From NCBI GenBank assembly GCA_017471245.1, contig JAFUVB010000061.1, forward strand, positions 1 through 64,000: a DNA stretch of 64,000 bases, written 5' to 3'. A model generated the notes under the pieces. It did no database searches, was not told where the DNA came from, and saw only the letters and a program-made list of their open reading frames with translations. The position numbers and the translations under genes were made by a program. Positions 1-64,000 of the stretch are shown in pieces. The DNA comes from Prevotella sp. GTDB lineage: Bacteria; Bacteroidota; Bacteroidia; Bacteroidales; Bacteroidaceae. Position 1 is the first letter of the stretch; every line of letters starts with the position of its first letter.

Positions 1-854
1 GCACCCACCTTCAGCCGCATCGTCATCTCCACGGGGAACCGCTTCTCATCGAACTTCCCCTGCACTGTTCCCTCATAGACGTATTCCTCCGCGTCAATCT
101 CTGCCAGACATTTCTCATTGATGCTGTCAGCCGTGCAGTTGCGCGAGGCCAGCGTGATCACCATCCCGTCAGCCTTCGTAGGCTGACAGACACGGCGGTT
201 CAGGTGCATCAAGTCCTCGGGCGTCACCTTGTTCAGCCTCACGTTCTCCAGTATCTGGAGGAAGTGCACGTCATCCTGGCGGTACACCTTCTGAAACTCT
301 ATCTTCACCAGTCGCATCCGCTTGATGACGTCTGCCTTGTAGAAGAAGCAGTCGTCCGCATGGTAGAGGTCCTGCATCAGTTCGCGCTCCTCCTTCCGTG
401 CCACCACTGGCGGCAACTGGAACATATCGCCCACGAAGATTACCTGCTTGCCACCGAAGGGCTGGGTGGAGCGCAGCGTCTTGCGCATGGTGTAGTCGAT
501 GGCATCGATGATGTCGCAGCGCACCATCGACACCTCGTCTATGATGATGGTGTCCGTGTGCAGCAGCGTCTGTATGCGTGCCTCGCTCATCTTGCCCATC
601 GTGCCGGGATAGCACACGTCCATTGGCAGTCCGAAGAACGAGTGGATGGTGTCGCCACCCGCCAGGATGGCCGCCACGCCCGTCGGTGCCAGCGTGATGA
701 ACTGCTTGTCCACCATCTGCTGCACCTTCCGCAAAAAGGTGGTCTTACCCGTTCCTGCCCTGCCGGTCAGGAAGAAACTGCTGTTCGTATTCGCAATCAG
801 CTCGTAGGCCAGCATCTGCTGCCTGTTCTCGGTATCTATCTGCATCTGTTCCAT
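1..854 (-). CDS. PIF1-like ATP-dependent DNA helicase, N-terminal part (runs off the window)
   Basis: The frame is open from an ATG at 854 to the window edge, so the C-terminal part is missing. About 285 residues are visible. They show the order expected of a PIF1/RecD-type superfamily 1 helicase: Walker A GRAGTGKTT near residue 30, Walker B IIIDEVSMV near residue 108, a GDMFQLPPV motif III near 145 and a YRQ motif near 190. Such proteins unwind DNA 5' to 3' and in Bacteroidota often sit in accessory regions. The start follows the upstream gene's stop by two bases, so it is the last visible gene of a three-gene leftward operon with two proteins of unknown function. That operon shares a palindromic upstream site with the CRISPR-cas operon. 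The helicase call is firm; the cellular role is open. Confidence 0.88.
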   Translation of the reverse strand, partial: MEQMQIDTENRQQMLAYELIANTNSSFFLTGRAGTGKTTFLRKVQQMVDKQFITLAPTGVAAILAGGDTIHSFFGLPMDVCYPGTMGKMSEARIQTLLHTDTIIIDEVSMVRCDIIDAIDYTMRKTLRSTQPFGGKQVIFVGDMFQLPPVVARKEERELMQDLYHADDCFFYKADVIKRMRLVKIEFQKVYRQDDVHFLQILENVRLNKVTPEDLMHLNRRVCQPTKADGMVITLASRNCTADSINEKCLAEIDAEEYVYEGTVQGKFDEKRFPVEMTMRLKVG

Positions 855-856
855 AG

Positions 857-1363
857 TTATCGCTGTTCTATTTGGGGAAGTATCTGCGTTAGCCGCGTGT
901 TGAAGTCCTGGTCAAGGAAGCTCTTGTAGCAACCATTGACGAGGGCCTTTGCCTGTTCCGTTGTCTGCTCTGCGGGCAGGCATACCCGCTGCATCTTCAT
1001 CACGCCCGTCAGGAAGTCCTTCACCATCTGTTCCGACTCTTGGCGGATGAACTCCTCGTTGCGAAACACCTTGTCGTAGTCACGCTTCTGAATGAGTTCC
1101 ATCCGCTGCCCGTTGAAAGCATAGAGTTCTATGCTGTCGATGTAGGTCCAGCTGTGGTAGAGGCCCACCTTCTCCACAATGACGATGCGGTCGCAGAAGC
1201 GGATACCGAGGTAGTATCGGTGTCCGTTGCCGCTTTCGTGCTCCTCGCAGATGAACATCTTCTGCCCCTCATCCCACACGGGGACGTGAACACGCGGGTT
1301 GCCGAAGGTCGGCAGAATGCTGTCAAACAGATTCTTGTTGATTGCTTTGGTCAGTGTTGCCAT
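857..1363 (-). CDS. Unknown protein, 168 aa, paralogue of the gene just upstream
   Basis: I do not recognise a named family. The protein is soluble, with no signal peptide or membrane segment. Its centre (about residues 50-125) aligns with the neighbouring 147-aa protein: IRFCDRIVIVEKVG against IRLSNRLVVYYDLG, then an ELYAFNG/KLFCFDG segment, then a helix ending MVKDFLTG against MLKNFLAG. The two are therefore tandem paralogues that have diverged well below half identity. It lies between that paralogue and the PIF1-like helicase, with 14 bp and 2 bp gaps, so the three genes are almost certainly co-transcribed. The C-terminal third is helical and charged. A role with the helicase is inferred from context only. 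Confidence 0.75.
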   Translation of the reverse strand: MATLTKAINKNLFDSILPTFGNPRVHVPVWDEGQKMFICEEHESGNGHRYYLGIRFCDRIVIVEKVGLYHSWTYIDSIELYAFNGQRMELIQKRDYDKVFRNEEFIRQESEQMVKDFLTGVMKMQRVCLPAEQTTEQAKALVNGCYKSFLDQDFNTRLTQILPQIEQR

Positions 1364-1377
1364 AGTCTTGTCGGTTT

Positions 1378-1821
1378 TTATGCCAGTTGCTTACGTTGTG
1401 TTTCCTCTATCATGCCCTGCGCGAAGCTGAGCATCTCCTGCTCCGAGACGTATGCCCCCTGTGCTTTCAACTGTCCGGCGAGGAAGTTCTTCAGCATCAG
1501 GACGCTCTGCTGCTTGGCGAACTGCTCGCTGAAGATGCGGTAGTCACAGCCGCCCCAATACCTCTGTGCGATGAGATTTGTCTTTGGCCCGTCGAAGCAG
1601 AACAGCTTGATGCCGTTCAGGAAGGTGTAGGCGTACCCCTGTCCCAGGTCGTAGTACACCACCAACCTGTTCGAGAGGCGTATCGCTTTGTAGTACATGT
1701 TCCCTGCTGCGCTGGTGTACCCCTGCGACAGGAATACGTTCTTTGCTGCGTTGTATGTCACTTGCTCGCCAGAGAGTGCCGGCAGAGCCTTGGTTGCGAT
1801 GATCTGAAGTGATGTGTTCAT
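1378..1821 (-). CDS. Unknown protein, 147 aa, first gene of the helicase operon
   Basis: This is the first gene downstream of a Bacteroidota-type promoter at 1897-1904. It is a cytosolic protein with no recognised domain. It contains the same beta-rich core followed by a helical tail seen in the adjacent 168-aa protein (shared pattern: IRxxxRxVxxxxxG, then LxxFxG, then a helix with MxKxFLxG). The C-terminus is rich in Glu and Gln. The start ATG at 1821 gives a leader of roughly 70 nt. Expression may be coupled to the CRISPR-cas operon, because both promoters carry the same 29-bp palindrome at the same distance. It could be a nucleic-acid-associated accessory protein, but nothing in the sequence shows that. 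Confidence 0.75.
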   Translation of the reverse strand: MNTSLQIIATKALPALSGEQVTYNAAKNVFLSQGYTSAAGNMYYKAIRLSNRLVVYYDLGQGYAYTFLNGIKLFCFDGPKTNLIAQRYWGGCDYRIFSEQFAKQQSVLMLKNFLAGQLKAQGAYVSEQEMLSFAQGMIEETQRKQLA

Positions 1822-1896
1822 TCTATTATTGATTTAAGTTCCCACCACTAAGCCTTTTCAGCATCAATCTCGCGATGGTTTCGATGATTGACGCTG

Positions 1897-1904
1897 CAAA
1901 GGTA
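1897..1904 (-). promoter_or_regulatory. -7 promoter element of the unknown/helicase operon
   Basis: On the minus strand this reads TACCTTTG, a perfect match to the Bacteroidota sigma-ABfr -7 consensus TAnnTTTG. It lies 76 bp before the first start codon (1821). A 29-bp palindrome begins 38 bp upstream of it. Confidence 0.7.
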
Positions 1905-1942
1905 AAAAGTTTCCAGGAACTATACAAGAAAACAAGGTTGTG

Positions 1943-1971
1943 AAACGGTTCCGTTCTATGAGGAACCGTTT
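1943..1971. promoter_or_regulatory. 29-bp palindrome, copy 1 (candidate operator)
   Basis: The arms AAACGGTTCC (1943-1952) and GGAACCGTTT (1962-1971) are perfect 10-bp inverted repeats around a 9-bp centre. A second copy of the same 10+9+10 design is at 12949-12977, upstream of the cas operon. In both cases exactly 38 bp separate the palindrome from the -7 box. No T-run follows it on either strand, so a terminator is unlikely. The position, centred about 60-65 bp upstream of the expected start of transcription, fits an activator site, but the binding protein is unknown. Confidence 0.7.
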
Positions 1972-2024
1972 GCCACCTTATTTATATAATACCTCGAAAG
2001 CACCACATACTCAAACAGCACCAT

Positions 2025-2427
2025 ATTTTAATCCTTGTTCTTATGGAATATGCTCACTGAGTGCATACCCAAAAGGAAATAGATATGGCTATTCAGTCTT
2101 AATCCTTGTTCTTATGGAATATGCTCACTGAGTTCATTTAATTTATTAACAATTTAAAACTTTTAAAAATTGTCTTAATCCTTGTTCTTAAGGAATATGC
2201 TCACTGAGCTTAGTAGTTGAGAACGCTATCTAAAGGCATTAGCACAGTCTTAATCCTTGTTCTTATGGAATATGCTCACTGAGAGGTCGCGTGATAACAT
2301 TCGCTAAGCGAAGTGTGTCTTAATCCTTGTTCTTATGGAATATGCTCACTGAGAGAACATTGGAACCATTCATGACTATGCCTGGCGGAGGTCTTAATCC
2401 TTGTTCTTATGGAATATGCTCACTGAG
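2025..2427 (-). CRISPR. CRISPR array, 6 repeats of 37 bp, 5 spacers
   Basis: Repeats start at 2025, 2096, 2172, 2247, 2317 and 2391; spacers are 34, 39, 38, 33 and 37 bp. In the plus direction the repeat begins GTCTTAATCCTTG and ends GCTCACTGAG. The copy at 2025 has two mismatches at its outer end and the copy at 2172 has one internal mismatch. Transcription is leftward: the degenerate terminal repeat marks 2025 as the old end, the leader with a TACCTTTG promoter lies at the cas2-proximal side, and on the minus strand the repeat ends in ATTAAGAC, which fits the 8-nt 5' handle of type III crRNAs. The array is short, so few past infections are recorded. Confidence 0.97.
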
Positions 2428-2534
2428 TCCAAAAAATGTAAATATCTCATTTTGAGGAATCTATAAGTTTACTCATACTACCTGATACTCAAAAATATCA
2501 AAAAAATGCTCATCTTTTTGAACGTGCAAAGGTA
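2428..2534 (-). promoter_or_regulatory. CRISPR leader with promoter
   Basis: This AT-rich 107-bp stretch separates the newest repeat (2391-2427) from a minus-strand TACCTTTG -7 box at 2527-2534. Transcription would start about 90 bp before the first repeat and run through the array. The leader has no open reading frame. The palindrome found at the two operon promoters is absent here, so the array promoter is probably controlled separately. Confidence 0.65.
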
Positions 2535-2578
2535 CAAATTTATTTCAATATGTCAAAGAGCGATTTAGTTAATCTTTT

Positions 2579-3055
2579 CTAAAAGAATAACGTATTTTTG
2601 CTTTGGGTTATGACATCAAGATTAATGTCTTGCCCGATGATTTTCATACTCGTAAGTATATCTGATGAGACAGGGCATACAATGATGCTGTCATGATTCT
2701 CGTAGAGCGACTGCACCTCTACCATGTCCCTTTTTATCCTCTCGTATTTCTCCATACTGAGATTGGCAAGGAAAATAGATTTCTGAATACGATAACACCC
2801 CATTCGCTCCAAATACTTTACTATGTTATATCTGACCTTGTTGCTTTCTATGTCGTACATTATGAAAAAAAGCATCTTACCTCCTTGTTTTGTTGTTTGA
2901 TGAATGAGTCCCAAAATGGCATCAATACGCTTTTGAAGAGTCGGCATATCATCTGCATTTACTGCAAGCCGATTAATAACTGGGGAATCTTCCAATCCTG
3001 AACGGTTCAGTTTCCTCAGTACTTCAAGATAATGCGATGCAGACTTCTTTTCCAT
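2579..3055 (-). CDS. cas2: CRISPR adaptation protein Cas2 with a 60-residue N-terminal extension
   Basis: Cas2 partners with Cas1 in the spacer-integration complex. The core starts at Met61 with MLFFIMYDIE, including the conserved Asp68 at the end of the first strand, and continues RYNIVKYLERMGCYRIQKSI, the ferredoxin-like fold of the family. Typical Cas2 is 85-100 aa; this one is 158 aa because of a helical, charged extension before Met61. The long start at 3055 is preferred because it follows the Prim-Pol stop by two bases, but an internal start at Met61 cannot be excluded. It is the last gene of the cas operon, before the leader. The extension may contact the neighbouring Prim-Pol or Cas1; that is inference. 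Confidence 0.92.
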   Translation of the reverse strand: MEKKSASHYLEVLRKLNRSGLEDSPVINRLAVNADDMPTLQKRIDAILGLIHQTTKQGGKMLFFIMYDIESNKVRYNIVKYLERMGCYRIQKSIFLANLSMEKYERIKRDMVEVQSLYENHDSIIVCPVSSDILTSMKIIGQDINLDVITQSKNTLFF

Positions 3056-3057
3056 CT

Positions 3058-4071
3058 CTATAGTTGATAAACAAACATCTGAATCAATTGGGCTGTCAAT
3101 TCATTTAGTTCTGCATTCGTACCACTTCTTGGCGATTTCACCACAGAGAACCCCCTCTTGCCAAAGAAGACGTTAATTTCTGCTAGTTTAATTCCCATGC
3201 TGATTCTTAGTTTCTTACCATACTGGATATCGATAATCTCCGTAACAATGAGACCGGTATCTTGAATATAAGTCACGAGATCATCGATAATCATATTCAA
3301 CTGTTCTGGCACAAATGCGTCTGGCTTTTTCCTAATGATCTTTGAGTTCGGGTGAAGGCATTGTTTGATTTTATCCATGATCTCCTTGTCAGGGTCAGAT
3401 GGTAAGTGTATAGTATCACCTGTCGGAAATTTCTTCTCTTCCCTCTTTTGTTTTGCCATCAAGTCGAACATCGCCAACGGATCAGATTGTTGCACATATA
3501 GCCCAATATCTACCGACTCGCAGTCATTATTAAAATAGGCTTCGCTGTCGAAACTTAAAAAGCATGCCCTTGTCACATCAGAAGTTCGTTTGTCGACCAC
3601 CTGTTCCAACTGATACTGCTCTGAAAACCTACGCAAGAATTCCTTATAAAACAGAGAGTAAAGTCCAGTATCATAGCATCGCTCGCGCAGTCGGAACATC
3701 ACCTTTACTCCGTCTTCACTCGGCGAAGTAAAGTACATCATGATTCTTTCGTCATCATGGATGCGAGACTTAACCGTGTCGATAGTAAGCCCTTTGTCGC
3801 TCAAGTGGTCAATGTCAACAACAAAGCATTCTGTATAGCCAAAGTTTTCAGTGTTCCGATAAGGGGGATTGAAAATGCCGCATACAACGTATGGAAGTGT
3901 ACGTTTCTGTTCGTTGTATTGCTTAGGAGATATCTGATAAGCAACACGAAGTTGTCTGATTTTAGCATCAACATAAGGTTCTGGATGAACAATACATTGG
4001 TAAAGTTCCAACTCCCGCATCTTCTTCAGCGGGTCATCTGCCGACTGGATATTAGTACCAAACATAATCAT
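3058..4071 (-). CDS. CRISPR-associated primase-polymerase (CAPP, VirE-N/BT4734-type Prim-Pol)
   Basis: The 337-aa protein has the archaeo-eukaryotic primase signature of VirE N-terminal-like Prim-Pols: the metal-binding pair in FVVDIDHL (Asp86, Asp88), the nucleotide-binding loop SPSEDGVKV (116-124) and the third motif DVTRACFLSFDSEA (Asp175). CRISPR-associated Prim-Pols are known to associate with Cas1 and Cas2 and to synthesise DNA or RNA, presumably to make or repair prespacers. The gene lies between cas1 and cas2, overlapping cas1 by 4 bp (ATGA), which implies translational coupling. Residues 230-337 form a second, helical domain I cannot name. The family assignment is from motifs; polymerase activity is not shown by the sequence. 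Confidence 0.85.
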   Translation of the reverse strand: MIMFGTNIQSADDPLKKMRELELYQCIVHPEPYVDAKIRQLRVAYQISPKQYNEQKRTLPYVVCGIFNPPYRNTENFGYTECFVVDIDHLSDKGLTIDTVKSRIHDDERIMMYFTSPSEDGVKVMFRLRERCYDTGLYSLFYKEFLRRFSEQYQLEQVVDKRTSDVTRACFLSFDSEAYFNNDCESVDIGLYVQQSDPLAMFDLMAKQKREEKKFPTGDTIHLPSDPDKEIMDKIKQCLHPNSKIIRKKPDAFVPEQLNMIIDDLVTYIQDTGLIVTEIIDIQYGKKLRISMGIKLAEINVFFGKRGFSVVKSPRSGTNAELNELTAQLIQMFVYQL

Positions 4072-5057
4072 TTTTCAAACCTTTTTAATTTTTGGGCTAA
4101 ATTCTGGATATACAAATTCATGTGAGTGAGCCTTGACCTGACGACTCCACCTTTTGAGATTGTCTCGTCAAGATAATCGTTAAACGACTGTATGAGTATC
4201 CGCCTTCCGAGCGGTTCGAGCCAGAAGGAGCCGTCCTCGCGAATAGAGTAGCATTCTTCGGTGATGCCGTTCTGGGTCAACAATGTGAAAACAACGTAAT
4301 CGACCCAAATCCGATAAAGTTCAATAACATCGTAGACCAAGACCGGACGGTTATAATCATCACGATGGAGGATACCGATGTACGGATCAATCCCTGCCTT
4401 GATAAGTGCCCCTTCTATCTTGCCATACAATATGCCATAGCCATAGTTCAGGAAGGCATTGGCCACATTCATGGCCGGATGCTGACTGCGTTGCTCAAAC
4501 TGGTATTCCTCAGGCAGGTACTTGACGATGGTACTGAAGTAAATGCGCGATGCCTGCCCTTCCCAGCCTCTCAGCGTCGGGGCCACATCACTCACCATCT
4601 CTCCCTCCAGTTTACAAACTTTCGAGCGAAAGCCCTCTATTCGTTCAATACTCCTTTTGCGCTCCCGCTCATGTAAAGTGTCACGTGGTTGAAGAAGCAA
4701 CATAAGAGCCTGCTGGTTCTCCATCTTCTGCATAATGACCTCCTTAATCCAATCAAGAGCAGCATGAGAGGCCGTGAAGTTGAGTTGGCCTTTGCGAATG
4801 GTGGATATAGAGCCATAACGAGGACTCCACACACGACCAATGGGATGTCCGCTCTTATCCATGAACATTACGTCAATTTCATGTTCTATAGCCAACATCA
4901 CAGCATCGCTTGTAATCTGTGCGCCACGACTGATTTGTATCGACTTAACATCATCCACGGGAATACGATGTCGCTCACCTTTCTTGGTGATGACAAAGGC
5001 CTCGTTGTCGCGGTTCAGCGATAAGCCAAAGGTGTTCAGTATCAACTCCATAGGCAC
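4068..5057 (-). CDS. cas1: CRISPR-associated endonuclease/integrase Cas1
   Basis: This 329-aa protein is the integrase of spacer acquisition. The N-terminal beta-domain (about 1-90) reads LNTFGLSLNRDNEAFVITKK. The helical catalytic domain has the Cas1 pattern: AFLNYGYGILYGKIEGAL with the metal-binding Glu, GIDPYIGILHRDD with the catalytic His, and VYDVIELYRIWVDY with the acidic residue of the third motif. Length is normal and all key residues are present. It is not fused to a reverse transcriptase, which many type III Cas1 proteins are. The gene follows the 118-aa protein by 17 bp and overlaps the Prim-Pol gene. Confidence 0.96.
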   Translation of the reverse strand: MPMELILNTFGLSLNRDNEAFVITKKGERHRIPVDDVKSIQISRGAQITSDAVMLAIEHEIDVMFMDKSGHPIGRVWSPRYGSISTIRKGQLNFTASHAALDWIKEVIMQKMENQQALMLLLQPRDTLHERERKRSIERIEGFRSKVCKLEGEMVSDVAPTLRGWEGQASRIYFSTIVKYLPEEYQFEQRSQHPAMNVANAFLNYGYGILYGKIEGALIKAGIDPYIGILHRDDYNRPVLVYDVIELYRIWVDYVVFTLLTQNGITEECYSIREDGSFWLEPLGRRILIQSFNDYLDETISKGGVVRSRLTHMNLYIQNLAQKLKRFEK

Positions 5058-5074
5058 AGAATATTATGGGTTAT

Positions 5075-5431
5075 TCAATACTCTCGAAACTTCACAAACT
5101 GGAATTCAGACACTTTTGTTCCATCAGCATTATAGGTAGTCTTCCGTTCTGTGGTAGAAGCTATGCACTTAATCCCCATCTCTTTAAGCTTAGTTACAAC
5201 CATAAAGGTAAATGTCATCTCACCCATGACGTGGACGGTGATGTCACGCACATCCCCCATCGCCACAATCTTTTGCACCCAATCTTGAGCAAGGGCTTGT
5301 AATTGGGTCTTGTCACTATTGGGAGCTACTGCAGGAAAGGAGAGGTCTACGATGTTCCCATAACAGAGGGAGGCCTCTCTCTGCTTGTTGTCCCAATGGC
5401 GAAACGGATGATTGCTGAAATTAACTAACAT
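5075..5431 (-). CDS. Small Rossmann-like type III accessory protein, candidate ring nuclease (Csx15/16/20-like)
   Basis: The protein has 118 aa and opens with a beta-strand and loop, LVNFSNHPFRHW. The rest alternates strands and helices (VHVMGEMTFTFMVVTKLKEM, then KCIASTTERKT, then SEFQFVKFREY), consistent with a single Rossmann-like domain. The NFSxHP start and its place between the CARF-HEPN RNase and cas1 recall the small Csx15/Csx16/Csx20 group, predicted or shown in some members to degrade cyclic oligoadenylate. I cannot identify catalytic residues. A small protein binding or removing the Cas10 second messenger would complete the signalling circuit here. The family assignment is tentative; the gene itself is well supported by tight operon spacing (8 and 17 bp). 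Confidence 0.7.
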   Translation of the reverse strand: MLVNFSNHPFRHWDNKQREASLCYGNIVDLSFPAVAPNSDKTQLQALAQDWVQKIVAMGDVRDITVHVMGEMTFTFMVVTKLKEMGIKCIASTTERKTTYNADGTKVSEFQFVKFREY

Positions 5432-5439
5432 GGCGTAAA

Positions 5440-6816
5440 CTATCTTATTAGTCGGATGATCTTCATGATAATCCTACCAAGTTTATCAATGTCTTCCGGG
5501 GTCAACATCCCTTCTGTACCTTGAATCATTGAAGCATGATTATACTTGTTTCTACAATTATTATGTATCCAAACAACATCCCATCGCATCAGTTTGATGA
5601 AGTCTTGAACAACAGGGGAGGAAACAGCAGTCTGCACTTTCTCTCTAATGCTTTCTAAACAGTCATCCTTCCAATCCTCTTCTCTATAGTTTCCCCAACG
5701 TAACAATGCATTAGATGCGGTACGTTCTTTATATACATGCTCGTCAGTTCCAAGCCGCAGACAGAAATCTGTAGTAATGTTTTCGTCAAGGATGGTGACG
5801 GCCTGCTGATACAGCTGGTGGTCATAACACCATTTCGCCGCTTCATATCCGTTGTGAAGGCTCTCTGGATACATAGTATCTGTTGACTCAAAGTTTTGGA
5901 GAGACTGCTGTATTTCTCCGATAATAGGTGGAATAGGTGCAATGACCTGATTTAATACTTCTGATACCTGCTCATGACAATCTCTAATCTGATTAATGCT
6001 AACACCACTTATGATGTTGGGTGATAGACACAGTTTCATGTCATTCAAGAAATTTTTCAACGATTCTATATAGGCATCCAGAAACCCTTCTGCTAACCTA
6101 CGGTCAATATTTTTTTTCCCCTTTTCTCGCAGCATTGGAATAAGAGCATCGTCTTCTTTCAGTTCTTGTAACTTCTTGATGTTTCCATTCTGAATGAGGT
6201 CAGCAGCAGCATATGTCCAGTCCTGAAGCATAGTCAGTGGGAGGATGTCCATCAGAGGAGCCTCATTGGATGCCGTATCGCGGGCTTCATAGTTGCCATA
6301 GGAAATATGCTTTACTTTTACTCCCTTAAGGAACTTGGCATAGTTGCTCAGCACCAACACCAGCATAGGTAAATAGCGGTAGCTATGAGTGAGATCGAAA
6401 TAAAGTTCGTCGTTGGGAAGGAGTGTACCATAAACGGCATTGAATATGGCCCACATTTCTTCCTCATTCTTTCCATCTGGAATATCAATGGTTTCTACAG
6501 GACAAGGAAGATTCATATCCTGCAGAACCTGCTCTAATCCCATATAGCTCTCTTCTTGTTCTGTCTTGTGGTTCAGTCTTTTAGAAATGTTCTTGTCCCA
6601 GTTTGCTCCCTTTGCACCATTTGTGAGCAAGATGATAATACGGTCAATGACTTCATCATCTGCATTTCGTGTTGTCCAGTTAGTGCTAACCTTCAGGTAC
6701 TCTAACGTTGCCTGCTGGATAAACCTGGTATTCGAAGAGACGAAACTTCCCTTGGTGTATTTGCAGGGTTCATAGAATCCTGTTCCAAGAACGGAAATAA
6801 AAATTTTTCTTGCCAT
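5440..6816 (-). CDS. CARF-HEPN ribonuclease of the Csx1/Csx2 (TM1812) family
   Basis: This 458-aa protein is the expected effector of cyclic-oligoadenylate signalling. The N-terminal CARF domain begins KIFISVLGTGFYEP and includes FDLTHSYRYLPMLVLVLSNY near residues 140-160, a hallmark of the TM1812/TIGR02221 family. The C-terminal HEPN domain has the catalytic RxxxxH as RNKYNH (Arg422, His427), six helices from the end. Binding of the cyclic nucleotide made by the Cas10 GGDD palm is expected to activate non-specific RNA cleavage in the cytoplasm. The gene starts two bases after csm5 ends and is followed by the candidate ring nuclease, so sensor, weapon and possible off-switch are adjacent. Confidence 0.9.
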   Translation of the reverse strand: MARKIFISVLGTGFYEPCKYTKGSFVSSNTRFIQQATLEYLKVSTNWTTRNADDEVIDRIIILLTNGAKGANWDKNISKRLNHKTEQEESYMGLEQVLQDMNLPCPVETIDIPDGKNEEEMWAIFNAVYGTLLPNDELYFDLTHSYRYLPMLVLVLSNYAKFLKGVKVKHISYGNYEARDTASNEAPLMDILPLTMLQDWTYAAADLIQNGNIKKLQELKEDDALIPMLREKGKKNIDRRLAEGFLDAYIESLKNFLNDMKLCLSPNIISGVSINQIRDCHEQVSEVLNQVIAPIPPIIGEIQQSLQNFESTDTMYPESLHNGYEAAKWCYDHQLYQQAVTILDENITTDFCLRLGTDEHVYKERTASNALLRWGNYREEDWKDDCLESIREKVQTAVSSPVVQDFIKLMRWDVVWIHNNCRNKYNHASMIQGTEGMLTPEDIDKLGRIIMKIIRLIR

Positions 6817-6818
6817 AA

Positions 6819-8525
6819 TTATGAGATTCCTAATTCTGTTCGTATTCGTTCTACGTTCTCTTTGCCAACAATCTTTTCCAAGTCTGAGAGCTTACTTTTT
6901 AGTTTTTTCTTCTCTCCTGCATTCAACTGTTGAGCTTCATTCATGAAAGCAGCTTGCTCTGATGACCCGTAAGAGTGTCCCTCAACTTTCAGCCATTTCA
7001 CAGTAGTTCCAACTAAATTGCCGGCAGAGGTCTTGCCCTTAATAACCTCAGACAGAGGCAGGCTGAACTTCTGTTGCGTTTCTTTCTGTGCCTGCAGATT
7101 GTACTCAGCAATGGATTTTGCTTTGAGACATTCTGCCTTCAACTGAGCGATTTCGCTATTTTCAGGATATAACGCTTCTGCTTTCTCCAAGTTTGCAATA
7201 GCCTCATCCCATCGCTCGGAATCTTTATCTTGCTTAGATTCAAGAATGAGCCGGTTGTATTCCTCAAACTTCTGCCTTTCCATTTCTTCAGCATGCCTAC
7301 GAGCTTGCTCTGCAGCAATTTTTTGTTGCTGTTCAGCCTCACGATGGTTAATGACATCCATCATCTGCTCTTGCTGATCATGGTGCTGTTTCTGAAGAAC
7401 CAACTCCCTTTCAGTCGCCTCTTCTTGACTCAAAGCACGAAGACGTACAAATCCCATCAGTTGCAGGCGATGGTTGTACTCTGCAATCTTTCTTGATTTA
7501 TACTTCTTCTTTCCTGCATGCCGTCCATCTGCCCATAACTTTGTCTTGTCATAGTCTTCATACTGCCAATCACCTGTAATGGAATGGAAACCAACACCTG
7601 CCGACATCTTCATCAGACAGCAGGAACCATCCGTAGGAATCATCGCCAAGAGTGCATCTATGTTGTCCAGCACCTCGTCAGAACGTTCTGCATTGTACTT
7701 CTCAAAGAAGGCACGCTCTTTCTCAAGGTATCCTCTCGTCACACCGTTGATAATCTGGAACAGATGGCTAATAGGCTCGTTAAGCAGCGCTTGCTTCTTA
7801 TTAGCGTAGGGTGTCTTTCCTTGTCCGAATTTCTCAAGTAAAGAGAATGCGTTAGTAGCCAAAGAGATATTGCCAAGTCCCTTCTTACCTGGAGCCACAC
7901 ACTCATAGAGCGTGTTAAAGCCTACGGGGTTGTAATGAGTATCCGTATGCGAATTGCCTTCTCTGTCTGTACCCCGATGCTTCCAGCCTCCCTGCCAGTC
8001 AGATCCATGCCCCCTAAGGTTAAATATCTTGGTATTGACCAATATGGTAGATGGCATCTCTATGTCGCCAACACGTATGAATCGCATCAAGTCTGTCCCA
8101 TTCTTCATTGTGCCAAACACTTCTTCGTTCTTCTGCTCGTCAGTGCGTAGATAGTTAAATAGTGCTGAGCGGATAGAACCTTTTATGGAACTGCCTGCTA
8201 CCAAGGGTTTGTCGTAAAACTGGGTCCGCAAAAACGTCTTGATGTTATTTTCAGTTTTTACAGGCAAGTCAAAGACATAGCGTGAGAACTTTTCTATGTT
8301 GTTGCCTAACAACTGACTGATGCCTCTATCGTCAGACTTCAGAAACAACTGTGTGAGCGCTTCCACATCCACATCGGCAACAGCGGCTTTCTGCATATCG
8401 ATGACATAAACCTTACCGTCTTTCTGTACGAAGTCAAGCCCCTTCACCCATTCGTTGTCGTTTCCGGCGCCAACGGAGAGAGGCGTAATAGCTTCTAACT
8501 CTATGGGATATTTCCTGTTTTCCAT
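6819..8525 (-). CDS. csm5: Csm5, RAMP subunit of the type III-A complex, with a coiled-coil/TPR-like C-terminal extension
   Basis: Csm5 caps the Csm complex at the 3' end of the crRNA and recruits maturation nucleases. The RAMP core (about 1-365) opens with YPIELEAITPLSVGAGND and contains the glycine-rich VAGSSIKGSIRSALFNYL. Typical Csm5 is about 350-400 aa; this protein is 568 aa. The extra 200 residues contain a strongly charged coiled coil rich in Glu, Gln and Arg (about 368-430), a TPR-like pair of helices (SERWDEAIANLEKAEALYPE, about 440-460) and a basic Lys/Leu-rich end. A partner-binding role for this tail is inference. The gene starts 1 bp after csm4. Confidence 0.9.
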   Translation of the reverse strand: MENRKYPIELEAITPLSVGAGNDNEWVKGLDFVQKDGKVYVIDMQKAAVADVDVEALTQLFLKSDDRGISQLLGNNIEKFSRYVFDLPVKTENNIKTFLRTQFYDKPLVAGSSIKGSIRSALFNYLRTDEQKNEEVFGTMKNGTDLMRFIRVGDIEMPSTILVNTKIFNLRGHGSDWQGGWKHRGTDREGNSHTDTHYNPVGFNTLYECVAPGKKGLGNISLATNAFSLLEKFGQGKTPYANKKQALLNEPISHLFQIINGVTRGYLEKERAFFEKYNAERSDEVLDNIDALLAMIPTDGSCCLMKMSAGVGFHSITGDWQYEDYDKTKLWADGRHAGKKKYKSRKIAEYNHRLQLMGFVRLRALSQEEATERELVLQKQHHDQQEQMMDVINHREAEQQQKIAAEQARRHAEEMERQKFEEYNRLILESKQDKDSERWDEAIANLEKAEALYPENSEIAQLKAECLKAKSIAEYNLQAQKETQQKFSLPLSEVIKGKTSAGNLVGTTVKWLKVEGHSYGSSEQAAFMNEAQQLNAGEKKKLKSKLSDLEKIVGKENVERIRTELGIS

Positions 8526-8526
8526 A

Positions 8527-9546
8527 TCATTTTATTATTATAGGTAACATTATGGCTCTCCCATTTCGCCAAACAGGATGAGAAATCTCCACATCATCCG
8601 TCTTTGGCTTCAAGTCAACAATCTTGCCAACAACGGTAGTCGCCTGGCCTTCTTCCTTATGGAATACTGATCCTGGCAGGAATCCGTAGATGGCATTCTT
8701 GCGCAGGGTCATATAAGGATAAGTAGTAATCCAGCCACCTCGGCGTACAAAGTCGTAAGCAACACGTTCAGAGTTCATCAGTTTTACTAACTGTTCCTTC
8801 GACTCTGGTATGAAAAGAGAAAGCGACAATTGATGATTAGCAGCATCAGGCAAATCTATCGAAAGAGTATCTGCTGTATATTCGAAGAAACCATATCCCA
8901 CATTCCTGTCGGTTCCGATGCCCTCCATAGAAAGCAGTTGCAGTGCTTTCTCTAATAGCGCGGTATCTCCTTCTGCAATGAAATAGAGGCCTGCATGATG
9001 ACGGAAGAGTATCTTGTCAACATAAAAAGGCTTGGCATCCTCTTCGCCTGTACGGCTTTTCAGAGTTACACGTTGTGACACTTCAGAGTTGATAAACTCT
9101 TTATTGCCATTGATATCTTCAGGCAATTCAAATGTTGTCAGATAACTTTCCTGGATATTCGAGACATACTTGTCTGTCCTGTCAAACAGAGATTCGCCAG
9201 ACAAGATTGATGAGTAGAGAGCACTATCAACCCATTGTACCTTCTTCACCTTTTTTGCCTTAGAGACATCAGCAAGTTCTGCCAGTCTGGCTTGCATTGG
9301 GATTGGAAGAAAGTACACGGGAGTACTGTCCTTATCTTTTTGAAAATAGGGAAACAGACTACTCACCGTAAACCCAAGGTTTCCATCATCTGGCAACTTT
9401 TCTCCCTGCTTTGCCAAGCCTGACATGAGAGCGGCATAAAGCGTGTCAGACTGAATAATCTTCTGACTGTTGCCCAAGTCCTCATGCAGGTCGCTAATGT
9501 GCAGTGGGGCCGTGAAGTGCAACTTATAGATTTTGAATGTTGCCAT
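8527..9546 (-). CDS. csm4: Csm4, RAMP subunit binding the crRNA 5' handle
   Basis: Csm4 (Cas5-like) binds the 5' repeat-derived handle of the crRNA and docks to Cas10. The protein has 339 aa. It opens with KIYKLHFTAPLHISDLHEDL and the helix SDTLYAALMSGLAKQGEKL, followed by SSLFPYF, as in Csm4 of Bacteroidota. A glycine-rich RAMP loop, GTDRNVGYGFFEY, lies near residue 205, and FLPGSVFHKEEG is near the C-terminus. The first half matches well and length is usual. It sits between csm3 (11 bp gap) and csm5, in the standard gene order. Confidence 0.92.
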   Translation of the reverse strand: MATFKIYKLHFTAPLHISDLHEDLGNSQKIIQSDTLYAALMSGLAKQGEKLPDDGNLGFTVSSLFPYFQKDKDSTPVYFLPIPMQARLAELADVSKAKKVKKVQWVDSALYSSILSGESLFDRTDKYVSNIQESYLTTFELPEDINGNKEFINSEVSQRVTLKSRTGEEDAKPFYVDKILFRHHAGLYFIAEGDTALLEKALQLLSMEGIGTDRNVGYGFFEYTADTLSIDLPDAANHQLSLSLFIPESKEQLVKLMNSERVAYDFVRRGGWITTYPYMTLRKNAIYGFLPGSVFHKEEGQATTVVGKIVDLKPKTDDVEISHPVWRNGRAIMLPIIIK

Positions 9547-9557
9547 AATCGCCTACT

Positions 9558-10211
9558 TTATGCTGTCCAGTTATTCGCATCAGAGAGTTCAGTTCTTTTC
9601 ATCTCTCCGAACTTGATTTGACCATAGCCGCGAGAGCCACTACCACCAAGATAGTCGTTTTCAAGCAAACGGATACCTTTCTCAAACAATGCCATCAGTT
9701 CCTGCTCGTTATCATCGTCCCAGACATTGATAATGAACTCTGCATTGAATTCTGCACCGGCAGGCACACGCTCGGTCTGACGGGGATGCTGAGCAATACC
9801 TTTAACGCGGTCTATGACATTCTCAAACTTGTTTTCTGTATACGGCATGTCCAAGTTGTCGCAATCCAAAAGTATCTTCTTGGAGTCGTCGCTCAGCATG
9901 GCGTCTCTGACAATAATCTTTGAGGGTTGATTACTGGTATTATTAGCCCTACTTTCTGTGATACCGAACAGATTATTAACCTTCTCATCAAGTCCGACCT
10001 TAGGGGCGCCAGCCGCTTGTTCCAATAAGCAACGCATCTTGCCCTTTAAGGAACTTCCAGGAATATAGGGGACATCACCCTTTGAAGCCAATTTGACAAC
10101 CGGATTGTCGATGCCGCCAATCTCTACATTCTCACTGTTACCTCCGATGTGAAGTCCTGTAATGAGGGTGATGGAGGTGTTTATCTTGATTTTCTTTACT
10201 AACTGTTTCAT
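9558..10211 (-). CDS. csm3: Csm3, backbone RAMP and target-RNA endonuclease
   Basis: Csm3 forms the repeating backbone of the complex and cuts bound target RNA every six nucleotides. The 217-aa protein shows the RAMP start TLITGLHIGGNSENVEIGG and the loop GGIDNPVV, whose Asp35 corresponds to the catalytic aspartate of characterised Csm3 proteins. It also has GSSLKGKMRCLLEQAAGA and the C-terminal glycine-rich GGSGSRGYGQIKFGE. Everything needed for target cleavage is present, so RNA interference could work even if Cas10 signalling is lost. The gene is 21 bp after csm2. Confidence 0.95.
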   Translation of the reverse strand: MKQLVKKIKINTSITLITGLHIGGNSENVEIGGIDNPVVKLASKGDVPYIPGSSLKGKMRCLLEQAAGAPKVGLDEKVNNLFGITESRANNTSNQPSKIIVRDAMLSDDSKKILLDCDNLDMPYTENKFENVIDRVKGIAQHPRQTERVPAGAEFNAEFIINVWDDDNEQELMALFEKGIRLLENDYLGGSGSRGYGQIKFGEMKRTELSDANNWTA

Positions 10212-10232
10212 TGTCTTACTTTGTTTAGGTTG

Positions 10233-10649
10233 TTATTTCTTTTCAGCTGCTTTGTGATAAGCTACGATAGCCTCGAAGGCGGTGATGAAGTTTTTGAAAG
10301 CTTTTTGCTTGTCTGAGCTACTTTGAACTTGGTCTATAGCATCTGCTAAAACTTCGTAGAAATCCTCTATCTTATATGTTTTAAATTTGCTGCCATTCTG
10401 TCTGGCACGTCCAACTGCATAAGCCAACTTTGGCTTGAGCATCACGAACTCTGTATCATTATAGCCAATCATCTGCTGGCGTTTAACCTCGCCGAAAAAC
10501 TTACGAAGTTGACTAGTGGATAGCGGTTCTGCATTATCCTCTCTTTCGGCAAGATAATCTCCAAATTCTTTTGCGAAACGCACCGTAACGTCTGTAACTT
10601 TGTTTTGAATTTCCTCTTTAGGAATTCGATCATTCTTTTTCCAACTCAT
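10233..10649 (-). CDS. csm2: Csm2, small alpha-helical subunit
   Basis: Csm2 (Cas11-like) forms the inner filament of the Csm complex and contacts the crRNA-target duplex. The 138-aa protein is helical and basic. It has the family features: an N-terminal helix containing FAKEFGDYLAE, the motif LSTSQLRKFFGEVKRQQ, the segment LKPKLAYAVGRARQNG, and a C-terminal helix that includes KAFKNFITAFEAIVAYHKAA. Length is normal for the family. It lies between cas10 (14 bp) and csm3 (21 bp), in the canonical type III-A order. Confidence 0.93.
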   Translation of the reverse strand: MSWKKNDRIPKEEIQNKVTDVTVRFAKEFGDYLAEREDNAEPLSTSQLRKFFGEVKRQQMIGYNDTEFVMLKPKLAYAVGRARQNGSKFKTYKIEDFYEVLADAIDQVQSSSDKQKAFKNFITAFEAIVAYHKAAEKK

Positions 10650-10663
10650 AGTTATTATGTTAT

Positions 10664-12137
10664 TTAGTTATTTATATCATCTTTTAAGACCAACTCTGCC
10701 CAACGGGCTGCGAGGGCAATCAGTTCCAGTTTCCGCCCATTGCGATAGTCTATCTCCCGATCTCTTAAAGAACGGCAAAAGTCACAGACGGCTCGATTTG
10801 ATTCATAGCGTTTCATGAAGCGCGTCAAGTAATAGCTGATGTGCCATATATAGCTAAAATCTTCCTGCTTGCCTTCTTTACGACGAATCTTGTTGCGGTC
10901 GGCTATCGAGGAATAAAGCATCAACTTATGCAAGATGCCTTTACTGAGGTCGTACTGTTTTATAAGGGTGACAAACTGTTGCTTGATACTCTTTACATAA
11001 TCAAATTCTTGATTCCAAGAGATGGTCTTACCCAGCATACAAAAAGCATTTTTCTCGCCATTACGGAATTGCTTTGCAGCATCCTCAGCATCGCCTGCCA
11101 GTTCGGCAGCCTTTGAAATTGGGAACTTCGGCTGTACCACAGCGATGCCACCAGAGATGCTGATGCCCTCGCTTCCGAAATGGTTCTCTGTCTCTTGATG
11201 GATGCGCTCTGCAAAATCTATCACTTTATCCCAGCGTCCTACCACAAACAGATCGTCGCCTCCAGCATAGATAATGTTTAGATAGGGTTTGAATTCTGTC
11301 TCTTGTTGTATTTTCCGAGTTTTCTCTTCAAAGAAATCAACCAATTTCTTTGAGAAAGCTTTGTATTGGCTGATGCTGTCGAAACCTGTGATGAAGCGTT
11401 TGCCCAATCCATCAATGTCCATACGAAGTATACCCAGATTAGTATCTCCAGCATATTCCTCAAAGGTTTTAAAACCCTCTTGCACACGAAGTTCTTCACC
11501 TAATTGAATCTGTTGGCGAACCGAGGGCAGAACGTACATTTCTTCATCTTTACCTTCTGCAGATATCATGACACAATCAGGCGACTCAATACCTGTTACA
11601 GCGCATACCTTAGGCTTTCCTCCAACTGGAATGGGTTCAAAGAACTCCTGATAACTGTCTGTCAGTATATCCTTAAACTTCTGACTTTTCTGATGGGCGA
11701 ATTCTGCATTTGCCATTTTCCAGAGATAACCAGGCTTTTGTCCAATAGCATCCTGACAATCTACTGTGCCATCAGGATTCTCATTGAAAGCCACATGACT
11801 GATGTTCACACCTAACTGTCCCTTGTGTTCAACCCAAAGATTTTGCTTCGCTTGTTTGGCACACGTCTCGACAGCTTGCACAATTTGGGGAGTATTATCC
11901 GTCAAGAGATAGAATTTACCACCAGAGTTGTAGATAATCTCTACAGTTTTGGCTCCATTGACTTCAGCGGCCTGCTTGATGTCCGTACAGATATTCTCCA
12001 TCAACTGACGAAGATAGTAAGAACGTCCTTTCAGGCTGACAGCTGCCTTCTTTGACGAAATGTTATAAAAGGAACTTCTGAATACCAGACAAGTCCCCTC
12101 CCACAAATAGTTGTTTGAATACTTTACTTTGTTCCAT
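10664..12137 (-). CDS. cas10: Cas10/Csm1, HD-less, interrupted by a one-base frameshift
   Basis: Cas10 is the signature subunit; its palm domains make cyclic oligoadenylate when target RNA binds. The GGDD active site (IIYAGGDDLFVVG) is at 11252-11263. The true start is the ATG at 12137: this frame reads MEQSKVFKQLFVGGDLSGIQKFL and then hits a TAA at 12063-12065. The homologous continuation YNISSKKAAVSLKGRSYYL is in another frame from 12067. Removing one base from the TTTT run (12067-12070, minus strand) joins the two into the normal Palm1 start. Without it, only a TTG at 12106 could start the long 480-codon frame. No N-terminal HD nuclease domain exists, since cas6 ends only 6 bp upstream. 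Gene identity is firm; whether the frameshift is real or a sequencing error is open. Confidence 0.9.
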
Positions 12138-12143
12138 TCGTGG

Positions 12144-12842
12144 TTATTGATTAGAATTATTGTTGTTATCTTTATGCAATTGGTGCACTATTCCACAGCC
12201 TATGCTGGCATTCTTGCCGATTCCTATGTTATTAGGAATAGACAAGTTACATTTGAAATCAGTATTAAAGGCCATCATCTTTACACCTTTATTATATAAC
12301 AGGTAAGGCTCACTGACTTCTGTAATCTTAAGAATAATTTCCTTATCCAAATGGATATTCAGCCCCTTCAACATAGAGAGCAGATTGCCTTTAAGGACGT
12401 TCTCAAGGAAGGATACTCTTTCCACTGCACCATCCAGATTCTGGTATAGCTGATAATTCTTCGAGTTGAGTGGCAACCATCTACTAATATGATAAGAGAA
12501 CGTATCCTCCCATGTTTGTACAAGGATTCTGGCAGGTTTTATCTTATTGGTATTGTATGCAATCTGGCGATTGCCAATATTCAGTGTTCCATTAGCCTCA
12601 GTCAAAAACTGTCCGATTTTATCTACACCATCTTCAATGCAGACTATAGCAGCCTTCCCACCTAATCTCTTATATTGAATTAGTGGATAGGCGTATCTGA
12701 ACTTATCGTTATCCAGATGATTGTGATAATACAGGTTAGGGTGTTCCCCAAGACTGTTAATGACAGCACCCCTGAATAGAGGAACTTCATGTTGATGAAT
12801 CTCCGCATCGGTTAATATGGTTAGTGTTCTTATGTATTTCAT
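12144..12842 (-). CDS. cas6: Cas6-type CRISPR repeat endoribonuclease
   Basis: This first gene of the cas operon encodes 232 aa with a ferredoxin-like start (MKYIRTLTILTDAEIHQHEV) and, near the end, the glycine-rich loop NIGIGKNASIGCGIVHQL typical of Cas6-family RNases. Cas6 cuts the pre-crRNA within each repeat, leaving the 8-nt handle. His residues at 18, 34, 40 and 42 are candidates for catalysis, but I cannot assign the active site. It lies about 60 bp downstream of a TACCTTTG promoter. Distance from classical Cas6 is considerable, so the call rests on the glycine loop, size and position. Confidence 0.82.
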   Translation of the reverse strand: MKYIRTLTILTDAEIHQHEVPLFRGAVINSLGEHPNLYYHNHLDNDKFRYAYPLIQYKRLGGKAAIVCIEDGVDKIGQFLTEANGTLNIGNRQIAYNTNKIKPARILVQTWEDTFSYHISRWLPLNSKNYQLYQNLDGAVERVSFLENVLKGNLLSMLKGLNIHLDKEIILKITEVSEPYLLYNKGVKMMAFNTDFKCNLSIPNNIGIGKNASIGCGIVHQLHKDNNNNSNQ

Positions 12843-12902
12843 TTGTTCTGTTTTAGGTTTAAAGCATATTACATATTCCGTTATTACACATTAAATGCGT
12901 TG

Positions 12903-12910
12903 CAAAGGTA
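12903..12910 (-). promoter_or_regulatory. -7 promoter element of the cas operon
   Basis: On the minus strand this reads TACCTTTG, a perfect TAnnTTTG. It lies 60 bp upstream of the cas6 ATG. The 29-bp palindrome at 12949-12977 begins 38 bp upstream. No other promoter is obvious within the operon, so cas6 through cas2 are probably one transcript. Confidence 0.75.
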
Positions 12911-12948
12911 CAACCGATTTTTGATTACAGCAAGCATTTGAGACTCAT

Positions 12949-12977
12949 AAATGGTTCCGTTCTCGATGGAACTGTTT
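12949..12977. promoter_or_regulatory. 29-bp palindrome, copy 2 (candidate operator of the cas operon)
   Basis: This copy reads AAATGGTTCC, a 9-bp centre, then GGAACTGTTT. It matches the copy at 1943-1971 at about 22-24 of 29 positions, including the GGTTCCGTTCT core and the right GGAAC. Its own arms match at 8 of 10 positions. It lies 38 bp upstream of the cas -7 box. The adjacent WYL-domain regulator (14031-15134) is a candidate ligand-responsive binder, by analogy with WYL regulators of other defence systems. Confidence 0.68.
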
Positions 12978-12990
12978 TGGTACGCGTCCT

Positions 12991-13389
12991 TCATCTTTCC
13001 GAATCAGAAAGGTTGCTGATAAAGAACTGGATAGCTTGCTTCAATTGAGATAGTTCATTTCTTAGAATCCAGTGAATCTGACTGGCATCAACATCGAAAT
13101 AATGATGAGCGATGATGTCTCGTAATCCTTTGACTTGCTTCCAAGGAATCGAGGGATAGGTGGGCAGCAACTTTCCTCCAGTCTGTTTATCCAAACTCTT
13201 AAGACTCTCGCCAATAGCAATAAGAAGCATACAAACAGAATCAAGCAGCACCATACCTTGAGATGACGAAAGGAAATCATCCGCGGAGCGAATATTGTGT
13301 GTCCGCTCCTCAATTCTCTCGATGGCAGAAAGGATATCTTCAAGGATATCCAGTGCCAGAGACTTGCTTTCAGAAGATAGTGACTCCAT
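12991..13389 (-). CDS. hepT: HepT-like HEPN toxin
   Basis: HepT is the RNase toxin of the HepT-MntA toxin-antitoxin family. The 132-aa, all-helical protein carries the HEPN motif RX4HXY as RDIIAHHY (Arg90, His95, Tyr97), followed by FDVDASQIHWIL, a typical DUF86 end. The partner nucleotidyltransferase gene lies directly upstream and overlaps by 20 bp. In characterised pairs the antitoxin silences HepT by AMPylating the tyrosine of this motif, which is intact here. The gene ends just before the palindrome upstream of the cas operon and may be regarded as part of the same defence island. Confidence 0.9.
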   Translation of the reverse strand: MESLSSESKSLALDILEDILSAIERIEERTHNIRSADDFLSSSQGMVLLDSVCMLLIAIGESLKSLDKQTGGKLLPTYPSIPWKQVKGLRDIIAHHYFDVDASQIHWILRNELSQLKQAIQFFISNLSDSER

Positions 13390-13663
13390 CGCGTTCTATC
13401 CTGCGACGCAGGCGGGGATTAAGGCTTGAATGATTACGGATGATGTCAACGGAACGACCAACGCGCTGCTCCAAATACTCCTTGGCTTCCATCAGAAGGA
13501 AAGGATTTGGAGTCTCCGTATCTACGAATACATCCACATCACTCCCCTCGTGATCTTCACCACGAGCCATCGAACCAAACAGGCGGAGCGACTTGATGCC
13601 GTAGTCGCTCTTTAGTGTGCTTCTACAGCCCCGCAAGATACCTATGCAATCAGTCTTACTCAT
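13370..13663 (-). CDS. mntA: MntA-like nucleotidyltransferase antitoxin
   Basis: This 97-aa protein is a minimal nucleotidyltransferase. The signature GSX10DXD is complete: LRLFGSMARGEDHEGSDVDVFVD with Gly30-Ser31 and Asp42/Asp44. The C-terminus contains LEQRVGRSVDIIRNHSSLNP, including the third acidic position common to the family. It is expected to transfer AMP to the HepT toxin. It is translated first and overlaps hepT by 20 bp, the usual order of such pairs. A minus-strand TAAATTTG promoter lies 22 bp upstream. Confidence 0.9.
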   Translation of the reverse strand: MSKTDCIGILRGCRSTLKSDYGIKSLRLFGSMARGEDHEGSDVDVFVDTETPNPFLLMEAKEYLEQRVGRSVDIIRNHSSLNPRLRRRIERDGVTIF

Positions 13664-13685
13664 ACTTCATCATTTATTTCTGTCG

Positions 13686-13693
13686 CAAATTTA
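13686..13693 (-). promoter_or_regulatory. -7 promoter element of mntA-hepT
   Basis: On the minus strand this reads TAAATTTG, matching TAnnTTTG, 22 bp before the mntA start codon. The region upstream to 13882 holds no gene. Confidence 0.55.
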
Positions 13694-13882
13694 GGGGATT
13701 TTTGCGACAAAACCAAATAATTGAAGTAGAAAGTTGTCTTTTTAATTGCTATTGTGATAGTTCGCCCGTTGAACAGCCTCAATTAGCACAAAAAACAGTG
13801 ACTATACATACTGATCTGCCAACTACTTGGGAACACTTCGGAAATGGTTTGAATGGTTAGAACGATAATAAGTATCGACCAT

Positions 13883-13905
13883 TTGTGCCATTTCAAATGG
13901 CACAA
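13883..13905. repeat. Perfect 23-bp palindrome
   Basis: TTGTGCCATTT and AAATGGCACAA are perfect 11-bp arms around one central base. It lies in the gap between the mntA promoter (about 190 bp away) and the WYL gene's end (126 bp away). No T-run follows on either strand. It could be a protein-binding site or a recombination scar; the rest of the 13694-13932 gap shows nothing else. Confidence 0.5.
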
Positions 13906-13932
13906 TATCGCCATACGCTGATATCAACGTAA

Positions 13933-14040
13933 CTATTTCACCAGTTTCAATCCCTTTTCCGATAGGTAGTATCGTTGGTGGGGCTTGTCGGGATAGGTAC
14001 GCAGAACATAACCACTTCTATCTTGAAAGTTTACTTTTTC
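13933..14040 (-). pseudogene. C-terminal fragment of a gene (35 codons, no start)
   Basis: On the minus strand, from 14040 to the TAG at 13933-13935, the frame reads EKVNFQDRSGYVLRTYPDKP and then HQRYYLSEKGLKLVK. This looks like a real protein end, of the kind that closes winged-helix proteins (…RYYLSEKG). It has no start codon and is preceded by two in-frame stops inside the end of the WYL gene, which it overlaps by 10 bp in another frame. It is probably what is left of an older gene that the WYL gene replaced. The parent family cannot be named with confidence. Confidence 0.4.
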
Positions 14041-15134
14041 TCATCAAAATAAATATCCTTTTGCTGCTTGATGATATCCTTTATCTGTTCCCGTAAAGAC
14101 AATGGCTGCACCACTTCCAGGTTCTCTCCATAGAGCATTATCCTGCCTCGCAGTTCACGATTGGGTTCAATCGTCAGTTGTATTTCTCCATAACAACCGT
14201 CTTTGTGTTCACCAAAGGGAAGTGTCTCTTTTTGGCTATGGTGCAGAGGCTTCGTTAGCATGAGTCCATGCTGGTATTCTGTCTTAGTGCGAATCACTAC
14301 CGTTTCGACCTTGGCATCCTTCTCGTGGGTTACACCTATTATATTTTTAAAGAACTGCTGATAGAACCCCTTGGGAGCAGGAATGTATTCCACATCATCA
14401 ACAGTAGACAGGTTCCCCACAATTCTGTCTAATGGTACGTTGTATGCCTTGAATGGTTCCCGGTTAGCATCACCAAACACGAACCAACGGCCATTGTACT
14501 CTTTCAGGTATTGAGGATGGAAAGCCAGTTCGAATGGCGCTTGTCCAAATGGTTGATAGGAGAACCGCAGCACCTGATGGTCTGTGATGGCCTTATTGAT
14601 CGCTGGCAGCAAATCAATATTCTTAAGGTTTTGCTCCAGACTGGAACGTATATGACCAGCACCATTTTCAATATCCCTATTTGTGTCAAGCAGTAATTGG
14701 GTGTTCTCAAAGAAAGCAGAGAACCAACTATATGGCAAGATCCCGGCTGATGCTTTGCAAAAAGCAACATAGTCTTCCAGCCTCTTTTGTTCTATAGCCT
14801 GACGTTCTGCTGCCAACGGATCATCACTCTCGCCTATATAACGGAATGCTTTCCCTTTGCCATTCTTTCCATTATACTCAATACATCCTGGATAAACAGT
14901 CTCTAATGTCTTGATCAATTCAGAAGAAGCCTTCTTCAAGTCACCATAAAACTTTTCTCGTGACAATGTTGCTATTGGATTGTGGGCATAGAACCCTTTA
15001 GGTTTTCTTCGCTTGATGCACATCACATCTGCAAGAGTCACATACTCCCGCTTCATCAGTTCTTCGTAAAGGATGTTCACGAAAGTCGTCTTTACGCCTA
15101 AACCAGCAAATATGTTCTTAGTAGCCATCCCCAT
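14031..15134 (-). CDS. WYL-domain transcriptional regulator
   Basis: The protein has 367 aa from the ATG at 15134. The middle holds a WYL domain (ADHxVLRFSYQPFGQAPFEL followed by HPQYLKEYNGRWFVFGDANR and AYNVPLDRI), a ligand-sensing fold used by regulators of several defence systems, and the C-terminal part resembles the WCX extension. The N-terminal 100 residues are probably a winged helix but the match is weak. An upstream Met would start at 15215, but a TAACTTTG promoter at 15156-15163 lies downstream of it, so 15134 (or 15128) is chosen. It may control the cas and helicase operons through the shared palindromes; that link is inference. Confidence 0.85.
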   Translation of the reverse strand: MGMATKNIFAGLGVKTTFVNILYEELMKREYVTLADVMCIKRRKPKGFYAHNPIATLSREKFYGDLKKASSELIKTLETVYPGCIEYNGKNGKGKAFRYIGESDDPLAAERQAIEQKRLEDYVAFCKASAGILPYSWFSAFFENTQLLLDTNRDIENGAGHIRSSLEQNLKNIDLLPAINKAITDHQVLRFSYQPFGQAPFELAFHPQYLKEYNGRWFVFGDANREPFKAYNVPLDRIVGNLSTVDDVEYIPAPKGFYQQFFKNIIGVTHEKDAKVETVVIRTKTEYQHGLMLTKPLHHSQKETLPFGEHKDGCYGEIQLTIEPNRELRGRIMLYGENLEVVQPLSLREQIKDIIKQQKDIYFDEKK

Positions 15135-15155
15135 TACGTTTATGTTTCTTCCCTG

Positions 15156-15163
15156 CAAAGTTA
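15156..15163 (-). promoter_or_regulatory. -7 promoter element of the WYL regulator
   Basis: On the minus strand this reads TAACTTTG (TAnnTTTG), 22 bp before the chosen start. A short palindrome, TCACAAG-C-CTTGTGA at 15212-15226, lies 48 bp upstream and could be an autoregulatory site; it does not resemble the GGTTCC palindrome. Confidence 0.5.
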
Positions 15164-15390
15164 CAAACATTTCTTGAATTATCGGGCTATCCAGATGAAA
15201 AAGTGGCACGATCACAAGCCTTGTGAAGTATATCTGTGAAATAAGTATCAGATAAGCATCGAATATATGGCTTCCGAATGATGATCTTTATGGGGAGGTT
15301 GGTGTTTGGCGGTTACACCCCTTGTCAGAAAAATTTATTTATCGGCACCTGCGCTTAAAGGGTTGGAAATGAGGTGTTTATGAAGAAATT

Positions 15391-15990
15391 AGGTGCACCT
15401 GCTGCGTCACCTGCTGCGTATTTTGTGGGTACTTTCTTGGCAAATCGTGCATTTTGTTAAAAAATGAGAGTGTAGAACTGTTTGATTTCCAGGCGATTAC
15501 GGTAACGAAGTAAAAATCCACGACATTTCAAAAGTGGTTTTTTCTGCCGTTGTTCGCGCGCACGAAAGAAAAATCGAGTTCGCGAATCGGAGAATTAACA
15601 GGAAACATCGAACAACTTTGACGGTCAGAGAGCGTGAAAACTCGGAAAATTGGTCACAAAGTAACGCAAAAAATACGCAGCAGGTGTCACTTCTTTTTTG
15701 TGAAAGTAGTTGATGTTCAGCTGTTTAGGCTCAGGTGCAGCAAAAAACGTTTTTTTTCTCCTGGGGGAGAGCGTTTATTGCGAGGCTGAGGCGTGAATCG
15801 TTACTCGCAAAATCTCATGACTTCTTTCTCTGAAAACCTATGCTTTGAGGGTTTCATACCATAGGTTTTACATGCCAGAACGTATGCTTCTGAGCCCCAA
15901 AACAATAGCTCTTGCAAGTCAGAATCTATGCTTTTGGAGGCGGAAACCTATGCTTTTGCAGCGCGAATCCTATGTTTTTGCAAGAAGGGT
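15391..15990. repeat. Intergenic repeat mosaic, copy A
   Basis: This gene-free stretch between the WYL gene and the receptor remnant holds three elements also seen near 44.4-44.9 kb and 62.9-63.2 kb. First, 12-bp CACCTGCTGCGT units, with perfect 17-bp inverted arms at 15408-15424 and 15670-15686. Second, a box reading GGCTCAGGTGCAGCAAAA near 15728-15745. Third, degenerate 22-bp tandem units of the type GAAACCTATGCTTTTG, about six, from 15832 to 15985. No convincing ORF or RNA gene is present; 15231-15390 shows nothing recognisable. Confidence 0.7.
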
Positions 15991-16025
15991 AGGGGCGCAG
16001 GCTTGTGCAGGGAGCGTGTTCTTGC

Positions 16026-16553
16026 TCACGGGATGAACACAGGGGGCATGCTGATGAAGGGCATGCCATTGTTCTTCTTGTTCTTGGGGAACTTGTTGAA
16101 GCGGTAGGTGAGCTTGAGCATGAAGTAGCGCGGCGTCACGTTGGTGTAGGTTTCGGTGCGTCCCTGTTCATTGACGGTGAAACGTCGGTTGCTCAGCTGT
16201 CCGAGAATATCGAAGCCTTCAGCGCTGATGGTGAGGTTTGCTTTGGGTATTGTGCGCGAGAGCGTCATGTTCCAAACCACTTCGTCGCGGTTCATCTGTC
16301 GGTGTGCGCGCTGTTGTGTCCTGCCGTGCCTGTCCATGCTATGGTCAGCGGATCCTGGAATTCGCCGTAGGAATAAGAGAAGCCGCCTTTGCGGTAGGTG
16401 GTGGTGCCTTTCCACAACGGTGCTGTCGGCGCGCAGCAGCTGGAGCGATGCTTCGGGTATGCCCATGTGGGTTTCAGCGTCGCATAGTCTGCCTTGCAAT
16501 CTATAGTTATGGTCTTGGGCGGTGGCGGTAACAACCGCGGCAAGAAGTTTCAT
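16026..16553 (-). pseudogene. Remnant of a TonB-dependent/outer-membrane beta-barrel protein
   Basis: The two ends of an outer-membrane protein of roughly 800 aa are joined here in about 175 codons. The start resembles a signal peptide plus a carboxypeptidase-like regulatory domain (YRLQGRLCDAETHMGIPEAS). The end is the last strands of a barrel (VVWNMTLSRTIPKANLTISA, then TPRYFMLKLTYRFNKF). The middle is out of frame: another frame at 16292-16420 reads YRKGGFSYSYGEFQDPLTIAW, the expected barrel-like text. So there has been a large internal deletion plus frameshifts. It is read leftward and has no visible partner (no SusD). Confidence 0.7.
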
Positions 16554-16558
16554 AAAAC

Positions 16559-16619
16559 AATCTTGCCACCAGTAGCAGATGCCTGCAGGACAGGCATGCT
16601 GCGCACTGATGGCAAGATT
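16559..16619 (-). terminator. Long hairpin downstream of fumarase
   Basis: The arms AATCTTGCCA and TGGCAAGATT close a 61-bp imperfect hairpin with an inner stem (GCAGATGCCTG against CAGGCATGCTGC). It begins 22 bp after the fumarase stop codon on the minus strand and is followed by a weak GTTTTAT run. It probably ends or stabilises the fumarase transcript. Confidence 0.5.
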
Positions 16620-16641
16620 TCAGCCGGTCAGTCGGTCGTGC

Positions 16642-18285
16642 TTAGCAGGTGGCAGGCCAGGGCTTCAGTTGCTTGAAGAAGTCATTGCCCTTGTCGTCAA
16701 CGAGAATGAATGCGGGGAAGTCTTCCACCACAATCTTCCAGATGGCTTCCATGCCGAGCTCGGGATATTCCACACATTCAATGCTCTTGATGCTGCTCTG
16801 CGAGAGCACTGCAGCCACACCGCCGATGCTGCCTAAATAGAAACCGCCATGCTTCTGGCAGGCATCGGTAACCACCTGCGAGCGGTTGCCCTTGGCAATC
16901 ATCACGAGCGAGGCTCCGTGATCCTGGAACTCGTCTACGTATGGATCCATTCGGTTGGCAGTGGTCGGTCCCATCGATCCGCACGGATATCCTTCGGGAG
17001 TCTTGGCTGGTCCTGCATAGAGCACGGGATGATCCTTGAAATACTGCGGCATGTCTTCGCCTGCATCCAAGCGTGCCTTCAGCTTGGCGTGGGCAATGTC
17101 GCGAGCCACGATGATGGTGCCCTTCAGGTTCACACGTGTGGAAACAGGATACTTGGTGAGCTCTGCGCGCACGGCATCGATGCCCTTGTCGAGGTCGATG
17201 ACGATGGTGTTGGTGCCTTCGCCTGCCTTGGCAAACTCAGCGGGAATCAGTTCGGATGGGTTGTTGTCCATCTTTTCGAGCCAAACACCGTCGCGGTTGA
17301 TCTTTGCCTTGATGTTTCGGTCGGCAGAACAGCTCACACCCATGCCGATGGGGCATGATGCACCGTGGCGCGGCAGGCGGATCACGCGGATGTCGTGAGC
17401 CATGTATTTGCCGCCAAACTGTGCTCCGAGACCAATCTTGTGAGCCTCTAACAGCAATTTCTGCTCCAAGTCGATGTCGCGGAAAGCGCGTCCTGTCTCG
17501 TCGCCGGTGGTGGGCAGGTTGTCGTAATACTTGATGCTGGCGAGCTTCACGGTGAGCAGGTTCTTCTCAGCAGATGTTCCGCCGATGACGAAAGCGATGT
17601 GGTAGGGCGGGCATGCAGCGGTGCCGAGGCTCTTCATCTTCTCCACAAGGAACGGAATGAGTGTTCCCTCGTTCTGGATGGTAGCCTTCGTCATGGGATA
17701 GAAGTAGGTCTCGTTGGCAGAACCGCCGCCCTTGGCAACCATAACGAAGCGATACTCAGCGCCTTCTACGGCTTCGATGTCGATCTGTGCAGGCAGGTTG
17801 CAGCGTGTGTTCACTTCATCATACATGTTGAGCGGAGCATTCTGCGAATAGCGCAGGTTTTCCTGAGTGAAAGTGTTGAAAACACCGAGTGAGAGTGCTT
17901 CCTCATCCTCAAAGCCTGTCCATATCTGCTGTCCTTTCTCGCCGTGGATGATGGCGGTGCCGGTGTCCTGGCAGAAAGGAAGGATGCCCTTGCACGCTGT
18001 CTCTGCATTGCGCAGGAACTGCAGGGCTACATACTTGTCGTTGTCGCTTGCCTCGGGATCGGTGAGTATCTGTGCCACCTGCTCGTTGTGAGCACGGCGA
18101 AGCATGAACTCTGCATCGTGGAATGCCTCCTGAGCCAGCAAGGTGAGTGCTTCGGGACTTACCTTTACGATTTCTTTTCCTTCAAATTCGCTAACGGTGA
18201 TGCCTTCCTTGGTGAGCAGACGATACTCGGTGTCGTCCTTACCCATCTGGAACATCGGGGCGTACTTAAATTCTACGTTTGCCAT
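16642..18285 (-). CDS. fum: Fumarate hydratase, class I (iron-sulfur)
   Basis: The enzyme interconverts fumarate and malate in the cytosol. The 547-aa length equals two-domain class I fumarases. It shows the cluster-binding cysteine in [12 protein letters not shown], the motif [20 protein letters not shown], the second-domain start and [20 protein letters not shown]. In Bacteroidota it works in the reductive branch that makes succinate and propionate. It is oxygen-sensitive, fitting an anaerobe. The gene is 57 bp downstream of the M16 peptidase, with no clear promoter of its own; a long hairpin follows. Confidence 0.96.
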
Positions 18286-18342
18286 AATGTTTTGTTTTTT
18301 GTTCTTATGATTGTTTTAAAAAGGATATTCAGTGGAATACGG

Positions 18343-21276
18343 TTAATAGCCGAATATTTCCTCCGTGCTGACACGTTTCACCGGAGCAATTTGCTGCAGT
18401 GCTTTCATGTCGAGATTCTTCTCATCGCCGAGGATGATATAGCGGTATGGCTTGTCTGCCATCTTCTGTTTCTCGAAGTCGGCGATGGATTTCAGCGTCA
18501 CACTCGGCAGAGCCTGATAGATGCGCTCATTGATGTCGTAGTCGATACCCAACAGTTTCGCGCGGATATAGGCATTCAGGATGTTGAACTTGGTGGTGCG
18601 CTGGCTTGCCAGACGCTTGGTAACCGCCTCCTTGGCAATGGCGAATGCCGTTTCGCTCTGCGGCATATTGTTGAGTATGCTGTGGAACTCCTTCACGCAA
18701 TCCATCATCTTGTCGTTCTGGGTGATGATGTTGGTGTAGTGGAACTCAGGATGGTTCTTGCGAGGAGTGCCGTTGTAGTAGGCAGAAGCGCTGTATGCCA
18801 GTCCGCGAGCCTCGCGCAATTCCTGGAACACGATACCGTTCATGCCGCCGCCGAAATACTCGTTGAATACTTCTTTCACTGCCAGGTTGTCGGCATTCCA
18901 CGGCTGGTTTTCGTTATAATACATCATCATATAGATGTTCTTGGCATCGTAGGGAGCCAGCAGCACCTCGTTCTTGGTGGCGGTTTCTTCTGTATACTCC
19001 TTGCCGGCAGGCACAGGCAGCAGCTTCTTTCCCGTCTTGTGAGCTTTCTTAACCACGTCACTCAGTTCCTTTTCGGTGGAAGGACCGTAATATAATAAGG
19101 TGTGCTCATACCGGCAAATGTCTTTCAACAGGTTGAGAAGGATTTGCGGGTCGGTTTCCCGAAGCTGCTTTTCGCTCATCTGATTGCGCTGTTGGTTATA
19201 GGAACCGTAGATGCCGTAGGTGCGAAGTGCGGAGAAGTTGTTGCGCTGATTGGTTTTCGCGTCGCTGCGTGACTTGAGAACCAGGTCAACATACTTGTTG
19301 TATGCCTGCCCGTCCACCTTGGCGTTCTTTAGCAAGTGCTCCAACAGTCTCAGTGCCTCTGGCATCTTCTCATTCAATCCGCTGAGGCTGATGGTGATGC
19401 TGTTGTTGTTTACACTGATTCTGTAGCTGCATGCCAACTGGTAGAACTTCTCTTTGATCTGCGATGCCGTAAGCTTGTCGGTGCCGAGATAGTCAATATA
19501 GTCGGCAGCCACCTCATAGCGGTTGTCTGCCTCAGTACCAAACTGATAGTGGAAGGCAAGCGTAAACAGTCCGTTTTCGGTGTTCTGCTTATAGAGCAGC
19601 GGAAGCTTCGTGCTGGTCTTCGACACGGTCAGGTCGGTATTGAAGTTGAGAAAGCGCGGCTGGATGGGCTCCACCTTGCTGTCCTGAATGTCTTTCACGA
19701 ACTGGCTCATCAGGTCGCGGTTGGTGGGTATTGGCGTGATGGCAGGCTTGTCGATCTTTTTCTGAGTGGTGTCAATGCCTTTCTTCTTGTAGATAACCAC
19801 ATAGTTGTTCTGGAAATGGCGCTTTGCGAAATCAACAACATCTTGTTTGGAGAGCCTTGCAATACGGTCGATCTTGCCAACTTCCTGTTCCCAGGGTATG
19901 CCGTTGATGAAAGCGTCAACATATTTGTCGGCTCGCTTCTTATTATCTTCCAAAGAACGGTAGTAGTTCAGTTTCATGTTGTTGATCACTGAAGGGATCA
20001 GCTCGTCGGCGAACTCACCATTCTTGAGCTTCTCAATCTCTACGAGCAACAGCGAGCGCACTTCATTGAGCGTCTGTCCTTCCTTGGGATTGCCGCCAAC
20101 GATGAATCCGCCGAGGTCGGCCAATGCTTCTGAGCCGGCAAAGGCACCCAGCACCTTCATGTTCTGGTTCAGGTTGAGGTCAATCAGTCCAGCTCTTCCG
20201 TTGCTCAAGATCTCGCCCACCAAGTCGAGTGTGTCGTTCTGCAGTGAAGCAGCCTTCTCGAATCTCCATCCTAACCAGATGCATTCTGCTTCCGGGCCAT
20301 ATACGGTGGTGTCGCGTGGCGCGGTAATCGGTTTCATGGCAGGGAAAGTGGGCTGGCTAACATCCTTCCCCGGTTTCCAGGAGCCGAAATACTTGTCGAT
20401 GATGGCGATGGTCTTGTCCATGTCCATGTCGCCACTCATGCATACTGCCACATTGTTTGGCACGTACCAATGGTTGAAGTATTTCTTGATATTGGTGATG
20501 GAAGGGTTCTTCAGGTGCTCCTGGGTTCCGATGGTGGTCTGTGTGCCGTATGGATGAGTGGGGTAGAGCATGGTGCAGAGGGCGGTGAACAGCTTGCGCT
20601 GGTCGCTCGAAAGGCCGATGTTATACTCTTCGTATACCGCTTCCAGCTCAGTGTGGAAGCCGCGGATCACCATGTTCTGGAACCTGTCAGCCTGAATCTT
20701 CGCCCAGTTCTCCACTTCATTGCTGGGGATATCCTCTGTATAGCATGTCACATCGTTGCTGGTATAGGCATTCGTTCCTTCTGCACCGATGGCAGCCATC
20801 AGCTTGTCATACTCATTCGGAATGAAATACTGTGCAGCAAGCTGTGATATGCTGTCGATTTCATGATACTTCTGCGCGCGCAGGGCGGGATCGGTGATCA
20901 GGCGATACTCCTCGTATTTCTTTTCAATCTCATCAAGCAAAGGCTCTTCAGCCACCGGGTCAGTGGTGCCGAACAGCTTCGTACCTTTGAACATCAGGTG
21001 CTCCAGATAGTGTGCCAGACCTGTTGTCTCTGACGGATCGTTCTTGCTTCCGGTTCTCACGGCAATATATGTCTGAATACGGGGTTTCTCTTTGTTTACC
21101 GAAAGAAATACTTTCAGCCCATTGTCCAATGTGTAGATGCGCGTTTGCATCAGGTCGCCAGGCACGGTTTCATACTTATAGTCTTTTGCCGTGGCTGGCA
21201 GGCACATGAAAAGGCAGAGAGACAGCATCCATCTCATGCTTTTCTTGCTGCATAAACAGAAAAATTTCCTTAGCAT
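18343..21276 (-). CDS. Insulinase-like zinc metallopeptidase (family M16), secreted
   Basis: The 977-aa protein has an N-terminal signal peptide (basic start, hydrophobic MRWMLSLCLFMCLPATA, cleavage near residue 30). It carries the inverted zinc motif HXXEH as HYLEH (His89, Glu92, His93) and the distal Glu in ELEAVYEEYN. The N-terminal active half and C-terminal inactive half (two M16_C domains each) give the full-length two-fold architecture. It probably degrades peptides in the periplasm. It lies between the DUF4954 gene (34 bp) and fumarase, in a leftward operon. Confidence 0.93.
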   Translation of the reverse strand: MLRKFFCLCSKKSMRWMLSLCLFMCLPATAKDYKYETVPGDLMQTRIYTLDNGLKVFLSVNKEKPRIQTYIAVRTGSKNDPSETTGLAHYLEHLMFKGTKLFGTTDPVAEEPLLDEIEKKYEEYRLITDPALRAQKYHEIDSISQLAAQYFIPNEYDKLMAAIGAEGTNAYTSNDVTCYTEDIPSNEVENWAKIQADRFQNMVIRGFHTELEAVYEEYNIGLSSDQRKLFTALCTMLYPTHPYGTQTTIGTQEHLKNPSITNIKKYFNHWYVPNNVAVCMSGDMDMDKTIAIIDKYFGSWKPGKDVSQPTFPAMKPITAPRDTTVYGPEAECIWLGWRFEKAASLQNDTLDLVGEILSNGRAGLIDLNLNQNMKVLGAFAGSEALADLGGFIVGGNPKEGQTLNEVRSLLLVEIEKLKNGEFADELIPSVINNMKLNYYRSLEDNKKRADKYVDAFINGIPWEQEVGKIDRIARLSKQDVVDFAKRHFQNNYVVIYKKKGIDTTQKKIDKPAITPIPTNRDLMSQFVKDIQDSKVEPIQPRFLNFNTDLTVSKTSTKLPLLYKQNTENGLFTLAFHYQFGTEADNRYEVAADYIDYLGTDKLTASQIKEKFYQLACSYRISVNNNSITISLSGLNEKMPEALRLLEHLLKNAKVDGQAYNKYVDLVLKSRSDAKTNQRNNFSALRTYGIYGSYNQQRNQMSEKQLRETDPQILLNLLKDICRYEHTLLYYGPSTEKELSDVVKKAHKTGKKLLPVPAGKEYTEETATKNEVLLAPYDAKNIYMMMYYNENQPWNADNLAVKEVFNEYFGGGMNGIVFQELREARGLAYSASAYYNGTPRKNHPEFHYTNIITQNDKMMDCVKEFHSILNNMPQSETAFAIAKEAVTKRLASQRTTKFNILNAYIRAKLLGIDYDINERIYQALPSVTLKSIADFEKQKMADKPYRYIILGDEKNLDMKALQQIAPVKRVSTEEIFGY

Positions 21277-21310
21277 GTCGTTGACTGATTATTTGTTTTG
21301 TTACTATTGC

Positions 21311-23164
21311 TTAATCCTCATAATCTGTTTCGTGATCCAGTTTCTCTATGAAATCGTTGAACACTTCTTCCTCCACATCCCCCATGGCATACTCTTTCTC
21401 GGCATCTTTCCGGATTTCGGCAATCCATGCACGCCGAGCCTGCACGTAGTCGTTATGGATATGGTCGATGTCGGCGGGTGTAATCTCTTCCAGTCCATAG
21501 TAGTCGAGGATCAGCTGGTATGACCATGCCCAGCGGTAGTCGCTGTAGTGGTCGTTGATTTCGGTGAAGCGGTTCAGCATTTGCTGAATGTTCTCAATGC
21601 GCCCGTTCTTGATGTCTTCCACCATGCGTTGCTCCTCACTCACTGGCAATAGCAAACCAGAGAGATCAGACCATCGGCCTTTACCCACATCGCTTGTGGG
21701 CTTTTCGAAGAATCCCTCCTTCTGTGCACGCTTGAGCACGGCTCCCATATAGATGCGCAGTGCGATGTCGTAGTATTTCAGTCCCTTCCTGAGCGACGAA
21801 GCGTTGATGACATATTCATGGAAATTGTATGTTGACACATTGTCGCCGCTTGCCTGCCGGAGTGCTTCCAGGATTTTCCTTCCCTCAAGAATCTCGCCCA
21901 CGGTGAAAGGTGACAACCAGTCGAAGTTGATGATGCTCTTTCTGGATTGCTTGGAGCGCTTGTCGCGCTTGGGCCATTTCTTGATGTCGCGGTAGAGACC
22001 CACGGTTGTGATATTGCGTCCCGGCACAATATACATGGTCTCGCCGTATGCCATCAGGTAGGAGAACGGCAGGTTGCGGGTGTCGGGATGGTGCATCAGC
22101 TTGCCGAAACACACGGAGAATGCGCCGATGGTGGCAGGCATGAGGATGTAGGCACCGCTTGCTGTCTTGGTTCCTCGTTCCAGTGTGCCATAGTGCATCG
22201 GCCCCATCTTGTAGGCATGGTTAGAGAAATTCGTGTTTGATCCGGCGTTATAGAATGAGAACTCTCCACCAATGAGCAGGCTCGACTTATGGTGGCTGGC
22301 AGAGAACGGACCGCAGAAGGCGGCGCATGCCTCACCATTGGCCATGAATGAATTGGCGAAGAACAGGCTGGCTTCGGCCGTGAATCCATTGGTGATCTGG
22401 CAAGCCTCGCCCACGAAACAGTCTTGCATCTTCACCGAATTGTTGATGGAGCAACCGTCGCAGATGATGGAGTTCTCGCAGATGACACCAGTGCCGATGT
22501 ATACTGAAGCATCTTTCGACGACATGATCGTGCATTCGCTCAGGCGGGCTGCACCACTGATTTCGCAGTCGCCTTTGACGATGGTGTTCGTAATGTCTTT
22601 GGTGTTCACGATTTTCACATTGTTTCCTATCAAACCGCGGTCGGGTCTGCCCACTCGCAGCTCATCTTCAATCATCTGGTGCAAGGTTTGTCTGAGTGCC
22701 TTGTCGTTGAAATGCTTCACCATGAATGCGGCAACCTGACTGTTTAGCTCGCGGAAGAGCGTCACATTGCCGTCGCCCATTTCGTTCAGTACGCTGATCA
22801 CGCTTCCTTCTCCGTAGGTGGCATCGTCTGTGGTCTCAAGCGTGCAGATGTTAGAGATGTAGCAGTCGTTGCCGATCGTATAGTTGTTGATGTATATGCC
22901 CACTTTCTCTATCAGGCAGTCGTTGCCTACAGAGACGTTGCGGAGTGTGGCATCGTTGATGCCGGAATGCTTGAAGAAGCCTTTGCTCACTTCTACGAGT
23001 TTGTCGAATGAACCGAGGTGGATGTCGCCATAGAACATCACGCGGTGGAACGAATACGGCTTGAAGCTGTCGGCAACCATGATGCGGTTCCAGTCTTCAG
23101 CCCAGCAGTTGTTGTTTTCAAGGATGGTAATCTCCTCATCCGTTAGGTGTCTGTATTCCATCAT
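21311..23164 (-). CDS. DUF4954 family protein with a left-handed beta-helix
   Basis: This 617-aa protein belongs to DUF4954, a Bacteroidota family of unknown function. Residues about 80-290 are hexapeptide-type repeats (for example GNDCLIEKVGIYINNYTIGN and GTGVICENSIICDGCSINN), forming a left-handed beta-helix as in acyltransferases and sugar-nucleotide enzymes. The C-terminal third is helical. No signal peptide is seen, so it is cytosolic. Activity as a transferase is possible but unproven. It lies 20 bp after hflX. Confidence 0.9.
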   Translation of the reverse strand: MMEYRHLTDEEITILENNNCWAEDWNRIMVADSFKPYSFHRVMFYGDIHLGSFDKLVEVSKGFFKHSGINDATLRNVSVGNDCLIEKVGIYINNYTIGNDCYISNICTLETTDDATYGEGSVISVLNEMGDGNVTLFRELNSQVAAFMVKHFNDKALRQTLHQMIEDELRVGRPDRGLIGNNVKIVNTKDITNTIVKGDCEISGAARLSECTIMSSKDASVYIGTGVICENSIICDGCSINNSVKMQDCFVGEACQITNGFTAEASLFFANSFMANGEACAAFCGPFSASHHKSSLLIGGEFSFYNAGSNTNFSNHAYKMGPMHYGTLERGTKTASGAYILMPATIGAFSVCFGKLMHHPDTRNLPFSYLMAYGETMYIVPGRNITTVGLYRDIKKWPKRDKRSKQSRKSIINFDWLSPFTVGEILEGRKILEALRQASGDNVSTYNFHEYVINASSLRKGLKYYDIALRIYMGAVLKRAQKEGFFEKPTSDVGKGRWSDLSGLLLPVSEEQRMVEDIKNGRIENIQQMLNRFTEINDHYSDYRWAWSYQLILDYYGLEEITPADIDHIHNDYVQARRAWIAEIRKDAEKEYAMGDVEEEVFNDFIEKLDHETDYED

Positions 23165-23184
23165 ATTATTTTGTGTTAAATGTG

Positions 23185-24468
23185 TTATTGTTCTGTTTCC
23201 TCTTCTATTGGATATAGAAAATCGTTGTATGGGTATTTCTGTACATGCAGTTCTCTCACTTTCTTGTAGATGCTGTCGCGAAGCTCTTCGATGTTCGTTC
23301 TCTCAAGTGCAGAAATGAACAGACAGTCGTCTGACAGCTTGGCCATCCATGTCTTTTTCAGTTCTTCAAGTGTGATGTTCTCCTTGGTGGGAGGTGTGAG
23401 GTCGTCGGGTTCCTTTTCCACCCAAGTGTATGCATCAATTTTGTTGAACACGATCATCTGTGGCTTTTCAGATGCTCCCAACTCCTTGAGTGTCTTCTCC
23501 ACCACTTGTATCTGCTCCTCAAAGTCGGGGTGGGAAATATCTACAACGTGCACCAACAGGTCGGCCTCGCGCACCTCATCGAGCGTTGACTTAAAGGAAT
23601 CCACCAGATCGGTAGGCAGCTTGCGGATGAATCCCACGGTGTCGGCGAGCAGGAACGGCAGATTGCCTATCACCACCTTGCGCACGGTGGTGTCTAATGT
23701 GGCGAACAACTTGTTTTCTGCAAACACATCGCTCTTCGACAACAGATTCATCATCGTGGATTTTCCCACGTTTGTGTATCCCACCAATGCCACGCGGATC
23801 AGTCTGCCGCGGTTTTTACGTTGGGTGGTCTTCTGCTTGTCTATCTCAATGAGGCGCTGTTTCAGCAATGTGATGCGCTGCAGGATGATGCGACGGTCCA
23901 TCTCCAACTGGGTTTCTCCAGGTCCGCGCAGTCCCACGGAGCCTTTTCCTCCACCCGAACCAGATCCGCCGCCCTGTCTTTCCAAGTGAGTCCACAGTCG
24001 TTGCAGTCGTGGCAGCATATAGCGATATTGTGCCAATTCCACTTGTGTCTTGGCATTGGCAGTCTGTGCGCGCATGGCAAAAATGTCGAGAATAAGCGAA
24101 GTGCGGTCGAGAATCTTGATCTTCAGCTCAGCCTCGATGTTTCTCAACTGCCGTGGCGACAGCTCATCATCGAAGATAACCATGCCTACAGGCTGCGTTT
24201 CTCCACTCTCATCCTCACATGCGGCATCTTCCTGCGCCTTGATATATTGCTTGATCTCTTCCAGTTTTCCCTTGCCCACGTAGGTGGTCTGGTTCGGACT
24301 TGCCACTTTCTGCGTAAATCTTCTCACCGTCACGGCACCAGCGGTGTCGGCAAGGAACTCCAGTTCGTCGAGATATTCTTTGGTCTTGGCCTCGTCTTGG
24401 TCTTTGGTGATGAGTCCAACCAACACGGCTGTTTCGGCTTTGACTTCAGAGATGACAAATTCTTTCAT
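23185..24468 (-). CDS. hflX: GTPase HflX
   Basis: HflX is a ribosome-associated GTPase that rescues or splits stalled ribosomes under stress. The 427-aa protein has the N-terminal HflX domain (QTTYVGKGKLEEIKQY and LSPRQLRNIEAELKIKILDR), a glycine-rich linker (about 170-185) and the G domain with G1 GYTNVGKST, G3 DTVGF and G4 NKID. Length and motifs are normal. It is the first gene of the leftward hflX, DUF4954, M16, fum cluster; a TAATTTTG promoter lies at 24494-24501. Confidence 0.97.
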   Translation of the reverse strand: MKEFVISEVKAETAVLVGLITKDQDEAKTKEYLDELEFLADTAGAVTVRRFTQKVASPNQTTYVGKGKLEEIKQYIKAQEDAACEDESGETQPVGMVIFDDELSPRQLRNIEAELKIKILDRTSLILDIFAMRAQTANAKTQVELAQYRYMLPRLQRLWTHLERQGGGSGSGGGKGSVGLRGPGETQLEMDRRIILQRITLLKQRLIEIDKQKTTQRKNRGRLIRVALVGYTNVGKSTMMNLLSKSDVFAENKLFATLDTTVRKVVIGNLPFLLADTVGFIRKLPTDLVDSFKSTLDEVREADLLVHVVDISHPDFEEQIQVVEKTLKELGASEKPQMIVFNKIDAYTWVEKEPDDLTPPTKENITLEELKKTWMAKLSDDCLFISALERTNIEELRDSIYKKVRELHVQKYPYNDFLYPIEEETEQ

Positions 24469-24493
24469 TTATTGATAATGTGTATTTATTCGG

Positions 24494-24501
24494 CAAAATT
24501 A
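24494..24501 (-). promoter_or_regulatory. -7 promoter element of hflX
   Basis: On the minus strand this reads TAATTTTG, matching TAnnTTTG, 26 bp before the hflX start codon. Confidence 0.55.
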
Positions 24502-24653
24502 CATTAAAATGTACAAAAAACAAAATAATACTCTGTTTTTTTGGATTTGCGGAATCTTAAAAAATATTGATTTGGCTGTTCTCCACTGAAAACGTTTACG
24601 TAACTTTTTGAGCAAAAAAAGTTTCGAAATTGACATATATCAATAAAATACAT

Positions 24654-24771
24654 TACCTTTGCCAACGTTAACGATGATTTTCAAATTTCATGCTACATAA
24701 TACTAACTGCTAAGACATTCAAAAAAAGTTAAGAGATTTGCTTCGACGTGATGTCGGAGCAATTTTTTTAT
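24654..24771 (+). ncRNA. Putative small RNA with its own promoter and terminator
   Basis: A perfect TACCTTTG -7 box at 24654-24661 is followed about 80 bp later by an intrinsic terminator: arms TTGCTTCGAC (24738-24747) and GTCGGAGCAA (24753-24762), a 5-nt loop and seven T residues. This would give a transcript of about 100 nt with no ORF. The GH92 promoter starts 2 bp after the T-run, so the unit is separate from that gene. It could instead be an attenuated leader if transcription reads through. No known RNA family was recognised. Confidence 0.45.
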
Positions 24772-24779
24772 TACTTTTG
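24772..24779 (+). promoter_or_regulatory. -7 promoter element of the GH92-GH125 operon
   Basis: TACTTTTG matches TAnnTTTG and lies 26 bp before the chosen GH92 start. It rules out the GTG at 24779 as a start codon. Confidence 0.6.
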
Positions 24780-24805
24780 TGGCACATAATCAAAACCTTT
24801 TTTTC

Positions 24806-26959
24806 ATGATGAAAACAATTACCAAGAGCGTTGCATTATTGATTGCCGTCTTTTTCTCCACGCAGTTCTCGTATGCGCAGGAATGCTTCACGCAGTATGT
24901 TGATCCGAAAATTGGAACGGGAGGACACGGGCATGTGTTCCTTGGGGCTAATGTTCCATTCGGTTTCGTTCAATTAGGTCCCACGCAGCACACGCGCGGA
25001 TGGGACTGGTGTTCCGGCTATCATGCTTCCGACTCTCTCATGGTTGGTTTCAGCCACACTCATCTTAGTGGAACTGGATGTGGCGACTTGGGCGACATCC
25101 TCTTTCTGCCTGTTAAGGATGTCACCATGCGCGATATCCGTTTCTCGCATGATGAAGAAACGTGTCGCCCGGGCTATTTCTCGCAGCGGTTGCATTATCC
25201 CGATGGAGGGAGCGTGCTTGTGGAATTGACCGCAACAAAGCGCACGGGAATGCACCGCTATACGTTTTCTTCAGATATCGACACCGCAAGGATTGTCATC
25301 GACCTGGGTTTCGGAACAGGATGGGATCGCATTTCGGGCTGCCACATCCGCCAGGTTTCTCCCCGAATGATACAAGGCTGCCGCCTGTCAAGTGGCTGGG
25401 CTAACCGTCAGCAAATCTATTTCGTGGCAGAGTTCTCGCAGGATGTCAATCTTTCGAAGCTGAACAACGACACCTTGTCGGTGGTTTCTTGTGTGAACCA
25501 TGCCCCGTTGCTTGTCAAGGTGGGACTTTCTGCGGTCAGCTGCGGCAATGCTGCATTGAACTTGATGGAAGAAAACGTGGGTTGGGATTTTGGGACAGTT
25601 GCCGATAATGCCACGAAAGAGTGGAACCGCCAGCTGGGCAAGGTCCGTGTTTCCACCAACAACGATGCGTGGAAGCGCGTTTTCTATACCAGTCTTTATC
25701 ATACCATGGTCGCCCCGTCGGTGTTTTGCGATGTTAATGGAGAGTATTACGGCTCCGATGCAAAGATTCATCAGGGCAGCTTCACCAATCTCACCACGTT
25801 CTCGTTGTGGGATACTTATCGCGCATGGCATCCGCTTTCCACATTGATACATCCCGAAATGCAGCGGGATATCACCAATACCATGCTGAATATCTACCGG
25901 GAGCAGAAGACGCTTCCAGTATGGCACCTGATGGGGTGTGAAACCAACTGCATGGTGGGATGCCCTGCCACGATCGTATTAGCTGATCAGATGCTCAAGG
26001 ACTTCGATGTGGATGCGCCGCTGGCAATAGAAGCGATGCGCAATTCGGTGGGTTCTCACCGCAAGGCACATGACTTGTTATGGGAGCATGGCTACATCCC
26101 TTACGACCTCGACCCTTCCAATGAGTCTGTTGGCAAGGGAATGGAATATGCCATTGCATACGGCTGTGCCGCAAAGGTGTCGGATGATCCTGTATTCAAG
26201 CGCCTCGGTGATTCCTATAAACAATATTTCGATGGCGCTACGGGCTTTATGCGCGCCCGTTCTTCCGATGGCCGATGGCGCGAAATGTTCGATCCTTTCG
26301 CTGCCGAAATCAATCATGTGAAGGATTATACAGAGGGAAACGCATGGCAGTATATCTGGCTTGCACCGCACGACGTGCACGGATTGGTTGCCCTCTTCAA
26401 AGACCGCAAGCACTTCATCTCCAAGCTTGATTCCCTGTTCGTTGTTACAGGCGACTTGGGAAAGGATGCTCCGCCAGATATCACGGGCTTGATCGGTCAG
26501 TATGCCCATGGCAACGAACCCAGCCATCATGTGGCTTACCTTTATAATTTCGTAGGTCAGCCATGGAAGACCGCGCGACTTGTGCGTGAAATCATGACAA
26601 CCCAGTATCATGATGGTATCGACGGTCTCTGCGGAAACGAGGATGTGGGGCAGATGTCTGCATGGTACATCCTGTCGTCAATAGGTATGTATCAGGTGGA
26701 TCCTGCCGGCGGACAGTATGTCTTGGGTTCTCCTCTCTTCGACGATGTGACTATGGATGTGGGCGGCGGCAAGACATTCCGCGTGATTGCCCGCAACAAC
26801 AGCGAGCAGAACATGTATATCCAGTCGGCACGACTCAACGGTCGCCCCTATCCTTATTCTTATATCAATTTCAAGGACATCGTTGCCGGAGGCACGCTGG
26901 AGTTGCAGATGGGGCGCAAACCGTCTAAATTCGGAACAAAAGATATTTACTGCCCATGA
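24806..26959 (+). CDS. GH92 alpha-1,2-mannosidase, secreted
   Basis: GH92 enzymes remove alpha-linked mannose from N-glycans or yeast mannan, using calcium. The protein has 717 aa with a signal peptide ([19 protein letters not shown]). Family motifs are clear: [20 protein letters not shown] near the start, the glycan-binding [27 protein letters not shown], and the C-terminal [20 protein letters not shown]. The start at 24806 (or the adjacent ATG at 24809) is chosen because an upstream GTG overlaps the promoter. It overlaps the next gene, a GH125 mannosidase, by 4 bp, so the two act together on mannose-rich glycans. Confidence 0.96.
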
Positions 26960-28338
26960 AGAAATGGATGCTTTCCGTCATGTTGACGGTCTGCTCGGCA
27001 ATGAGCGCACAGCCTTCTTATCAGGCAATCAACCAGAAGATTGAGGAGGTGAAGCAGATTCTGAAAGAGAATCCGTATCTGGCTGGCATGTTCGAGAAAT
27101 GCTTCCCGAACACCATCAATACCACAGTGAATTATCGTGTTGTTGACGGTGAGGATGACACCTTCGTATATACCGGCGACATTCATGCCATGTGGCTGCG
27201 CGATTCGGGCGCACAGGTGTGGCCGTATGTACCCTTTGCCAAAGACGATGAGGCGTTGCGCAAGATGATACGTGGCGTTATCCTGCGCCAGTTCAAGTGC
27301 ATCTTGATCGATCCTTATGCCAATGCCTTCAACGACGGACCGCTTGGCAGTGAGTGGGAGAAGGACTTGACCGACATGAAACCAGAGCTGCACGAGCGTA
27401 AGTATGAGATTGACTCGCTGTGCTATCCCATCCGTCTGGCATTCTATTATTGGCAGTTGACAGGCGACAGCTCCATTTTCAATGATGATTGGCTGGATGT
27501 GGTGAAGGCAGTGCTGCGTACTTTCCGTGAGCAGCAACGGAAAGAGGGTCGCGGTCCCTATCGTTTCATGCGCCGCACAGAGCGTGCTTCCGACACGATG
27601 CTCAACGATGGCTATGGTCATCCTGTGAAACCCGTTGGTCTGATAGCCTCCGCTTTCCGTCCTTCCGACGATGCCTGCACCTATCTGTTCCTCGTTCCCT
27701 CCAATTTCTTTGCAGTATCCGCATTGCGCAAGGCGGCAACCATTCTTGAGCGTGTCAACAAGAACAACGTGTTGTCAGCCGATTGCCGCAGCCTGGCTGA
27801 TGAGGTGGAGCAGGCTTTGAGGAAATATGCCGTGTATCAGCATCCGAAATACGGACCCATTTATGCCTACGAAGTGGATGGTTTTGGCAACTATCTGCTC
27901 ATGGACGATGCCAATGTTCCCAGTCTGCTGGCATTACCTTATATCACCGAAATGCCTCAGCAGGATGCCATCTACCTGAATACGCGCCGCTTCGTGCTCA
28001 GCTATGACAATCCATATTTCTTCCGAGGCAAGGCGGCAGAAGGCATCGGCGGTCCCCATATCGGTCCCGATTATGTCTGGCCGATGAGCATCATGATGCG
28101 TGCATTCACCAGTTCCGACGATCAGGAGATTGCACGTTGCATGCAGATGCTCGTCAACTGCGATGCCGATACGCAGATGATGCACGAGTCGTTCCATAAA
28201 GACAATCCGCAAAAGTTCACCCGTTCATGGTTTGCGTGGGCAAACACGCTCTTCGGTGAGCTGGTTCTGAAGCTGATCGGCGAGGGGAAAGCATCTCTCC
28301 TGATTGGTGCGACAAAGAACACAACGGTGAATAATTGA
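26956..28338 (+). CDS. GH125 exo-alpha-1,6-mannosidase, secreted
   Basis: GH125 enzymes are metal-independent exo-alpha-1,6-mannosidases. The 460-aa protein has a signal peptide ([11 protein letters not shown], cleavage near residue 18) and the family landmarks [32 protein letters not shown] and [23 protein letters not shown] overlaps the GH92 stop (ATGA), so translation is coupled. With GH92 removing alpha-1,2 branches, this enzyme would take the 1,6-linked core residues. Confidence 0.95.
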
Positions 28339-28391
28339 AAGAAAACTCGCAAAAAAATCGCCTGATTCTTGCACTTTTCGCCGAATAATAT

Positions 28392-28399
28392 TATTTTTG
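28392..28399 (+). promoter_or_regulatory. -7 promoter element of nagB
   Basis: TATTTTTG matches TAnnTTTG and lies 46 bp before the nagB start codon, so nagB can be transcribed on its own as well as from the mannosidase promoter. Confidence 0.5.
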
Positions 28400-28445
28400 C
28401 AACCTGAAACAAGCAAATAATCATCATTTAATAACATATAGAAAT

Positions 28446-29231
28446 ATGCGAGTAATCATTGAATCAAATTACGAGAAAATGTCGCAGTGGGCTGCCGAAC
28501 ATGTCATTGAGCGCATCAATGCCTTCAAGCCCACAGCCGAAAAACCGTTTGTGCTTGGACTCCCCACTGGGTCTTCTCCCGAGGGCATGTATGCCAGTCT
28601 GGTCAAGGCTTGCAAGGAGGGTCGCGTGTCCTTTAAGAATGTTTTGACATTCAATATGGATGAGTATGTAGGTCTTGCCGAAGATCACCCTGAGAGCTAT
28701 CATTCGTTCATGGCAAGGAATCTGTTCGATCATATCGACTGCCCCAAAGAGAACATTCATATCCTCAACGGAAATGCACCCGACTTGGAGGCTGAGTGCG
28801 CACATTATGAGGAAATGATCAAGCAGGCAGGCGGCATCGATCTGTTCATTGGCGGCATCGGTCCCGACGGCCATATCGCTTTCAACGAACCGTATTCATC
28901 ACTCACTTCGCGCACACGACAGAAAACACTCACCACCGACACCATTATTGCCAACTCACGTTTCTTTGACAACGATGTGAACAAGGTGCCGAAGAGCGCG
29001 CTCACCGTTGGTGTAGGCACCGTGATGGATGCCCGCGAGGTGATGATTCTGGTGAACGGACACCACAAGGCACGTGCCTTGAAAGCTGCCATCGAGGGTG
29101 CCGTTACCCACGAATGGACCATCAGCGCCCTGCAGATGCACCAGCATGGCATCATCGTCTGCGACGAACCTGCCACCGACGAGCTGAAGGTGTCCACCTA
29201 TAAATATTTCAAGGACATCGAAAAGAAATAA
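28446..29231 (+). CDS. nagB: Glucosamine-6-phosphate deaminase
   Basis: NagB converts glucosamine-6-phosphate to fructose-6-phosphate and ammonia, the last step of amino-sugar use. The 261-aa protein has [16 protein letters not shown], the loop FNMDEYVGL with the catalytic Asp, [17 protein letters not shown] and the active-site lid region [11 protein letters not shown]. Length is normal for the hexameric enzyme. It follows two mannosidase genes, so the cluster may handle both mannose and GlcNAc from N-glycans. Confidence 0.97.
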
Positions 29232-29346
29232 CCGAATCATCTGATTATGCCATGTTTTCACGGCGTGGTTGCCATGTTATCATGACAATGTAGTCTTGCT
29301 TTCATGGCATTGCAGCCTTGTCTTCGTGGCATTGCAACAGTTTTTC

Positions 29347-29389
29347 CACAGAATCCGTTCCTGAACGGGAAACGGATTCTGTGTTTTTT
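29347..29389 (+). terminator. Intrinsic terminator after nagB
   Basis: The perfect 13-bp arms CACAGAATCCGTT (29347-29359) and AACGGATTCTGTG (29371-29383) are followed by six T residues. The rest of the 29232-29665 gap contains a second inverted repeat (ATTAATCAAT near 29403 with ATTGATTAAT near 29440) but no gene. Confidence 0.8.
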
Positions 29390-29665
29390 ATACCCTCAGA
29401 CCATTAATCAATGACTATTGATGGTCGGTTATAAACGATTGATTAATAACTATTTACTCTTATGAGCTCAACTTTTAGACAAAGAGCAAATAGAGTTTGC
29501 GATAGTTTTTATATCAAGAACTGCGAGTTTTCATCGTAAAAACTCACAGTTTTCAATTCAAAAAGACGCTGTTTTTGAAACAAACACTCCGAGTAACTTG
29601 CGACGATACTTTTCAGATACCTCATTTTTCACCACTAAAAAGCACCACCATTCAAGAAAAAAGTG

Positions 29666-29673
29666 TATCTTTG
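29666..29673 (+). promoter_or_regulatory. -7 promoter element of the type III restriction operon
   Basis: TATCTTTG matches TAnnTTTG and lies 19 bp before the res start codon. The leader is therefore very short. Confidence 0.65.
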
Positions 29674-29692
29674 TGGCGGAAATTAGAACAGT

Positions 29693-32539
29693 ATGTTTTA
29701 TAAACTCATAGAAAAGAAACGCAACGAATGGCTCGTTTCCGAGGAATGCACCATCAAAGACCTGCTTAAATACATTGAGCAGCGCGGGATGATGCGTGAT
29801 GCCCAGATAGAGGCCATCAAGACATATTTGTTTCTGAAAGTCGCCTGTAAGAATCAACCACTTTGGAAACTTTTTGTGAGTGGCGTTTTTAATGATACCA
29901 ATATCGGACAGGTTGAACTGACAGAAACCGCAAGGCAGATTTTCAGTACCAACAAAGCGGCAGTTGCATTATTCCAATATTCGCGTTTAATTGATAAGAA
30001 AGGAAGACAATTGGCTCCAGTTCTGGAGAAATACATCAAGCAACACGCTGACAAAATAGATTACGAAGCCACTTTCAAGAAAATCTTCTATGATGTCAGC
30101 TACACAGATTATCTGTTCAGTCTGCCAATGGGAGCCGGCAAGACCTATTTGATGGCTGCCTTCATCTATCTGGATTTGTATTTTGCGCAGAACGAGCCTG
30201 ACAATCCTTGTTTTGCCCATAACTTCATGGTAATGGCACCGTCTGGTTTGAAATCATCCATCGTGCCAAGTCTCAAACATATTAAGGAGTTCGATCCTTC
30301 ATGGATTATTCCTGAACCAACTGCCACACAATTAAGAAGACTGATAAAGTTTGAGATTCTTGATGAGCAGAAAACAGCGAATAAAAGTAATCGTATCAAG
30401 AATCCCAATGCACAGAAAATCAACAACCATCAACCATTAGAGGATTTAATGGGCTTGGTTGCTATTACCAATGCTGAGAAAGTCATACTCGACAGATTTG
30501 ACAAAGATGCAGACCCCTCTCTTTTCTCTGACGAAGAGCGCAAACGGATGGAACTTGCCAATGAGTTAAGAGAGATTATTGGCAATCTACCCAATCTTGC
30601 TATCTACATCGACGAGGTGCATCATGCAGCCGATGGAGAAATCAAACTGAGGCAGGTCGTGAATAAGTGGACGGAGAAGAATACCTTTAATTCTGTTCTT
30701 GGTTTTTCTGGTACGCCTTATTTGGAAAGCGCTGAGCCCATAAACTTGTCAGAAGGGTTCTCCATTAAGAATACCGACCTTGCCAATGTGGTGTACTATT
30801 ATCCTTTGATCGAGGGTATTGGCAACTTCTTGAAAATCCCTGATGTGAAGTTCACCGATAATGATACGGAGACGATTGTTACAAATGGCGTAAAGGAGTT
30901 TCTTGATATGTACCTTGATAAAGAATATGCCAACGGCACTTGTGCGAAATTGGCCATCTATTGCGGACAGATAGAAACTCTTGAAGAAACAGTTTATCCA
31001 CTCGTTGCTGAAATAGTCGCCTCGTACGGCCTAAATCCAACAGATGTGGTTTTGAAGTATCATGGAGGCAATAAGCAATATCCGCAGCCAGTAGGCTCTG
31101 AAACGGAGTTCGCATCATTAGACACAACCCTATCAAAGAAAAAGATTGTCCTTCTTGTCCAAATAGGTAAGGAAGGATGGGATTGCAAGAGCCTTACGGG
31201 TGTTGTTTTGCCTCAGAAGGGAGTATGTCCTACCAACATGGTGTTGCAGACCAGTTGCCGCTGTCTGCGTCAAGTTATCAAGAACAGCCGGGAAACAGCA
31301 ATTATCTGGCTGAACAAGTTCAATGCCGACAAGCTGAACCGCCAATTGGAGCAGCAACAGAACATCACCTTAAAGGAGTTTAGCCAGAAAGCACCTAACG
31401 AAACAAAGTGGATAGACCGCTTCTCTCGTATGGAGCGCATGCAAGTGCCTCCAATAGACTTCTATCAGTTGAAAGTCAATTATCAGGAGTTGGTTGTTGA
31501 TGAAGCCAACAACCCTGCCGGGCGACTGCAAGATGAAAGTCTTTTAGCAAAGGCCAGCATATCACTGGTTCATCAACAGGATCTGGAAGGTAAACTGCTG
31601 AGTGTTTACGAACAGGAAAGCAAGGAAGAAACACGTACTTCTTTCCGATGGTGGTTACAGCAGATAGCCAAAGAGAGTTTTGGCACGTTGTCTGTGTCAC
31701 ACCTGAAAACCGTGGAAAAGGAACTGAAGACAGTCTTTGAGCAAATCACTATAGACAAAGATGGTGTAACGATTGAGAACAAGAAGTATGACCATCAGCG
31801 CATCCGTTCCCTTATCCGGCAGGCATTTACGCCTATTAGAGATATTAAGGTGACGGACGAAGTGGTGCCAGAACAAGCCAGACTGTTGCAGATTGAGAAA
31901 CTGGCTTCTCCTGTAGAGAATAGTGAGAAATACTATCCTTCACAGCAAGCGGTGCATGAAGTGATGGATTGGGATGAGCGACCTCCACACCCAGAGTTAA
32001 GTGCCGAAGTAAAAGCCAAACTGGAAGAGCTGAAAGCACTGGGTGTTGACATTTCGAATTTAGTGCCACAGGCAGACCCACATCCAGAGCGGACACAGAC
32101 CTATCACTATCTGCCATATCGTTTCGATAGTCGTTTGGAAAGGGATTTTCTTTCCGAGGAGATTATTCCATTGATTACTGGCAAACCGCTTGAGGTTTAT
32201 TTCAATGGCGATGACACGCTGACAGAGTTCAAGATCAACTGCTATACCAAAGTTGGCTGCAATTGGCGATACATTGGCCGTTATGTACCTGACTTTCTGC
32301 TGTTGAGCCGCAATGAAGAGAAGCAAATTGACAAAGTGATTATCATTGAGACCAAGGGCGAAGGTTTTGCTGCCAAGTTCAAAGAGCGCAAGGACTTCAT
32401 GGAATCAGAATGGGTGAAGAAGAACAATGAGAAGTTTGGCTATCAGCGTTTCGACTTTCTCTATTTAGAAGATACCCTAACTGCAGAGCAGCGCAGAGAA
32501 AAAACGCTCGAAGCAATCAAAGATTTCTTTAAAGTATAA
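29693..32539 (+). CDS. res: Type III restriction endonuclease subunit Res (helicase-nuclease)
   Basis: Res translocates or slides along DNA using ATP and cuts when two unmodified sites are met. The 948-aa protein has a superfamily 2 helicase core: Walker A LPMGAGKT (145-151), motif II DEVHH, motif III GFSGTP and the motif VI-like TSCRCLRQV. The C-terminal nuclease has the PD-(D/E)XK elements VPDFLLL and IIIETKGEG (about 870-895). It is the first gene of a three-gene operon with a YhcG nuclease and a Mod methyltransferase, an order opposite to the usual mod-res. All catalytic motifs look intact. Confidence 0.92.
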   Translation: MFYKLIEKKRNEWLVSEECTIKDLLKYIEQRGMMRDAQIEAIKTYLFLKVACKNQPLWKLFVSGVFNDTNIGQVELTETARQIFSTNKAAVALFQYSRLIDKKGRQLAPVLEKYIKQHADKIDYEATFKKIFYDVSYTDYLFSLPMGAGKTYLMAAFIYLDLYFAQNEPDNPCFAHNFMVMAPSGLKSSIVPSLKHIKEFDPSWIIPEPTATQLRRLIKFEILDEQKTANKSNRIKNPNAQKINNHQPLEDLMGLVAITNAEKVILDRFDKDADPSLFSDEERKRMELANELREIIGNLPNLAIYIDEVHHAADGEIKLRQVVNKWTEKNTFNSVLGFSGTPYLESAEPINLSEGFSIKNTDLANVVYYYPLIEGIGNFLKIPDVKFTDNDTETIVTNGVKEFLDMYLDKEYANGTCAKLAIYCGQIETLEETVYPLVAEIVASYGLNPTDVVLKYHGGNKQYPQPVGSETEFASLDTTLSKKKIVLLVQIGKEGWDCKSLTGVVLPQKGVCPTNMVLQTSCRCLRQVIKNSRETAIIWLNKFNADKLNRQLEQQQNITLKEFSQKAPNETKWIDRFSRMERMQVPPIDFYQLKVNYQELVVDEANNPAGRLQDESLLAKASISLVHQQDLEGKLLSVYEQESKEETRTSFRWWLQQIAKESFGTLSVSHLKTVEKELKTVFEQITIDKDGVTIENKKYDHQRIRSLIRQAFTPIRDIKVTDEVVPEQARLLQIEKLASPVENSEKYYPSQQAVHEVMDWDERPPHPELSAEVKAKLEELKALGVDISNLVPQADPHPERTQTYHYLPYRFDSRLERDFLSEEIIPLITGKPLEVYFNGDDTLTEFKINCYTKVGCNWRYIGRYVPDFLLLSRNEEKQIDKVIIIETKGEGFAAKFKERKDFMESEWVKKNNEKFGYQRFDFLYLEDTLTAEQRREKTLEAIKDFFKV

Positions 32540-32545
32540 GCAAAT

Positions 32546-33691
32546 ATGGTAAAACCAATGAGTATATTAGACAAAGACTACACCCAGTGGCTGAAAGACC
32601 TGAGCACCCGTTATCGCCGCAGCCAGATAAAGGCGGCTATAAAGGTAAACGAGGAAATGCTGCAGTTCTACTGGGAACTGGGCAGAGACATCGTAGAACG
32701 TGGCGCAGAAAACAAGTATGGCAGTGGGTTTTATACCAATTTAAGCAGAGATTTGAAGGAAACACTACCCGAAGCAACATGTTTCTCTGAAACCTCTATT
32801 CGTTACTCAAAACGTTTTTATTTGCTTTATAATGAGGCATTTAAAAATCTTCCCCAAGTTGGGGAAAATTTCATCACAAATCTTCCTCAAATTGGGGAAG
32901 AATCAATTTGTCCCCAAATTGAGGGCAAAATTGACCATCAAGTTGTTGAGAAAATAAAGAGTGATATCTTCTCCATACCCTGGGGACATCATAAATACAT
33001 TATTGATCGTTGCTCCTCCAATCCTGAAAAAGCACTCTTCTATGTCCATCAGACAGTCTTGAATGGTTGGAGTCGCAATGTGTTGCTCAATTTCCTCGAT
33101 ACTGACCTATATGAACGACAAGGAAATGCTTTGACTAACTTTAAGCAAACGCTGCCCGACGAGACAAGCGACTTGGCGCAAGAACTCACCAAAGACCCAT
33201 ATAACTTTGCATTTACAGGTCTCACGGGTAGATACAATGAACGGCTATTGAAAGACAAATTGCTCAACAACATTACAAATTTCTTGGTAGAACTCGGTAC
33301 TGGTTTTGCGTACGTTGGCAAAGAATATCGCATACAGGTGGGAGAAAGAGAACAGTTTATCGACCTACTGTTCTACAACCTTAACCTCTCGTGCTACGTT
33401 GTTGTTGAAATAAAAATAGGGAAGTTCGAGTTTGCTGATATTGGCCAGCTGGGTGGCTATGTCGTTTCGTGTAACCATATCCTGCGTAAAGAAGGACGCG
33501 ACAATCCCACCATAGGCTTGCTTATTTGCAAAGAGAAAGACCGTATTCAGGCTCAATTTGCATTGGAGTCGAGCAGCCAGCCTGTCGGCATAGCTGAATA
33601 TGATCTTGAGCGGTTCTACCCAGAAAAGGTGGAAGGAACAATTCCTACCATTGAGGAGATTGAGAAGAAACTAACGGAAATGACAAAATAA
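32546..33691 (+). CDS. YhcG/DUF1016 family PD-(D/E)XK nuclease-domain protein
   Basis: The 381-aa protein has the DUF1016 N-terminal domain (YRRSQIKAAIKVNEEMLQFY, then WELGRDIVERG) and the C-terminal nuclease domain with FIDLLFYN and VVVEIKIGKF, which supply the Asp and Glu-x-Lys of the PD-(D/E)XK fold. Between them (about residues 99-127) three short LPQ(V/I)GE-like repeats are encoded by near-palindromic DNA. DUF1016 proteins are common beside restriction systems but have no settled function. Here the gene lies between res and mod with gaps of 6 and 11 bp, so it is very likely part of the same defence unit. A start at an internal ATG five codons in is possible. Confidence 0.9.
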   Translation: MVKPMSILDKDYTQWLKDLSTRYRRSQIKAAIKVNEEMLQFYWELGRDIVERGAENKYGSGFYTNLSRDLKETLPEATCFSETSIRYSKRFYLLYNEAFKNLPQVGENFITNLPQIGEESICPQIEGKIDHQVVEKIKSDIFSIPWGHHKYIIDRCSSNPEKALFYVHQTVLNGWSRNVLLNFLDTDLYERQGNALTNFKQTLPDETSDLAQELTKDPYNFAFTGLTGRYNERLLKDKLLNNITNFLVELGTGFAYVGKEYRIQVGEREQFIDLLFYNLNLSCYVVVEIKIGKFEFADIGQLGGYVVSCNHILRKEGRDNPTIGLLICKEKDRIQAQFALESSSQPVGIAEYDLERFYPEKVEGTIPTIEEIEKKLTEMTK

Positions 33692-33702
33692 GAATAATAA
33701 AT

Positions 33703-35604
33703 ATGGCAGTAAAATATATCCCCTATTTCCCCAACACGCTTGATGGACAAGCTATATTAGATAACTTTGTTCGCACCAAGCGAGTGCTTCGCTATCGTGA
33801 TAACGCCCAAGTGGTAGAACGCATCGAACGAGGAATGCCGCTCTATGAGATGGAACAGAAAGAACGGATTGGCGTGAATCCCAATCACAATATGGTGATT
33901 AGGGGCGAGTGTCTTTCTGCTTGTGCCTACCTCAAGGATAAAGGTATACAGGTTGACCTCGTTTACATTGACCCACCTTTTGCAAGTGGTGCCGACTATG
34001 CAAAGAAAGTGTATATCCGTCGCAACCCAAAGGTGGCAGAAGCAATCGCCCAAGCAGAAAAGGAGCTCGACGTAGAGGAACTGAAGGCTTTTGAGGAAAA
34101 GATGTATGGTGACGTTTGGGATAAAGAGCGCTACCTTAACTGGATGTATGAAAACTTGATGGCCATTAAGAGCGTTATGAGCGACGAAGCCAGTATCTAT
34201 GTGCATTTGGATTGGCATATAGGACATTATGTAAAAATATTATTGGATGAGATTTTTGGGGAAGATAACTTCAGAAATGAAATCATCTGGCACTATGCTG
34301 ATTATATGCAAGGAAATGCCACAAATGCTCTCCCCAAAAAGCATGACAATATCTTTTTTTATTCAAAGCAGGATACATATTATTATGAACGCATTACAGA
34401 GAAATTAGATACTCCTGTAAAAAGAAATAGGGTTGTATGGAATGGTGAGACGAAAACCCTTGAAGTTGCAAGAGATGCTGATGGAAAAATAATCTATGAA
34501 ACTTTTAATGAAAAATATTTGGATTCTGTCTGGGATATAGGGCAGACCGCAGTAACCAGGAAAACAAGTGGTGAATATCTTGGGTATGCAACGCAAAAGC
34601 CTGAAGCTGTTTTAGATCGTATAATCAAAGCCAGTAGCAAAGAAGGAATGCTCGTTGCTGATTTCTTTGGAGGTAGTGGAGTAACCGCTGCCGTAGCAAA
34701 CAAATTGGGACGCAATTTTGTTCATTGTGATATCGGCATTAATAGCATTCAGACAACAAGAGATCGCCTACTTGCCGATAAGGCAGAATTTGATGTGCTT
34801 GAAATCCAGGACGGCGTTTCGCTCTTTCGTAATCCCGTTCAAACTATGGACAAGCTGAAAAGTCTGATTAAGGGTTTGCGAAACGAAGATTCGTTAGATA
34901 AGTTCTGGGAAGGAAGCATAGTAGATACGAAATACGGTATGATGCCCGTATATCTGCCTAATCTGATGGACAGCAGTACCCGCCTGCTCGATAAGCCTTT
35001 GATGAACCGAATCATCCGTGAGGCTCTGCCCGATTTGCCTGATGAAACGAAACGTGTCATTGTCTATTACATTGACATTACCGACAAGCAGGAAATAGAG
35101 CAATTCATTAAGGAGCAGAATGACCAGACAACCATTGAAATAGAACTCCGAGACTTGAAACAGGTGTTGGACGATGTGGTTGTAGAAGATGAAGCCGAGT
35201 GGGAAGTGAGCGAGACGCACGATGCCCTTTGGACAGGCTGGAAGGTAGAACTGAAGAGTTTTCATAGTGATCGTGTTCTTCGCAAGATAGAGGAAGTCAA
35301 CCTGAAGGGCCAGCAGCAGGCCTTGCAGCAAAAGGCTAAAGGCAAGGAAAAGGAATTCAAGCCCATCACCATCAGTGATGAAGGTCTCGAAACCATCGAA
35401 TGGGTGAGCCTTGATTGCACTAATGCAGACAAACAAGCCCCTTGGCACAGCGATACAGAAATCAAAATCGACCGCCTCGGCTATGTTATTCGCAACGGCA
35501 AGAAAGCCCAAGAATTCTGGGATGCCTCCATTAAGTGTGACAGCAAGCCTCTCCGCATGAGAATCCGCAATATCTGTGGCGATGAAACGATATACCTTAT
35601 TTAA
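33703..35604 (+). CDS. mod: Type III DNA methyltransferase subunit Mod (beta-class)
   Basis: Mod reads the target site and methylates adenine (or cytosine N4) with S-adenosylmethionine. The 633-aa protein has the catalytic DPPF motif (residues 90-93, VDLVYIDPPFASG) before the cofactor motif DFFGGSG (about 320-326), the beta-class order. The target-recognition region between them (about 34210-34640) is visibly more AT-rich and less codon-biased than the flanks, suggesting exchange of this segment. The C-terminal third (about 400-633) is unusual and partly charged. It closes the res, yhcG, mod operon. The specificity cannot be read from sequence. Confidence 0.92.
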   Translation: MAVKYIPYFPNTLDGQAILDNFVRTKRVLRYRDNAQVVERIERGMPLYEMEQKERIGVNPNHNMVIRGECLSACAYLKDKGIQVDLVYIDPPFASGADYAKKVYIRRNPKVAEAIAQAEKELDVEELKAFEEKMYGDVWDKERYLNWMYENLMAIKSVMSDEASIYVHLDWHIGHYVKILLDEIFGEDNFRNEIIWHYADYMQGNATNALPKKHDNIFFYSKQDTYYYERITEKLDTPVKRNRVVWNGETKTLEVARDADGKIIYETFNEKYLDSVWDIGQTAVTRKTSGEYLGYATQKPEAVLDRIIKASSKEGMLVADFFGGSGVTAAVANKLGRNFVHCDIGINSIQTTRDRLLADKAEFDVLEIQDGVSLFRNPVQTMDKLKSLIKGLRNEDSLDKFWEGSIVDTKYGMMPVYLPNLMDSSTRLLDKPLMNRIIREALPDLPDETKRVIVYYIDITDKQEIEQFIKEQNDQTTIEIELRDLKQVLDDVVVEDEAEWEVSETHDALWTGWKVELKSFHSDRVLRKIEEVNLKGQQQALQQKAKGKEKEFKPITISDEGLETIEWVSLDCTNADKQAPWHSDTEIKIDRLGYVIRNGKKAQEFWDASIKCDSKPLRMRIRNICGDETIYLI

Positions 35605-35702
35605 TTATAAAACCACGAAGGCAGGTACTGCTTGATATGAAAATGAAAGGGTTAAGGAGTGGAAAAATGCCTGAAATGCTTGTGGGAATGAGCGGTTTTT
35701 GC

Positions 35703-35710
35703 TATTTTTG
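35703..35710 (+). promoter_or_regulatory. -7 promoter element of the GH97 gene
   Basis: TATTTTTG matches TAnnTTTG and lies 18 bp before the chosen ATG at 35729. It is followed by GCGCAAAAATAG, which can pair with it. Confidence 0.5.
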
Positions 35711-35728
35711 CGCAAAAATAGATTTGAC

Positions 35729-37750
35729 ATGAAGAAATATTTGTTGTTGATGATGGCGTGGTTTGCCTTTTCAGGAATGATGGCAGACAGCAAGAGAGTG
35801 GTTTCACCCGACGGAAACCTCGGTGTTAGCATAGCCTGTGAGCAGGGAGTGGCCACCTATCAGGTGGAGTATGACGGGGCGATGGTCATCCATCCCTCTG
35901 CGCTGGGCTTGAAAACAAGCATTGGTGACCTCACGAAAGGATTGTCTATTACCGGAGTCCGTGAGTCGAAGATGGTGAAAAGCTATCAGATGACGCGCAC
36001 CAAGGCATCGAATTCGCATTTCGTAGCCAATCAGTTAGACGTGGATTTCGTGAATGGCGAAGGCGTGGAATTTTCCGTTACGTTTCTTGTTGACAACCAT
36101 AACATCGCCTTCCGCTACACGGTTCCGCGGCAGAAGGACGACAATCCCAAGCGTGCCGTTGTCTATAGCGAGGCATCGGCATTCAATTTCCCCCACGACA
36201 CCGAAACATTCCTTTGTCCGCAGATAGGACCGGAGACGGGATGGGAGCATACCAAGCCCAGCTATGAGGAGGAATATGAGGCGGATGCAAAGATGAACAA
36301 GGCTTCGAAGTATGGTCGCGGCTACACGTTCCCATGTCTCTTCAAGGTGCCAGACAGGTCGATACCTCTTTGGCAGAGCTTCGTTCCCTATTTATGGGTG
36401 CTGGTGAGCGAGACGGGAGTGTCGAGTGCCTATTGCGGAAGCCATCTTTCCGACTATCAGCAGGATAGGGGATACACGGTTGCCTATCCCGATGAAGGCG
36501 AGAACGGCGGTTTCGGCAGCCCCTATGCCGCCATTGCGCTTCCCGGTAATACACCTTGGCGCACGATCACCGTAGGCAGAACACTGAACCCCATTGTTGA
36601 AACCACCATTTCATACGATGTGGTGGAGCCGCAATATATGGCAACTGAGCAATATCGCCCCGGTCGCTACACTTGGAGTTGGCTGCTGTGGCAGGATAAG
36701 AGCGTGAACTACGACGATCAGGTGCGCTTCATCGACCTGGCTTCAGCCATGGGGTATGAGTATTGCTTAGTGGACAACTGGTGGGATAAGCAGATTGGGC
36801 GTGAGCGCATGGCGGAGTTGAGCCAGTATGCCCAGCAGAAAGGAGTGTCGCTGATGCTGTGGTATAACAGCAACGGCTTTGCCAACGATGCCCCCCAGAC
36901 TCCGCGCCAGTGCATGAACACGGCAATAGCCCGTGAGCGCGAGATGAAATGGCTGAAGAGCATAGGTGTGAAGGGCATCAAGGTAGACTTCTTCGGCGGC
37001 GACAAGCAGGAGACGATGCGCCTCTACGAAGATATACTGAGCGATGCCAACCGCTATGGCTTGCAGGTGATTTTCCATGGCTGCACGCTTCCGCGCGGAT
37101 GGGAGCGCATGTATCCCAACTATGTGGGCAGCGAGGCGGTGCTGGCATCAGAGAACCTGTTCTTCACGCAGGATCATTGCGACAAGGAGGGTTTCGAGCT
37201 CACCATGCACCCCTTCGTGCGCAATGCCGTGGCATCGATGGACTGGGGTGGGGTGGTTATGAACCGTCGTATGTCGAAAGACAATGCCAGCCGGCATTAC
37301 CGTCGCACGGGCGATGTGTTTGAGATGGCAACGGGTATCACCAACCAGTGCAGCATCAATTGCATTGCCATCCAACCGAACAACCTTGAAGAATTGCCAC
37401 AGTTTGAGATTGATTTCCTGAAACAGATACCAACAACATGGGATGAAACATGCTTCATCGATGGCTATCCCGGCAGGTATGTGGTGATGGCGCGGCGCAA
37501 TGGCGATAACTGGTATGTGGCGGCGTTGAACGGAACCAACAAACCCATCACGCTTCCCTCGTTGGATCTGAGTCCTTTCTTCACGAGCAGCGACGCGCTC
37601 CGCATCTATTTGGATGAGGCTGCAAGGAAAAGCAAGAAGACAGGCGACAATCTTTTGCCGACGCCTACAATGAAACCCTTGAAGCCAAATGGCAAGGGAA
37701 TGCTGAAAGTAACGCTCCAGCCCATGGGAGGAATGATCATCTGTAAATAA
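35729..37750 (+). CDS. GH97 alpha-glucosidase/galactosidase, secreted
   Basis: GH97 enzymes hydrolyse alpha-glucosides or alpha-galactosides in the periplasm. The 673-aa protein has a signal peptide (LLLMMAWFAFSGMMA), an N-terminal beta-sandwich, the TIM barrel starting WSWLLWQDKSVNYDDQVRFI, the VDNWWD motif, KGIKVDFFGG and a C-terminal all-beta domain. VDFF with Asp in the KVDFF position is typical of retaining members (BtGalGH97b-like), while the GSEAVLASEN segment holds the inverting-type acidic residues; the mechanism cannot be settled by eye. A start at 35699 would overlap the promoter and was rejected. Confidence 0.93.
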   Translation: MKKYLLLMMAWFAFSGMMADSKRVVSPDGNLGVSIACEQGVATYQVEYDGAMVIHPSALGLKTSIGDLTKGLSITGVRESKMVKSYQMTRTKASNSHFVANQLDVDFVNGEGVEFSVTFLVDNHNIAFRYTVPRQKDDNPKRAVVYSEASAFNFPHDTETFLCPQIGPETGWEHTKPSYEEEYEADAKMNKASKYGRGYTFPCLFKVPDRSIPLWQSFVPYLWVLVSETGVSSAYCGSHLSDYQQDRGYTVAYPDEGENGGFGSPYAAIALPGNTPWRTITVGRTLNPIVETTISYDVVEPQYMATEQYRPGRYTWSWLLWQDKSVNYDDQVRFIDLASAMGYEYCLVDNWWDKQIGRERMAELSQYAQQKGVSLMLWYNSNGFANDAPQTPRQCMNTAIAREREMKWLKSIGVKGIKVDFFGGDKQETMRLYEDILSDANRYGLQVIFHGCTLPRGWERMYPNYVGSEAVLASENLFFTQDHCDKEGFELTMHPFVRNAVASMDWGGVVMNRRMSKDNASRHYRRTGDVFEMATGITNQCSINCIAIQPNNLEELPQFEIDFLKQIPTTWDETCFIDGYPGRYVVMARRNGDNWYVAALNGTNKPITLPSLDLSPFFTSSDALRIYLDEAARKSKKTGDNLLPTPTMKPLKPNGKGMLKVTLQPMGGMIICK

Positions 37751-37762
37751 GGAAATGGCGAC

Positions 37763-38833
37763 GTGGAGAGTCTTCATTTTTTCACAACAGCCGTTCTGCA
37801 TTGGTTTGACGAGAATGGGCGAGAGCTGCCTTGGCGCAATGCAGAATTGCCCACAGAGCAGCATGCATACGCCGTGTGGCTCAGTGAAATCATTCTTCAG
37901 CAGACGCGAATACAGCAGGGATGGGATTATTGGCAGAGGTTTATGGAGCGCTGGCCTACCGTTGGCGACTTGGCTGCAGCCACTGAGGATGAGGTGTTGC
38001 GCCAATGGCAGGGACTGGGCTACTACAGTCGTGCGCGAAACCTGCACCATGCCGCCCGTCAGATTGTGGCAATGGGGCGTTTCCCTGATACGATAGAGGG
38101 CATCAAACAGCTGAAAGGCGTGGGCGACTATACCGCCGCCGCCATCGGGAGCATTGTTTTCGGACTGCCTGCCGCCGTGGTCGACGGGAATGTGTATCGT
38201 GTGTTGTCGCGGTATTTTGGCATTGACACCCCCATCAATACGACAGAAGGGAAGAAAGAGTTCGCCGAGTTGGCGCAGTCGCTGCTTCCTCAGGATCAGC
38301 CATCAGCGTTCAATCAGGCAATGATGGATTTCGGTGCCATCCAATGCACGCCACAGTCGCCCCGCTGCCTGCTTTGTCCGCTTTCAGAAAGCTGCGTGGC
38401 GTTGCGCACTGGCCGTGTCGGTGAACTGCCGGTGAAGCTAAAGAACCTCAAGGTGAAGACTCGCCGTTTCAATTATATATATATAAGGTGTGCCGGTGAG
38501 ACCGCCATCCGCCGCCGACCTGCCGGTGACATCTGGCAAGGGCTGTGGGAGCCGCTGCTGATTGAGGATCAGCAAACTGGCAATCAGGCTCTCTCTGCTC
38601 TCTCCGCGATGCTCACTCCTCTCCGCAGAGGTATTCGCCATGTGCTCACTCACCGCGTTATCATTGCCGACTTCTATCTTTTAGAAGTGGCTGAAAAGAA
38701 ACAGCTGCCCGAAACCGTTGTCAAGCTGCTCTCCGGGCAGGGCTATCAATGGGTGAAAGAGGCTTCGATTGCCGATTATGCAGTTCCGCGATTGGTGGAA
38801 AAGTTGCTCGAAGCGGTGAATGAGATGCGTTGA
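37763..38833 (+). CDS. mutY: A/G-specific adenine glycosylase MutY
   Basis: MutY removes adenine opposite 8-oxoguanine. The 356-aa protein begins at a GTG (no ATG fits) and shows the helix-hairpin-helix LKGVGDYTAAAIGSI, the catalytic Asp region VDGNVYRVLSRYF, and the iron-sulfur loop CTPQSPRCLLCPLSESC with C-X6-C-X2-C-X5-C spacing. The C-terminal NUDIX-like domain that reads 8-oxoG is shortened but present (IWQGLWEPLLIE). It follows GH97 by 12 bp; the two are probably co-transcribed. Confidence 0.95.
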   Translation: MESLHFFTTAVLHWFDENGRELPWRNAELPTEQHAYAVWLSEIILQQTRIQQGWDYWQRFMERWPTVGDLAAATEDEVLRQWQGLGYYSRARNLHHAARQIVAMGRFPDTIEGIKQLKGVGDYTAAAIGSIVFGLPAAVVDGNVYRVLSRYFGIDTPINTTEGKKEFAELAQSLLPQDQPSAFNQAMMDFGAIQCTPQSPRCLLCPLSESCVALRTGRVGELPVKLKNLKVKTRRFNYIYIRCAGETAIRRRPAGDIWQGLWEPLLIEDQQTGNQALSALSAMLTPLRRGIRHVLTHRVIIADFYLLEVAEKKQLPETVVKLLSGQGYQWVKEASIADYAVPRLVEKLLEAVNEMR

Positions 38834-38908
38834 TGCTGACGTTCTGTCTTGTTTTTCTGTCATTTTGTCGTATTTTTCCTTCCAGGAACATGTTTTGAAG
38901 GGTGGTAT

Positions 38909-39160
38909 TTAGAGGTGAGAGGTGAGAAACGAGAAGCAAGAGGCAAGAAGCAAGAGGCAAGAGATTAGAACAGAGTGGTGAGTATAATTGAGGCATAAGG
39001 GGTATTCTCTTGCTTCTTGCCTCTTGCTTCTGAAAAAACATTGAGGCATAAGAGGTATTCTCTTGCTTCTTGCTTCTTGCCTCTTGCTTCTAAAAAGAAC
39101 ATTGAGGCATAAGAGGTATTCTCTTGCTTCTTGCTTCTTGCCTCTTGCTTCTAACAAAAA
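38909..39160. repeat. Heptamer repeats and a triplicated block upstream of clpB
   Basis: The interval holds AGGTGAGAG and GCAAGAG/GAAGCAAGAG runs in plus orientation (38909-38965), then three tandem copies of a block starting TGAGGCATAAG (38989, 39042, 39103). Each block contains CTCTTGCTTCTTGC runs, the reverse complement of the first type. Block periods are 53 and 61 bp, differing by about one heptamer. It ends just before the clpB ribosome-binding site AGGAGAT. Confidence 0.85.
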
Positions 39161-39187
39161 AAACAACTAAGAAAGGAGATAAAAACC

Positions 39188-41779
39188 ATGACATTAGAGA
39201 ATTTTACGATCAAGGCGCAAGAAACGGTGCAGATGGCCGTTAATGTTGCGCGACAAGGAGGGCAGCAGTCGATAGAACCCGTTCATTTGCTGAAGGGCGT
39301 AATGGAAAAAGGTAAGGATGTTGCCACTTATATCTTCCAGAAGTTGGGTGTGAATGCCGTTCATGTGGATACGTTGTTGGATCAGGAGATTCAGCATCTT
39401 CCGCGTGTGCAGGGCGGCGAACCCTATCTGAGCCGCGAGGCGAATGATGTGTTGCTGCGCGCCATGGACATTTCCAAGCAGCTGGGTGATGAGTTTGTGA
39501 GTGTGGAACCTGTGTTCCTCGCTATCCTGGAGGTGAACTCAACGGCAAGCCGCATATTGAAGGATGCAGGCGTGAACTACAATGATGCCCTGAAAGCCAT
39601 TCAGGAACTGCGACAGGGACAGCGTGTTCAGACACAGAGCGGTGATGAAAACTTCCAGAGCCTGAGCAAGTATGCCAAGAATCTGGTGGAAGATGCCCGT
39701 GCGGGAAAGCTGGATCCGGTGATCGGCCGTGATGATGAGATACGCCGTGTGCTGCAGATTCTCTCCCGCAGAACGAAGAACAACCCTATATTGATAGGTG
39801 AGCCGGGAACGGGAAAGACCGCTATCGTGGAAGGACTGGCACAGCGAATCGTGCGCGGCGATGTGCCAGAGAACCTGAAAGACAAGCAGGTGTTCTCGCT
39901 CGACATGGGTGCGCTGGTGGCTGGTGCCAAGTATAAGGGCGAGTTTGAGGAGCGCCTGAAGAGCGTGATCAACGAAGTGACCAAGAGCGACGGGCGCATC
40001 ATCCTGTTCATCGACGAGATTCACACGCTGGTGGGCGCGGGTGCCGGTGAGGGTGCCATGGATGCCGCCAACATTCTGAAGCCTGCCCTGGCGCGCGGAG
40101 AGCTGAGAAGCATCGGCGCAACCACGCTGAACGAGTATCAGAAATACTTCGAGAAGGACAAGGCTCTGGAGCGACGGTTCCAGACGGTGATGGTCGACGA
40201 GCCGGATGAGCTCTCTGCCATCTCCATCCTGAGGGGTTTGAAGGAGCGTTATGAGAACCACCACAAGGTGCGTATACAAGATGATGCCTGTATTGCTGCC
40301 GTGAAACTCTCTGAACGCTATATCTCCGACCGATTCTTGCCCGACAAGGCAATCGACCTGATGGACGAGGCTGCCGCCAAGCTGCGTATGGAGCGCGACT
40401 CCGTGCCAGAGGTACTCGACGATATCACCCGCCAGCTGAAGCAGTTGGAGATTGAGCGCGAGGCTATCAAACGTGAGGACGACCAGGAGAAGATTGCGCT
40501 GCTTGACAAGGACATTGCCGAACTGCGCGACAAGGAAAGCGCATTCCGAGCCAAATGGGAGAATGAGCGCGCACTTGTGAACAAGATACAGCAAGACAAG
40601 CAGGAGATGGAGAACCTGAAATATGAAGCCGAGCGCGCCGAGCGTGAGGGCGACTACGGCAGGGTGGCTGAGATACGCTACTCCAAGCTGCGCAGTCTTG
40701 AAGACGATATCCGCAGCGTGCAACAGCAGTTGGCATCTGCACAAAACGGCAGCGCAATGGTTCGCGAGGAGGTGACGGCAGATGATATCGCCGAAGTGGT
40801 GAGCCGCTGGACGGGCATTCCCGTCACCCGCATGATGCAGAGCGAGAAAGAGAAACTGCTCCACCTCGAAGAGGAACTGCATAAGCGCGTGATCGGGCAG
40901 GATGAGGCAATCACCGCCGTGAGCGATGCCGTGCGCCGCAGCCGTGCGGGGTTACAGGATCCCAAGCGCCCAATAGCCTCTTTCATCTTCCTCGGTACCA
41001 CCGGAGTGGGCAAAACCGAACTGGCAAAGGCGTTGGCAGAGTATCTGTTCAACGACGAAACCATGATGACGCGCATCGACATGAGCGAGTATCAGGAGAA
41101 ACACACCGTGAGCCGACTGATTGGCGCCCCTCCGGGATACATCGGATATGACGAGGGCGGACAGCTCACCGAGGCGGTGCGCCGCAAGCCATACAGCGTG
41201 GTGCTCTTCGATGAGATCGAGAAGGCGCATCCCGATGTGTTCAACATCCTCTTGCAGGTGCTCGACGACGGGCGACTGACCGACAACAAGGGGCGCACGG
41301 TGAACTTCAAGAACACCATCATCATCATGACATCCAACCTGGGCAGTCAGCTGATACGCGAAACGGTGGAGCAGATGGGTGGCAGCGCCGACCGCGACAG
41401 CCGACTCGCAGCTCTCCGCTCGCAGCTCATGGCTATGCTCAAGCAGACCATCCGACCGGAGTTCCTCAATCGTATCGACGAGACCATCATGTTCTTGCCG
41501 CTGACCAAGCAGGAGATTGCCGATGTGGTGACGCTGCAGATGAACCAGATAAGGCGAATGCTGGCTGAGCAGGATGTAACCCTCGATGTGACTCCTCATG
41601 CCATCAGCTTCCTTTCCGACGTAGGCTTCGATCCGGAGTTCGGAGCGCGCCCGGTGAAGCGTGCCATCCAGCGTTACGTGCTCAACGACCTGTCAAAGAA
41701 ACTGCTCTCAGGTGATGTGAATCGCGAGAAGCCCATCATTGTCGACAGCTTCGGCGATGGTCTGGTGTTCAGAAACTAA
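39188..41779 (+). CDS. clpB: ClpB protein disaggregase
   Basis: ClpB is a hexameric AAA+ machine that, with DnaK, rescues aggregated proteins. The 863-aa protein has an N-terminal Clp-N domain (about 1-145), the first AAA domain with Walker A GEPGTGKT and Walker [12 protein letters not shown], the coiled-coil middle domain (about 410-525) and the second AAA domain with GTTGVGKTE and [12 protein letters not shown] strong RBS (GAAAGGAGAT) precedes the ATG, unusual for this genome. No recognisable -7 box is present among the repeats upstream, so the promoter is unclear. Variable repeats flank the gene on both sides. Confidence 0.98.
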
Positions 41780-41784
41780 AGTGT

Positions 41785-41900
41785 TTTAAGAAGCAAGAGG
41801 CAAGAGGCAAGAGGCAAGAGGCAAGAGGCAAGAGGCAAGAGATATGTTTAGAGGTGAGAGAATAGAACTTGATATTAGAGGCAAGAGATTTGCAATGTGA
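41785..41900 (+). repeat. GCAAGAG heptamer run downstream of clpB
   Basis: Six consecutive GCAAGAG units follow GAAGCAAGAG (41790-41842), then AGGTGAGAG and one more AGGCAAGAG near 41880. Orientation is opposite to most heptamers upstream of clpB, so the gene is bracketed by complementary repeats. Confidence 0.85.
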
Positions 41901-41924
41901 ATATTTGTGAGTCCTATTTTTTTT

Positions 41925-42006
41925 ACGCGAATATGCGTGAATGGCACGTGAATGTTCATAAATAATAATTTACGAAAAATTTACGTGCATTTACGCATAT
42001 TCGCGT
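41925..42006. repeat. 82-bp inverted repeat
   Basis: ACGCGAATATGCGT (41925-41938) and ACGCATATTCGCGT (41993-42006) are perfect 14-bp arms. The stem continues imperfectly inward through GCACGTGAAT and ATTTACGTGC. It lies between clpB and the secreted-protein operon and could end transcription or be a mobile-element trace. From 42007 to 42178 I see only AT-rich sequence. Confidence 0.65.
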
Positions 42007-42178
42007 TAAATAATAAACAAAATTATTCCCGTGTACCAATAAAAACATTATTCTCATTATTTCAATTTCTTTCCAAATCCCCCTTGTTTCTTTCCCGTTT
42101 TTGTTCAAAAACAAGAAAAATATAGATAGAATAGGTAATTTCATTATTATTAAGTGCTCTGTTTTAGTTTTTTTTTAT

Positions 42179-42186
42179 TAATTTTG
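42179..42186 (+). promoter_or_regulatory. -7 promoter element with a long 5' leader
   Basis: TAATTTTG matches TAnnTTTG, 142 bp before the ATG of the secreted protein. The leader contains an inverted repeat (AATCCT near 42266 with AGGATT near 42285) that could fold. Confidence 0.55.
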
Positions 42187-42328
42187 CATAGAATTTGAAA
42201 CGATTGCTGAGTCACGCCTGATGTGAAAACCACACCGACGCCAAGCTTTCTGTATTGTAACTGAATCCTATCGCACAATGCGCAGGATTAGCATTCGTTT
42301 TGTAGCATGAAATTAAAACATTAATAAT

Positions 42329-44104
42329 ATGAAAACGAGAAAACTATTATTGGCACTTCTCCTATTAGTGGGGGGGGTAAAATCTAATGCACAAACAACA
42401 ACTGCGAATTATCAGTTGGCTCAGGGGACAACTCCTCCCACAACAAAAAGGCAAGAGGTTACAGGAATTGCCTTGACATTCGGCAGGTGGATGGGAGGAA
42501 AAATTTCTACATTATCAGGAAAAGTCCCCCAGTACACTTATTCGGGCAGTAAATATACATCCGACAGTTGGGCAGGTGCTGCAAACTACACATTCAAAGG
42601 TTACAACAACAGCGCACCGGATGGTTATCAGTGGTTCACCACAGCTGGTAATGATGCCTATGATGAATGCCCCAACGACGGGACAGATGGTTATTTTGAT
42701 TTAGGCGGATGGAATGGCTCAAAGCCTACGTGTTCCACATTTGATATACCCTGTCGAGGTGGGTATGTTTATTTTGAACCAACCAGAAATGGAGTGTTGA
42801 CCGTTTATTTGCTGCAGAATGGTTGCATCGATACGTATGATACGCAGAAGACAGTTGGTGGCGTGACCCATCCGCGATGGTCGCCTACAGGCTATATCAC
42901 CTGGCGACCCATTTTCATCACGGATGAAGCCGGCAAGGAGATTGAGATTGATGCAGCCAATCGTGTAGCTTTTTCCACGTTCCAGAGAAGTTATTCCGAA
43001 CTGGTTTCCTATATCCAGCAGTATGGCAACGACAAAGGAAACAAAGTGATACGCTGGCGTGAATCACAACACGTGAACAAACTCTATAGGAATTGGATAA
43101 CCAATGGCGTGTATAAAGCTTCGGGAACGTGGTGGCCTGGCAGTGACAACGATGCAAGAAATCCGTGGAAAGAAATCGGAGAGGTTTCAGAAGTGATTAG
43201 GGTTCCGTCGAACCTCGGTGGCGGCTATTTGGTTTTAGAGAAAGGCTATGTGAAGTATACATTCCCTGTGAAACAAGGCAAGACATATTTCGTATTCTCC
43301 AATTATGCCAAGTTGGGATTCTGTGGTTTTTCCTTTACATCTGAGAATAACCGACCGACAGAAGTGCTCAACATCGAGAACAATGCAACCGCACCTGCGT
43401 TCACAGAAGGACAGCAATATAAGAACGTTGTGCTGAATGGGCGCACATTTGAAGCCGGCAAATGGTCATCACTCTGTCTGCCGTTCAGTGTTTCCATCAA
43501 CCAGATGCGTTCTATATTCGGTAAAGATGTTGAGACTGTTCATTTCAACCATATTGGTGAAGATGATCACATGGCTTATTTCGACCGCCATGTCTACGAC
43601 CAGCTGTACGTTGCCGGTGTGCCGGTGTTCATCAAGCCATCGAAAAACGTCAGCAATCCAGTATTCAATAACGTTACCATCGATGCTCCTCAGCCCAAGA
43701 ACGTTTATTCAGAGCAGTATGGATATACGTTCAAGGGGGTGTATGGCAGCGAGGATATGGGCGAATACGGCTATTTCATCAACGACAAGCTGTATTGGCT
43801 GAAAGAGAAAACCATGCAGAGCGGAAGCATGCGCGCCTATTTCAAGGCAACTTCCGACAACACGGGCAGCGCACAGGGTGCTCGCCAGCTCTCCGCCATC
43901 TCGTTTGATGAAGTATTCGAGGGCGGCGATGAGCAGCAGACAACGGGCATCGTGGAGATTCATTCTGCCAATGCAGGCGGCAATCAGGAGCTGTTCAATG
44001 TGTATTCTGTCAGTGGCATCATGGTACGCCATCATGTTGCGTCGCTCGAAGGACTGCCTAAGGGCGTGTATGTGGTGAACGGAAAGAAAGTATTTATCAA
44101 ATAA
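42329..44104 (+). CDS. Secreted protein of unknown function with a C-terminal sorting-like tail
   Basis: The 591-aa protein has a signal peptide (LLLALLLLVGGVKSNAQ). The body is rich in Tyr, Trp, Gly and Asn and predicted to be beta-structured; I recognise no enzyme family. The last 50 residues (FNVYSVSGIMVRHHVASLEG, then LPKGVYVVNGKKVFIK) resemble the beta-sandwich tail seen on many Bacteroidota surface proteins and close to type IX secretion signals. The same tail ends the large protein at 47524-51771. Exactly 15 nt after the stop begins a small acidic protein, an arrangement repeated at 51787. The segment LNGRTFEAGKWSSLCLPFSV (about 370) also resembles the late part of the other large protein (WYTMCFPFDL). 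Confidence 0.8.
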   Translation: MKTRKLLLALLLLVGGVKSNAQTTTANYQLAQGTTPPTTKRQEVTGIALTFGRWMGGKISTLSGKVPQYTYSGSKYTSDSWAGAANYTFKGYNNSAPDGYQWFTTAGNDAYDECPNDGTDGYFDLGGWNGSKPTCSTFDIPCRGGYVYFEPTRNGVLTVYLLQNGCIDTYDTQKTVGGVTHPRWSPTGYITWRPIFITDEAGKEIEIDAANRVAFSTFQRSYSELVSYIQQYGNDKGNKVIRWRESQHVNKLYRNWITNGVYKASGTWWPGSDNDARNPWKEIGEVSEVIRVPSNLGGGYLVLEKGYVKYTFPVKQGKTYFVFSNYAKLGFCGFSFTSENNRPTEVLNIENNATAPAFTEGQQYKNVVLNGRTFEAGKWSSLCLPFSVSINQMRSIFGKDVETVHFNHIGEDDHMAYFDRHVYDQLYVAGVPVFIKPSKNVSNPVFNNVTIDAPQPKNVYSEQYGYTFKGVYGSEDMGEYGYFINDKLYWLKEKTMQSGSMRAYFKATSDNTGSAQGARQLSAISFDEVFEGGDEQQTTGIVEIHSANAGGNQELFNVYSVSGIMVRHHVASLEGLPKGVYVVNGKKVFIK

Positions 44105-44119
44105 GTGGGGGAGAGAATC

Positions 44120-44347
44120 ATGGAAAAGAAACTCTATACAGCGCCCTGCACCGAGCTGATACGTGTGCAGACTGAAGCTGGCATCGCCAACATGAACCCG
44201 CTTTCGGAAACTAATATTGAAAACAAAGGTGAAGGCGACAACCGCGAAGCCGGATCAATCGGTCTCGACAACAGCGGTGATTTCGGCGACATCACTCCCG
44301 CTAAGCGTTCCTCCTTGTGGGACGATGACGAAGAAGATGGGTATTAA
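44120..44347 (+). CDS. Small acidic partner protein (YxxPxTE…SLWDDD type)
   Basis: The 75-aa product starts MEKKLYTAPCTELIRVQTEA and ends KRSSLWDDDEEDGY. The middle is polar, rich in Asn, Gly, Asp and Glu, and probably disordered. There is no signal peptide and no membrane helix. The ATG at 44120 is chosen over a GTG at 44105 because of the upstream GGGGGAGAG and because the homologue at 51787 has the same 15-nt spacing from its large partner's stop. A strong terminator follows 75 bp downstream. I do not recognise a named family; similar short proteins with this start and a LWDD end recur in Prevotella as far as I recall. Confidence 0.75.
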   Translation: MEKKLYTAPCTELIRVQTEAGIANMNPLSETNIENKGEGDNREAGSIGLDNSGDFGDITPAKRSSLWDDDEEDGY

Positions 44348-44354
44348 TGCCGGG

Positions 44355-44460
44355 AAAAACCTATGCTTTCAGTTTCTGAAACCTATGTTTTCACCACATG
44401 AAACCTATGCTTTTACCTTCCAAAACCTGATGTTTCGGCGCTCGAAACATCAGGTTTTTT
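44355..44460 (+). terminator. 22-bp tandem repeats ending in an intrinsic terminator
   Basis: Three units of the 22-bp family (AAAACCTATGCTTTC, GAAACCTATGTTTTC, GAAACCTATGCTTTT) run from 44357 to 44421. The fourth has become a hairpin: AAAACCTGATGTTTCG (44422-44437) pairs perfectly with CGAAACATCAGGTTTT (44443-44458), followed by more T. The element therefore serves as terminator of the two-gene secreted-protein operon. Confidence 0.8.
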
Positions 44461-44552
44461 TGATGGGTTCACAAATGCTCTCCATGGTTAAAAAAGTTGT
44501 TTTCGTGCACCTGAGCGTATCTGCCTGAATATCAGTGCGTTTATATAAAATT

Positions 44553-44850
44553 AGCCAGCACCCGATGCGACACCCGATGCAGCACCCAATGCGGCACCTG
44601 CTGCGGCACCTACGTTGTGCTTTTGAGATTAGGAGTAAAGGAGTGGAGGAGTAAAGGAGTGGAGACGAATGTCTTGTTACAGACCACTTGTAGTCGAATG
44701 TATTCTCTAATCTTCTGACTTCTCACCTCTCACTTCTAAAAAAATATGAAGTAGGTGCTGCGTCGGGTGCCTCATCGGGTGCTGCATCGGGTGCGGGTTG
44801 TTTTTATACAAACACATTGATAGCCAGCTGGTTATGCTCAGGTGCGGGAT
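44553..44850. repeat. Intergenic repeat mosaic, copy B
   Basis: The left arm (44556-44612) is four to five 12-bp units such as CACCCGATGCGA and CACCTGCTGCGG. The right arm (44752-44800) is the inverse, such as TCGGGTGCTGCA. Between them are GGAGTAAAGGAGTGGA and TCTCACCTCTCAC short repeats. The box TTATGCTCAGGTGCGG follows at 44832. With the 22-bp repeats at 44355 it has the same parts as copies A and C in a different order. Confidence 0.7.
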
Positions 44851-44988
44851 GTTGTTGTTTTTTGTATAGGAAAAGGACGTGCCACCTTGCTTTTCGCGTA
44901 TCTTCACATGTATTTAAAAGAAACGAATTGGCACAAATTAGCACAAATTACGAGGGCGTATCAAAATGCTTGGAGTGCGCTTTCGCGC

Positions 44989-45074
44989 AGAAATCTTACA
45001 AATCTGTTCAAATCTAACAAATTGATTTTCAATATTACTATTTTGAAAGATTTGTCTAAATTTGTAAGATTTCT
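44989..45074. repeat. 86-bp inverted repeat
   Basis: AGAAATCTTACAAAT (44989-45003) and ATTTGTAAGATTTCT (45060-45074) are perfect 15-bp arms, with more imperfect pairing inside (CAAATCT with AGATTTG). It lies between the secreted-protein operon and glnA; the remaining part of the 44851-45186 gap has no gene. Confidence 0.6.
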
Positions 45075-45186
45075 CGCCGTAGGCGACTCCTATAAATCGA
45101 TTCGCCGGATAGTTGCAGTTTTTCTTGTTTATGCAAAAAATATTCAAAAAATGAGGGTTCCTTTTGGTGCTGTTCCCTTTTTTATA

Positions 45187-45194
45187 TACCTTTG
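45187..45194 (+). promoter_or_regulatory. -7 promoter element of glnA
   Basis: TACCTTTG is a perfect TAnnTTTG, 45 bp before the chosen ATG at 45240. Confidence 0.7.
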
Positions 45195-45239
45195 CCGGAA
45201 AATAACAACATATTCATTACTAACTTACAACTATATTTT

Positions 45240-46745
45240 ATGGCAGATCCTATCATTGCAATGAATGCAAACCCCGTGGTGGCATTCCTGCAGAAGTCGC
45301 CAAGGACATTCACCAAGGCCGACATCATTCGCTTCATCGAGAAAAATGAAATCAAAATGGTGAACTTCATGTATCCCGGAGGCGACGGTAAACTGAAAAC
45401 GCTCAACTTCGTGATCACCAACATGGCATATCTCGACACCATCCTCTCGTGTGGGGAGCGCGTCGACGGCAGCAGCCTCTTCTCGTTTATCGAGGCAGGA
45501 AGCAGCGACCTCTATGTGTTGCCGCGGTTCTGCACGGCATTCGTTGATCCCTTTGCCGAGATTCCAACACTCTGCATGCTGTGTTCCTACTTCGACAAAG
45601 ACGGCAACCTGCTTGCCAGTTCGCCGGAGAACACGCTCGCCAAGGCATCGCGCGCCTTCACTGAGGTGACAGGCATGGAGTTTCAGGCGATGGGCGAGCT
45701 GGAATACTATGTGATTTCCGATGATGAGGAACTCTATCCCGCCATCGACCAGCATGGATATCATGAGTCGGCACCATACGCCAAGACCAATCTCTTCCGT
45801 CAGCAGTGCATGCAGTATATCGCTCAGGCAGGCGGACAGATCAAGTATGGGCATTCTGAAGTGGGCAACTTCAAGCAAGACGGACTGGTATACGAGCAGA
45901 ACGAGATAGAGTTCCTGCCCGTGCGCGTGGAAGAGGCTGCCGACCAGCTGATGCTTGCCAAGTGGATCATCCGCAACCTGGCCTACGAATATGGATATAA
46001 CGTGACATTTGCACCGAAGATCACCACCGGAAAGGCAGGCAGTGGACTGCATATACACATGCGCATCGTGAAAGACGGTAAGAACATGATGCTCAGCAAC
46101 GGTGAGCTGAGCGAGGATGCGCGCCGCATGATAGCAGGCATGATGCAACTGGCACCGAGCATCACCGCTTTCGGCAACAAGAATCCCACCAGCTATTTCC
46201 GCCTGGTGCCCCATCAGGAAGCACCCACCAACGTTTGCTGGGGCGACCGCAACCGTTCCGTGCTCGTGCGAGTGCCGTTAGGATGGACTGCGGATGCCGA
46301 CATGTCGCGCATTGCCAATCCGTTGGAGCAGCCGAGCAACTTCGACAAGACCATGAAGCAGACCGTAGAGATGCGCTCTCCCGATGGCAGTGCCGACCTC
46401 TATCAGCTCCTGGCGGGTCTGTGCGTGGCATGCCGCCATGGATTTGAGATGCCCAATGCACTCCAGTTGGCAGAGAAGACCTACGTGAACGTGAACATCC
46501 ACGATGCCGCCAATGCCGACAAGCTGGCTCAGCTGGCGCAGCTGCCCGACAGCTGCGTGGCCTCTGCCGACTGCTTAGAGCGGCAGCGTGCCGTTTTCGA
46601 GGAGCGTGGCGTGTTCAGCAAGGCGATGATCGACGGCATCCTGCGCCAGCTCCGTGCCTTCAACGACCAGTCGCTGCGCCATGATACGGAGAACAAACCC
46701 GAAGAAATCCAGAAGCTCGTGGAAACATATTTCCACTGCGGGTGA
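45240..46745 (+). CDS. glnA: Glutamine synthetase (type I-like)
   Basis: The enzyme makes glutamine from glutamate, ammonia and ATP. The 501-aa protein has the beta-grasp N-terminal domain (MVNFMYPGGDGKLKTLNFVI), the metal-binding MGELEYYV and NEIEFLPV, the His loop GSGLHIHMRI, and the glutamate/ATP site VCWGDRNRSVLVRVPLG and VEMRSPDGSADLY. An upstream ATG at 45192 overlaps the promoter and was rejected. It appears to be monocistronic, framed by repeat-rich gaps. No adenylylation-site match is obvious. Confidence 0.93.
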   Translation: MADPIIAMNANPVVAFLQKSPRTFTKADIIRFIEKNEIKMVNFMYPGGDGKLKTLNFVITNMAYLDTILSCGERVDGSSLFSFIEAGSSDLYVLPRFCTAFVDPFAEIPTLCMLCSYFDKDGNLLASSPENTLAKASRAFTEVTGMEFQAMGELEYYVISDDEELYPAIDQHGYHESAPYAKTNLFRQQCMQYIAQAGGQIKYGHSEVGNFKQDGLVYEQNEIEFLPVRVEEAADQLMLAKWIIRNLAYEYGYNVTFAPKITTGKAGSGLHIHMRIVKDGKNMMLSNGELSEDARRMIAGMMQLAPSITAFGNKNPTSYFRLVPHQEAPTNVCWGDRNRSVLVRVPLGWTADADMSRIANPLEQPSNFDKTMKQTVEMRSPDGSADLYQLLAGLCVACRHGFEMPNALQLAEKTYVNVNIHDAANADKLAQLAQLPDSCVASADCLERQRAVFEERGVFSKAMIDGILRQLRAFNDQSLRHDTENKPEEIQKLVETYFHCG

Positions 46746-46759
46746 GAAACATGCGAATG

Positions 46760-47062
46760 TTTTAGAAGCAAGAGGCAAGAGGCAAGAAGAATTTTTTAGA
46801 AGCAAGAAGCAAGAGGCAAGAAGCAAGAGGTATGTTTAGAGGTGAGGGGTGAGTATTTTAGAGGTGAGAGATATGATTTAGAAGCAAGAGGCAAGAAGCA
46901 AGAAGCAAGAGAATAGAACTATGATATAGGGATAAGTATTTAGCTGGATGCTGATGCCAATAATATGCTATGCGAATATAGAGCACTGTATCTCAGTGCA
47001 TATCTCTCACCTCTAAACTTCTCACCTCTCACCTCTCACCTCTAAGATCACCACCTCTAAGA
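46760..47062. repeat. Heptamer and nonamer repeat cluster downstream of glnA
   Basis: GAAGCAAGAGGCAAGAG runs are at 46766-46836 and 46878-46915, interrupted by AGGTGAGAG/AGGTGAGGG units (46834-46876). From 46999 to 47061 the complementary units CACCTCTAA and CTCACCTCT appear. The sequence to 47228 beyond this shows no gene. Confidence 0.85.
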
Positions 47063-47228
47063 TCATACATATTCCTTAACATTTTTCATACGCATATAGC
47101 CGGTTGAATATAGATGCTATTAAGAAAAATATTGAAAAAACCATAGTTTTTATACTTTTTGTGGTTAAAATACGTTAATAAAAGTGAGATTTTACAACGA
47201 AATTGTTTCTCCTTTCAAGGAAAGTTTA

Positions 47229-47236
47229 TACTTTTG
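47229..47236 (+). promoter_or_regulatory. -7 promoter element with a ~280-nt leader
   Basis: TACTTTTG matches TAnnTTTG. The next gene starts at 47524. The long leader holds two hairpins: GGCGCA with TGCGCC (near 47366-47395) and CTGAAGAC with GTCTTCAG (near 47405-47435). They could regulate the surface protein after initiation, but no known riboswitch was recognised. Confidence 0.5.
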
Positions 47237-47523
47237 CATGACTTTGCATCTGAAAGTAACATTTCTTAATGCAATGGATGAGAAAATATAACATATAACG
47301 CATTTGTAGTAGAGTTTGTTAACGGTCAAGGTTTATAGGGCATATTTCAATTACAGCTACCGGATGGCGCATGATGCAGCACATAATGGTGCGCCACCTG
47401 CAAGCTGAAGACCCCGTCAGCATAAAGTCTTCAGACTGCAACACATCGACTCACAACACAACATGTAGCATATAACGTTTACGTAAATTAATTAACAAAA
47501 TGATATTCTCAAACTCAAACAAA

Positions 47524-50500
47524 ATGAAAAAACTATTCAATCATCAGTTTTTGATGGCTGCATCTACTATGCCATGTAACCAGTTTATCCAGAAAAAGTT
47601 CATGGTGGTAGTATTAATGATGGCACTGAATTCGATGAGTGTATTGGCGGCAACGACTTACAATATTGGAAATAGTACGTTGACTGTAAATGATGACAAT
47701 ACTGCAACACTTGTGTTGGGCAGTGATTTTGGAGATTTCTATGATTGGCAGATTTCTAATATTTATGGAAATTGGGCTAGCATTACGAATCTAAAAGTTA
47801 CTGGAGAGGCTACAGCTGCAGCTATAACAAGATTAAGCAACCAGCCTGTTGCGAATGCTAAACGATTGGATTACAGCGAAGTAACAGGAGTATCGTTTAC
47901 GTCAGGGATAAATGGCGGATGGAGAGCTGTTATATTTCCATCTGGTACCACTCTTACTGATGAAATGAAAAGTAGCAATTGGGATAGAAAGTATGCTATC
48001 GTTGCAGGGGAAACATTGGATGTTTGGGTTATAAATAATGATGGCAGTTGGGTCAATGACGTTTTGGTCCAGAATGCTTCAAGTATTACCATTGATGGAA
48101 ACAGCCCATTTGATAAGGAGAATGACCCAAATGTGCTAAGTTTAATAGAATCAGGTAAGGATGTTAATGGATCTGGTGGAGGTAGTGGTGGAAATAAGGT
48201 AACTATTACAGAGTTGTCTGCAACATCATCAGGTAATGCGGTTGCTACAGCAATACAGTCGAACTTGGATGAGGGTAATACCATTATCGGATTGGAAATA
48301 GGGGGAACACTTTCTTCTGATGATATTACAGCGATTCAAAATCTTGGAACAGCAAACACAGTTAGAACTCTGGATTATAGCAGAGTCGAGAACAATGTTA
48401 ACGACTTGCCAATTCTAACATCTGCAACAACAATACTGTTACCAGGCGGCGTGTCCTATTCCAATGGAAGCGTAACCATTGGTTCCAGTACCACTCTCAA
48501 CCAGCTTTCAGCTGCACTGAAAGTGTTGAAAGATAACGGAAAAACATTCAGTTCCGTGCCATTGCCAGGAGGCAGCACATACGCTAATGGTAAATTGAAC
48601 ATCTCTGCAGCTGATGTGAGCAACCTTGCAAATGTAGTAAAGGCACTTAAAGATGCCGGTCTCGATGTCTCTGAAATAGAGTTTGCAGGCGGCAGTAAGT
48701 TCTCATCCGGTTCACTTACCATCAAAACCGAAGAGGATGATAATTTGGGAGCTTATGCAGATGCCATCCGCAGTGTGAATAATCTCGGTACAGGCTATGA
48801 GTCTTTTGCTATTACTTCTGTTGCACTGAAGAAGAGCGATACATCTTGGTCTTCAGAGAATGGCGGAACCATGTACACATACAGCGATGATGAAGATACA
48901 CAGAATACTGAGAAAACTAAGTTTACAAGTGCAGGTTTTGCGGTAAGCAAAGTTGTTGTGAAAGAAGTGGATACTGAGATAACCCACAGCGGACAGATAT
49001 TCTATAATATTAAAGTGACTTCCGTTGGTAAACTTGAAGCTAAACTGAATGCAGTTCCTGCTGGCACGGAAAGACTTTATATAGAGGGTCCGTTGAATAC
49101 CACAGACTTGGCTGCTCTTCATGACAAGCTTGCAGCAAAAGGGGTGAAAACCCTATGTATGGATATGGCAACGGTTGAAGGCGGTCAATATGAAGCATTG
49201 GATTTCTCCGGCAATACAGTTATAGAGAATATCATTCTGCCGAATGCCATGTCGGCAAAAGATCCAACTGTGTTTGAAAGCGGAGATCTGGAAACAGATT
49301 TTCCCAAAGGCACTGATTCCAACGGTAATTGGATGCGCAAGGCGAATGTCAGGATGTTCCAAGGTTGTACAAGCCTGAATGCAGCCATTGCAATATCTAA
49401 AGACGGTGATGGCGGAGAAGATGAGGGTACTGGCAGCACTGTGCTGGCATTCGTCGGAACAGCAGGTAAGTTGAAGGCAGCAAGTGATTATATTCATCGT
49501 GTTAGTGAATCTCAGAAAATAGAAACGGTGAAGTTGGCTGGAAATCTTAACAATGCTGATCAGTCAGAGGCTCTGTTGAACGACAAAGATCAAAGTCCTA
49601 AGAATATTGATTTGAGCCGAGCTGTGTTCCAGAATAGTGAGAATCTAAATGTATATCATAATGCGGCTAACTGGCGCGACAAAATACTAACATTGAAACT
49701 TCCAGAAGTGCAAGTGCATGAATTAGGAGACTCTATCTCTAATGAGGCCTTCTTCAATTGTAAGAATTTGACATCAATCTTTATTCCCGAGAATTATCGG
49801 GTTATTGGAGAAAAAGCTTTCGCGCAGTGCAGTGAATTGAAACAGATTGATATTGGCACAGAAGGGAACACACAAATAGAGTTAATAGGCAAGCAAGCTT
49901 TCTATCAGTGTCCCAATGTTAAATATGTGTACTTCGGTGAACTTGTAAATGAACTTACTTTCGGAGAGGAATGTTTCTATGAGGGTAAAGCAATGAACCA
50001 CATAACTATTCCAGAAGGAACCGTAGCTATTGGTGACCGTGCGTTTTATGACTTGGAGAATCTGGCTGCAGTAAGATTACCTGAAACACTGAAGACAATC
50101 GGTAACGAATCATTCTGCCAGTGTCATAAGATAGAGCAAATCGTTATTCCTAAAAATGTCGAGTCCATAGGTAAGGCTGCTTTTGTTCAGTGTACTGAGC
50201 TTAAGCATATCTTCTTAATGACTCCCCCTGATAAAGATTTGCCCAGGATATGGCCTGCTGTTAATATTAATTCTAACAATCATGATGAAGGAACGTTTGA
50301 AGGTATACAATTATTCAATGCCGCCAGTGGTCCAGAGGGCTTGACAGAAACAGGTTCTGCATCTACTGGTCAGAAAACCGTTAGTGAGACATGGGAAGAA
50401 GGATGCCTTAAGTATAAAAATGCCGGTTGTGGTGCTACTGTACTACATTTCATCCAAGCAGAAAAAGAAGTGGACGGTAAGATGGTCGCAGACACAGAAA

Positions 50501-51771
50501 AGAACGATGAGCGTTTTGCAGTGAGCATTTCAGACACGTATTATTATCAGACTTCCGATGATTTTACACTTCCGAAGCATGAAAGTATTAGTGGTACAGA
50601 ATATGGTGATGACTATGCAAAACGACTGGGGGCTGCATTTACCACAGCTACAGTTCAAGGTGGTAGTACAGGTGGAAAAATTGTAGATGGAGATAAAGAA
50701 GGTACTGCTGTTGATGAATACGTGCAGTCCGCTGAAGGATGGAAGCAGTTTATACTGATGAAAGGGGAAAGCCCGACCAACCCAACGCAGATATTGACAA
50801 AGCAATATGATGACACTTGGTATACCATGTGCTTCCCATTCGACTTAACTCCCGGTCAGTTGGAGACTGCTTTCGGTGCTTCATACGAAATCTGTGAGTT
50901 CACTGGTGTTGAAGTAGTTGATGAATCAGAAAAAACAAAAGCTTTGATTCTGCACTTTATGGATGTGGCGCAGCAAGATACAACCAGCGAGATCATGGCT
51001 TTTGCTGCTCATCCATACATGATTCACCCAAATACGAAGATCGGAGCCAACGGAAAGAAAACTGACTGCGAGTTCGTCAATATTAAATACCTTGATTATG
51101 AACCAATTACCGCAGCTCAAGCAAAAGCTGCTGTACCTACAAGCGGCGGTAAAGCAACCCTGACAGGTGAAGGAACAGAACATACTGTAGGCGAAAAGAC
51201 CGTTACCCATTATGTGACGTGGGAGGCAACTAAAGGCTTTACTACAGATGCACCTGGACAGACGGGTTATCGTAGAGGAACAGAAGCCTATTCTGCTGGT
51301 GCTGGCTATACATTCGTGGGAATGCATAAAAAGGATGGAGAGGCTCTCATCCCATACGGAGCTTATTTCCTTGGATGTGAGAGGGATAAAAGCGATACTG
51401 GATATTTATATCCCAAGTATTACCGTGAGACGGCTCCCGACACCAGAACGTCTGGAGGATTGTGGCGTCAGTATACTGCAATCATTATTCCAAATGAAGC
51501 AGCAGTAAACAATATTGAGAATGGAATCGCTTCTTCTGGAGCAAAAGGTTTCGATTTGGGATTCAACGAATATGTAACAGATATCGAATACCAGTCGCCG
51601 ACAGGAATGGAGAACATTCTGAACGATGCTCGTGATAAAGGGCTCTCTGTGGAATACATGGATGTGATTTACAACATTAACGGCCAAATAGTCGGAAAGG
51701 GTTCTTCGCAACTCAAGAATCTGCCTAAGGGCTTGTATATTGTGAATGGGAAGAAATATTTTGTAAAGTAA
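47524..51771 (+). CDS. BspA-like leucine-rich-repeat surface protein
   Basis: The protein has about 1,415 aa with an unusually late hydrophobic segment (FMVVVLMMALNSMSVLAA, about residues 26-43) as signal peptide. Residues about 300-420 contain a repeated unit: LPGGVSYSNGSVTIG, LPGGSTYANGKLNIS and FAGGSKFSSGSLTIK, each joined by an ALKxLKDxGL helix. Residues about 740-910 are LRR_5 (BspA) repeats, such as GEKAFAQCSELKQIDIG and AIGDRAFYDLENLAAVRLP. The C-terminus (YNINGQIVGKGSSQLKNLPK, then GLYIVNGKKYFVK) is a sorting-like tail. BspA-type proteins act in adhesion to host or other bacteria. The ATG at 47524 is chosen over 47500 for its basic start (MKKLF). A small acidic partner gene follows after 15 nt. 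Confidence 0.88.
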   Translation: MKKLFNHQFLMAASTMPCNQFIQKKFMVVVLMMALNSMSVLAATTYNIGNSTLTVNDDNTATLVLGSDFGDFYDWQISNIYGNWASITNLKVTGEATAAAITRLSNQPVANAKRLDYSEVTGVSFTSGINGGWRAVIFPSGTTLTDEMKSSNWDRKYAIVAGETLDVWVINNDGSWVNDVLVQNASSITIDGNSPFDKENDPNVLSLIESGKDVNGSGGGSGGNKVTITELSATSSGNAVATAIQSNLDEGNTIIGLEIGGTLSSDDITAIQNLGTANTVRTLDYSRVENNVNDLPILTSATTILLPGGVSYSNGSVTIGSSTTLNQLSAALKVLKDNGKTFSSVPLPGGSTYANGKLNISAADVSNLANVVKALKDAGLDVSEIEFAGGSKFSSGSLTIKTEEDDNLGAYADAIRSVNNLGTGYESFAITSVALKKSDTSWSSENGGTMYTYSDDEDTQNTEKTKFTSAGFAVSKVVVKEVDTEITHSGQIFYNIKVTSVGKLEAKLNAVPAGTERLYIEGPLNTTDLAALHDKLAAKGVKTLCMDMATVEGGQYEALDFSGNTVIENIILPNAMSAKDPTVFESGDLETDFPKGTDSNGNWMRKANVRMFQGCTSLNAAIAISKDGDGGEDEGTGSTVLAFVGTAGKLKAASDYIHRVSESQKIETVKLAGNLNNADQSEALLNDKDQSPKNIDLSRAVFQNSENLNVYHNAANWRDKILTLKLPEVQVHELGDSISNEAFFNCKNLTSIFIPENYRVIGEKAFAQCSELKQIDIGTEGNTQIELIGKQAFYQCPNVKYVYFGELVNELTFGEECFYEGKAMNHITIPEGTVAIGDRAFYDLENLAAVRLPETLKTIGNESFCQCHKIEQIVIPKNVESIGKAAFVQCTELKHIFLMTPPDKDLPRIWPAVNINSNNHDEGTFEGIQLFNAASGPEGLTETGSASTGQKTVSETWEEGCLKYKNAGCGATVLHFIQAEKEVDGKMVADTEKNDERFAVSISDTYYYQTSDDFTLPKHESISGTEYGDDYAKRLGAAFTTATVQGGSTGGKIVDGDKEGTAVDEYVQSAEGWKQFILMKGESPTNPTQILTKQYDDTWYTMCFPFDLTPGQLETAFGASYEICEFTGVEVVDESEKTKALILHFMDVAQQDTTSEIMAFAAHPYMIHPNTKIGANGKKTDCEFVNIKYLDYEPITAAQAKAAVPTSGGKATLTGEGTEHTVGEKTVTHYVTWEATKGFTTDAPGQTGYRRGTEAYSAGAGYTFVGMHKKDGEALIPYGAYFLGCERDKSDTGYLYPKYYRETAPDTRTSGGLWRQYTAIIIPNEAAVNNIENGIASSGAKGFDLGFNEYVTDIEYQSPTGMENILNDARDKGLSVEYMDVIYNINGQIVGKGSSQLKNLPKGLYIVNGKKYFVK

Positions 51772-51786
51772 GGAAGGAGGCGAGTC

Positions 51787-52050
51787 ATGAAGAATATATA
51801 TGTAAAGCCTGTAACCGAGGTGTTTGTGCTCAAAATAGAAAAGCATTTCTGTGCAAGTTATAAACTGAATAGGTATTCCCGTTTCGGTAACCCACACTGG
51901 GATGACTATGGAAATGAGAGTTGGGTCAACGAAGGATGGGAAGGCAGAAGATTCACTGATTATCCTTTCGATTCTGTTCCCATTGATGATGATTATGGAA
52001 ATCTTGACTCCCGTGGCAAGGGCAGTCTCTGGGATGATGATGACATGTAA
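51787..52050 (+). CDS. Small acidic partner protein (YxxPxTE…SLWDDD type)
   Basis: The 87-aa product starts MKNIYVKPVTEVFVLKIEKH and ends SRGKGSLWDDDDM. It matches the 44120 protein at both ends: (K/N)(L/I)Y(T/V)xPxTE(L/V) and SLWDDD. The middle is unrelated, rich in Tyr, Trp, Asp and Gly. A strong RBS (GGAAGGAGG) lies before the ATG, 15 nt after the BspA-like protein's stop. It lacks a signal peptide. Function is unknown; the conserved pairing with a tail-bearing secreted protein suggests a dedicated helper or a co-exported peptide. Confidence 0.78.
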   Translation: MKNIYVKPVTEVFVLKIEKHFCASYKLNRYSRFGNPHWDDYGNESWVNEGWEGRRFTDYPFDSVPIDDDYGNLDSRGKGSLWDDDDM

Positions 52051-52083
52051 TCGGATATTAAAGAATATAGTATTTCATATAAG

Positions 52084-52139
52084 CTTGAGTTAATTTGTCC
52101 GCGGGATGCTTGCCGAGTTGCAACGCATCCCGTTTTTTT
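52084..52139 (+). terminator. Intrinsic terminator, first of two direct copies
   Basis: CGGGATGC (52102-52109) and GCATCCCG (52125-52132) form the stem, followed by seven T residues. The 54-bp stretch from CTTGAGTTAATTTG to the T-run is repeated at 53097-53151 with two mismatches and no indel. Confidence 0.85.
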
Positions 52140-52159
52140 ATGCTTTTTTTGAAAAAAAC

Positions 52160-52201
52160 ACAACTGACAGTTGTTTTTCTGTTTTATTTGTAGTATCTTT
52201 G
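52160..52201 (+). promoter_or_regulatory. Promoter and candidate operator of the first toxin-antitoxin module
   Basis: ACAACTG-A-CAGTTGT (52160-52174) is a perfect palindrome directly upstream of a TTTG-like -33 element and the -7 box TATCTTTG at 52194-52201. The layout fits autoregulation by the HTH protein encoded second in the operon. The start codon is 30 bp downstream. Confidence 0.6.
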
Positions 52202-52231
52202 TACCCAAGAATAAGAATATAATTATTAAAA

Positions 52232-52783
52232 ATGAAATTCGATAAAATTCTTGATAATAATACGCTCTGGGCGATTCGTAAGGACGATGCTGATGACAAT
52301 GTCCTTCAGCAAATATTTCAGCAGTGGAGTGACCCTGAATGGCTGGTTAATTTCTTTATGGAGAATATGTCAGATCTTGAATCATATTTCATGATTACTG
52401 ACATTAATCAGGCGATTTATGATACGATTGAAGACAGTGAACGAATCCAGTGCCTGATTTTAGACATATCTCCCAATGCTGACTTGGACAAAATCTTCCG
52501 TCCACTGAACAACAGTCGAACCAGCGAAATGCTTCTTGGGATGGAGAAAGCTCGTATCAAAGAGAGGCAAAACCATGCCTCATGGTTGCGGCTATACGCT
52601 ATAAAGTTAGAACCGGGATGCTACATAATAACTGGTGGCGCAATAAAGCTGACAAGAACAATGCAGGAGCGTCAGCACACATTGCATGAACTTAATGTAA
52701 TGGAGTCTGTACGTAATTTCCTTATTAATGAGGGTGCTATAGATGCAGACGGTCTTGTTGATTATCTTGCAGAACTGGAATAA
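52232..52783 (+). CDS. Putative toxin of a type II toxin-antitoxin pair
   Basis: The 183-aa protein precedes an XRE-type antitoxin gene, in the toxin-first order of HigBA-like systems. The second half, HASWLRLYAIKLEPGCYIIT followed by GGAIKLTRTMQERQHT, resembles the Gp49/HigB RNase fold (…LRLY…GGAIKL). The first 100 residues are acidic and helical, longer than in classical HigB (about 100 aa). I do not recognise a precise family, and catalytic residues cannot be assigned. The module lies between two copies of the same terminator. Confidence 0.65.
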   Translation: MKFDKILDNNTLWAIRKDDADDNVLQQIFQQWSDPEWLVNFFMENMSDLESYFMITDINQAIYDTIEDSERIQCLILDISPNADLDKIFRPLNNSRTSEMLLGMEKARIKERQNHASWLRLYAIKLEPGCYIITGGAIKLTRTMQERQHTLHELNVMESVRNFLINEGAIDADGLVDYLAELE

Positions 52784-52798
52784 TGGAAGGAGGTGAAT

Positions 52799-53095
52799 AT
52801 GAAACAGAAAACACAAGAGTTTCTCAATGCAAATCAAAGCAGCACACCGTCTAAATGGCGGGAAGAGGCTGAGTGGCGGCGTGCAAATGCTTCGTGGCTC
52901 CGCCATTCGCAAATGATTGCCGTAAAAGCTCTCATGAAGATGAAACAAGAGAACATGACACAAAAAGCACTTGCTGAACGAATGAATTGCACTCAGCAGT
53001 ATGTTTCGAAAATTCTCAAGGGTAGTGAGAATATGTCCCTTGATATCTTGACCAAACTCGAAGAGGCTCTTGGTATCAACCTTATTTTGATTTAA
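52799..53095 (+). CDS. XRE-family HTH antitoxin
   Basis: The 98-aa protein has a C-terminal helix-turn-helix: MTQKALAERMNCTQQYVSKILKG, followed by MSLDILTKLEEALGINL, the XRE fold. The N-terminal 40 residues are the probable toxin-binding part. The ATG at 52799 has a near-perfect RBS (GGAAGGAGGTGA) and follows the toxin gene by 15 bp; a GTG two codons earlier is less likely. It presumably binds the palindrome at 52160-52174. Confidence 0.85.
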   Translation: MKQKTQEFLNANQSSTPSKWREEAEWRRANASWLRHSQMIAVKALMKMKQENMTQKALAERMNCTQQYVSKILKGSENMSLDILTKLEEALGINLILI

Positions 53096-53096
53096 A

Positions 53097-53151
53097 CTTG
53101 AGTTAATTTGTCCGCGGGATGCTTGCTGACTTGCAACGCATCCCGTTTTTT
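53097..53151 (+). terminator. Intrinsic terminator, second direct copy
   Basis: The same stem CGGGATGC…GCATCCCG and T-run as at 52084-52139, exactly 1,013 bp further on, with two mismatches in the loop. It ends the toxin-antitoxin operon right after the antitoxin stop. Confidence 0.85.
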
Positions 53152-53231
53152 GTGCTTTTTCGCATGCTCAGATTGCTACTGGTGTAAGGGGGAGGATGCT
53201 TCTTGGCTCCTTACTGTAAAATGCCAGACAG

Positions 53232-53510
53232 CTACTTCCCATATAACTCGTGGTGAGTGCCAAGGCGTACTAGTTTAATGGTATTAGCCGACTCGTCAAT
53301 CCAAATAAGAAGGAAATCATCTTCTATGTGGCACTCCATAAATCCCCGATAATTGCCAGAAAGCATGTGTGGCCGATACTCAGAAGGAACATGTCCTGTT
53401 TCTCTCAATGAAGAGGTTACAAGTTTCAGCGCGAGCAACTTTGACTGCTTGTGGATGTATCTCTTTAAGTCCTTTTTAAACTGTGTGGACTTCTTCAGTA
53501 TTCTCTGCAT
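53232..53510 (-). CDS. RelE/YafQ-like mRNA interferase toxin
   Basis: The 92-aa protein starts MQRILKKSTQFKKDLKRYIH and ends with IKLVRLGTHHELYGK, the YafQ/RelE pattern (LSGNYRGFMECHIEDDFLLI in the centre, then the catalytic His-containing end GTHHEL). YafQ toxins cleave mRNA on the ribosome. The ATG at 53510 gives the family length; a longer frame from 53555 would extend further into the antitoxin gene. It overlaps the antitoxin's end by 35 bp, ensuring coupled translation. Confidence 0.88.
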   Translation of the reverse strand: MQRILKKSTQFKKDLKRYIHKQSKLLALKLVTSSLRETGHVPSEYRPHMLSGNYRGFMECHIEDDFLLIWIDESANTIKLVRLGTHHELYGK

Positions 53511-53745
53511 AAATATATTTATCCAGTTCGTTTGGGTCGAAATCCTCCAGTTCAACGCCTGATTTGCATTCTTTCATTGCAGCCAGTGTTTCTGCATTTG
53601 GTTCCCTAAACAAAGATGTTGATAAAACAAACTCTACGAGGTTGTTTACGCTCCGATTCTGTCTTTTAGCCTCTGTCTTGAGACCTTCCAAAAGATAGTT
53701 TGGCAGGCGAAACGATGTTGCCTTGCGTTTAATCGTTGTGGCCAT
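53476..53745 (-). CDS. Ribbon-helix-helix antitoxin
   Basis: The 89-aa protein has the RHH start KRKATSFRLPNYLLEGLKTE followed by AKRQNRSVNNLVEFVL, which dimerises to bind DNA. The acidic C-terminus (ELEDFDPNELDKYIYAEN) would neutralise the basic toxin. It is encoded first and overlaps the YafQ-like toxin gene by 35 bp. The promoter TATCTTTG lies at 53819-53826. Confidence 0.88.
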   Translation of the reverse strand: MATTIKRKATSFRLPNYLLEGLKTEAKRQNRSVNNLVEFVLSTSLFREPNAETLAAMKECKSGVELEDFDPNELDKYIYAENTEEVHTV

Positions 53746-53818
53746 ATTTCTTCATTTTGTATTATATTGTGATTGCACCTGATTATTATTGGGCGTTGCA
53801 AAATACCATAGTGCTTTG

Positions 53819-53826
53819 CAAAGATA
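53819..53826 (-). promoter_or_regulatory. -7 promoter element of the second toxin-antitoxin module
   Basis: On the minus strand this reads TATCTTTG (TAnnTTTG), 74 bp before the antitoxin start. Confidence 0.5.
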
Positions 53827-53905
53827 GTGTTTTTTCGTTAAACAGCAAAGTTAAATCAGGAATTATTTTTTCCATTTATGCTTAGCATGTTTTTTACATG
53901 TTTAA

Positions 53906-54772
53906 TTAAACGGTTTCTTGCACTGCCTCGATATAGTCGCGGCATTCCTCCATGAGCCATTTGGGAGTGCTGGTGGCACCGCAGATGCCAACGGAACGTA
54001 TGCCTTCGAGCCACTGAAGCTGGATTTCGGATGAGTTTTCTATGAGGTGGCAGTTGCTGTTCACCTGACAGCACTCGTTGAACAGCACCCTGCCATTGCT
54101 GCTCTTATGACCGCACACGAAAAGCAGTAGGTCGTGCTTCTCGGCAAAGGTGCGGATGTTGTGCATGCGGTTGGCTACTTGACGGCAGATGGTGTCGAAA
54201 CTCTGGAAGTGAGTCTGCGGTGAAATATGCTTTTTGATATATTCGATGATGCGGTTGAACTCGTCGAGCGACTTGGTGGTCTGCGAATAGAGGTAGATAT
54301 CGCGGCTGAAATCGAGCTTCTTCACATCGTCGAACTTGGCAATGACAATTGCTGTGCTGTGTGTTTGCCCTACAAGACCGAGCACTTCTGCATGACCGGG
54401 CTTGCCGAAGATTACCAGTTGTGCCTCCGGGTTGGCATCATATTGTCGTTTGATGCGCCGCTGCAGCTGAAGCACCACGGGGCAGGTGGCATCGATAATC
54501 TCAATGTTGTTCTGCTGTGCCAGCTGGTATGTCTCCGGTGGCTCGCCGTGGGCGCGCAGCAACACCTTCGCATCGTGCAGCCGATTCATCTCTTCATGGT
54601 TGATGGTAATGAGCCCCAGGTTGTGGAGCCTTTCGCATTCCATGCCGTTGTGCACAATGTCGCCCAGGCAATAGAGCGTGTTGCCCTTTGCCAGTTCTTC
54701 TTCTGCCTTCCTGATGGCGGTGGTCACGCCGAAGCAGAAGCCGCTACCACTGTCGATTTCTATCTGTAACAT
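53906..54772 (-). CDS. ispH: 4-hydroxy-3-methylbut-2-enyl diphosphate reductase
   Basis: IspH makes IPP and DMAPP in the last step of the MEP isoprenoid pathway, using a [4Fe-4S] cluster. The 288-aa protein has the three ligating cysteines in GSGFCFGVTTAIRKAEEEL, DATCPVVLQLQ and VGICGATSTPKWLMEEC. The start at 54772 (MLQIEIDSGSGFCFG) matches the family's usual N-terminus; the ATG at 54808 would add 12 residues of no similarity. It is the last gene of a leftward operon after meaB. Confidence 0.96.
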   Translation of the reverse strand: MLQIEIDSGSGFCFGVTTAIRKAEEELAKGNTLYCLGDIVHNGMECERLHNLGLITINHEEMNRLHDAKVLLRAHGEPPETYQLAQQNNIEIIDATCPVVLQLQRRIKRQYDANPEAQLVIFGKPGHAEVLGLVGQTHSTAIVIAKFDDVKKLDFSRDIYLYSQTTKSLDEFNRIIEYIKKHISPQTHFQSFDTICRQVANRMHNIRTFAEKHDLLLFVCGHKSSNGRVLFNECCQVNSNCHLIENSSEIQLQWLEGIRSVGICGATSTPKWLMEECRDYIEAVQETV

Positions 54773-54833
54773 GCGATTGTTTCTCTCTGTCGATGGCGCG
54801 ATGCTCATGCTTATGCGGTGTTATACCTGCGGT

Positions 54834-55946
54834 TTATCTCAATCTTTCTCCCCTCAGCTGCCTGTAATAGAGTTCGAGCAGGTCGCTGGCAGCGGCAAAA
54901 CTGGTTTTCTCTCCCAATAGGATTGTCTGCTCAGCATGTTGTATTCGCTTTTCGATGGCGGGGTTGTTGTAGAACGAATTGCGCAGGTTCTCGTTGATGG
55001 TTTCATACATCCACCATTTGTTCTGCTCATTGCGCCGCAGGTCGAAATAGCCGTTGGCTTTCACGAAATCGAAATACTGGTAGATCATATCCCAAATCTC
55101 TTTGATGCCCGTGCCATAGAATCCGCTGTAGCAGAGCACCTTTGGCAGCCATCCGCTGTCGGGCATGGGGAAGAAATGGAGTGCATTGCGGAAGTTGGTG
55201 GCTGCCATCTGGCATTTGTCCACATTGTTTCCATCGCATTTGTTGATGATGATGCCGTCGGAGATCTCCATGATGCCGCGCTTGATGCCCTGCAGCTCAT
55301 CGCCCGTTCCTGCTAACTGGATGAGCAGGAAGAAGTCTACCATGGAGTGGCATGCCGTCTCGCTCTGTCCTACGCCCACCGTTTCAACGAATATCTTGTC
55401 GTATCCGGCTGCTTCGCAGAGGATGATGGTCTCCCTTGTCTTGCGTGCAACGCCACCGAGAGAGCCTGCTGTTGGCGAAGGACGGATAAAAGCCTCTTCG
55501 CGCAATGACAGTTTCTCCATGCGCGTCTTGTCGCCGAGGATACTTCCTTTCGAGCGTTCCGAACTGGGGTCGATGGCAAGCACGGCTAATTTACCGCCAT
55601 GCACGTCCAACACATGGCAGCCAAAGGCATCGATGGATGTGCTCTTTCCGGCACCCGGCACACCGCTGATGCCGATGCGCACGCTGTTGCCGCTGGAGGG
55701 CAGGCACTTCTCAATTACCTCTTGAGCCTTGGCCTGATGGGCGGGATTCACGCTTTCCACCAGTGTGACTGCCTGACTGAGTATCGTTACGTCGCCTTTG
55801 ATGATGCCTTCCACCAGGTCGGCGGCGCTGTATTCGCGGCGGCGGAACCGTCCGCGCTGCAGATAGGGGTTGACAATCGACTGTGATGCTACGCCTGCAT
55901 TCACCTGCAAGCCTTTATATTCCGCGCTGTTTTCGGGATGTTCCAT
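54834..55946 (-). CDS. meaB: Methylmalonyl-CoA mutase-associated GTPase MeaB
   Basis: MeaB guards and reloads cobalamin in methylmalonyl-CoA mutase, used in propionate formation. The 370-aa protein has the G1 loop GISGVPGAGKSTSIDAFG, the switch region VLAIDPSSERSKGSILGDKT, VETVGVGQSE and the base motif NKCDGNN (NKxD). The N-terminal helices and C-terminal dimerisation helix are present. The gene is 11 bp after DUF1573. The mutase genes are outside this window. Confidence 0.96.
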   Translation of the reverse strand: MEHPENSAEYKGLQVNAGVASQSIVNPYLQRGRFRRREYSAADLVEGIIKGDVTILSQAVTLVESVNPAHQAKAQEVIEKCLPSSGNSVRIGISGVPGAGKSTSIDAFGCHVLDVHGGKLAVLAIDPSSERSKGSILGDKTRMEKLSLREEAFIRPSPTAGSLGGVARKTRETIILCEAAGYDKIFVETVGVGQSETACHSMVDFFLLIQLAGTGDELQGIKRGIMEISDGIIINKCDGNNVDKCQMAATNFRNALHFFPMPDSGWLPKVLCYSGFYGTGIKEIWDMIYQYFDFVKANGYFDLRRNEQNKWWMYETINENLRNSFYNNPAIEKRIQHAEQTILLGEKTSFAAASDLLELYYRQLRGERLR

Positions 55947-55956
55947 GGTATTTGTT

Positions 55957-57024
55957 TTATTTGATGTTAATGTTGATGACTACTTTCGATTTCTCCGGGT
56001 CGTTGGTGATCATGAGCACACGGGGCTTGGTGCGTGCTCCGCGCAAGGCTTTTGCCTCGGCAGTGATCTTCAGCGTTGCCGTTTCGTTGGGCAGGAGACG
56101 GGTTTTGTTGAGCTTCACCTTCAGTCCTGAAGTGAACATCTGCAGGCTGCTGATGTTCAAATCGGAGCGCCCCACGTTCTCAATGGTGATGGTCTCGGTC
56201 TTCTTTGTCCTTCCGTTCATCACGAAATCGAGGTTTTCTTCCGACAGCCGCACCTGTGGCGCGTTGGCAAGCTGCGATTCCGTCATCTCGGTGAATGCGG
56301 GCAGAAGCACTGCCGATACAGGTATTTCCTTCTCGGGACTCACCTTGTCGCCCGGGAACATGCCTAGATAAACGCTGGTTTGTGTGAGTCCGTAGTCGCG
56401 CAGCTTCTTGGAATCCAAGATGACAGATACCGTTCCCTGCCTGCCGGGCATGATGGTGGTTGGCGAAACATTGGCATTCAGGTAGGGTGGAAGGTGCATC
56501 ACCGTTGGCGAAACAGGCTGTGAACTGCTGTTCAGGATGTGGATTTTCTGCATGGGTCGGTCGCCTCTGTTCACATCGTCGAACTCTATGTTGTTGAGAT
56601 CAGCCCGAAGATCGACAAAGGTATAGGGGTAGTTGCCGGAGAAATCCACCACTTCTTCCACCACGACACCGCGTATGGAGAGGTAGAAAGGCTTGTCGGA
56701 AGCATTGCTATAGATACCGATGTCTTTCGTGAAATGCCCCATCTGCTGCGCATCGTAGGTGGCAGAAACGGTGAAGGCATCGCCTGCCGGAATGCTGCCT
56801 TTCGGATATTCCACTGTGGTGCAGCCACAACTGGTTCTCACCTTGCTGATTTGCAGGGCATTGTGTCCGCTGTTCTTGAGTTCGAATTTCACGGTGACGG
56901 GCGACTCGTAAGCCACGTTTCCGCAGTCGATCACCTCGTGCTTGGCCGTGATCTGCTGCGCCGAGACATGCAGTGAAGCCATTGTCAGGGCGGCGAGTAT
57001 CATGTTTTTCTTGTTCATATTCAT
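55957..57024 (-). CDS. DUF1573 domain protein, exported
   Basis: The 355-aa protein has a signal peptide (MILAALTMASLHVSAQ). Residues about 25-115 form the DUF1573 immunoglobulin-like domain with its hallmark RTSCGCTTVEYPKGSI; further Ig-like units follow (SSSQPVSPTVMHLPPYLNAN and NVGRSDLNISSLQMF). Function is unknown; it is probably periplasmic or cell-surface. The start at 57024 follows the alpha-2-macroglobulin stop by 17 bp; the frame extends further upstream but overlaps that gene. Confidence 0.85.
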   Translation of the reverse strand: MNMNKKNMILAALTMASLHVSAQQITAKHEVIDCGNVAYESPVTVKFELKNSGHNALQISKVRTSCGCTTVEYPKGSIPAGDAFTVSATYDAQQMGHFTKDIGIYSNASDKPFYLSIRGVVVEEVVDFSGNYPYTFVDLRADLNNIEFDDVNRGDRPMQKIHILNSSSQPVSPTVMHLPPYLNANVSPTTIMPGRQGTVSVILDSKKLRDYGLTQTSVYLGMFPGDKVSPEKEIPVSAVLLPAFTEMTESQLANAPQVRLSEENLDFVMNGRTKKTETITIENVGRSDLNISSLQMFTSGLKVKLNKTRLLPNETATLKITAEAKALRGARTKPRVLMITNDPEKSKVVININIK

Positions 57025-57041
57025 TTGTTCTCTTTTCGGAT

Positions 57042-60000
57042 TTATTCCACGTGTATGGTTTGCGATGTGCTTCGTCCTGTGAATTCCGGTGTGTATGCGC
57101 ATTGCACGGTGCAAGTTCCGGTTTCGTAGGTACCAGCACGGTCGATGTAATATTCAGTTTCTATCGTGTGCCTGCCTTTCGAAAGGAGGTCGAAATAATA
57201 GTTCGTGGTGTAGTCTTTAGGCGCGCAGTAGTAGCCCCAACGGTAACCGCTCAGCTGGTTGACAGGTTCTAAGCATGCCGCCCGCTTGTCGATGAGCTGG
57301 ATAAAGTCGTAGTCGCGATCGGCAATGATGGTGATGCGTATCTTCACCTTGTCGCCCACATGGTAAGTGCCACTGTGCTTGTCCGCTCCCGATGCTGGCA
57401 GTATCTCGCGTTTCACGGTGATGCCCGACGAAGAGGCTTCTATCTCACTCACCGGCATCATGCACTGCGCATAGACAGCACCCCACGACGTGCCGGTGCT
57501 TGTCTTTTCGGCGGTGAACGTCTTGGCATTTTCTGCTGCCACGGCTGTCTTCACATAGCCCAGTCCGGCAGTAGCCTTTGGCAGTTCGATGGCATTTCCG
57601 TTGATGGAAAGCTTGGTTTGCTCCTGGTTGGCGAGTATGCGAGTGTTGCCGTTGAGGAAGGCAAACACTGCATTCACGCTGTTAATGGGCGTGTCCCAGC
57701 TCTGCGTGCGTTTCTCTTGCAGCAGCCATCGCTTCATGTCGTTGATGGTCAGGAGGTCATTCGGCGTAAGCAATTGAAGTGCTTCGATGGCTGCTGTCTG
57801 AGTGGGAATGCGGTAGTCGAACCACGAATAGCGTGCTCGTGGCGTGTCGTAGTAGCGCCCCATCTCCTCCTTGTATACGCTATATTCGTTCAGGCTCTTC
57901 AGATAGTCGAGGGCCTTGGCGGTTTTTCCTTGCTTATGGAGCACCACCGCCATCAATGCCTTGGCATAGAGGCTTTCCGTGAGGATCTGTTTCTCAAGAT
58001 AGTTCATCAGGAAATCGGTAGCCTCCTTTTCCTTCGCATTCAACTGGCGGTCGGCAATGGCATTCAGGTATACCCATTGCAGGGCGTGGTAACCGTTGAT
58101 ATAATAGGGCTTCTTCTCCTTTTCGAGCCGTTTCATCTCAGCCACCTCCTTGATTACGATGCCGCTCAGATACTTGTTAGCCTGGCTGAGGAGGCGCTCC
58201 GTCTGACTGTCGTTGCCGCAAAGCATGTTCAGACGGGTGAGGAATTCCATCACCTCGGCAGTCATGGCGGGACTTCCGCGCATACCTTCCCACCAAGAGA
58301 ACGACCCGTCACCGTTCTGCAGGCGGCGCAGTTGCTCCAGTGCTGTGGTTTGGCGGTTCTGCAGTGCATTCTCGTCGAAGAAGTTTGCGATGGCTTTCTT
58401 CTGGTCGCTCTCCCGCTCGGCATTCATCACCCACGGCGTTTCATCCAAGATGAGCGACTTCAGGTTCTGATCTTTTTCAAGGCTGCTCATCAGCGATGTC
58501 TCGTTGCCCTGTTCCTGTTGCCATTGCTGGAACACCAATTTGATGCGCGCGCTCTGGCCGATGATATGCTTGCCAATGCTGTTGGCATAGTATGCCGATG
58601 CCAGACTGATGGCGTTTTTCTCGTTTACATCACCTACAAAAGGCAATGCCTGCACCATCATCCATGCCGGGTTGTTGGTGTATTCCACGGTGAGCTTCTT
58701 CGAAGTGGCGTTTTCGGGGAGCAGCGTGGTGAGGTCGATCACCTTCGTTCCCGGCTCATGCTGTGTGAATGGTACGGTGGTGATGGTCATCTCGCGGTCA
58801 GGAAGGATGGGCAGATAGTGCTGTTCGCCATCGCTGAACCCCTCGCCGCGTGCAATGATCTTACATACCAGCAGGGCGGGAGTACATTCTGTAGGCTCGA
58901 AACCGAAGGTGGCATTCGCCGTTTCACCGGCTTTCACGCTGAAAGGTTGTTCCGACTCATAGACTATTTGGTCTGTTTCGGGATCCATTAATATCATCTT
59001 CACATTGCCCGAAACATCCCTTTCGGCAGTGTTGAATATCCTTGTTGAGACGGTTGCCTTGTCGCCCACGCGGATGAAACGTGGCATGTTGGGCTGCACC
59101 ATCACATCTTTCTTCGCCACGGCAACGGCGTTGATGATGCCGTAGTTCATCTGCTTGTCGTGGGCAAGACCGATGAATTTCCACGTGGTGATGCTTTCGG
59201 GGAGCGTGAAGCGTATGTTCACGTTGCCCTTTTCGTCGCACAGCAGGGCAGGATAGAAGAATGCCGTTTCGTTGAGGTTCTCACGAACCTGCGGTTCCTC
59301 GGTATTGGTATCCGTTTCCTCCGCTTCCTCATCGTCACTGTTTCTCAATGTTTCATATAATGCTCCCTCGCCAGCGGCATTTACTTTGGCAGAAGCCCCC
59401 GTCATCACAGTTTTCCTCATCGGTGCCATGCCTCTCACCACGATGCCGTCGGTGGCATCCATGGTCACCATGGGCTCTGCGGCGAATGCTTCTTGCCTTA
59501 CTCTGTATATCATTCCGCTGTAGTCTCTGAGATTCAAGATGTCATTTACAAAGTGAGACAGCTGCAATCCCTTCACTTGATGGTTCGTAAGACGTTGATA
59601 TCCATATTGTTCCTGCGAAGGGTTCACCAATTGCCCCCACCTTGTATTGGGCAAACTCTGATTGATACCAAGGTCGAGACCCCAGCTCATCTGTGCCAGC
59701 TGGTCGAGACTCTTGTCGTACATTGTCACCAAAAGCTGGGCGGCAGCAGGCTTTCTGTCGGGTCCTTGAATGTTCAATGTCCATTCTTCGTTCTGCCCCG
59801 GTGTCAGTCGGTCGCGGAATGTGCTCCATTTCAGCTGCATCTTCTTATCGGGCAGCGGTCGCTCTATGGTGGTGCTGTGCTTGTAGCAGATGCCGTCTTT
59901 CACCCAAGCGTAGGTGAGCAGCAGTCCCGATCCGTATTGCTCTTTGTATGCAAACTCACGTGTGTTGATGGCATTGCTCTGGTCGATGGTTCCGTTTTCC

Positions 60001-62624
60001 AGTATTTTATCGCCAGAAATGATCGTATATAGAATATGTGTGTCGGGATCTGACGCGCCCACCTGTAAGGTTACGGGCTTGCCGTCGCGTGGGAACGTGG
60101 TGGCAGTTTGGTAGAACCAGTCGTGGGTTTCGATGCATGGAGACTTGTCTTTCAGCGAGAACACGATAAATTCTTTCTTGATGCTGTCGGTGCCGCATAC
60201 AGCCTCGATGGTGTGTTTGCCCGATTTCAGACTCTTCACATTGAGCTTGACAGGCTGGTTGGCAGCAGTCTGTTTGCGGTTTTTCCCGTCGATGGTGTAG
60301 TCTACGGTGCCGTCGATGGCTTGTCCGGCGGCGTTATAGAGCGTGAAGGTGATTGTTTTCAGCGAGTCACGTTCAATCTGTTCCGGCACGTCGCAGTAGA
60401 AAGCGGTGGGCTTGCTGCCCAATGGAACGCTGATGCTTCCCTCGTGCGACTCACCTCCGAGGTCGGTTACAAGAGCCTTGGCGATAAAGTCGTAGAAGCG
60501 CGGACGCCTGTAATACTCTTCCTCATCAAGGTTATCATCATCGTCGTCATCCTCCCAGGAGGGCAGTTGCAGTGGCATTTGGATGCGGAATTCACCCTTT
60601 TCGTCGGTCACCACCTCACCGTCGTCAGTCTCTTCGGCGCTGCTCATTCCCCACCACCAGCACCAAATGGCCTTCCGGCGCAGGAGTGTGTACCTCACGT
60701 TGGCACCTTGCACAGGCACGCCGGCATAGCTCTTGGCGCGACCGGTGACGGTAATGGTGTCTCCGTTCTTGTATTTCGTTTTCACTTCGTCGAACTCCAC
60801 TTCGAAAGTGGGGCGCTTATACTCCTCCACGCGGATGTTTGCATAACCGTTGCCATGGTCTGTATGGATGCTGTAATTGCCGGTAAGCCCGTTGGTGGGC
60901 AGCGCGAAATCAGCGGCGAAGGTGCCGTATTCGTCGGTGGTAACGCTCACTGTCTTCACCTCTTTGTAGTTGGCGTTTCTCAGAACCACCTTCATGCTCT
61001 TGCCCGAAGTGGCTTCCGTGTGCAGTCCCTCGGCGTTGGTGAAGGCGATACCCGAAAGATGAACCGTCTGACCAGGTCGGTAGATGCGGCGGTCGGTATA
61101 GAGTCTGACGATGGATTCCGTGTCATCGTCTTCATAATAGTTGAACCTGTTGCGCTGGAAAGAGGAACGCTGACACCATTTGTCGGTATTCGTGTAGGCA
61201 TAAAGGTATTGGAAATCCTCGTTCTTGTAGGCATACAAAGCCTCGCCTTTGGCATTGCAAGTGAGCGTTTTTTCCGTTACGGGCTTGTTGTAAGTTTTTC
61301 TTGAATAGACTTTTATATTTGCCTGAGGCACAGGTTGTCCAGTGGTGGCATCCACAACGGCAATTCTTACCTGCTTACCGGGCAGTTCTTCTGAGAGCAC
61401 CATCAGGTTGCTCACGTAGATGAGCATCTTCTGCACGGCAATCTTGCTGTTGTCGGTCTTGAATTCCAGCAGGTATGCACCCATAGGCAGACCATCCACG
61501 GTGATTCTGTCGCGGCTCAATTCAAACTCTTTCTTGTCGTTGTAGGTGCGCGTGTAGGTCTTCTGGCTACCGGCAACAATGCTTTTCCTGATGATGTTGT
61601 AGTGCTCCTGGTTGCCGGGGTAGTATTCGTTGTCGCCGGTGATGTTGACGCGCGAAACGGTCAAAGTGAGTTGCCGGATGTTCCTTGCATTCTCCACATC
61701 AATCACGATCTGCTTTCCGGGCTGGTAAACGGTCTTGCTCGTGCGTACTCTGAACTGCGGCTGTGTGAGTGCGTTGCTCATGTTGCGCACCTGGTTGGTG
61801 TGCTTCCATCCGCCCCATCGGGCTATCACCTCGTCGAAATAGCTGATTCTCTTCTCAAGCGGCACGTCGGAGCATTGGTTGATGAACACGGCGCGCTCCA
61901 CCGCCACCTCTCCGCACTCCTGCAAGTCGCCATAAAGGTTGATGAGCGAGTCCAAGGCGGCTGCATAGGGCGAGCCTTCCAGCTTGTATTTTCTGAGTTG
62001 GTGCTGTTGCTTCACCATCTCCAGGGCGGTGAGCATGGCAGCACGGCGGTTGCCTGCCTTCAGGTAATAGTCGTGCATAGTGGCGTAATCGCCCGTTTGG
62101 TAGCCTATCAGACTGAGCAGGTCCTTGTCGAATATCTCGCTGTCAACGCCGCTTTCTATCAGCGGTTCATACTCCGATGCCTTGTGCTTGGCGAGAATGT
62201 CGGGATGCTCCATGGCTTTGGCGAGGAATGCCTTCGCTTTGTCGGCATCGTCGGCCTCGTAGCTGCGGGCGTTGCTCCTGTAGATGGAACCGGCGATGCA
62301 GTTGTATACCGCCGACAGGGCAGCATCCTTCCTCTCTGCTTGCTGTGCCTGCAGGGCAATATCGCTCATCACCGGGTCGAGAGAGTCGGGTGAGAGGGTC
62401 ACCTGCAGCGAAGCGTGCATCAGCTGCGCCTTCAGCAGTTGGCCGTATTGTTTTTCTTGTGTCGCTTTCTTTACGATTTTATCGAGCGCTGCCATCTGTG
62501 TTTTCGGCAAATCCTTGCGGGAGGCATCCATCACCTGCTCCCACAAATACTTGTAGCTCTGTCCGAATATTGAAAATGGCATAATCGCGAATATGATTAA
62601 TAGTAAAAAATGCTTTGTTTTCAT
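57042..62624 (-). CDS. Alpha-2-macroglobulin family protein, thioester-less
   Basis: The 1,860-aa protein has a signal peptide (HFLLLIIFAIMPFSIFGQ, no lipobox Cys), helical N-terminal repeats (about 20-240), MG2-type domains (RRIYRPGQTVHLSGIAF) and the A2M core with TTWKFIGLAHDKQMNYG. The thioester CxEQ is absent; the equivalent region reads LPFVGDVNEKNAIS. A segment (ATDGIVVRGMAPMRKTVMTG, about 1,080) resembles a TonB plug. It may trap proteases in the periplasm. The ATG at 62624 is chosen because the TAACTTTG promoter (62661-62668) overlaps the ATG at 62663. It is the first gene of the operon with DUF1573, meaB and ispH. Confidence 0.9.
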   Translation of the reverse strand: MKTKHFLLLIIFAIMPFSIFGQSYKYLWEQVMDASRKDLPKTQMAALDKIVKKATQEKQYGQLLKAQLMHASLQVTLSPDSLDPVMSDIALQAQQAERKDAALSAVYNCIAGSIYRSNARSYEADDADKAKAFLAKAMEHPDILAKHKASEYEPLIESGVDSEIFDKDLLSLIGYQTGDYATMHDYYLKAGNRRAAMLTALEMVKQQHQLRKYKLEGSPYAAALDSLINLYGDLQECGEVAVERAVFINQCSDVPLEKRISYFDEVIARWGGWKHTNQVRNMSNALTQPQFRVRTSKTVYQPGKQIVIDVENARNIRQLTLTVSRVNITGDNEYYPGNQEHYNIIRKSIVAGSQKTYTRTYNDKKEFELSRDRITVDGLPMGAYLLEFKTDNSKIAVQKMLIYVSNLMVLSEELPGKQVRIAVVDATTGQPVPQANIKVYSRKTYNKPVTEKTLTCNAKGEALYAYKNEDFQYLYAYTNTDKWCQRSSFQRNRFNYYEDDDTESIVRLYTDRRIYRPGQTVHLSGIAFTNAEGLHTEATSGKSMKVVLRNANYKEVKTVSVTTDEYGTFAADFALPTNGLTGNYSIHTDHGNGYANIRVEEYKRPTFEVEFDEVKTKYKNGDTITVTGRAKSYAGVPVQGANVRYTLLRRKAIWCWWWGMSSAEETDDGEVVTDEKGEFRIQMPLQLPSWEDDDDDDNLDEEEYYRRPRFYDFIAKALVTDLGGESHEGSISVPLGSKPTAFYCDVPEQIERDSLKTITFTLYNAAGQAIDGTVDYTIDGKNRKQTAANQPVKLNVKSLKSGKHTIEAVCGTDSIKKEFIVFSLKDKSPCIETHDWFYQTATTFPRDGKPVTLQVGASDPDTHILYTIISGDKILENGTIDQSNAINTREFAYKEQYGSGLLLTYAWVKDGICYKHSTTIERPLPDKKMQLKWSTFRDRLTPGQNEEWTLNIQGPDRKPAAAQLLVTMYDKSLDQLAQMSWGLDLGINQSLPNTRWGQLVNPSQEQYGYQRLTNHQVKGLQLSHFVNDILNLRDYSGMIYRVRQEAFAAEPMVTMDATDGIVVRGMAPMRKTVMTGASAKVNAAGEGALYETLRNSDDEEAEETDTNTEEPQVRENLNETAFFYPALLCDEKGNVNIRFTLPESITTWKFIGLAHDKQMNYGIINAVAVAKKDVMVQPNMPRFIRVGDKATVSTRIFNTAERDVSGNVKMILMDPETDQIVYESEQPFSVKAGETANATFGFEPTECTPALLVCKIIARGEGFSDGEQHYLPILPDREMTITTVPFTQHEPGTKVIDLTTLLPENATSKKLTVEYTNNPAWMMVQALPFVGDVNEKNAISLASAYYANSIGKHIIGQSARIKLVFQQWQQEQGNETSLMSSLEKDQNLKSLILDETPWVMNAERESDQKKAIANFFDENALQNRQTTALEQLRRLQNGDGSFSWWEGMRGSPAMTAEVMEFLTRLNMLCGNDSQTERLLSQANKYLSGIVIKEVAEMKRLEKEKKPYYINGYHALQWVYLNAIADRQLNAKEKEATDFLMNYLEKQILTESLYAKALMAVVLHKQGKTAKALDYLKSLNEYSVYKEEMGRYYDTPRARYSWFDYRIPTQTAAIEALQLLTPNDLLTINDMKRWLLQEKRTQSWDTPINSVNAVFAFLNGNTRILANQEQTKLSINGNAIELPKATAGLGYVKTAVAAENAKTFTAEKTSTGTSWGAVYAQCMMPVSEIEASSSGITVKREILPASGADKHSGTYHVGDKVKIRITIIADRDYDFIQLIDKRAACLEPVNQLSGYRWGYYCAPKDYTTNYYFDLLSKGRHTIETEYYIDRAGTYETGTCTVQCAYTPEFTGRSTSQTIHVE

Positions 62625-62660
62625 AATCACTGTTTTAATCTTAAATACATAAGATAAATG

Positions 62661-62668
62661 CAAAGTTA
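62661..62668 (-). promoter_or_regulatory. -7 promoter element of the alpha-2-macroglobulin operon
   Basis: On the minus strand this reads TAACTTTG (TAnnTTTG), 36 bp before the chosen start codon. Confidence 0.6.
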
Positions 62669-62865
62669 CGGAAATTCTTGCACATAGAGCAATAAAAACT
62701 TGTGATTTTTAATTTTTTTAGAAGAACAGCCGCCGATAGCGGAGGGTGGGGAAGTGGGCGAGGTGTCCGTCAGACGTCGTTTTCCCCTCTCCCAAGGGTG
62801 AATTTATAAATTATCTGCATTTCTGTATAAGTGACTGAAAGTTAGCAAGATGGCAAAAATTATCC

Positions 62866-63205
62866 GTTACCCGCTGCGTTACCTGCTGCGTTACTTGCTG
62901 CGCGTAATACTACAGGTTACGTAGCAGGTAACGCAGCAGGTAACGCAGCGGGTAACAGATGTTTTCTTGAAAAGTGCTGATAGTCAGCGGCTTATGCTCA
63001 GATGCAGCAAAACTTCATTTTTCTCTTATGTAGGGTGATGTGAGCTGCGAGTATCCTCGTGAACCTTCACTCTGAAAAGACCTGCGCTTTCACCCTCAGA
63101 AACCTATGCTTTTGTCTCCCGAAACCTATGGTTTCACCCCCCAAAACCTATGGTTTCACCCCCCAAAACCTAAGTTTTCATGCCCCGAAACCTACGCTTT
63201 CAAAA
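62866..63205. repeat. Intergenic repeat mosaic, copy C
   Basis: The 29-bp arms at 62866-62894 and 62928-62956 are perfect inverted repeats made of 12-bp CGTTACCTGCTG-type units, giving a stem around a 33-bp loop. The box CTTATGCTCAGATGCAGCAAAA lies at 62990-63011. Five to six 22-bp units (GAAACCTATGGTTTCACC type) run from 63073 to 63205. No gene lies between 62669 and 63288. The order of parts equals copy A. Confidence 0.8.
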
Positions 63206-63288
63206 CGAAAAGCCATCGAAAACGGGCTGCGAGACGTTAAGTTTTTGCAATTCTTGGAATAATTGTTGTTTTTCACAAACCTTTTTAT

Positions 63289-63296
63289 TACCTTTG
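63289..63296 (+). promoter_or_regulatory. -7 promoter element of bcp
   Basis: TACCTTTG is a perfect TAnnTTTG, 24 bp before the bcp ATG, with a TTGTTTTTC stretch about 20 bp upstream as possible -33 element. Confidence 0.7.
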
Positions 63297-63320
63297 CACA
63301 ATATAAAACAAACAAGCTAT

Positions 63321-63785
63321 ATGAATATTGGAGACAAAGCGCCCGAGATTTTGGGCAAAGACGAAAACGGGCAAGAGATACGCCTGAGTGATTTCGCAGG
63401 AAAGAAACTCGTGCTGTATTTCTATCCGAAAGACTCAACGAGCGGCTGCACGGCAGAGGCTTGCAGCTTGCGCGACAATTACAGTGAGTTGAAGAAACTG
63501 GGATATGCCGTCGTGGGCGTTAGTGTTCAGGACGAGAAATCACACCGTAAGTTCATCGACAAGTACGAATTGCCGTTTCCCCTCATCGCCGACACCGACA
63601 ACAAACTGGTGGAACAGTTTGGCGTATGGGGCGAGAAGAGTATGTACGGCCGCAAGTATTTCGGCACGTTCCGCACCACATTCATCATCAACGAGGAAGG
63701 CGTCATAGAGCGAATCTTCCTCCCAAAGGAAATCAAAACCAAGAGCCACGGCGAGCAGATTCTGGAAGCCATCCAGAATCAGTGA
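63321..63785 (+). CDS. bcp: Thioredoxin-dependent thiol peroxidase (Bcp/PrxQ)
   Basis: The enzyme reduces hydrogen peroxide and organic hydroperoxides. The 154-aa protein shows MNIGDKAPEILGKDENGQEI, the peroxidatic motif YPKDSTSGCTAEACSLRDNY with the catalytic Cys and the PrxQ-type resolving Cys five residues on, and the Arg region RKYFGTFRTTFII. Length is typical. The ATG at 63321 is chosen because upstream in-frame Met codons precede the promoter. Confidence 0.97.
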   Translation: MNIGDKAPEILGKDENGQEIRLSDFAGKKLVLYFYPKDSTSGCTAEACSLRDNYSELKKLGYAVVGVSVQDEKSHRKFIDKYELPFPLIADTDNKLVEQFGVWGEKSMYGRKYFGTFRTTFIINEEGVIERIFLPKEIKTKSHGEQILEAIQNQ

Positions 63786-63821
63786 TGCCGGCGAATGAAA
63801 TACATGTAAAAACAACAAATT

Positions 63822-64000
63822 ATGGATATGAAAACATACGGTCATTTCGATGACGAGGCACGTGAATATGTGATTACCGACCCGAAAACACCTTGGCCTT
63901 GGATCAACTATCTGGGCAACGAGGATTTCTTTTCTTTGATTTCGAACACGGCAGGAGGCTATTCCTTCTACAAGGATGCAAAGTTCCGCCGCATCACCCG
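63822..64000 (+). CDS. GH94 cellobiose (or related disaccharide) phosphorylase, N-terminal fragment
   Basis: The frame is open to the window edge and gives 59 residues. The segment [20 protein letters not shown] followed by [20 protein letters not shown] and [14 protein letters not shown] is the strongly conserved start of GH94 phosphorylases. These split cellobiose or chitobiose with phosphate in the cytosol. Two ATGs (63822, 63828) are possible. It follows bcp by 36 bp. Confidence 0.9.

Follow-up and report, generated by a model that had tools for sequence, protein, structure and literature searches.

A palindrome at a fixed distance from Bacteroidales defence-island promoters as a putative operator of the islands' own WYL-type protein

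In Prevotella sp. (GenBank assembly GCA_017471245.1, contig JAFUVB010000061.1), the window analysed here (64,000 nucleotides, positions 1 to 64,000 of the forward strand) carries a CRISPR-Cas locus between the gene for a WYL-WCX protein and an operon of two genes without known family (unkA and unkB) and a helicase (Table 1). Cas10/Csm1, Csm2-Csm5, and Cas6 are encoded together, as in type III-A systems; the cas genes look ordinary by family, and the novelty lies in their regulation and in the island that holds them.

Table 1. Features of the defence island in the window, listed by operon
Feature	Position	Strand	Remarks
Candidate operator palindrome of the cas operon	12949..12977	-	10+9+10, 8/10 arm pairs; direct reading, recomputed
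-7 box TACCTTTG, cas operon promoter	12903..12910	-	38 bp from palindrome
Leader start of the cas operon	12853..12902	-	hairpin weakly kept in this copy, -4.2 kcal/mol
cas6b	12144..12842	-	cas operon gene 1
cas10/csm1	10664..12106	-	
csm2, csm3, csm4, csm5	6819..10649	-	
csx1 (CARF-HEPN) and csx20	5075..6816	-	
cas1, PrimPol-like gene, cas2	2579..5057	-	
CRISPR array	2025..2427	probably transcribed on -	six repeats
Candidate operator palindrome of the unkA-unkB-helicase operon	1943..1971	-	perfect
-7 box TACCTTTG, unkA promoter	1897..1904	-	38 bp from palindrome
RNA leader hairpin	1859..1896	-	immediately after the unkA -7 box
unkA	1378..1821	-	147 aa, without known family
unkB	857..1363	-	168 aa, distant unkA paralogue, without known family
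PIF1/RecD-like helicase	3..854	-	truncated by contig start; family call from full-length homologue L064:4967-7030
WYL-WCX protein	14031..15134	-	proposed palindrome-binding regulator
hepT-like and MNT-like genes	12991..13663	-	toxin-antitoxin-like cargo, between wyl and the cas palindrome

The original prediction, that the same palindrome lies exactly 38 bp upstream of the -7 boxes of two operons, was recomputed and holds at both copies: both minus-strand TACCTTTG boxes are exact, and the gap from palindrome to box is exactly 38 bp in each case. The predicted 10+9+10 layout is likewise shared when read directly, perfectly before unkA and with 8 of 10 arm pairs before the cas operon. The core had been given as GGTTCC-N17-GGAAC; it is actually GGTTCC-N9-GGAAC, and a pattern with a gap of N10-20 has zero matches in the window. 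The pair had been said to flank the CRISPR array, and it does flank, although what it encloses is the whole cas operon plus the array and not the array alone. The two upstream regions are dissimilar elsewhere, as had been claimed, since 29 of 100 positions are identical in the 100 bp outside the palindromes and 13 of 38 in the spacers; the exception is a CTTG (a -33-like element) at the same place in both spacers. With up to three mismatches, the 16-base core occurs in the window as these two copies and one 3-mismatch site, against 0.55 expected from shuffles. A separate TACCTTTG box (2527-2534) belongs to the CRISPR array, its palindrome slot empty, and the wyl gene has a putative box of its own, also without a palindrome. 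The palindrome was further checked for being common genome-wide and unrelated to promoters, and proved not to be; in the 3.73-Mb source genome, the composite of palindrome and box at one mismatch or fewer occurs at these two places only.

The spacing might also have drifted in relatives, and it has not. When any gap from 23 to 53 bp was allowed, 396 genomes of the same genus gave 41 exact matches to palindrome and box, 40 of them at exactly 38 bp, while a reversed control pattern gave one match; the strict motif is present in 24 of the 396 genomes. At one mismatch or fewer the composite appears in 58 of 398 genomes, many of these being single matches of chance-like appearance in which the extended palindrome or an exact box is missing. 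Among sites collected from 15 loci picked without using the box, together with the first 20 kb of the window, palindromes with at most one core mismatch have TAnnTTTG at exactly 38 bp in 25 of 25 cases, and those with two core mismatches in 1 of 10 (background 5.3e-4 per position). When 30 palindrome-core sites were chosen irrespective of the box, it proved to lie exactly 38 bp away in 17; the remaining 13 show no box in the next 110 bp downstream. The exceptions are a gap of 39 bp (L124), CAnnTTTG at 38 bp (L161), and TACTTTTA before a cas6 gene (G358). Beyond the genus, a scan of 84,980 species with the 20-base composite returned 69 stretches, of which 67 are from Bacteroidales by record title. 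A phage decoy was considered and rejected, as the sole viral match (L177) has no island-protein matches and looks like chance.

A larger set of 117 sites required TA/CAnnTTTG at 38 bp for entry and is therefore uninformative on spacing by itself; one member (L134 minus, 6915) is another site read in reverse. Single-linkage clustering of the spacers of this set at 60% identity gives 28 clusters of uneven size (one of 66, then 11, 8, and 25 of 1 to 3), the largest of which mixes cas-type and unkA-type promoters. The distance has thus been kept where the spacer sequence has not. TTG stands at spacer position 15 in 83 of the 117 sites and in 16 of the 28 cluster representatives.

The composite is restricted to islands with a common order, in which the WYL gene is followed by exchangeable cargo and then by unkA, unkB, and the PIF1-like helicase, and the cargo operons bear palindrome-box copies of their own. 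The cargo includes type III-A CRISPR, Cas13b (one nearly identical to PspCas13b), and uncharacterised gene pairs with a GHKL ATPase, and it differs between otherwise similar islands. Two RNA-targeting CRISPR kinds, type III-A and Cas13b, thus stand behind the same fixed-distance site in gut-type Bacteroidales. Prevotella pectinovora P4-76 has a Cas13b island (L164), and loci of Bacteroides rodentium JCM 16496 (L135) and Leyella stercorea DSM 18206 (L145) encode a WYL protein. Among cas6 homologues, 3 of 20 have the palindrome, and all three carry another close to the distal end of the same island; in another genome (G245) the island palindrome precedes unkA and there is none before its cas6. 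The helicase operon, which had been suggested to be an undescribed CRISPR-linked module, is rather the constant end of the island, whose cargo is often not CRISPR. The GHKL-ATPase pairs, unkA, unkB, and a protein of 120-150 aa are without described function in the libraries scanned, and a relationship of unkA or unkB to the 142-aa protein was rejected by hhalign. The palindrome loop resembles the CRISPR repeat (GTTCT...GGAA), a likeness that is unnecessary as an explanation because palindromes also precede non-CRISPR cargo.

Phage-defence genes are linked to a WYL protein in these islands, and this protein is the only recognisable regulator that recurs in them. The Pfam families WYL and WCX both matched every one of the 30 aligned members (E up to 1), and no HTH family is among those listed for these 30. 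In the window protein WYL is above its cut-off (28.8 vs 21.8 bits), WCX is narrowly below (23.1 vs 23.9), and the DNA-binding domain is unrecognised by Pfam. Its PDB matches, 7p5x and 9fnd, are both weak (E 0.03) and are titled "transcriptional regulator-like protein"; they are presumably structures of PafBC. Among 150 genomes, unkB is present in 10 of the 10 with the strict motif and in 4 of the 140 others, and a close WYL protein (E at most 1e-60) in 7 of 10 and 5 of 140, respectively, the strict-motif genomes being used in place of a hand-curated list of 13. Of the three without a close WYL protein, two have their sites near contig ends (G036, G066) and one has a divergent WYL protein only (G096). 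Among the 81 of the 117 sites that lie in loci with a WYL match, those beside a clade-1 WYL gene mostly end the loop in C (35 of 44) and those beside clade 2 in A (35 of 37); this association, like the co-occurrence and the joint loss that follows, is confounded by shared ancestry. In one genome with type III-A genes and unkA (G033), the WYL gene is split over two frames, possibly by an assembly error, and both promoters are without the palindrome.

Many transcripts that would be driven from these sites start with conserved, covarying RNA hairpins, as judged from 42 of the 117 leaders, chosen for likeness to the unkA type. In relatives, transcripts of cas-type promoters also start with a small RNA hairpin. 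Rfam at gathering scores has no match in positions 1-20000 of the window.

These comparisons favour the reading that the palindrome is an operator for the island's own WYL protein, which probably activates transcription from a position above the promoter. The fixed spacing, the co-occurrence of the site with WYL and with the unkA-unkB-helicase operon, and the operator variants that follow WYL clade all support the predicted single shared regulator, which is the best fit to the comparative data, and the absence of palindromes where WYL is frameshifted supports the assignment to WYL. The palindrome, centred some 52 bp above the -7 box, or roughly -60 to -65 from the putative transcription start, would be bound by a WYL dimer, which would sit on a fixed helix face and aid RNA polymerase at promoters that have the TTG...TAnnTTTG form of Bacteroidales. 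The proposed position falls inside the type I activator zone given as -41 to -81 in PMC12340889. Both the unkA-unkB-helicase operon and the defence operons that separate it from the WYL gene would begin with the site, so that one local regulator would control, and presumably co-express, all of them together. The trigger may be a nucleic-acid signal of infection or damage, presumably sensed by the WYL domain.

Several known systems share parts of this arrangement. BrxR is a WYL protein encoded beside defence genes that binds inverted repeats, with two sites in one island, but it is a repressor, with one site between promoter and gene and the other described as lying upstream of a promoter (PMC9122601), whereas here there is one site per operon, exactly 38 bp above the -7 box. 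CapW is a homodimeric WYL protein that binds a palindrome in a defence promoter; it is also a repressor, its palindromes overlap the -10 element, and it is described for single CBASS operons (PMC9122588). The present palindromes lie neither over the core promoter, as for CapW, nor between promoter and gene, as for the first BrxR site, although this distinction is not absolute because the second BrxR site is described as upstream. DriD, PafBC, and SiwR are WYL transcription activators, and ssDNA activates DriD and PafBC; however, DriD sites overlap -35, the palindrome of SiwR extends from -10 to -35, PafBC acts through sigma adaptation, and the targets are DNA-damage genes, not exchangeable defence cargo (PMC12340889, PMC11804915, PMC10693628). 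Here the operator is not at or over -35, since some 15 bp separate the palindrome from the -33-like TTG below it. RptR is likewise a regulator dedicated to a defence island, in its case one of restriction-modification type, and has a conserved site, but it is not described as a WYL protein in that report, and it is a repressor whose 6-bp palindromes overlap -10 (PMC12255303).

The precedent of BrxR and CapW as WYL repressors of defence genes raises the alternative that the same protein and operator repress, with a bound dimer that blocks or loops the promoters until released on infection. For BrxR, the second site is said to lie upstream of a promoter under its repression (PMC9122601, PMC9122588), and some cargo may be toxic and require silencing. 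With 38 bp between it and the -7 box and some 15 bp between it and the TTG, the site should nevertheless leave the core promoter uncovered, and simple occlusion has no need of a distance that is base-exact in 40 of 41 sites, so repression is considered unlikely. That the site serves a different regulator, encoded by another island gene or by the host, is quite improbable: binding by WYL is putative and unkB tracks the motif even more tightly, but WYL is the one regulator recognised across islands, the operator tracks its clade, and G033 keeps unkA, unkB, and the helicase side while the palindromes and an intact WYL are lost together.

The palindrome could instead be mainly a site of recombination at which cassettes are swapped with their promoters. 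Identity in the largest promoter cluster jumps from 0.33 to 0.88 at the outer edge of the palindrome, the upstream gene stops somewhere from 60 bp before it to position 16 inside it in 76 of 98 cases (in 16 of them at exactly position 16), and cargo varies between islands otherwise alike. Exchange does not need a base-exact distance to the -7 box in 28 spacer clusters or a link to WYL clade, no recombinase gene was noticed in passing beside the sites, and as the main function exchange is improbable; it may coexist with the role of activator operator. An intrinsic terminator or RNA hairpin that ends the upstream operon would account for palindromes lying often directly after the upstream gene, but arm variation on the transcribed strand gives A-C in 82 cases and G-U in 20 across the 117 sites, which indicates that an RNA stem is not kept. 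This asymmetry led to the rejection of the terminator, which is hardly credible also because neither window copy is followed by a T-run and a terminator does not require a fixed distance to the next promoter.

If the activator reading is extended, a possible though tentative picture is that of a plug-in immune locus. The unit of palindrome, 38 bp, and promoter would be a standard socket; cassettes would be exchanged at the palindromes, and each newcomer would at once come under the resident WYL activator as part of its regulon. On a nucleic-acid sign of infection the whole set would be turned on, including type III-A, Cas13b, and the constant unkA-unkB-PIF1 helicase operon with its structured RNA leader. 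A search of titles and opening lines of abstracts among largely open-access journal papers found no report of a WYL regulon or shared palindrome in Bacteroidales defence loci and none on regulation of a native PspCas13b-like Cas13b locus.

So constant an operator position suggests that this WYL activator acts from an upstream site, in contrast to the WYL activators in the papers cited above. For many Bacteroidales defence loci, among them the native locus of a Cas13b nearly identical to the tool enzyme PspCas13b, the composite offers a single control element that can be tested. It can also serve as a search key, since any gene starting downstream of it becomes a candidate for defence. Together these observations suggest that a single WYL-type regulator encoded nearby turns on the defence genes of the island, whichever these happen to be.

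Both palindromes, both TACCTTTG boxes and a gap of 38 bp in each case were recovered when the window was read directly and the distances recomputed, as the original prediction had it. The palindrome before unkA (with unkB, one of two genes preceding a PIF1-like helicase) is perfect across its 10+10 arm bases, and the one before the cas operon matches in 8 of 10 arm pairs. The two upstream regions had been called otherwise unrelated, and beyond the palindromes they share 29 of 100 bases; the spacers agree at 13 of 38 positions. With up to one mismatch allowed, the composite of palindrome, 38 bp and box occurs in its own genome only at these two sites. Three further TAnnTTTG boxes of the window, one ahead of the array and the others close to mnt and to wyl, are putative promoters and have no palindrome in the corresponding slot.

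Features of the window and of related loci (L, loci extracted from genus genomes or the species scan; G, genomes of the genus; C, contig)
Feature	Location	Strand	Description
Loose direct repeats	15830-15990		Type CTATGCTTTTG; upstream of the WYL gene region
wyl	14031-15134	-	Proposed regulator; first in the 5' to 3' order
MNT-HepT-like pair		-	After wyl
First palindrome	12949-12977	-	Before the cas operon
First -7 box	12903-12910	-	
cas operon		-	Type III-A; cas6b-cas10-csm2-csm3-csm4-csm5-csx1-csx20-cas1-PrimPol-cas2
TAnnTTTG box	2527-2534		Before the array
CRISPR array		-	Six repeats, between cas2 and the second palindrome
Second palindrome	1943-1971	-	Before unkA
Second -7 box	1897-1904	-	
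Leader hairpin	1859-1896	-	Conserved and covarying; immediately follows the -7 box in unkA-type promoters; ACCACC-like loop; also in leaders of L063-L173
unkA, unkB		-	After the second promoter
PIF1/RecD-like helicase		-	After unkB; gene cut by the contig start
Cas13b gene	L164:2333-5605	-	Downstream of a palindrome-38-box promoter; palindrome near 5699, one core mismatch
Basic 120-150 aa protein	L135:6911-7327	-	Lies between WYL and unkA, with a palindrome promoter of its own; also in L145, L132 and others
Second unkB copy	G000:C53:52-555		86% identity; lies at the beginning of a different contig of this genome, reflecting either a second island or a mixed assembly

The proposed search of related genomes found the spacing to be conserved. 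When the gap was left free between 23 and 53 bp in 396 genomes, 40 of 41 exact matches (24 genomes) fell at 38 bp, and the sole 39-bp match reads from the reverse side of a palindrome with another box at 38 bp; a reversed control pattern gave one match. Among 30 palindrome-core sites picked in 150 same-genus genomes without regard to the box, 17 have it at exactly 38 bp and the other 13 have no TAnnTTTG within 110 bp downstream. In 15 loci picked via the WYL protein or the core, together with the window's first 20 kb, the box stands at 38 bp for 25/25 palindromes with zero or one core mismatch versus 1/10 with two. Palindromes of the species-scan loci that are not themselves exact-composite matches have TAnnTTTG at 38 bp in 18 of 20 cases with at most one mismatch and in 0 of 16 with two; the two exceptions have CACCTTTG at 38 (L161) and TAACTTTG at 39 (L124). 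Single-linkage clustering at 60% identity splits the spacers into 28 clusters, and a TTG recurring at a constant spacer position (83/117 sites) is a -33-like element.

Across 84,980 species, the 20-base composite has 92 exact sites in 69 stretches, against about 0.5 sites expected by chance (our own estimate, for 257 billion bases, both strands and equal base use). By record title, 67 of the stretches are Bacteroidales (Prevotella, Prevotellaceae, Bacteroidaceae, Bacteroides, Parabacteroides, Muribaculaceae, Paludibacteraceae, Porphyromonadaceae, Leyella and unnamed Bacteroidales); the others are an uncultured bacterium and a metagenome-assembled genome (MAG) labelled Bacillota (JAMPFD010000001.1, L155), a label that is probably wrong. 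A single viral contig matching an 18-base version looks like chance. Sixty of the 69 loci are 8 kb long; HMMs detected island genes in 57 of the 69 (WYL 41, unkA/unkB 33, a 142-aa gene 13). Nine of the remaining twelve have a helicase, cas genes or cargo relatives; L119, L127 and L130 have none of these, except that L127 shows two weak matches to cargo, and the genomes of L119 and L127 have close WYL genes on other contigs. Among loci of at most 3 kb, WYL or unkA matches occur in 12/17 with the box versus 0/15 controls with a core-like site lacking it.

The island has WYL at one side and unkA-unkB-helicase at the other, while the content between them varies and its operons carry their own palindrome-38-box. 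Type III-A CRISPR cargo is found in the window, G269, G358 and G245, except that cas6 of G245 lacks the palindrome. Cas13b cargo follows an exact palindrome in L076 and palindromes with one mismatch in L164 and two in L077. The L164 protein (Prevotella pectinovora P4-76), whose locus adjoins a WYL gene, aligns with PspCas13b of 8wf8 across the full 1090 residues, and the portion of the alignment shown contains few differences. Other cargo includes large ATPases, with weak STAND-like matches. A two-gene cargo between the palindromes of L063, L064, L066 and L067 pairs an 880-1000 aa GHKL ATPase-domain protein (four scanned, two also methylase-like) with a partner of about 380-420 aa matching no family above cut-off; this pair is a candidate undescribed defence system. 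Between WYL and the first palindrome, L063, L067 and L064 have AbiE-, AbiL- and PDC-S02-like genes. The minimal island, in L132, L135 (Bacteroides rodentium) and L145 (Leyella stercorea, where a STAND-like gene precedes WYL), runs from WYL through a palindrome, a 142-aa-type protein and another palindrome to unkA, unkB and the helicase; the basic 120-150 aa protein matches no family above cut-off.

At the thresholds applied, Pfam, NCBIfam, PADLOC and PHROGs assign no family to unkA or unkB, which are distant paralogues. Since unkB is present in 14 of 150 genomes of the genus, the helicase operon belongs to the island and is not a core locus. It is not the proposed CRISPR-linked module as such: it adjoins CRISPR cargo in some islands, but the cargo is often non-CRISPR. 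In the largest promoter cluster, identity rises from 0.27-0.33 up to the palindrome to 0.88 in its first ten bases, and of 98 sites with an upstream gene end in range, 76 have it within a stretch running from 60 bp ahead of the palindrome to its position 16; this pattern would fit cargo exchange at palindromes. The preceding cargo gene ends at exactly position 16 in 16 of the 98 sites, with its stop codon inside the loop.

Among 150 genomes (G000-G149), unkB is present in 10/10 with an exact composite versus 4/140 others (Fisher 9e-13), and a close WYL (E at most 1e-60) in 7/10 versus 5/140 (Fisher 3e-7). Many of the genomes used throughout are MAGs with contigs ending inside the island, and every count is of related sequences. 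Of the four unkB genomes without an exact composite, G072 and G081 have one-mismatch palindromes, the sequence of G024 ends inside unkB, and the fourth is G033. WYL without an exact composite occurs in G135 and G031 (both at a contig end), G059 (two-mismatch palindrome), G072 and G033. G033 (C20; L069, L186) has III-A genes, unkA and unkB, a WYL split between two frames, and no palindrome before cas6 or unkA; this locus is a natural test case. The WYL proteins form two groups, with 60-79% and 37-43% identity to that of the window. The last loop base is C in 35/44 first-group sites and A in 35/37 second-group sites, and arm position 4 is T in 37/37 second-group sites and C in 28/44 first-group sites. 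Co-occurrence and operator variants, although confounded by ancestry, point to WYL as the putative binder.

The palindrome was also considered as a terminator, and this was rejected: on the transcribed strand, variant arm pairs number 82 for A-C and 20 for G-U, with 72 other mismatches among 1170 cells, so the arms do not preserve an RNA stem in the sense direction. The leaders do have hairpins, although structure is not universal (77/117 at -7 kcal/mol or better) and Rfam has no match to those of the window. In 42 chosen unkA-type leaders, 98.1% of cells pair and both partners vary in 6 of the 11 pairs, a level that 0 of 500 shuffles reach, with at most 2 in slid controls; G-U outnumbers A-C by 26 to 6 in the 53 leaders with at least 7/9 pairs. 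After cas-type promoters the hairpin is smaller (20 leaders: G-U 14, A-C 0), and the copy in the window itself is a weak one.

The palindrome centre lies about 52 bp above the -7 box, which we take to be near -60 to -65 if the transcription start is a few bases past the box. Type I activators bind from -41 to -81 (PMC12340889), a zone that would include this position. DriD binds across -35 (PMC12340889), whereas the palindrome here lies upstream. It likewise lies upstream of the regions described for SiwR (palindrome covering -10 to -35) and CapW (site covering -10). The first BrxR site is between promoter and gene, unlike the palindrome, but a second is described upstream of a promoter that BrxR represses. 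PafBC and DriD are activated by ssDNA. Because its upstream position is base-exact, the palindrome argues for a bound regulator that would act as a polymerase-contacting activator.
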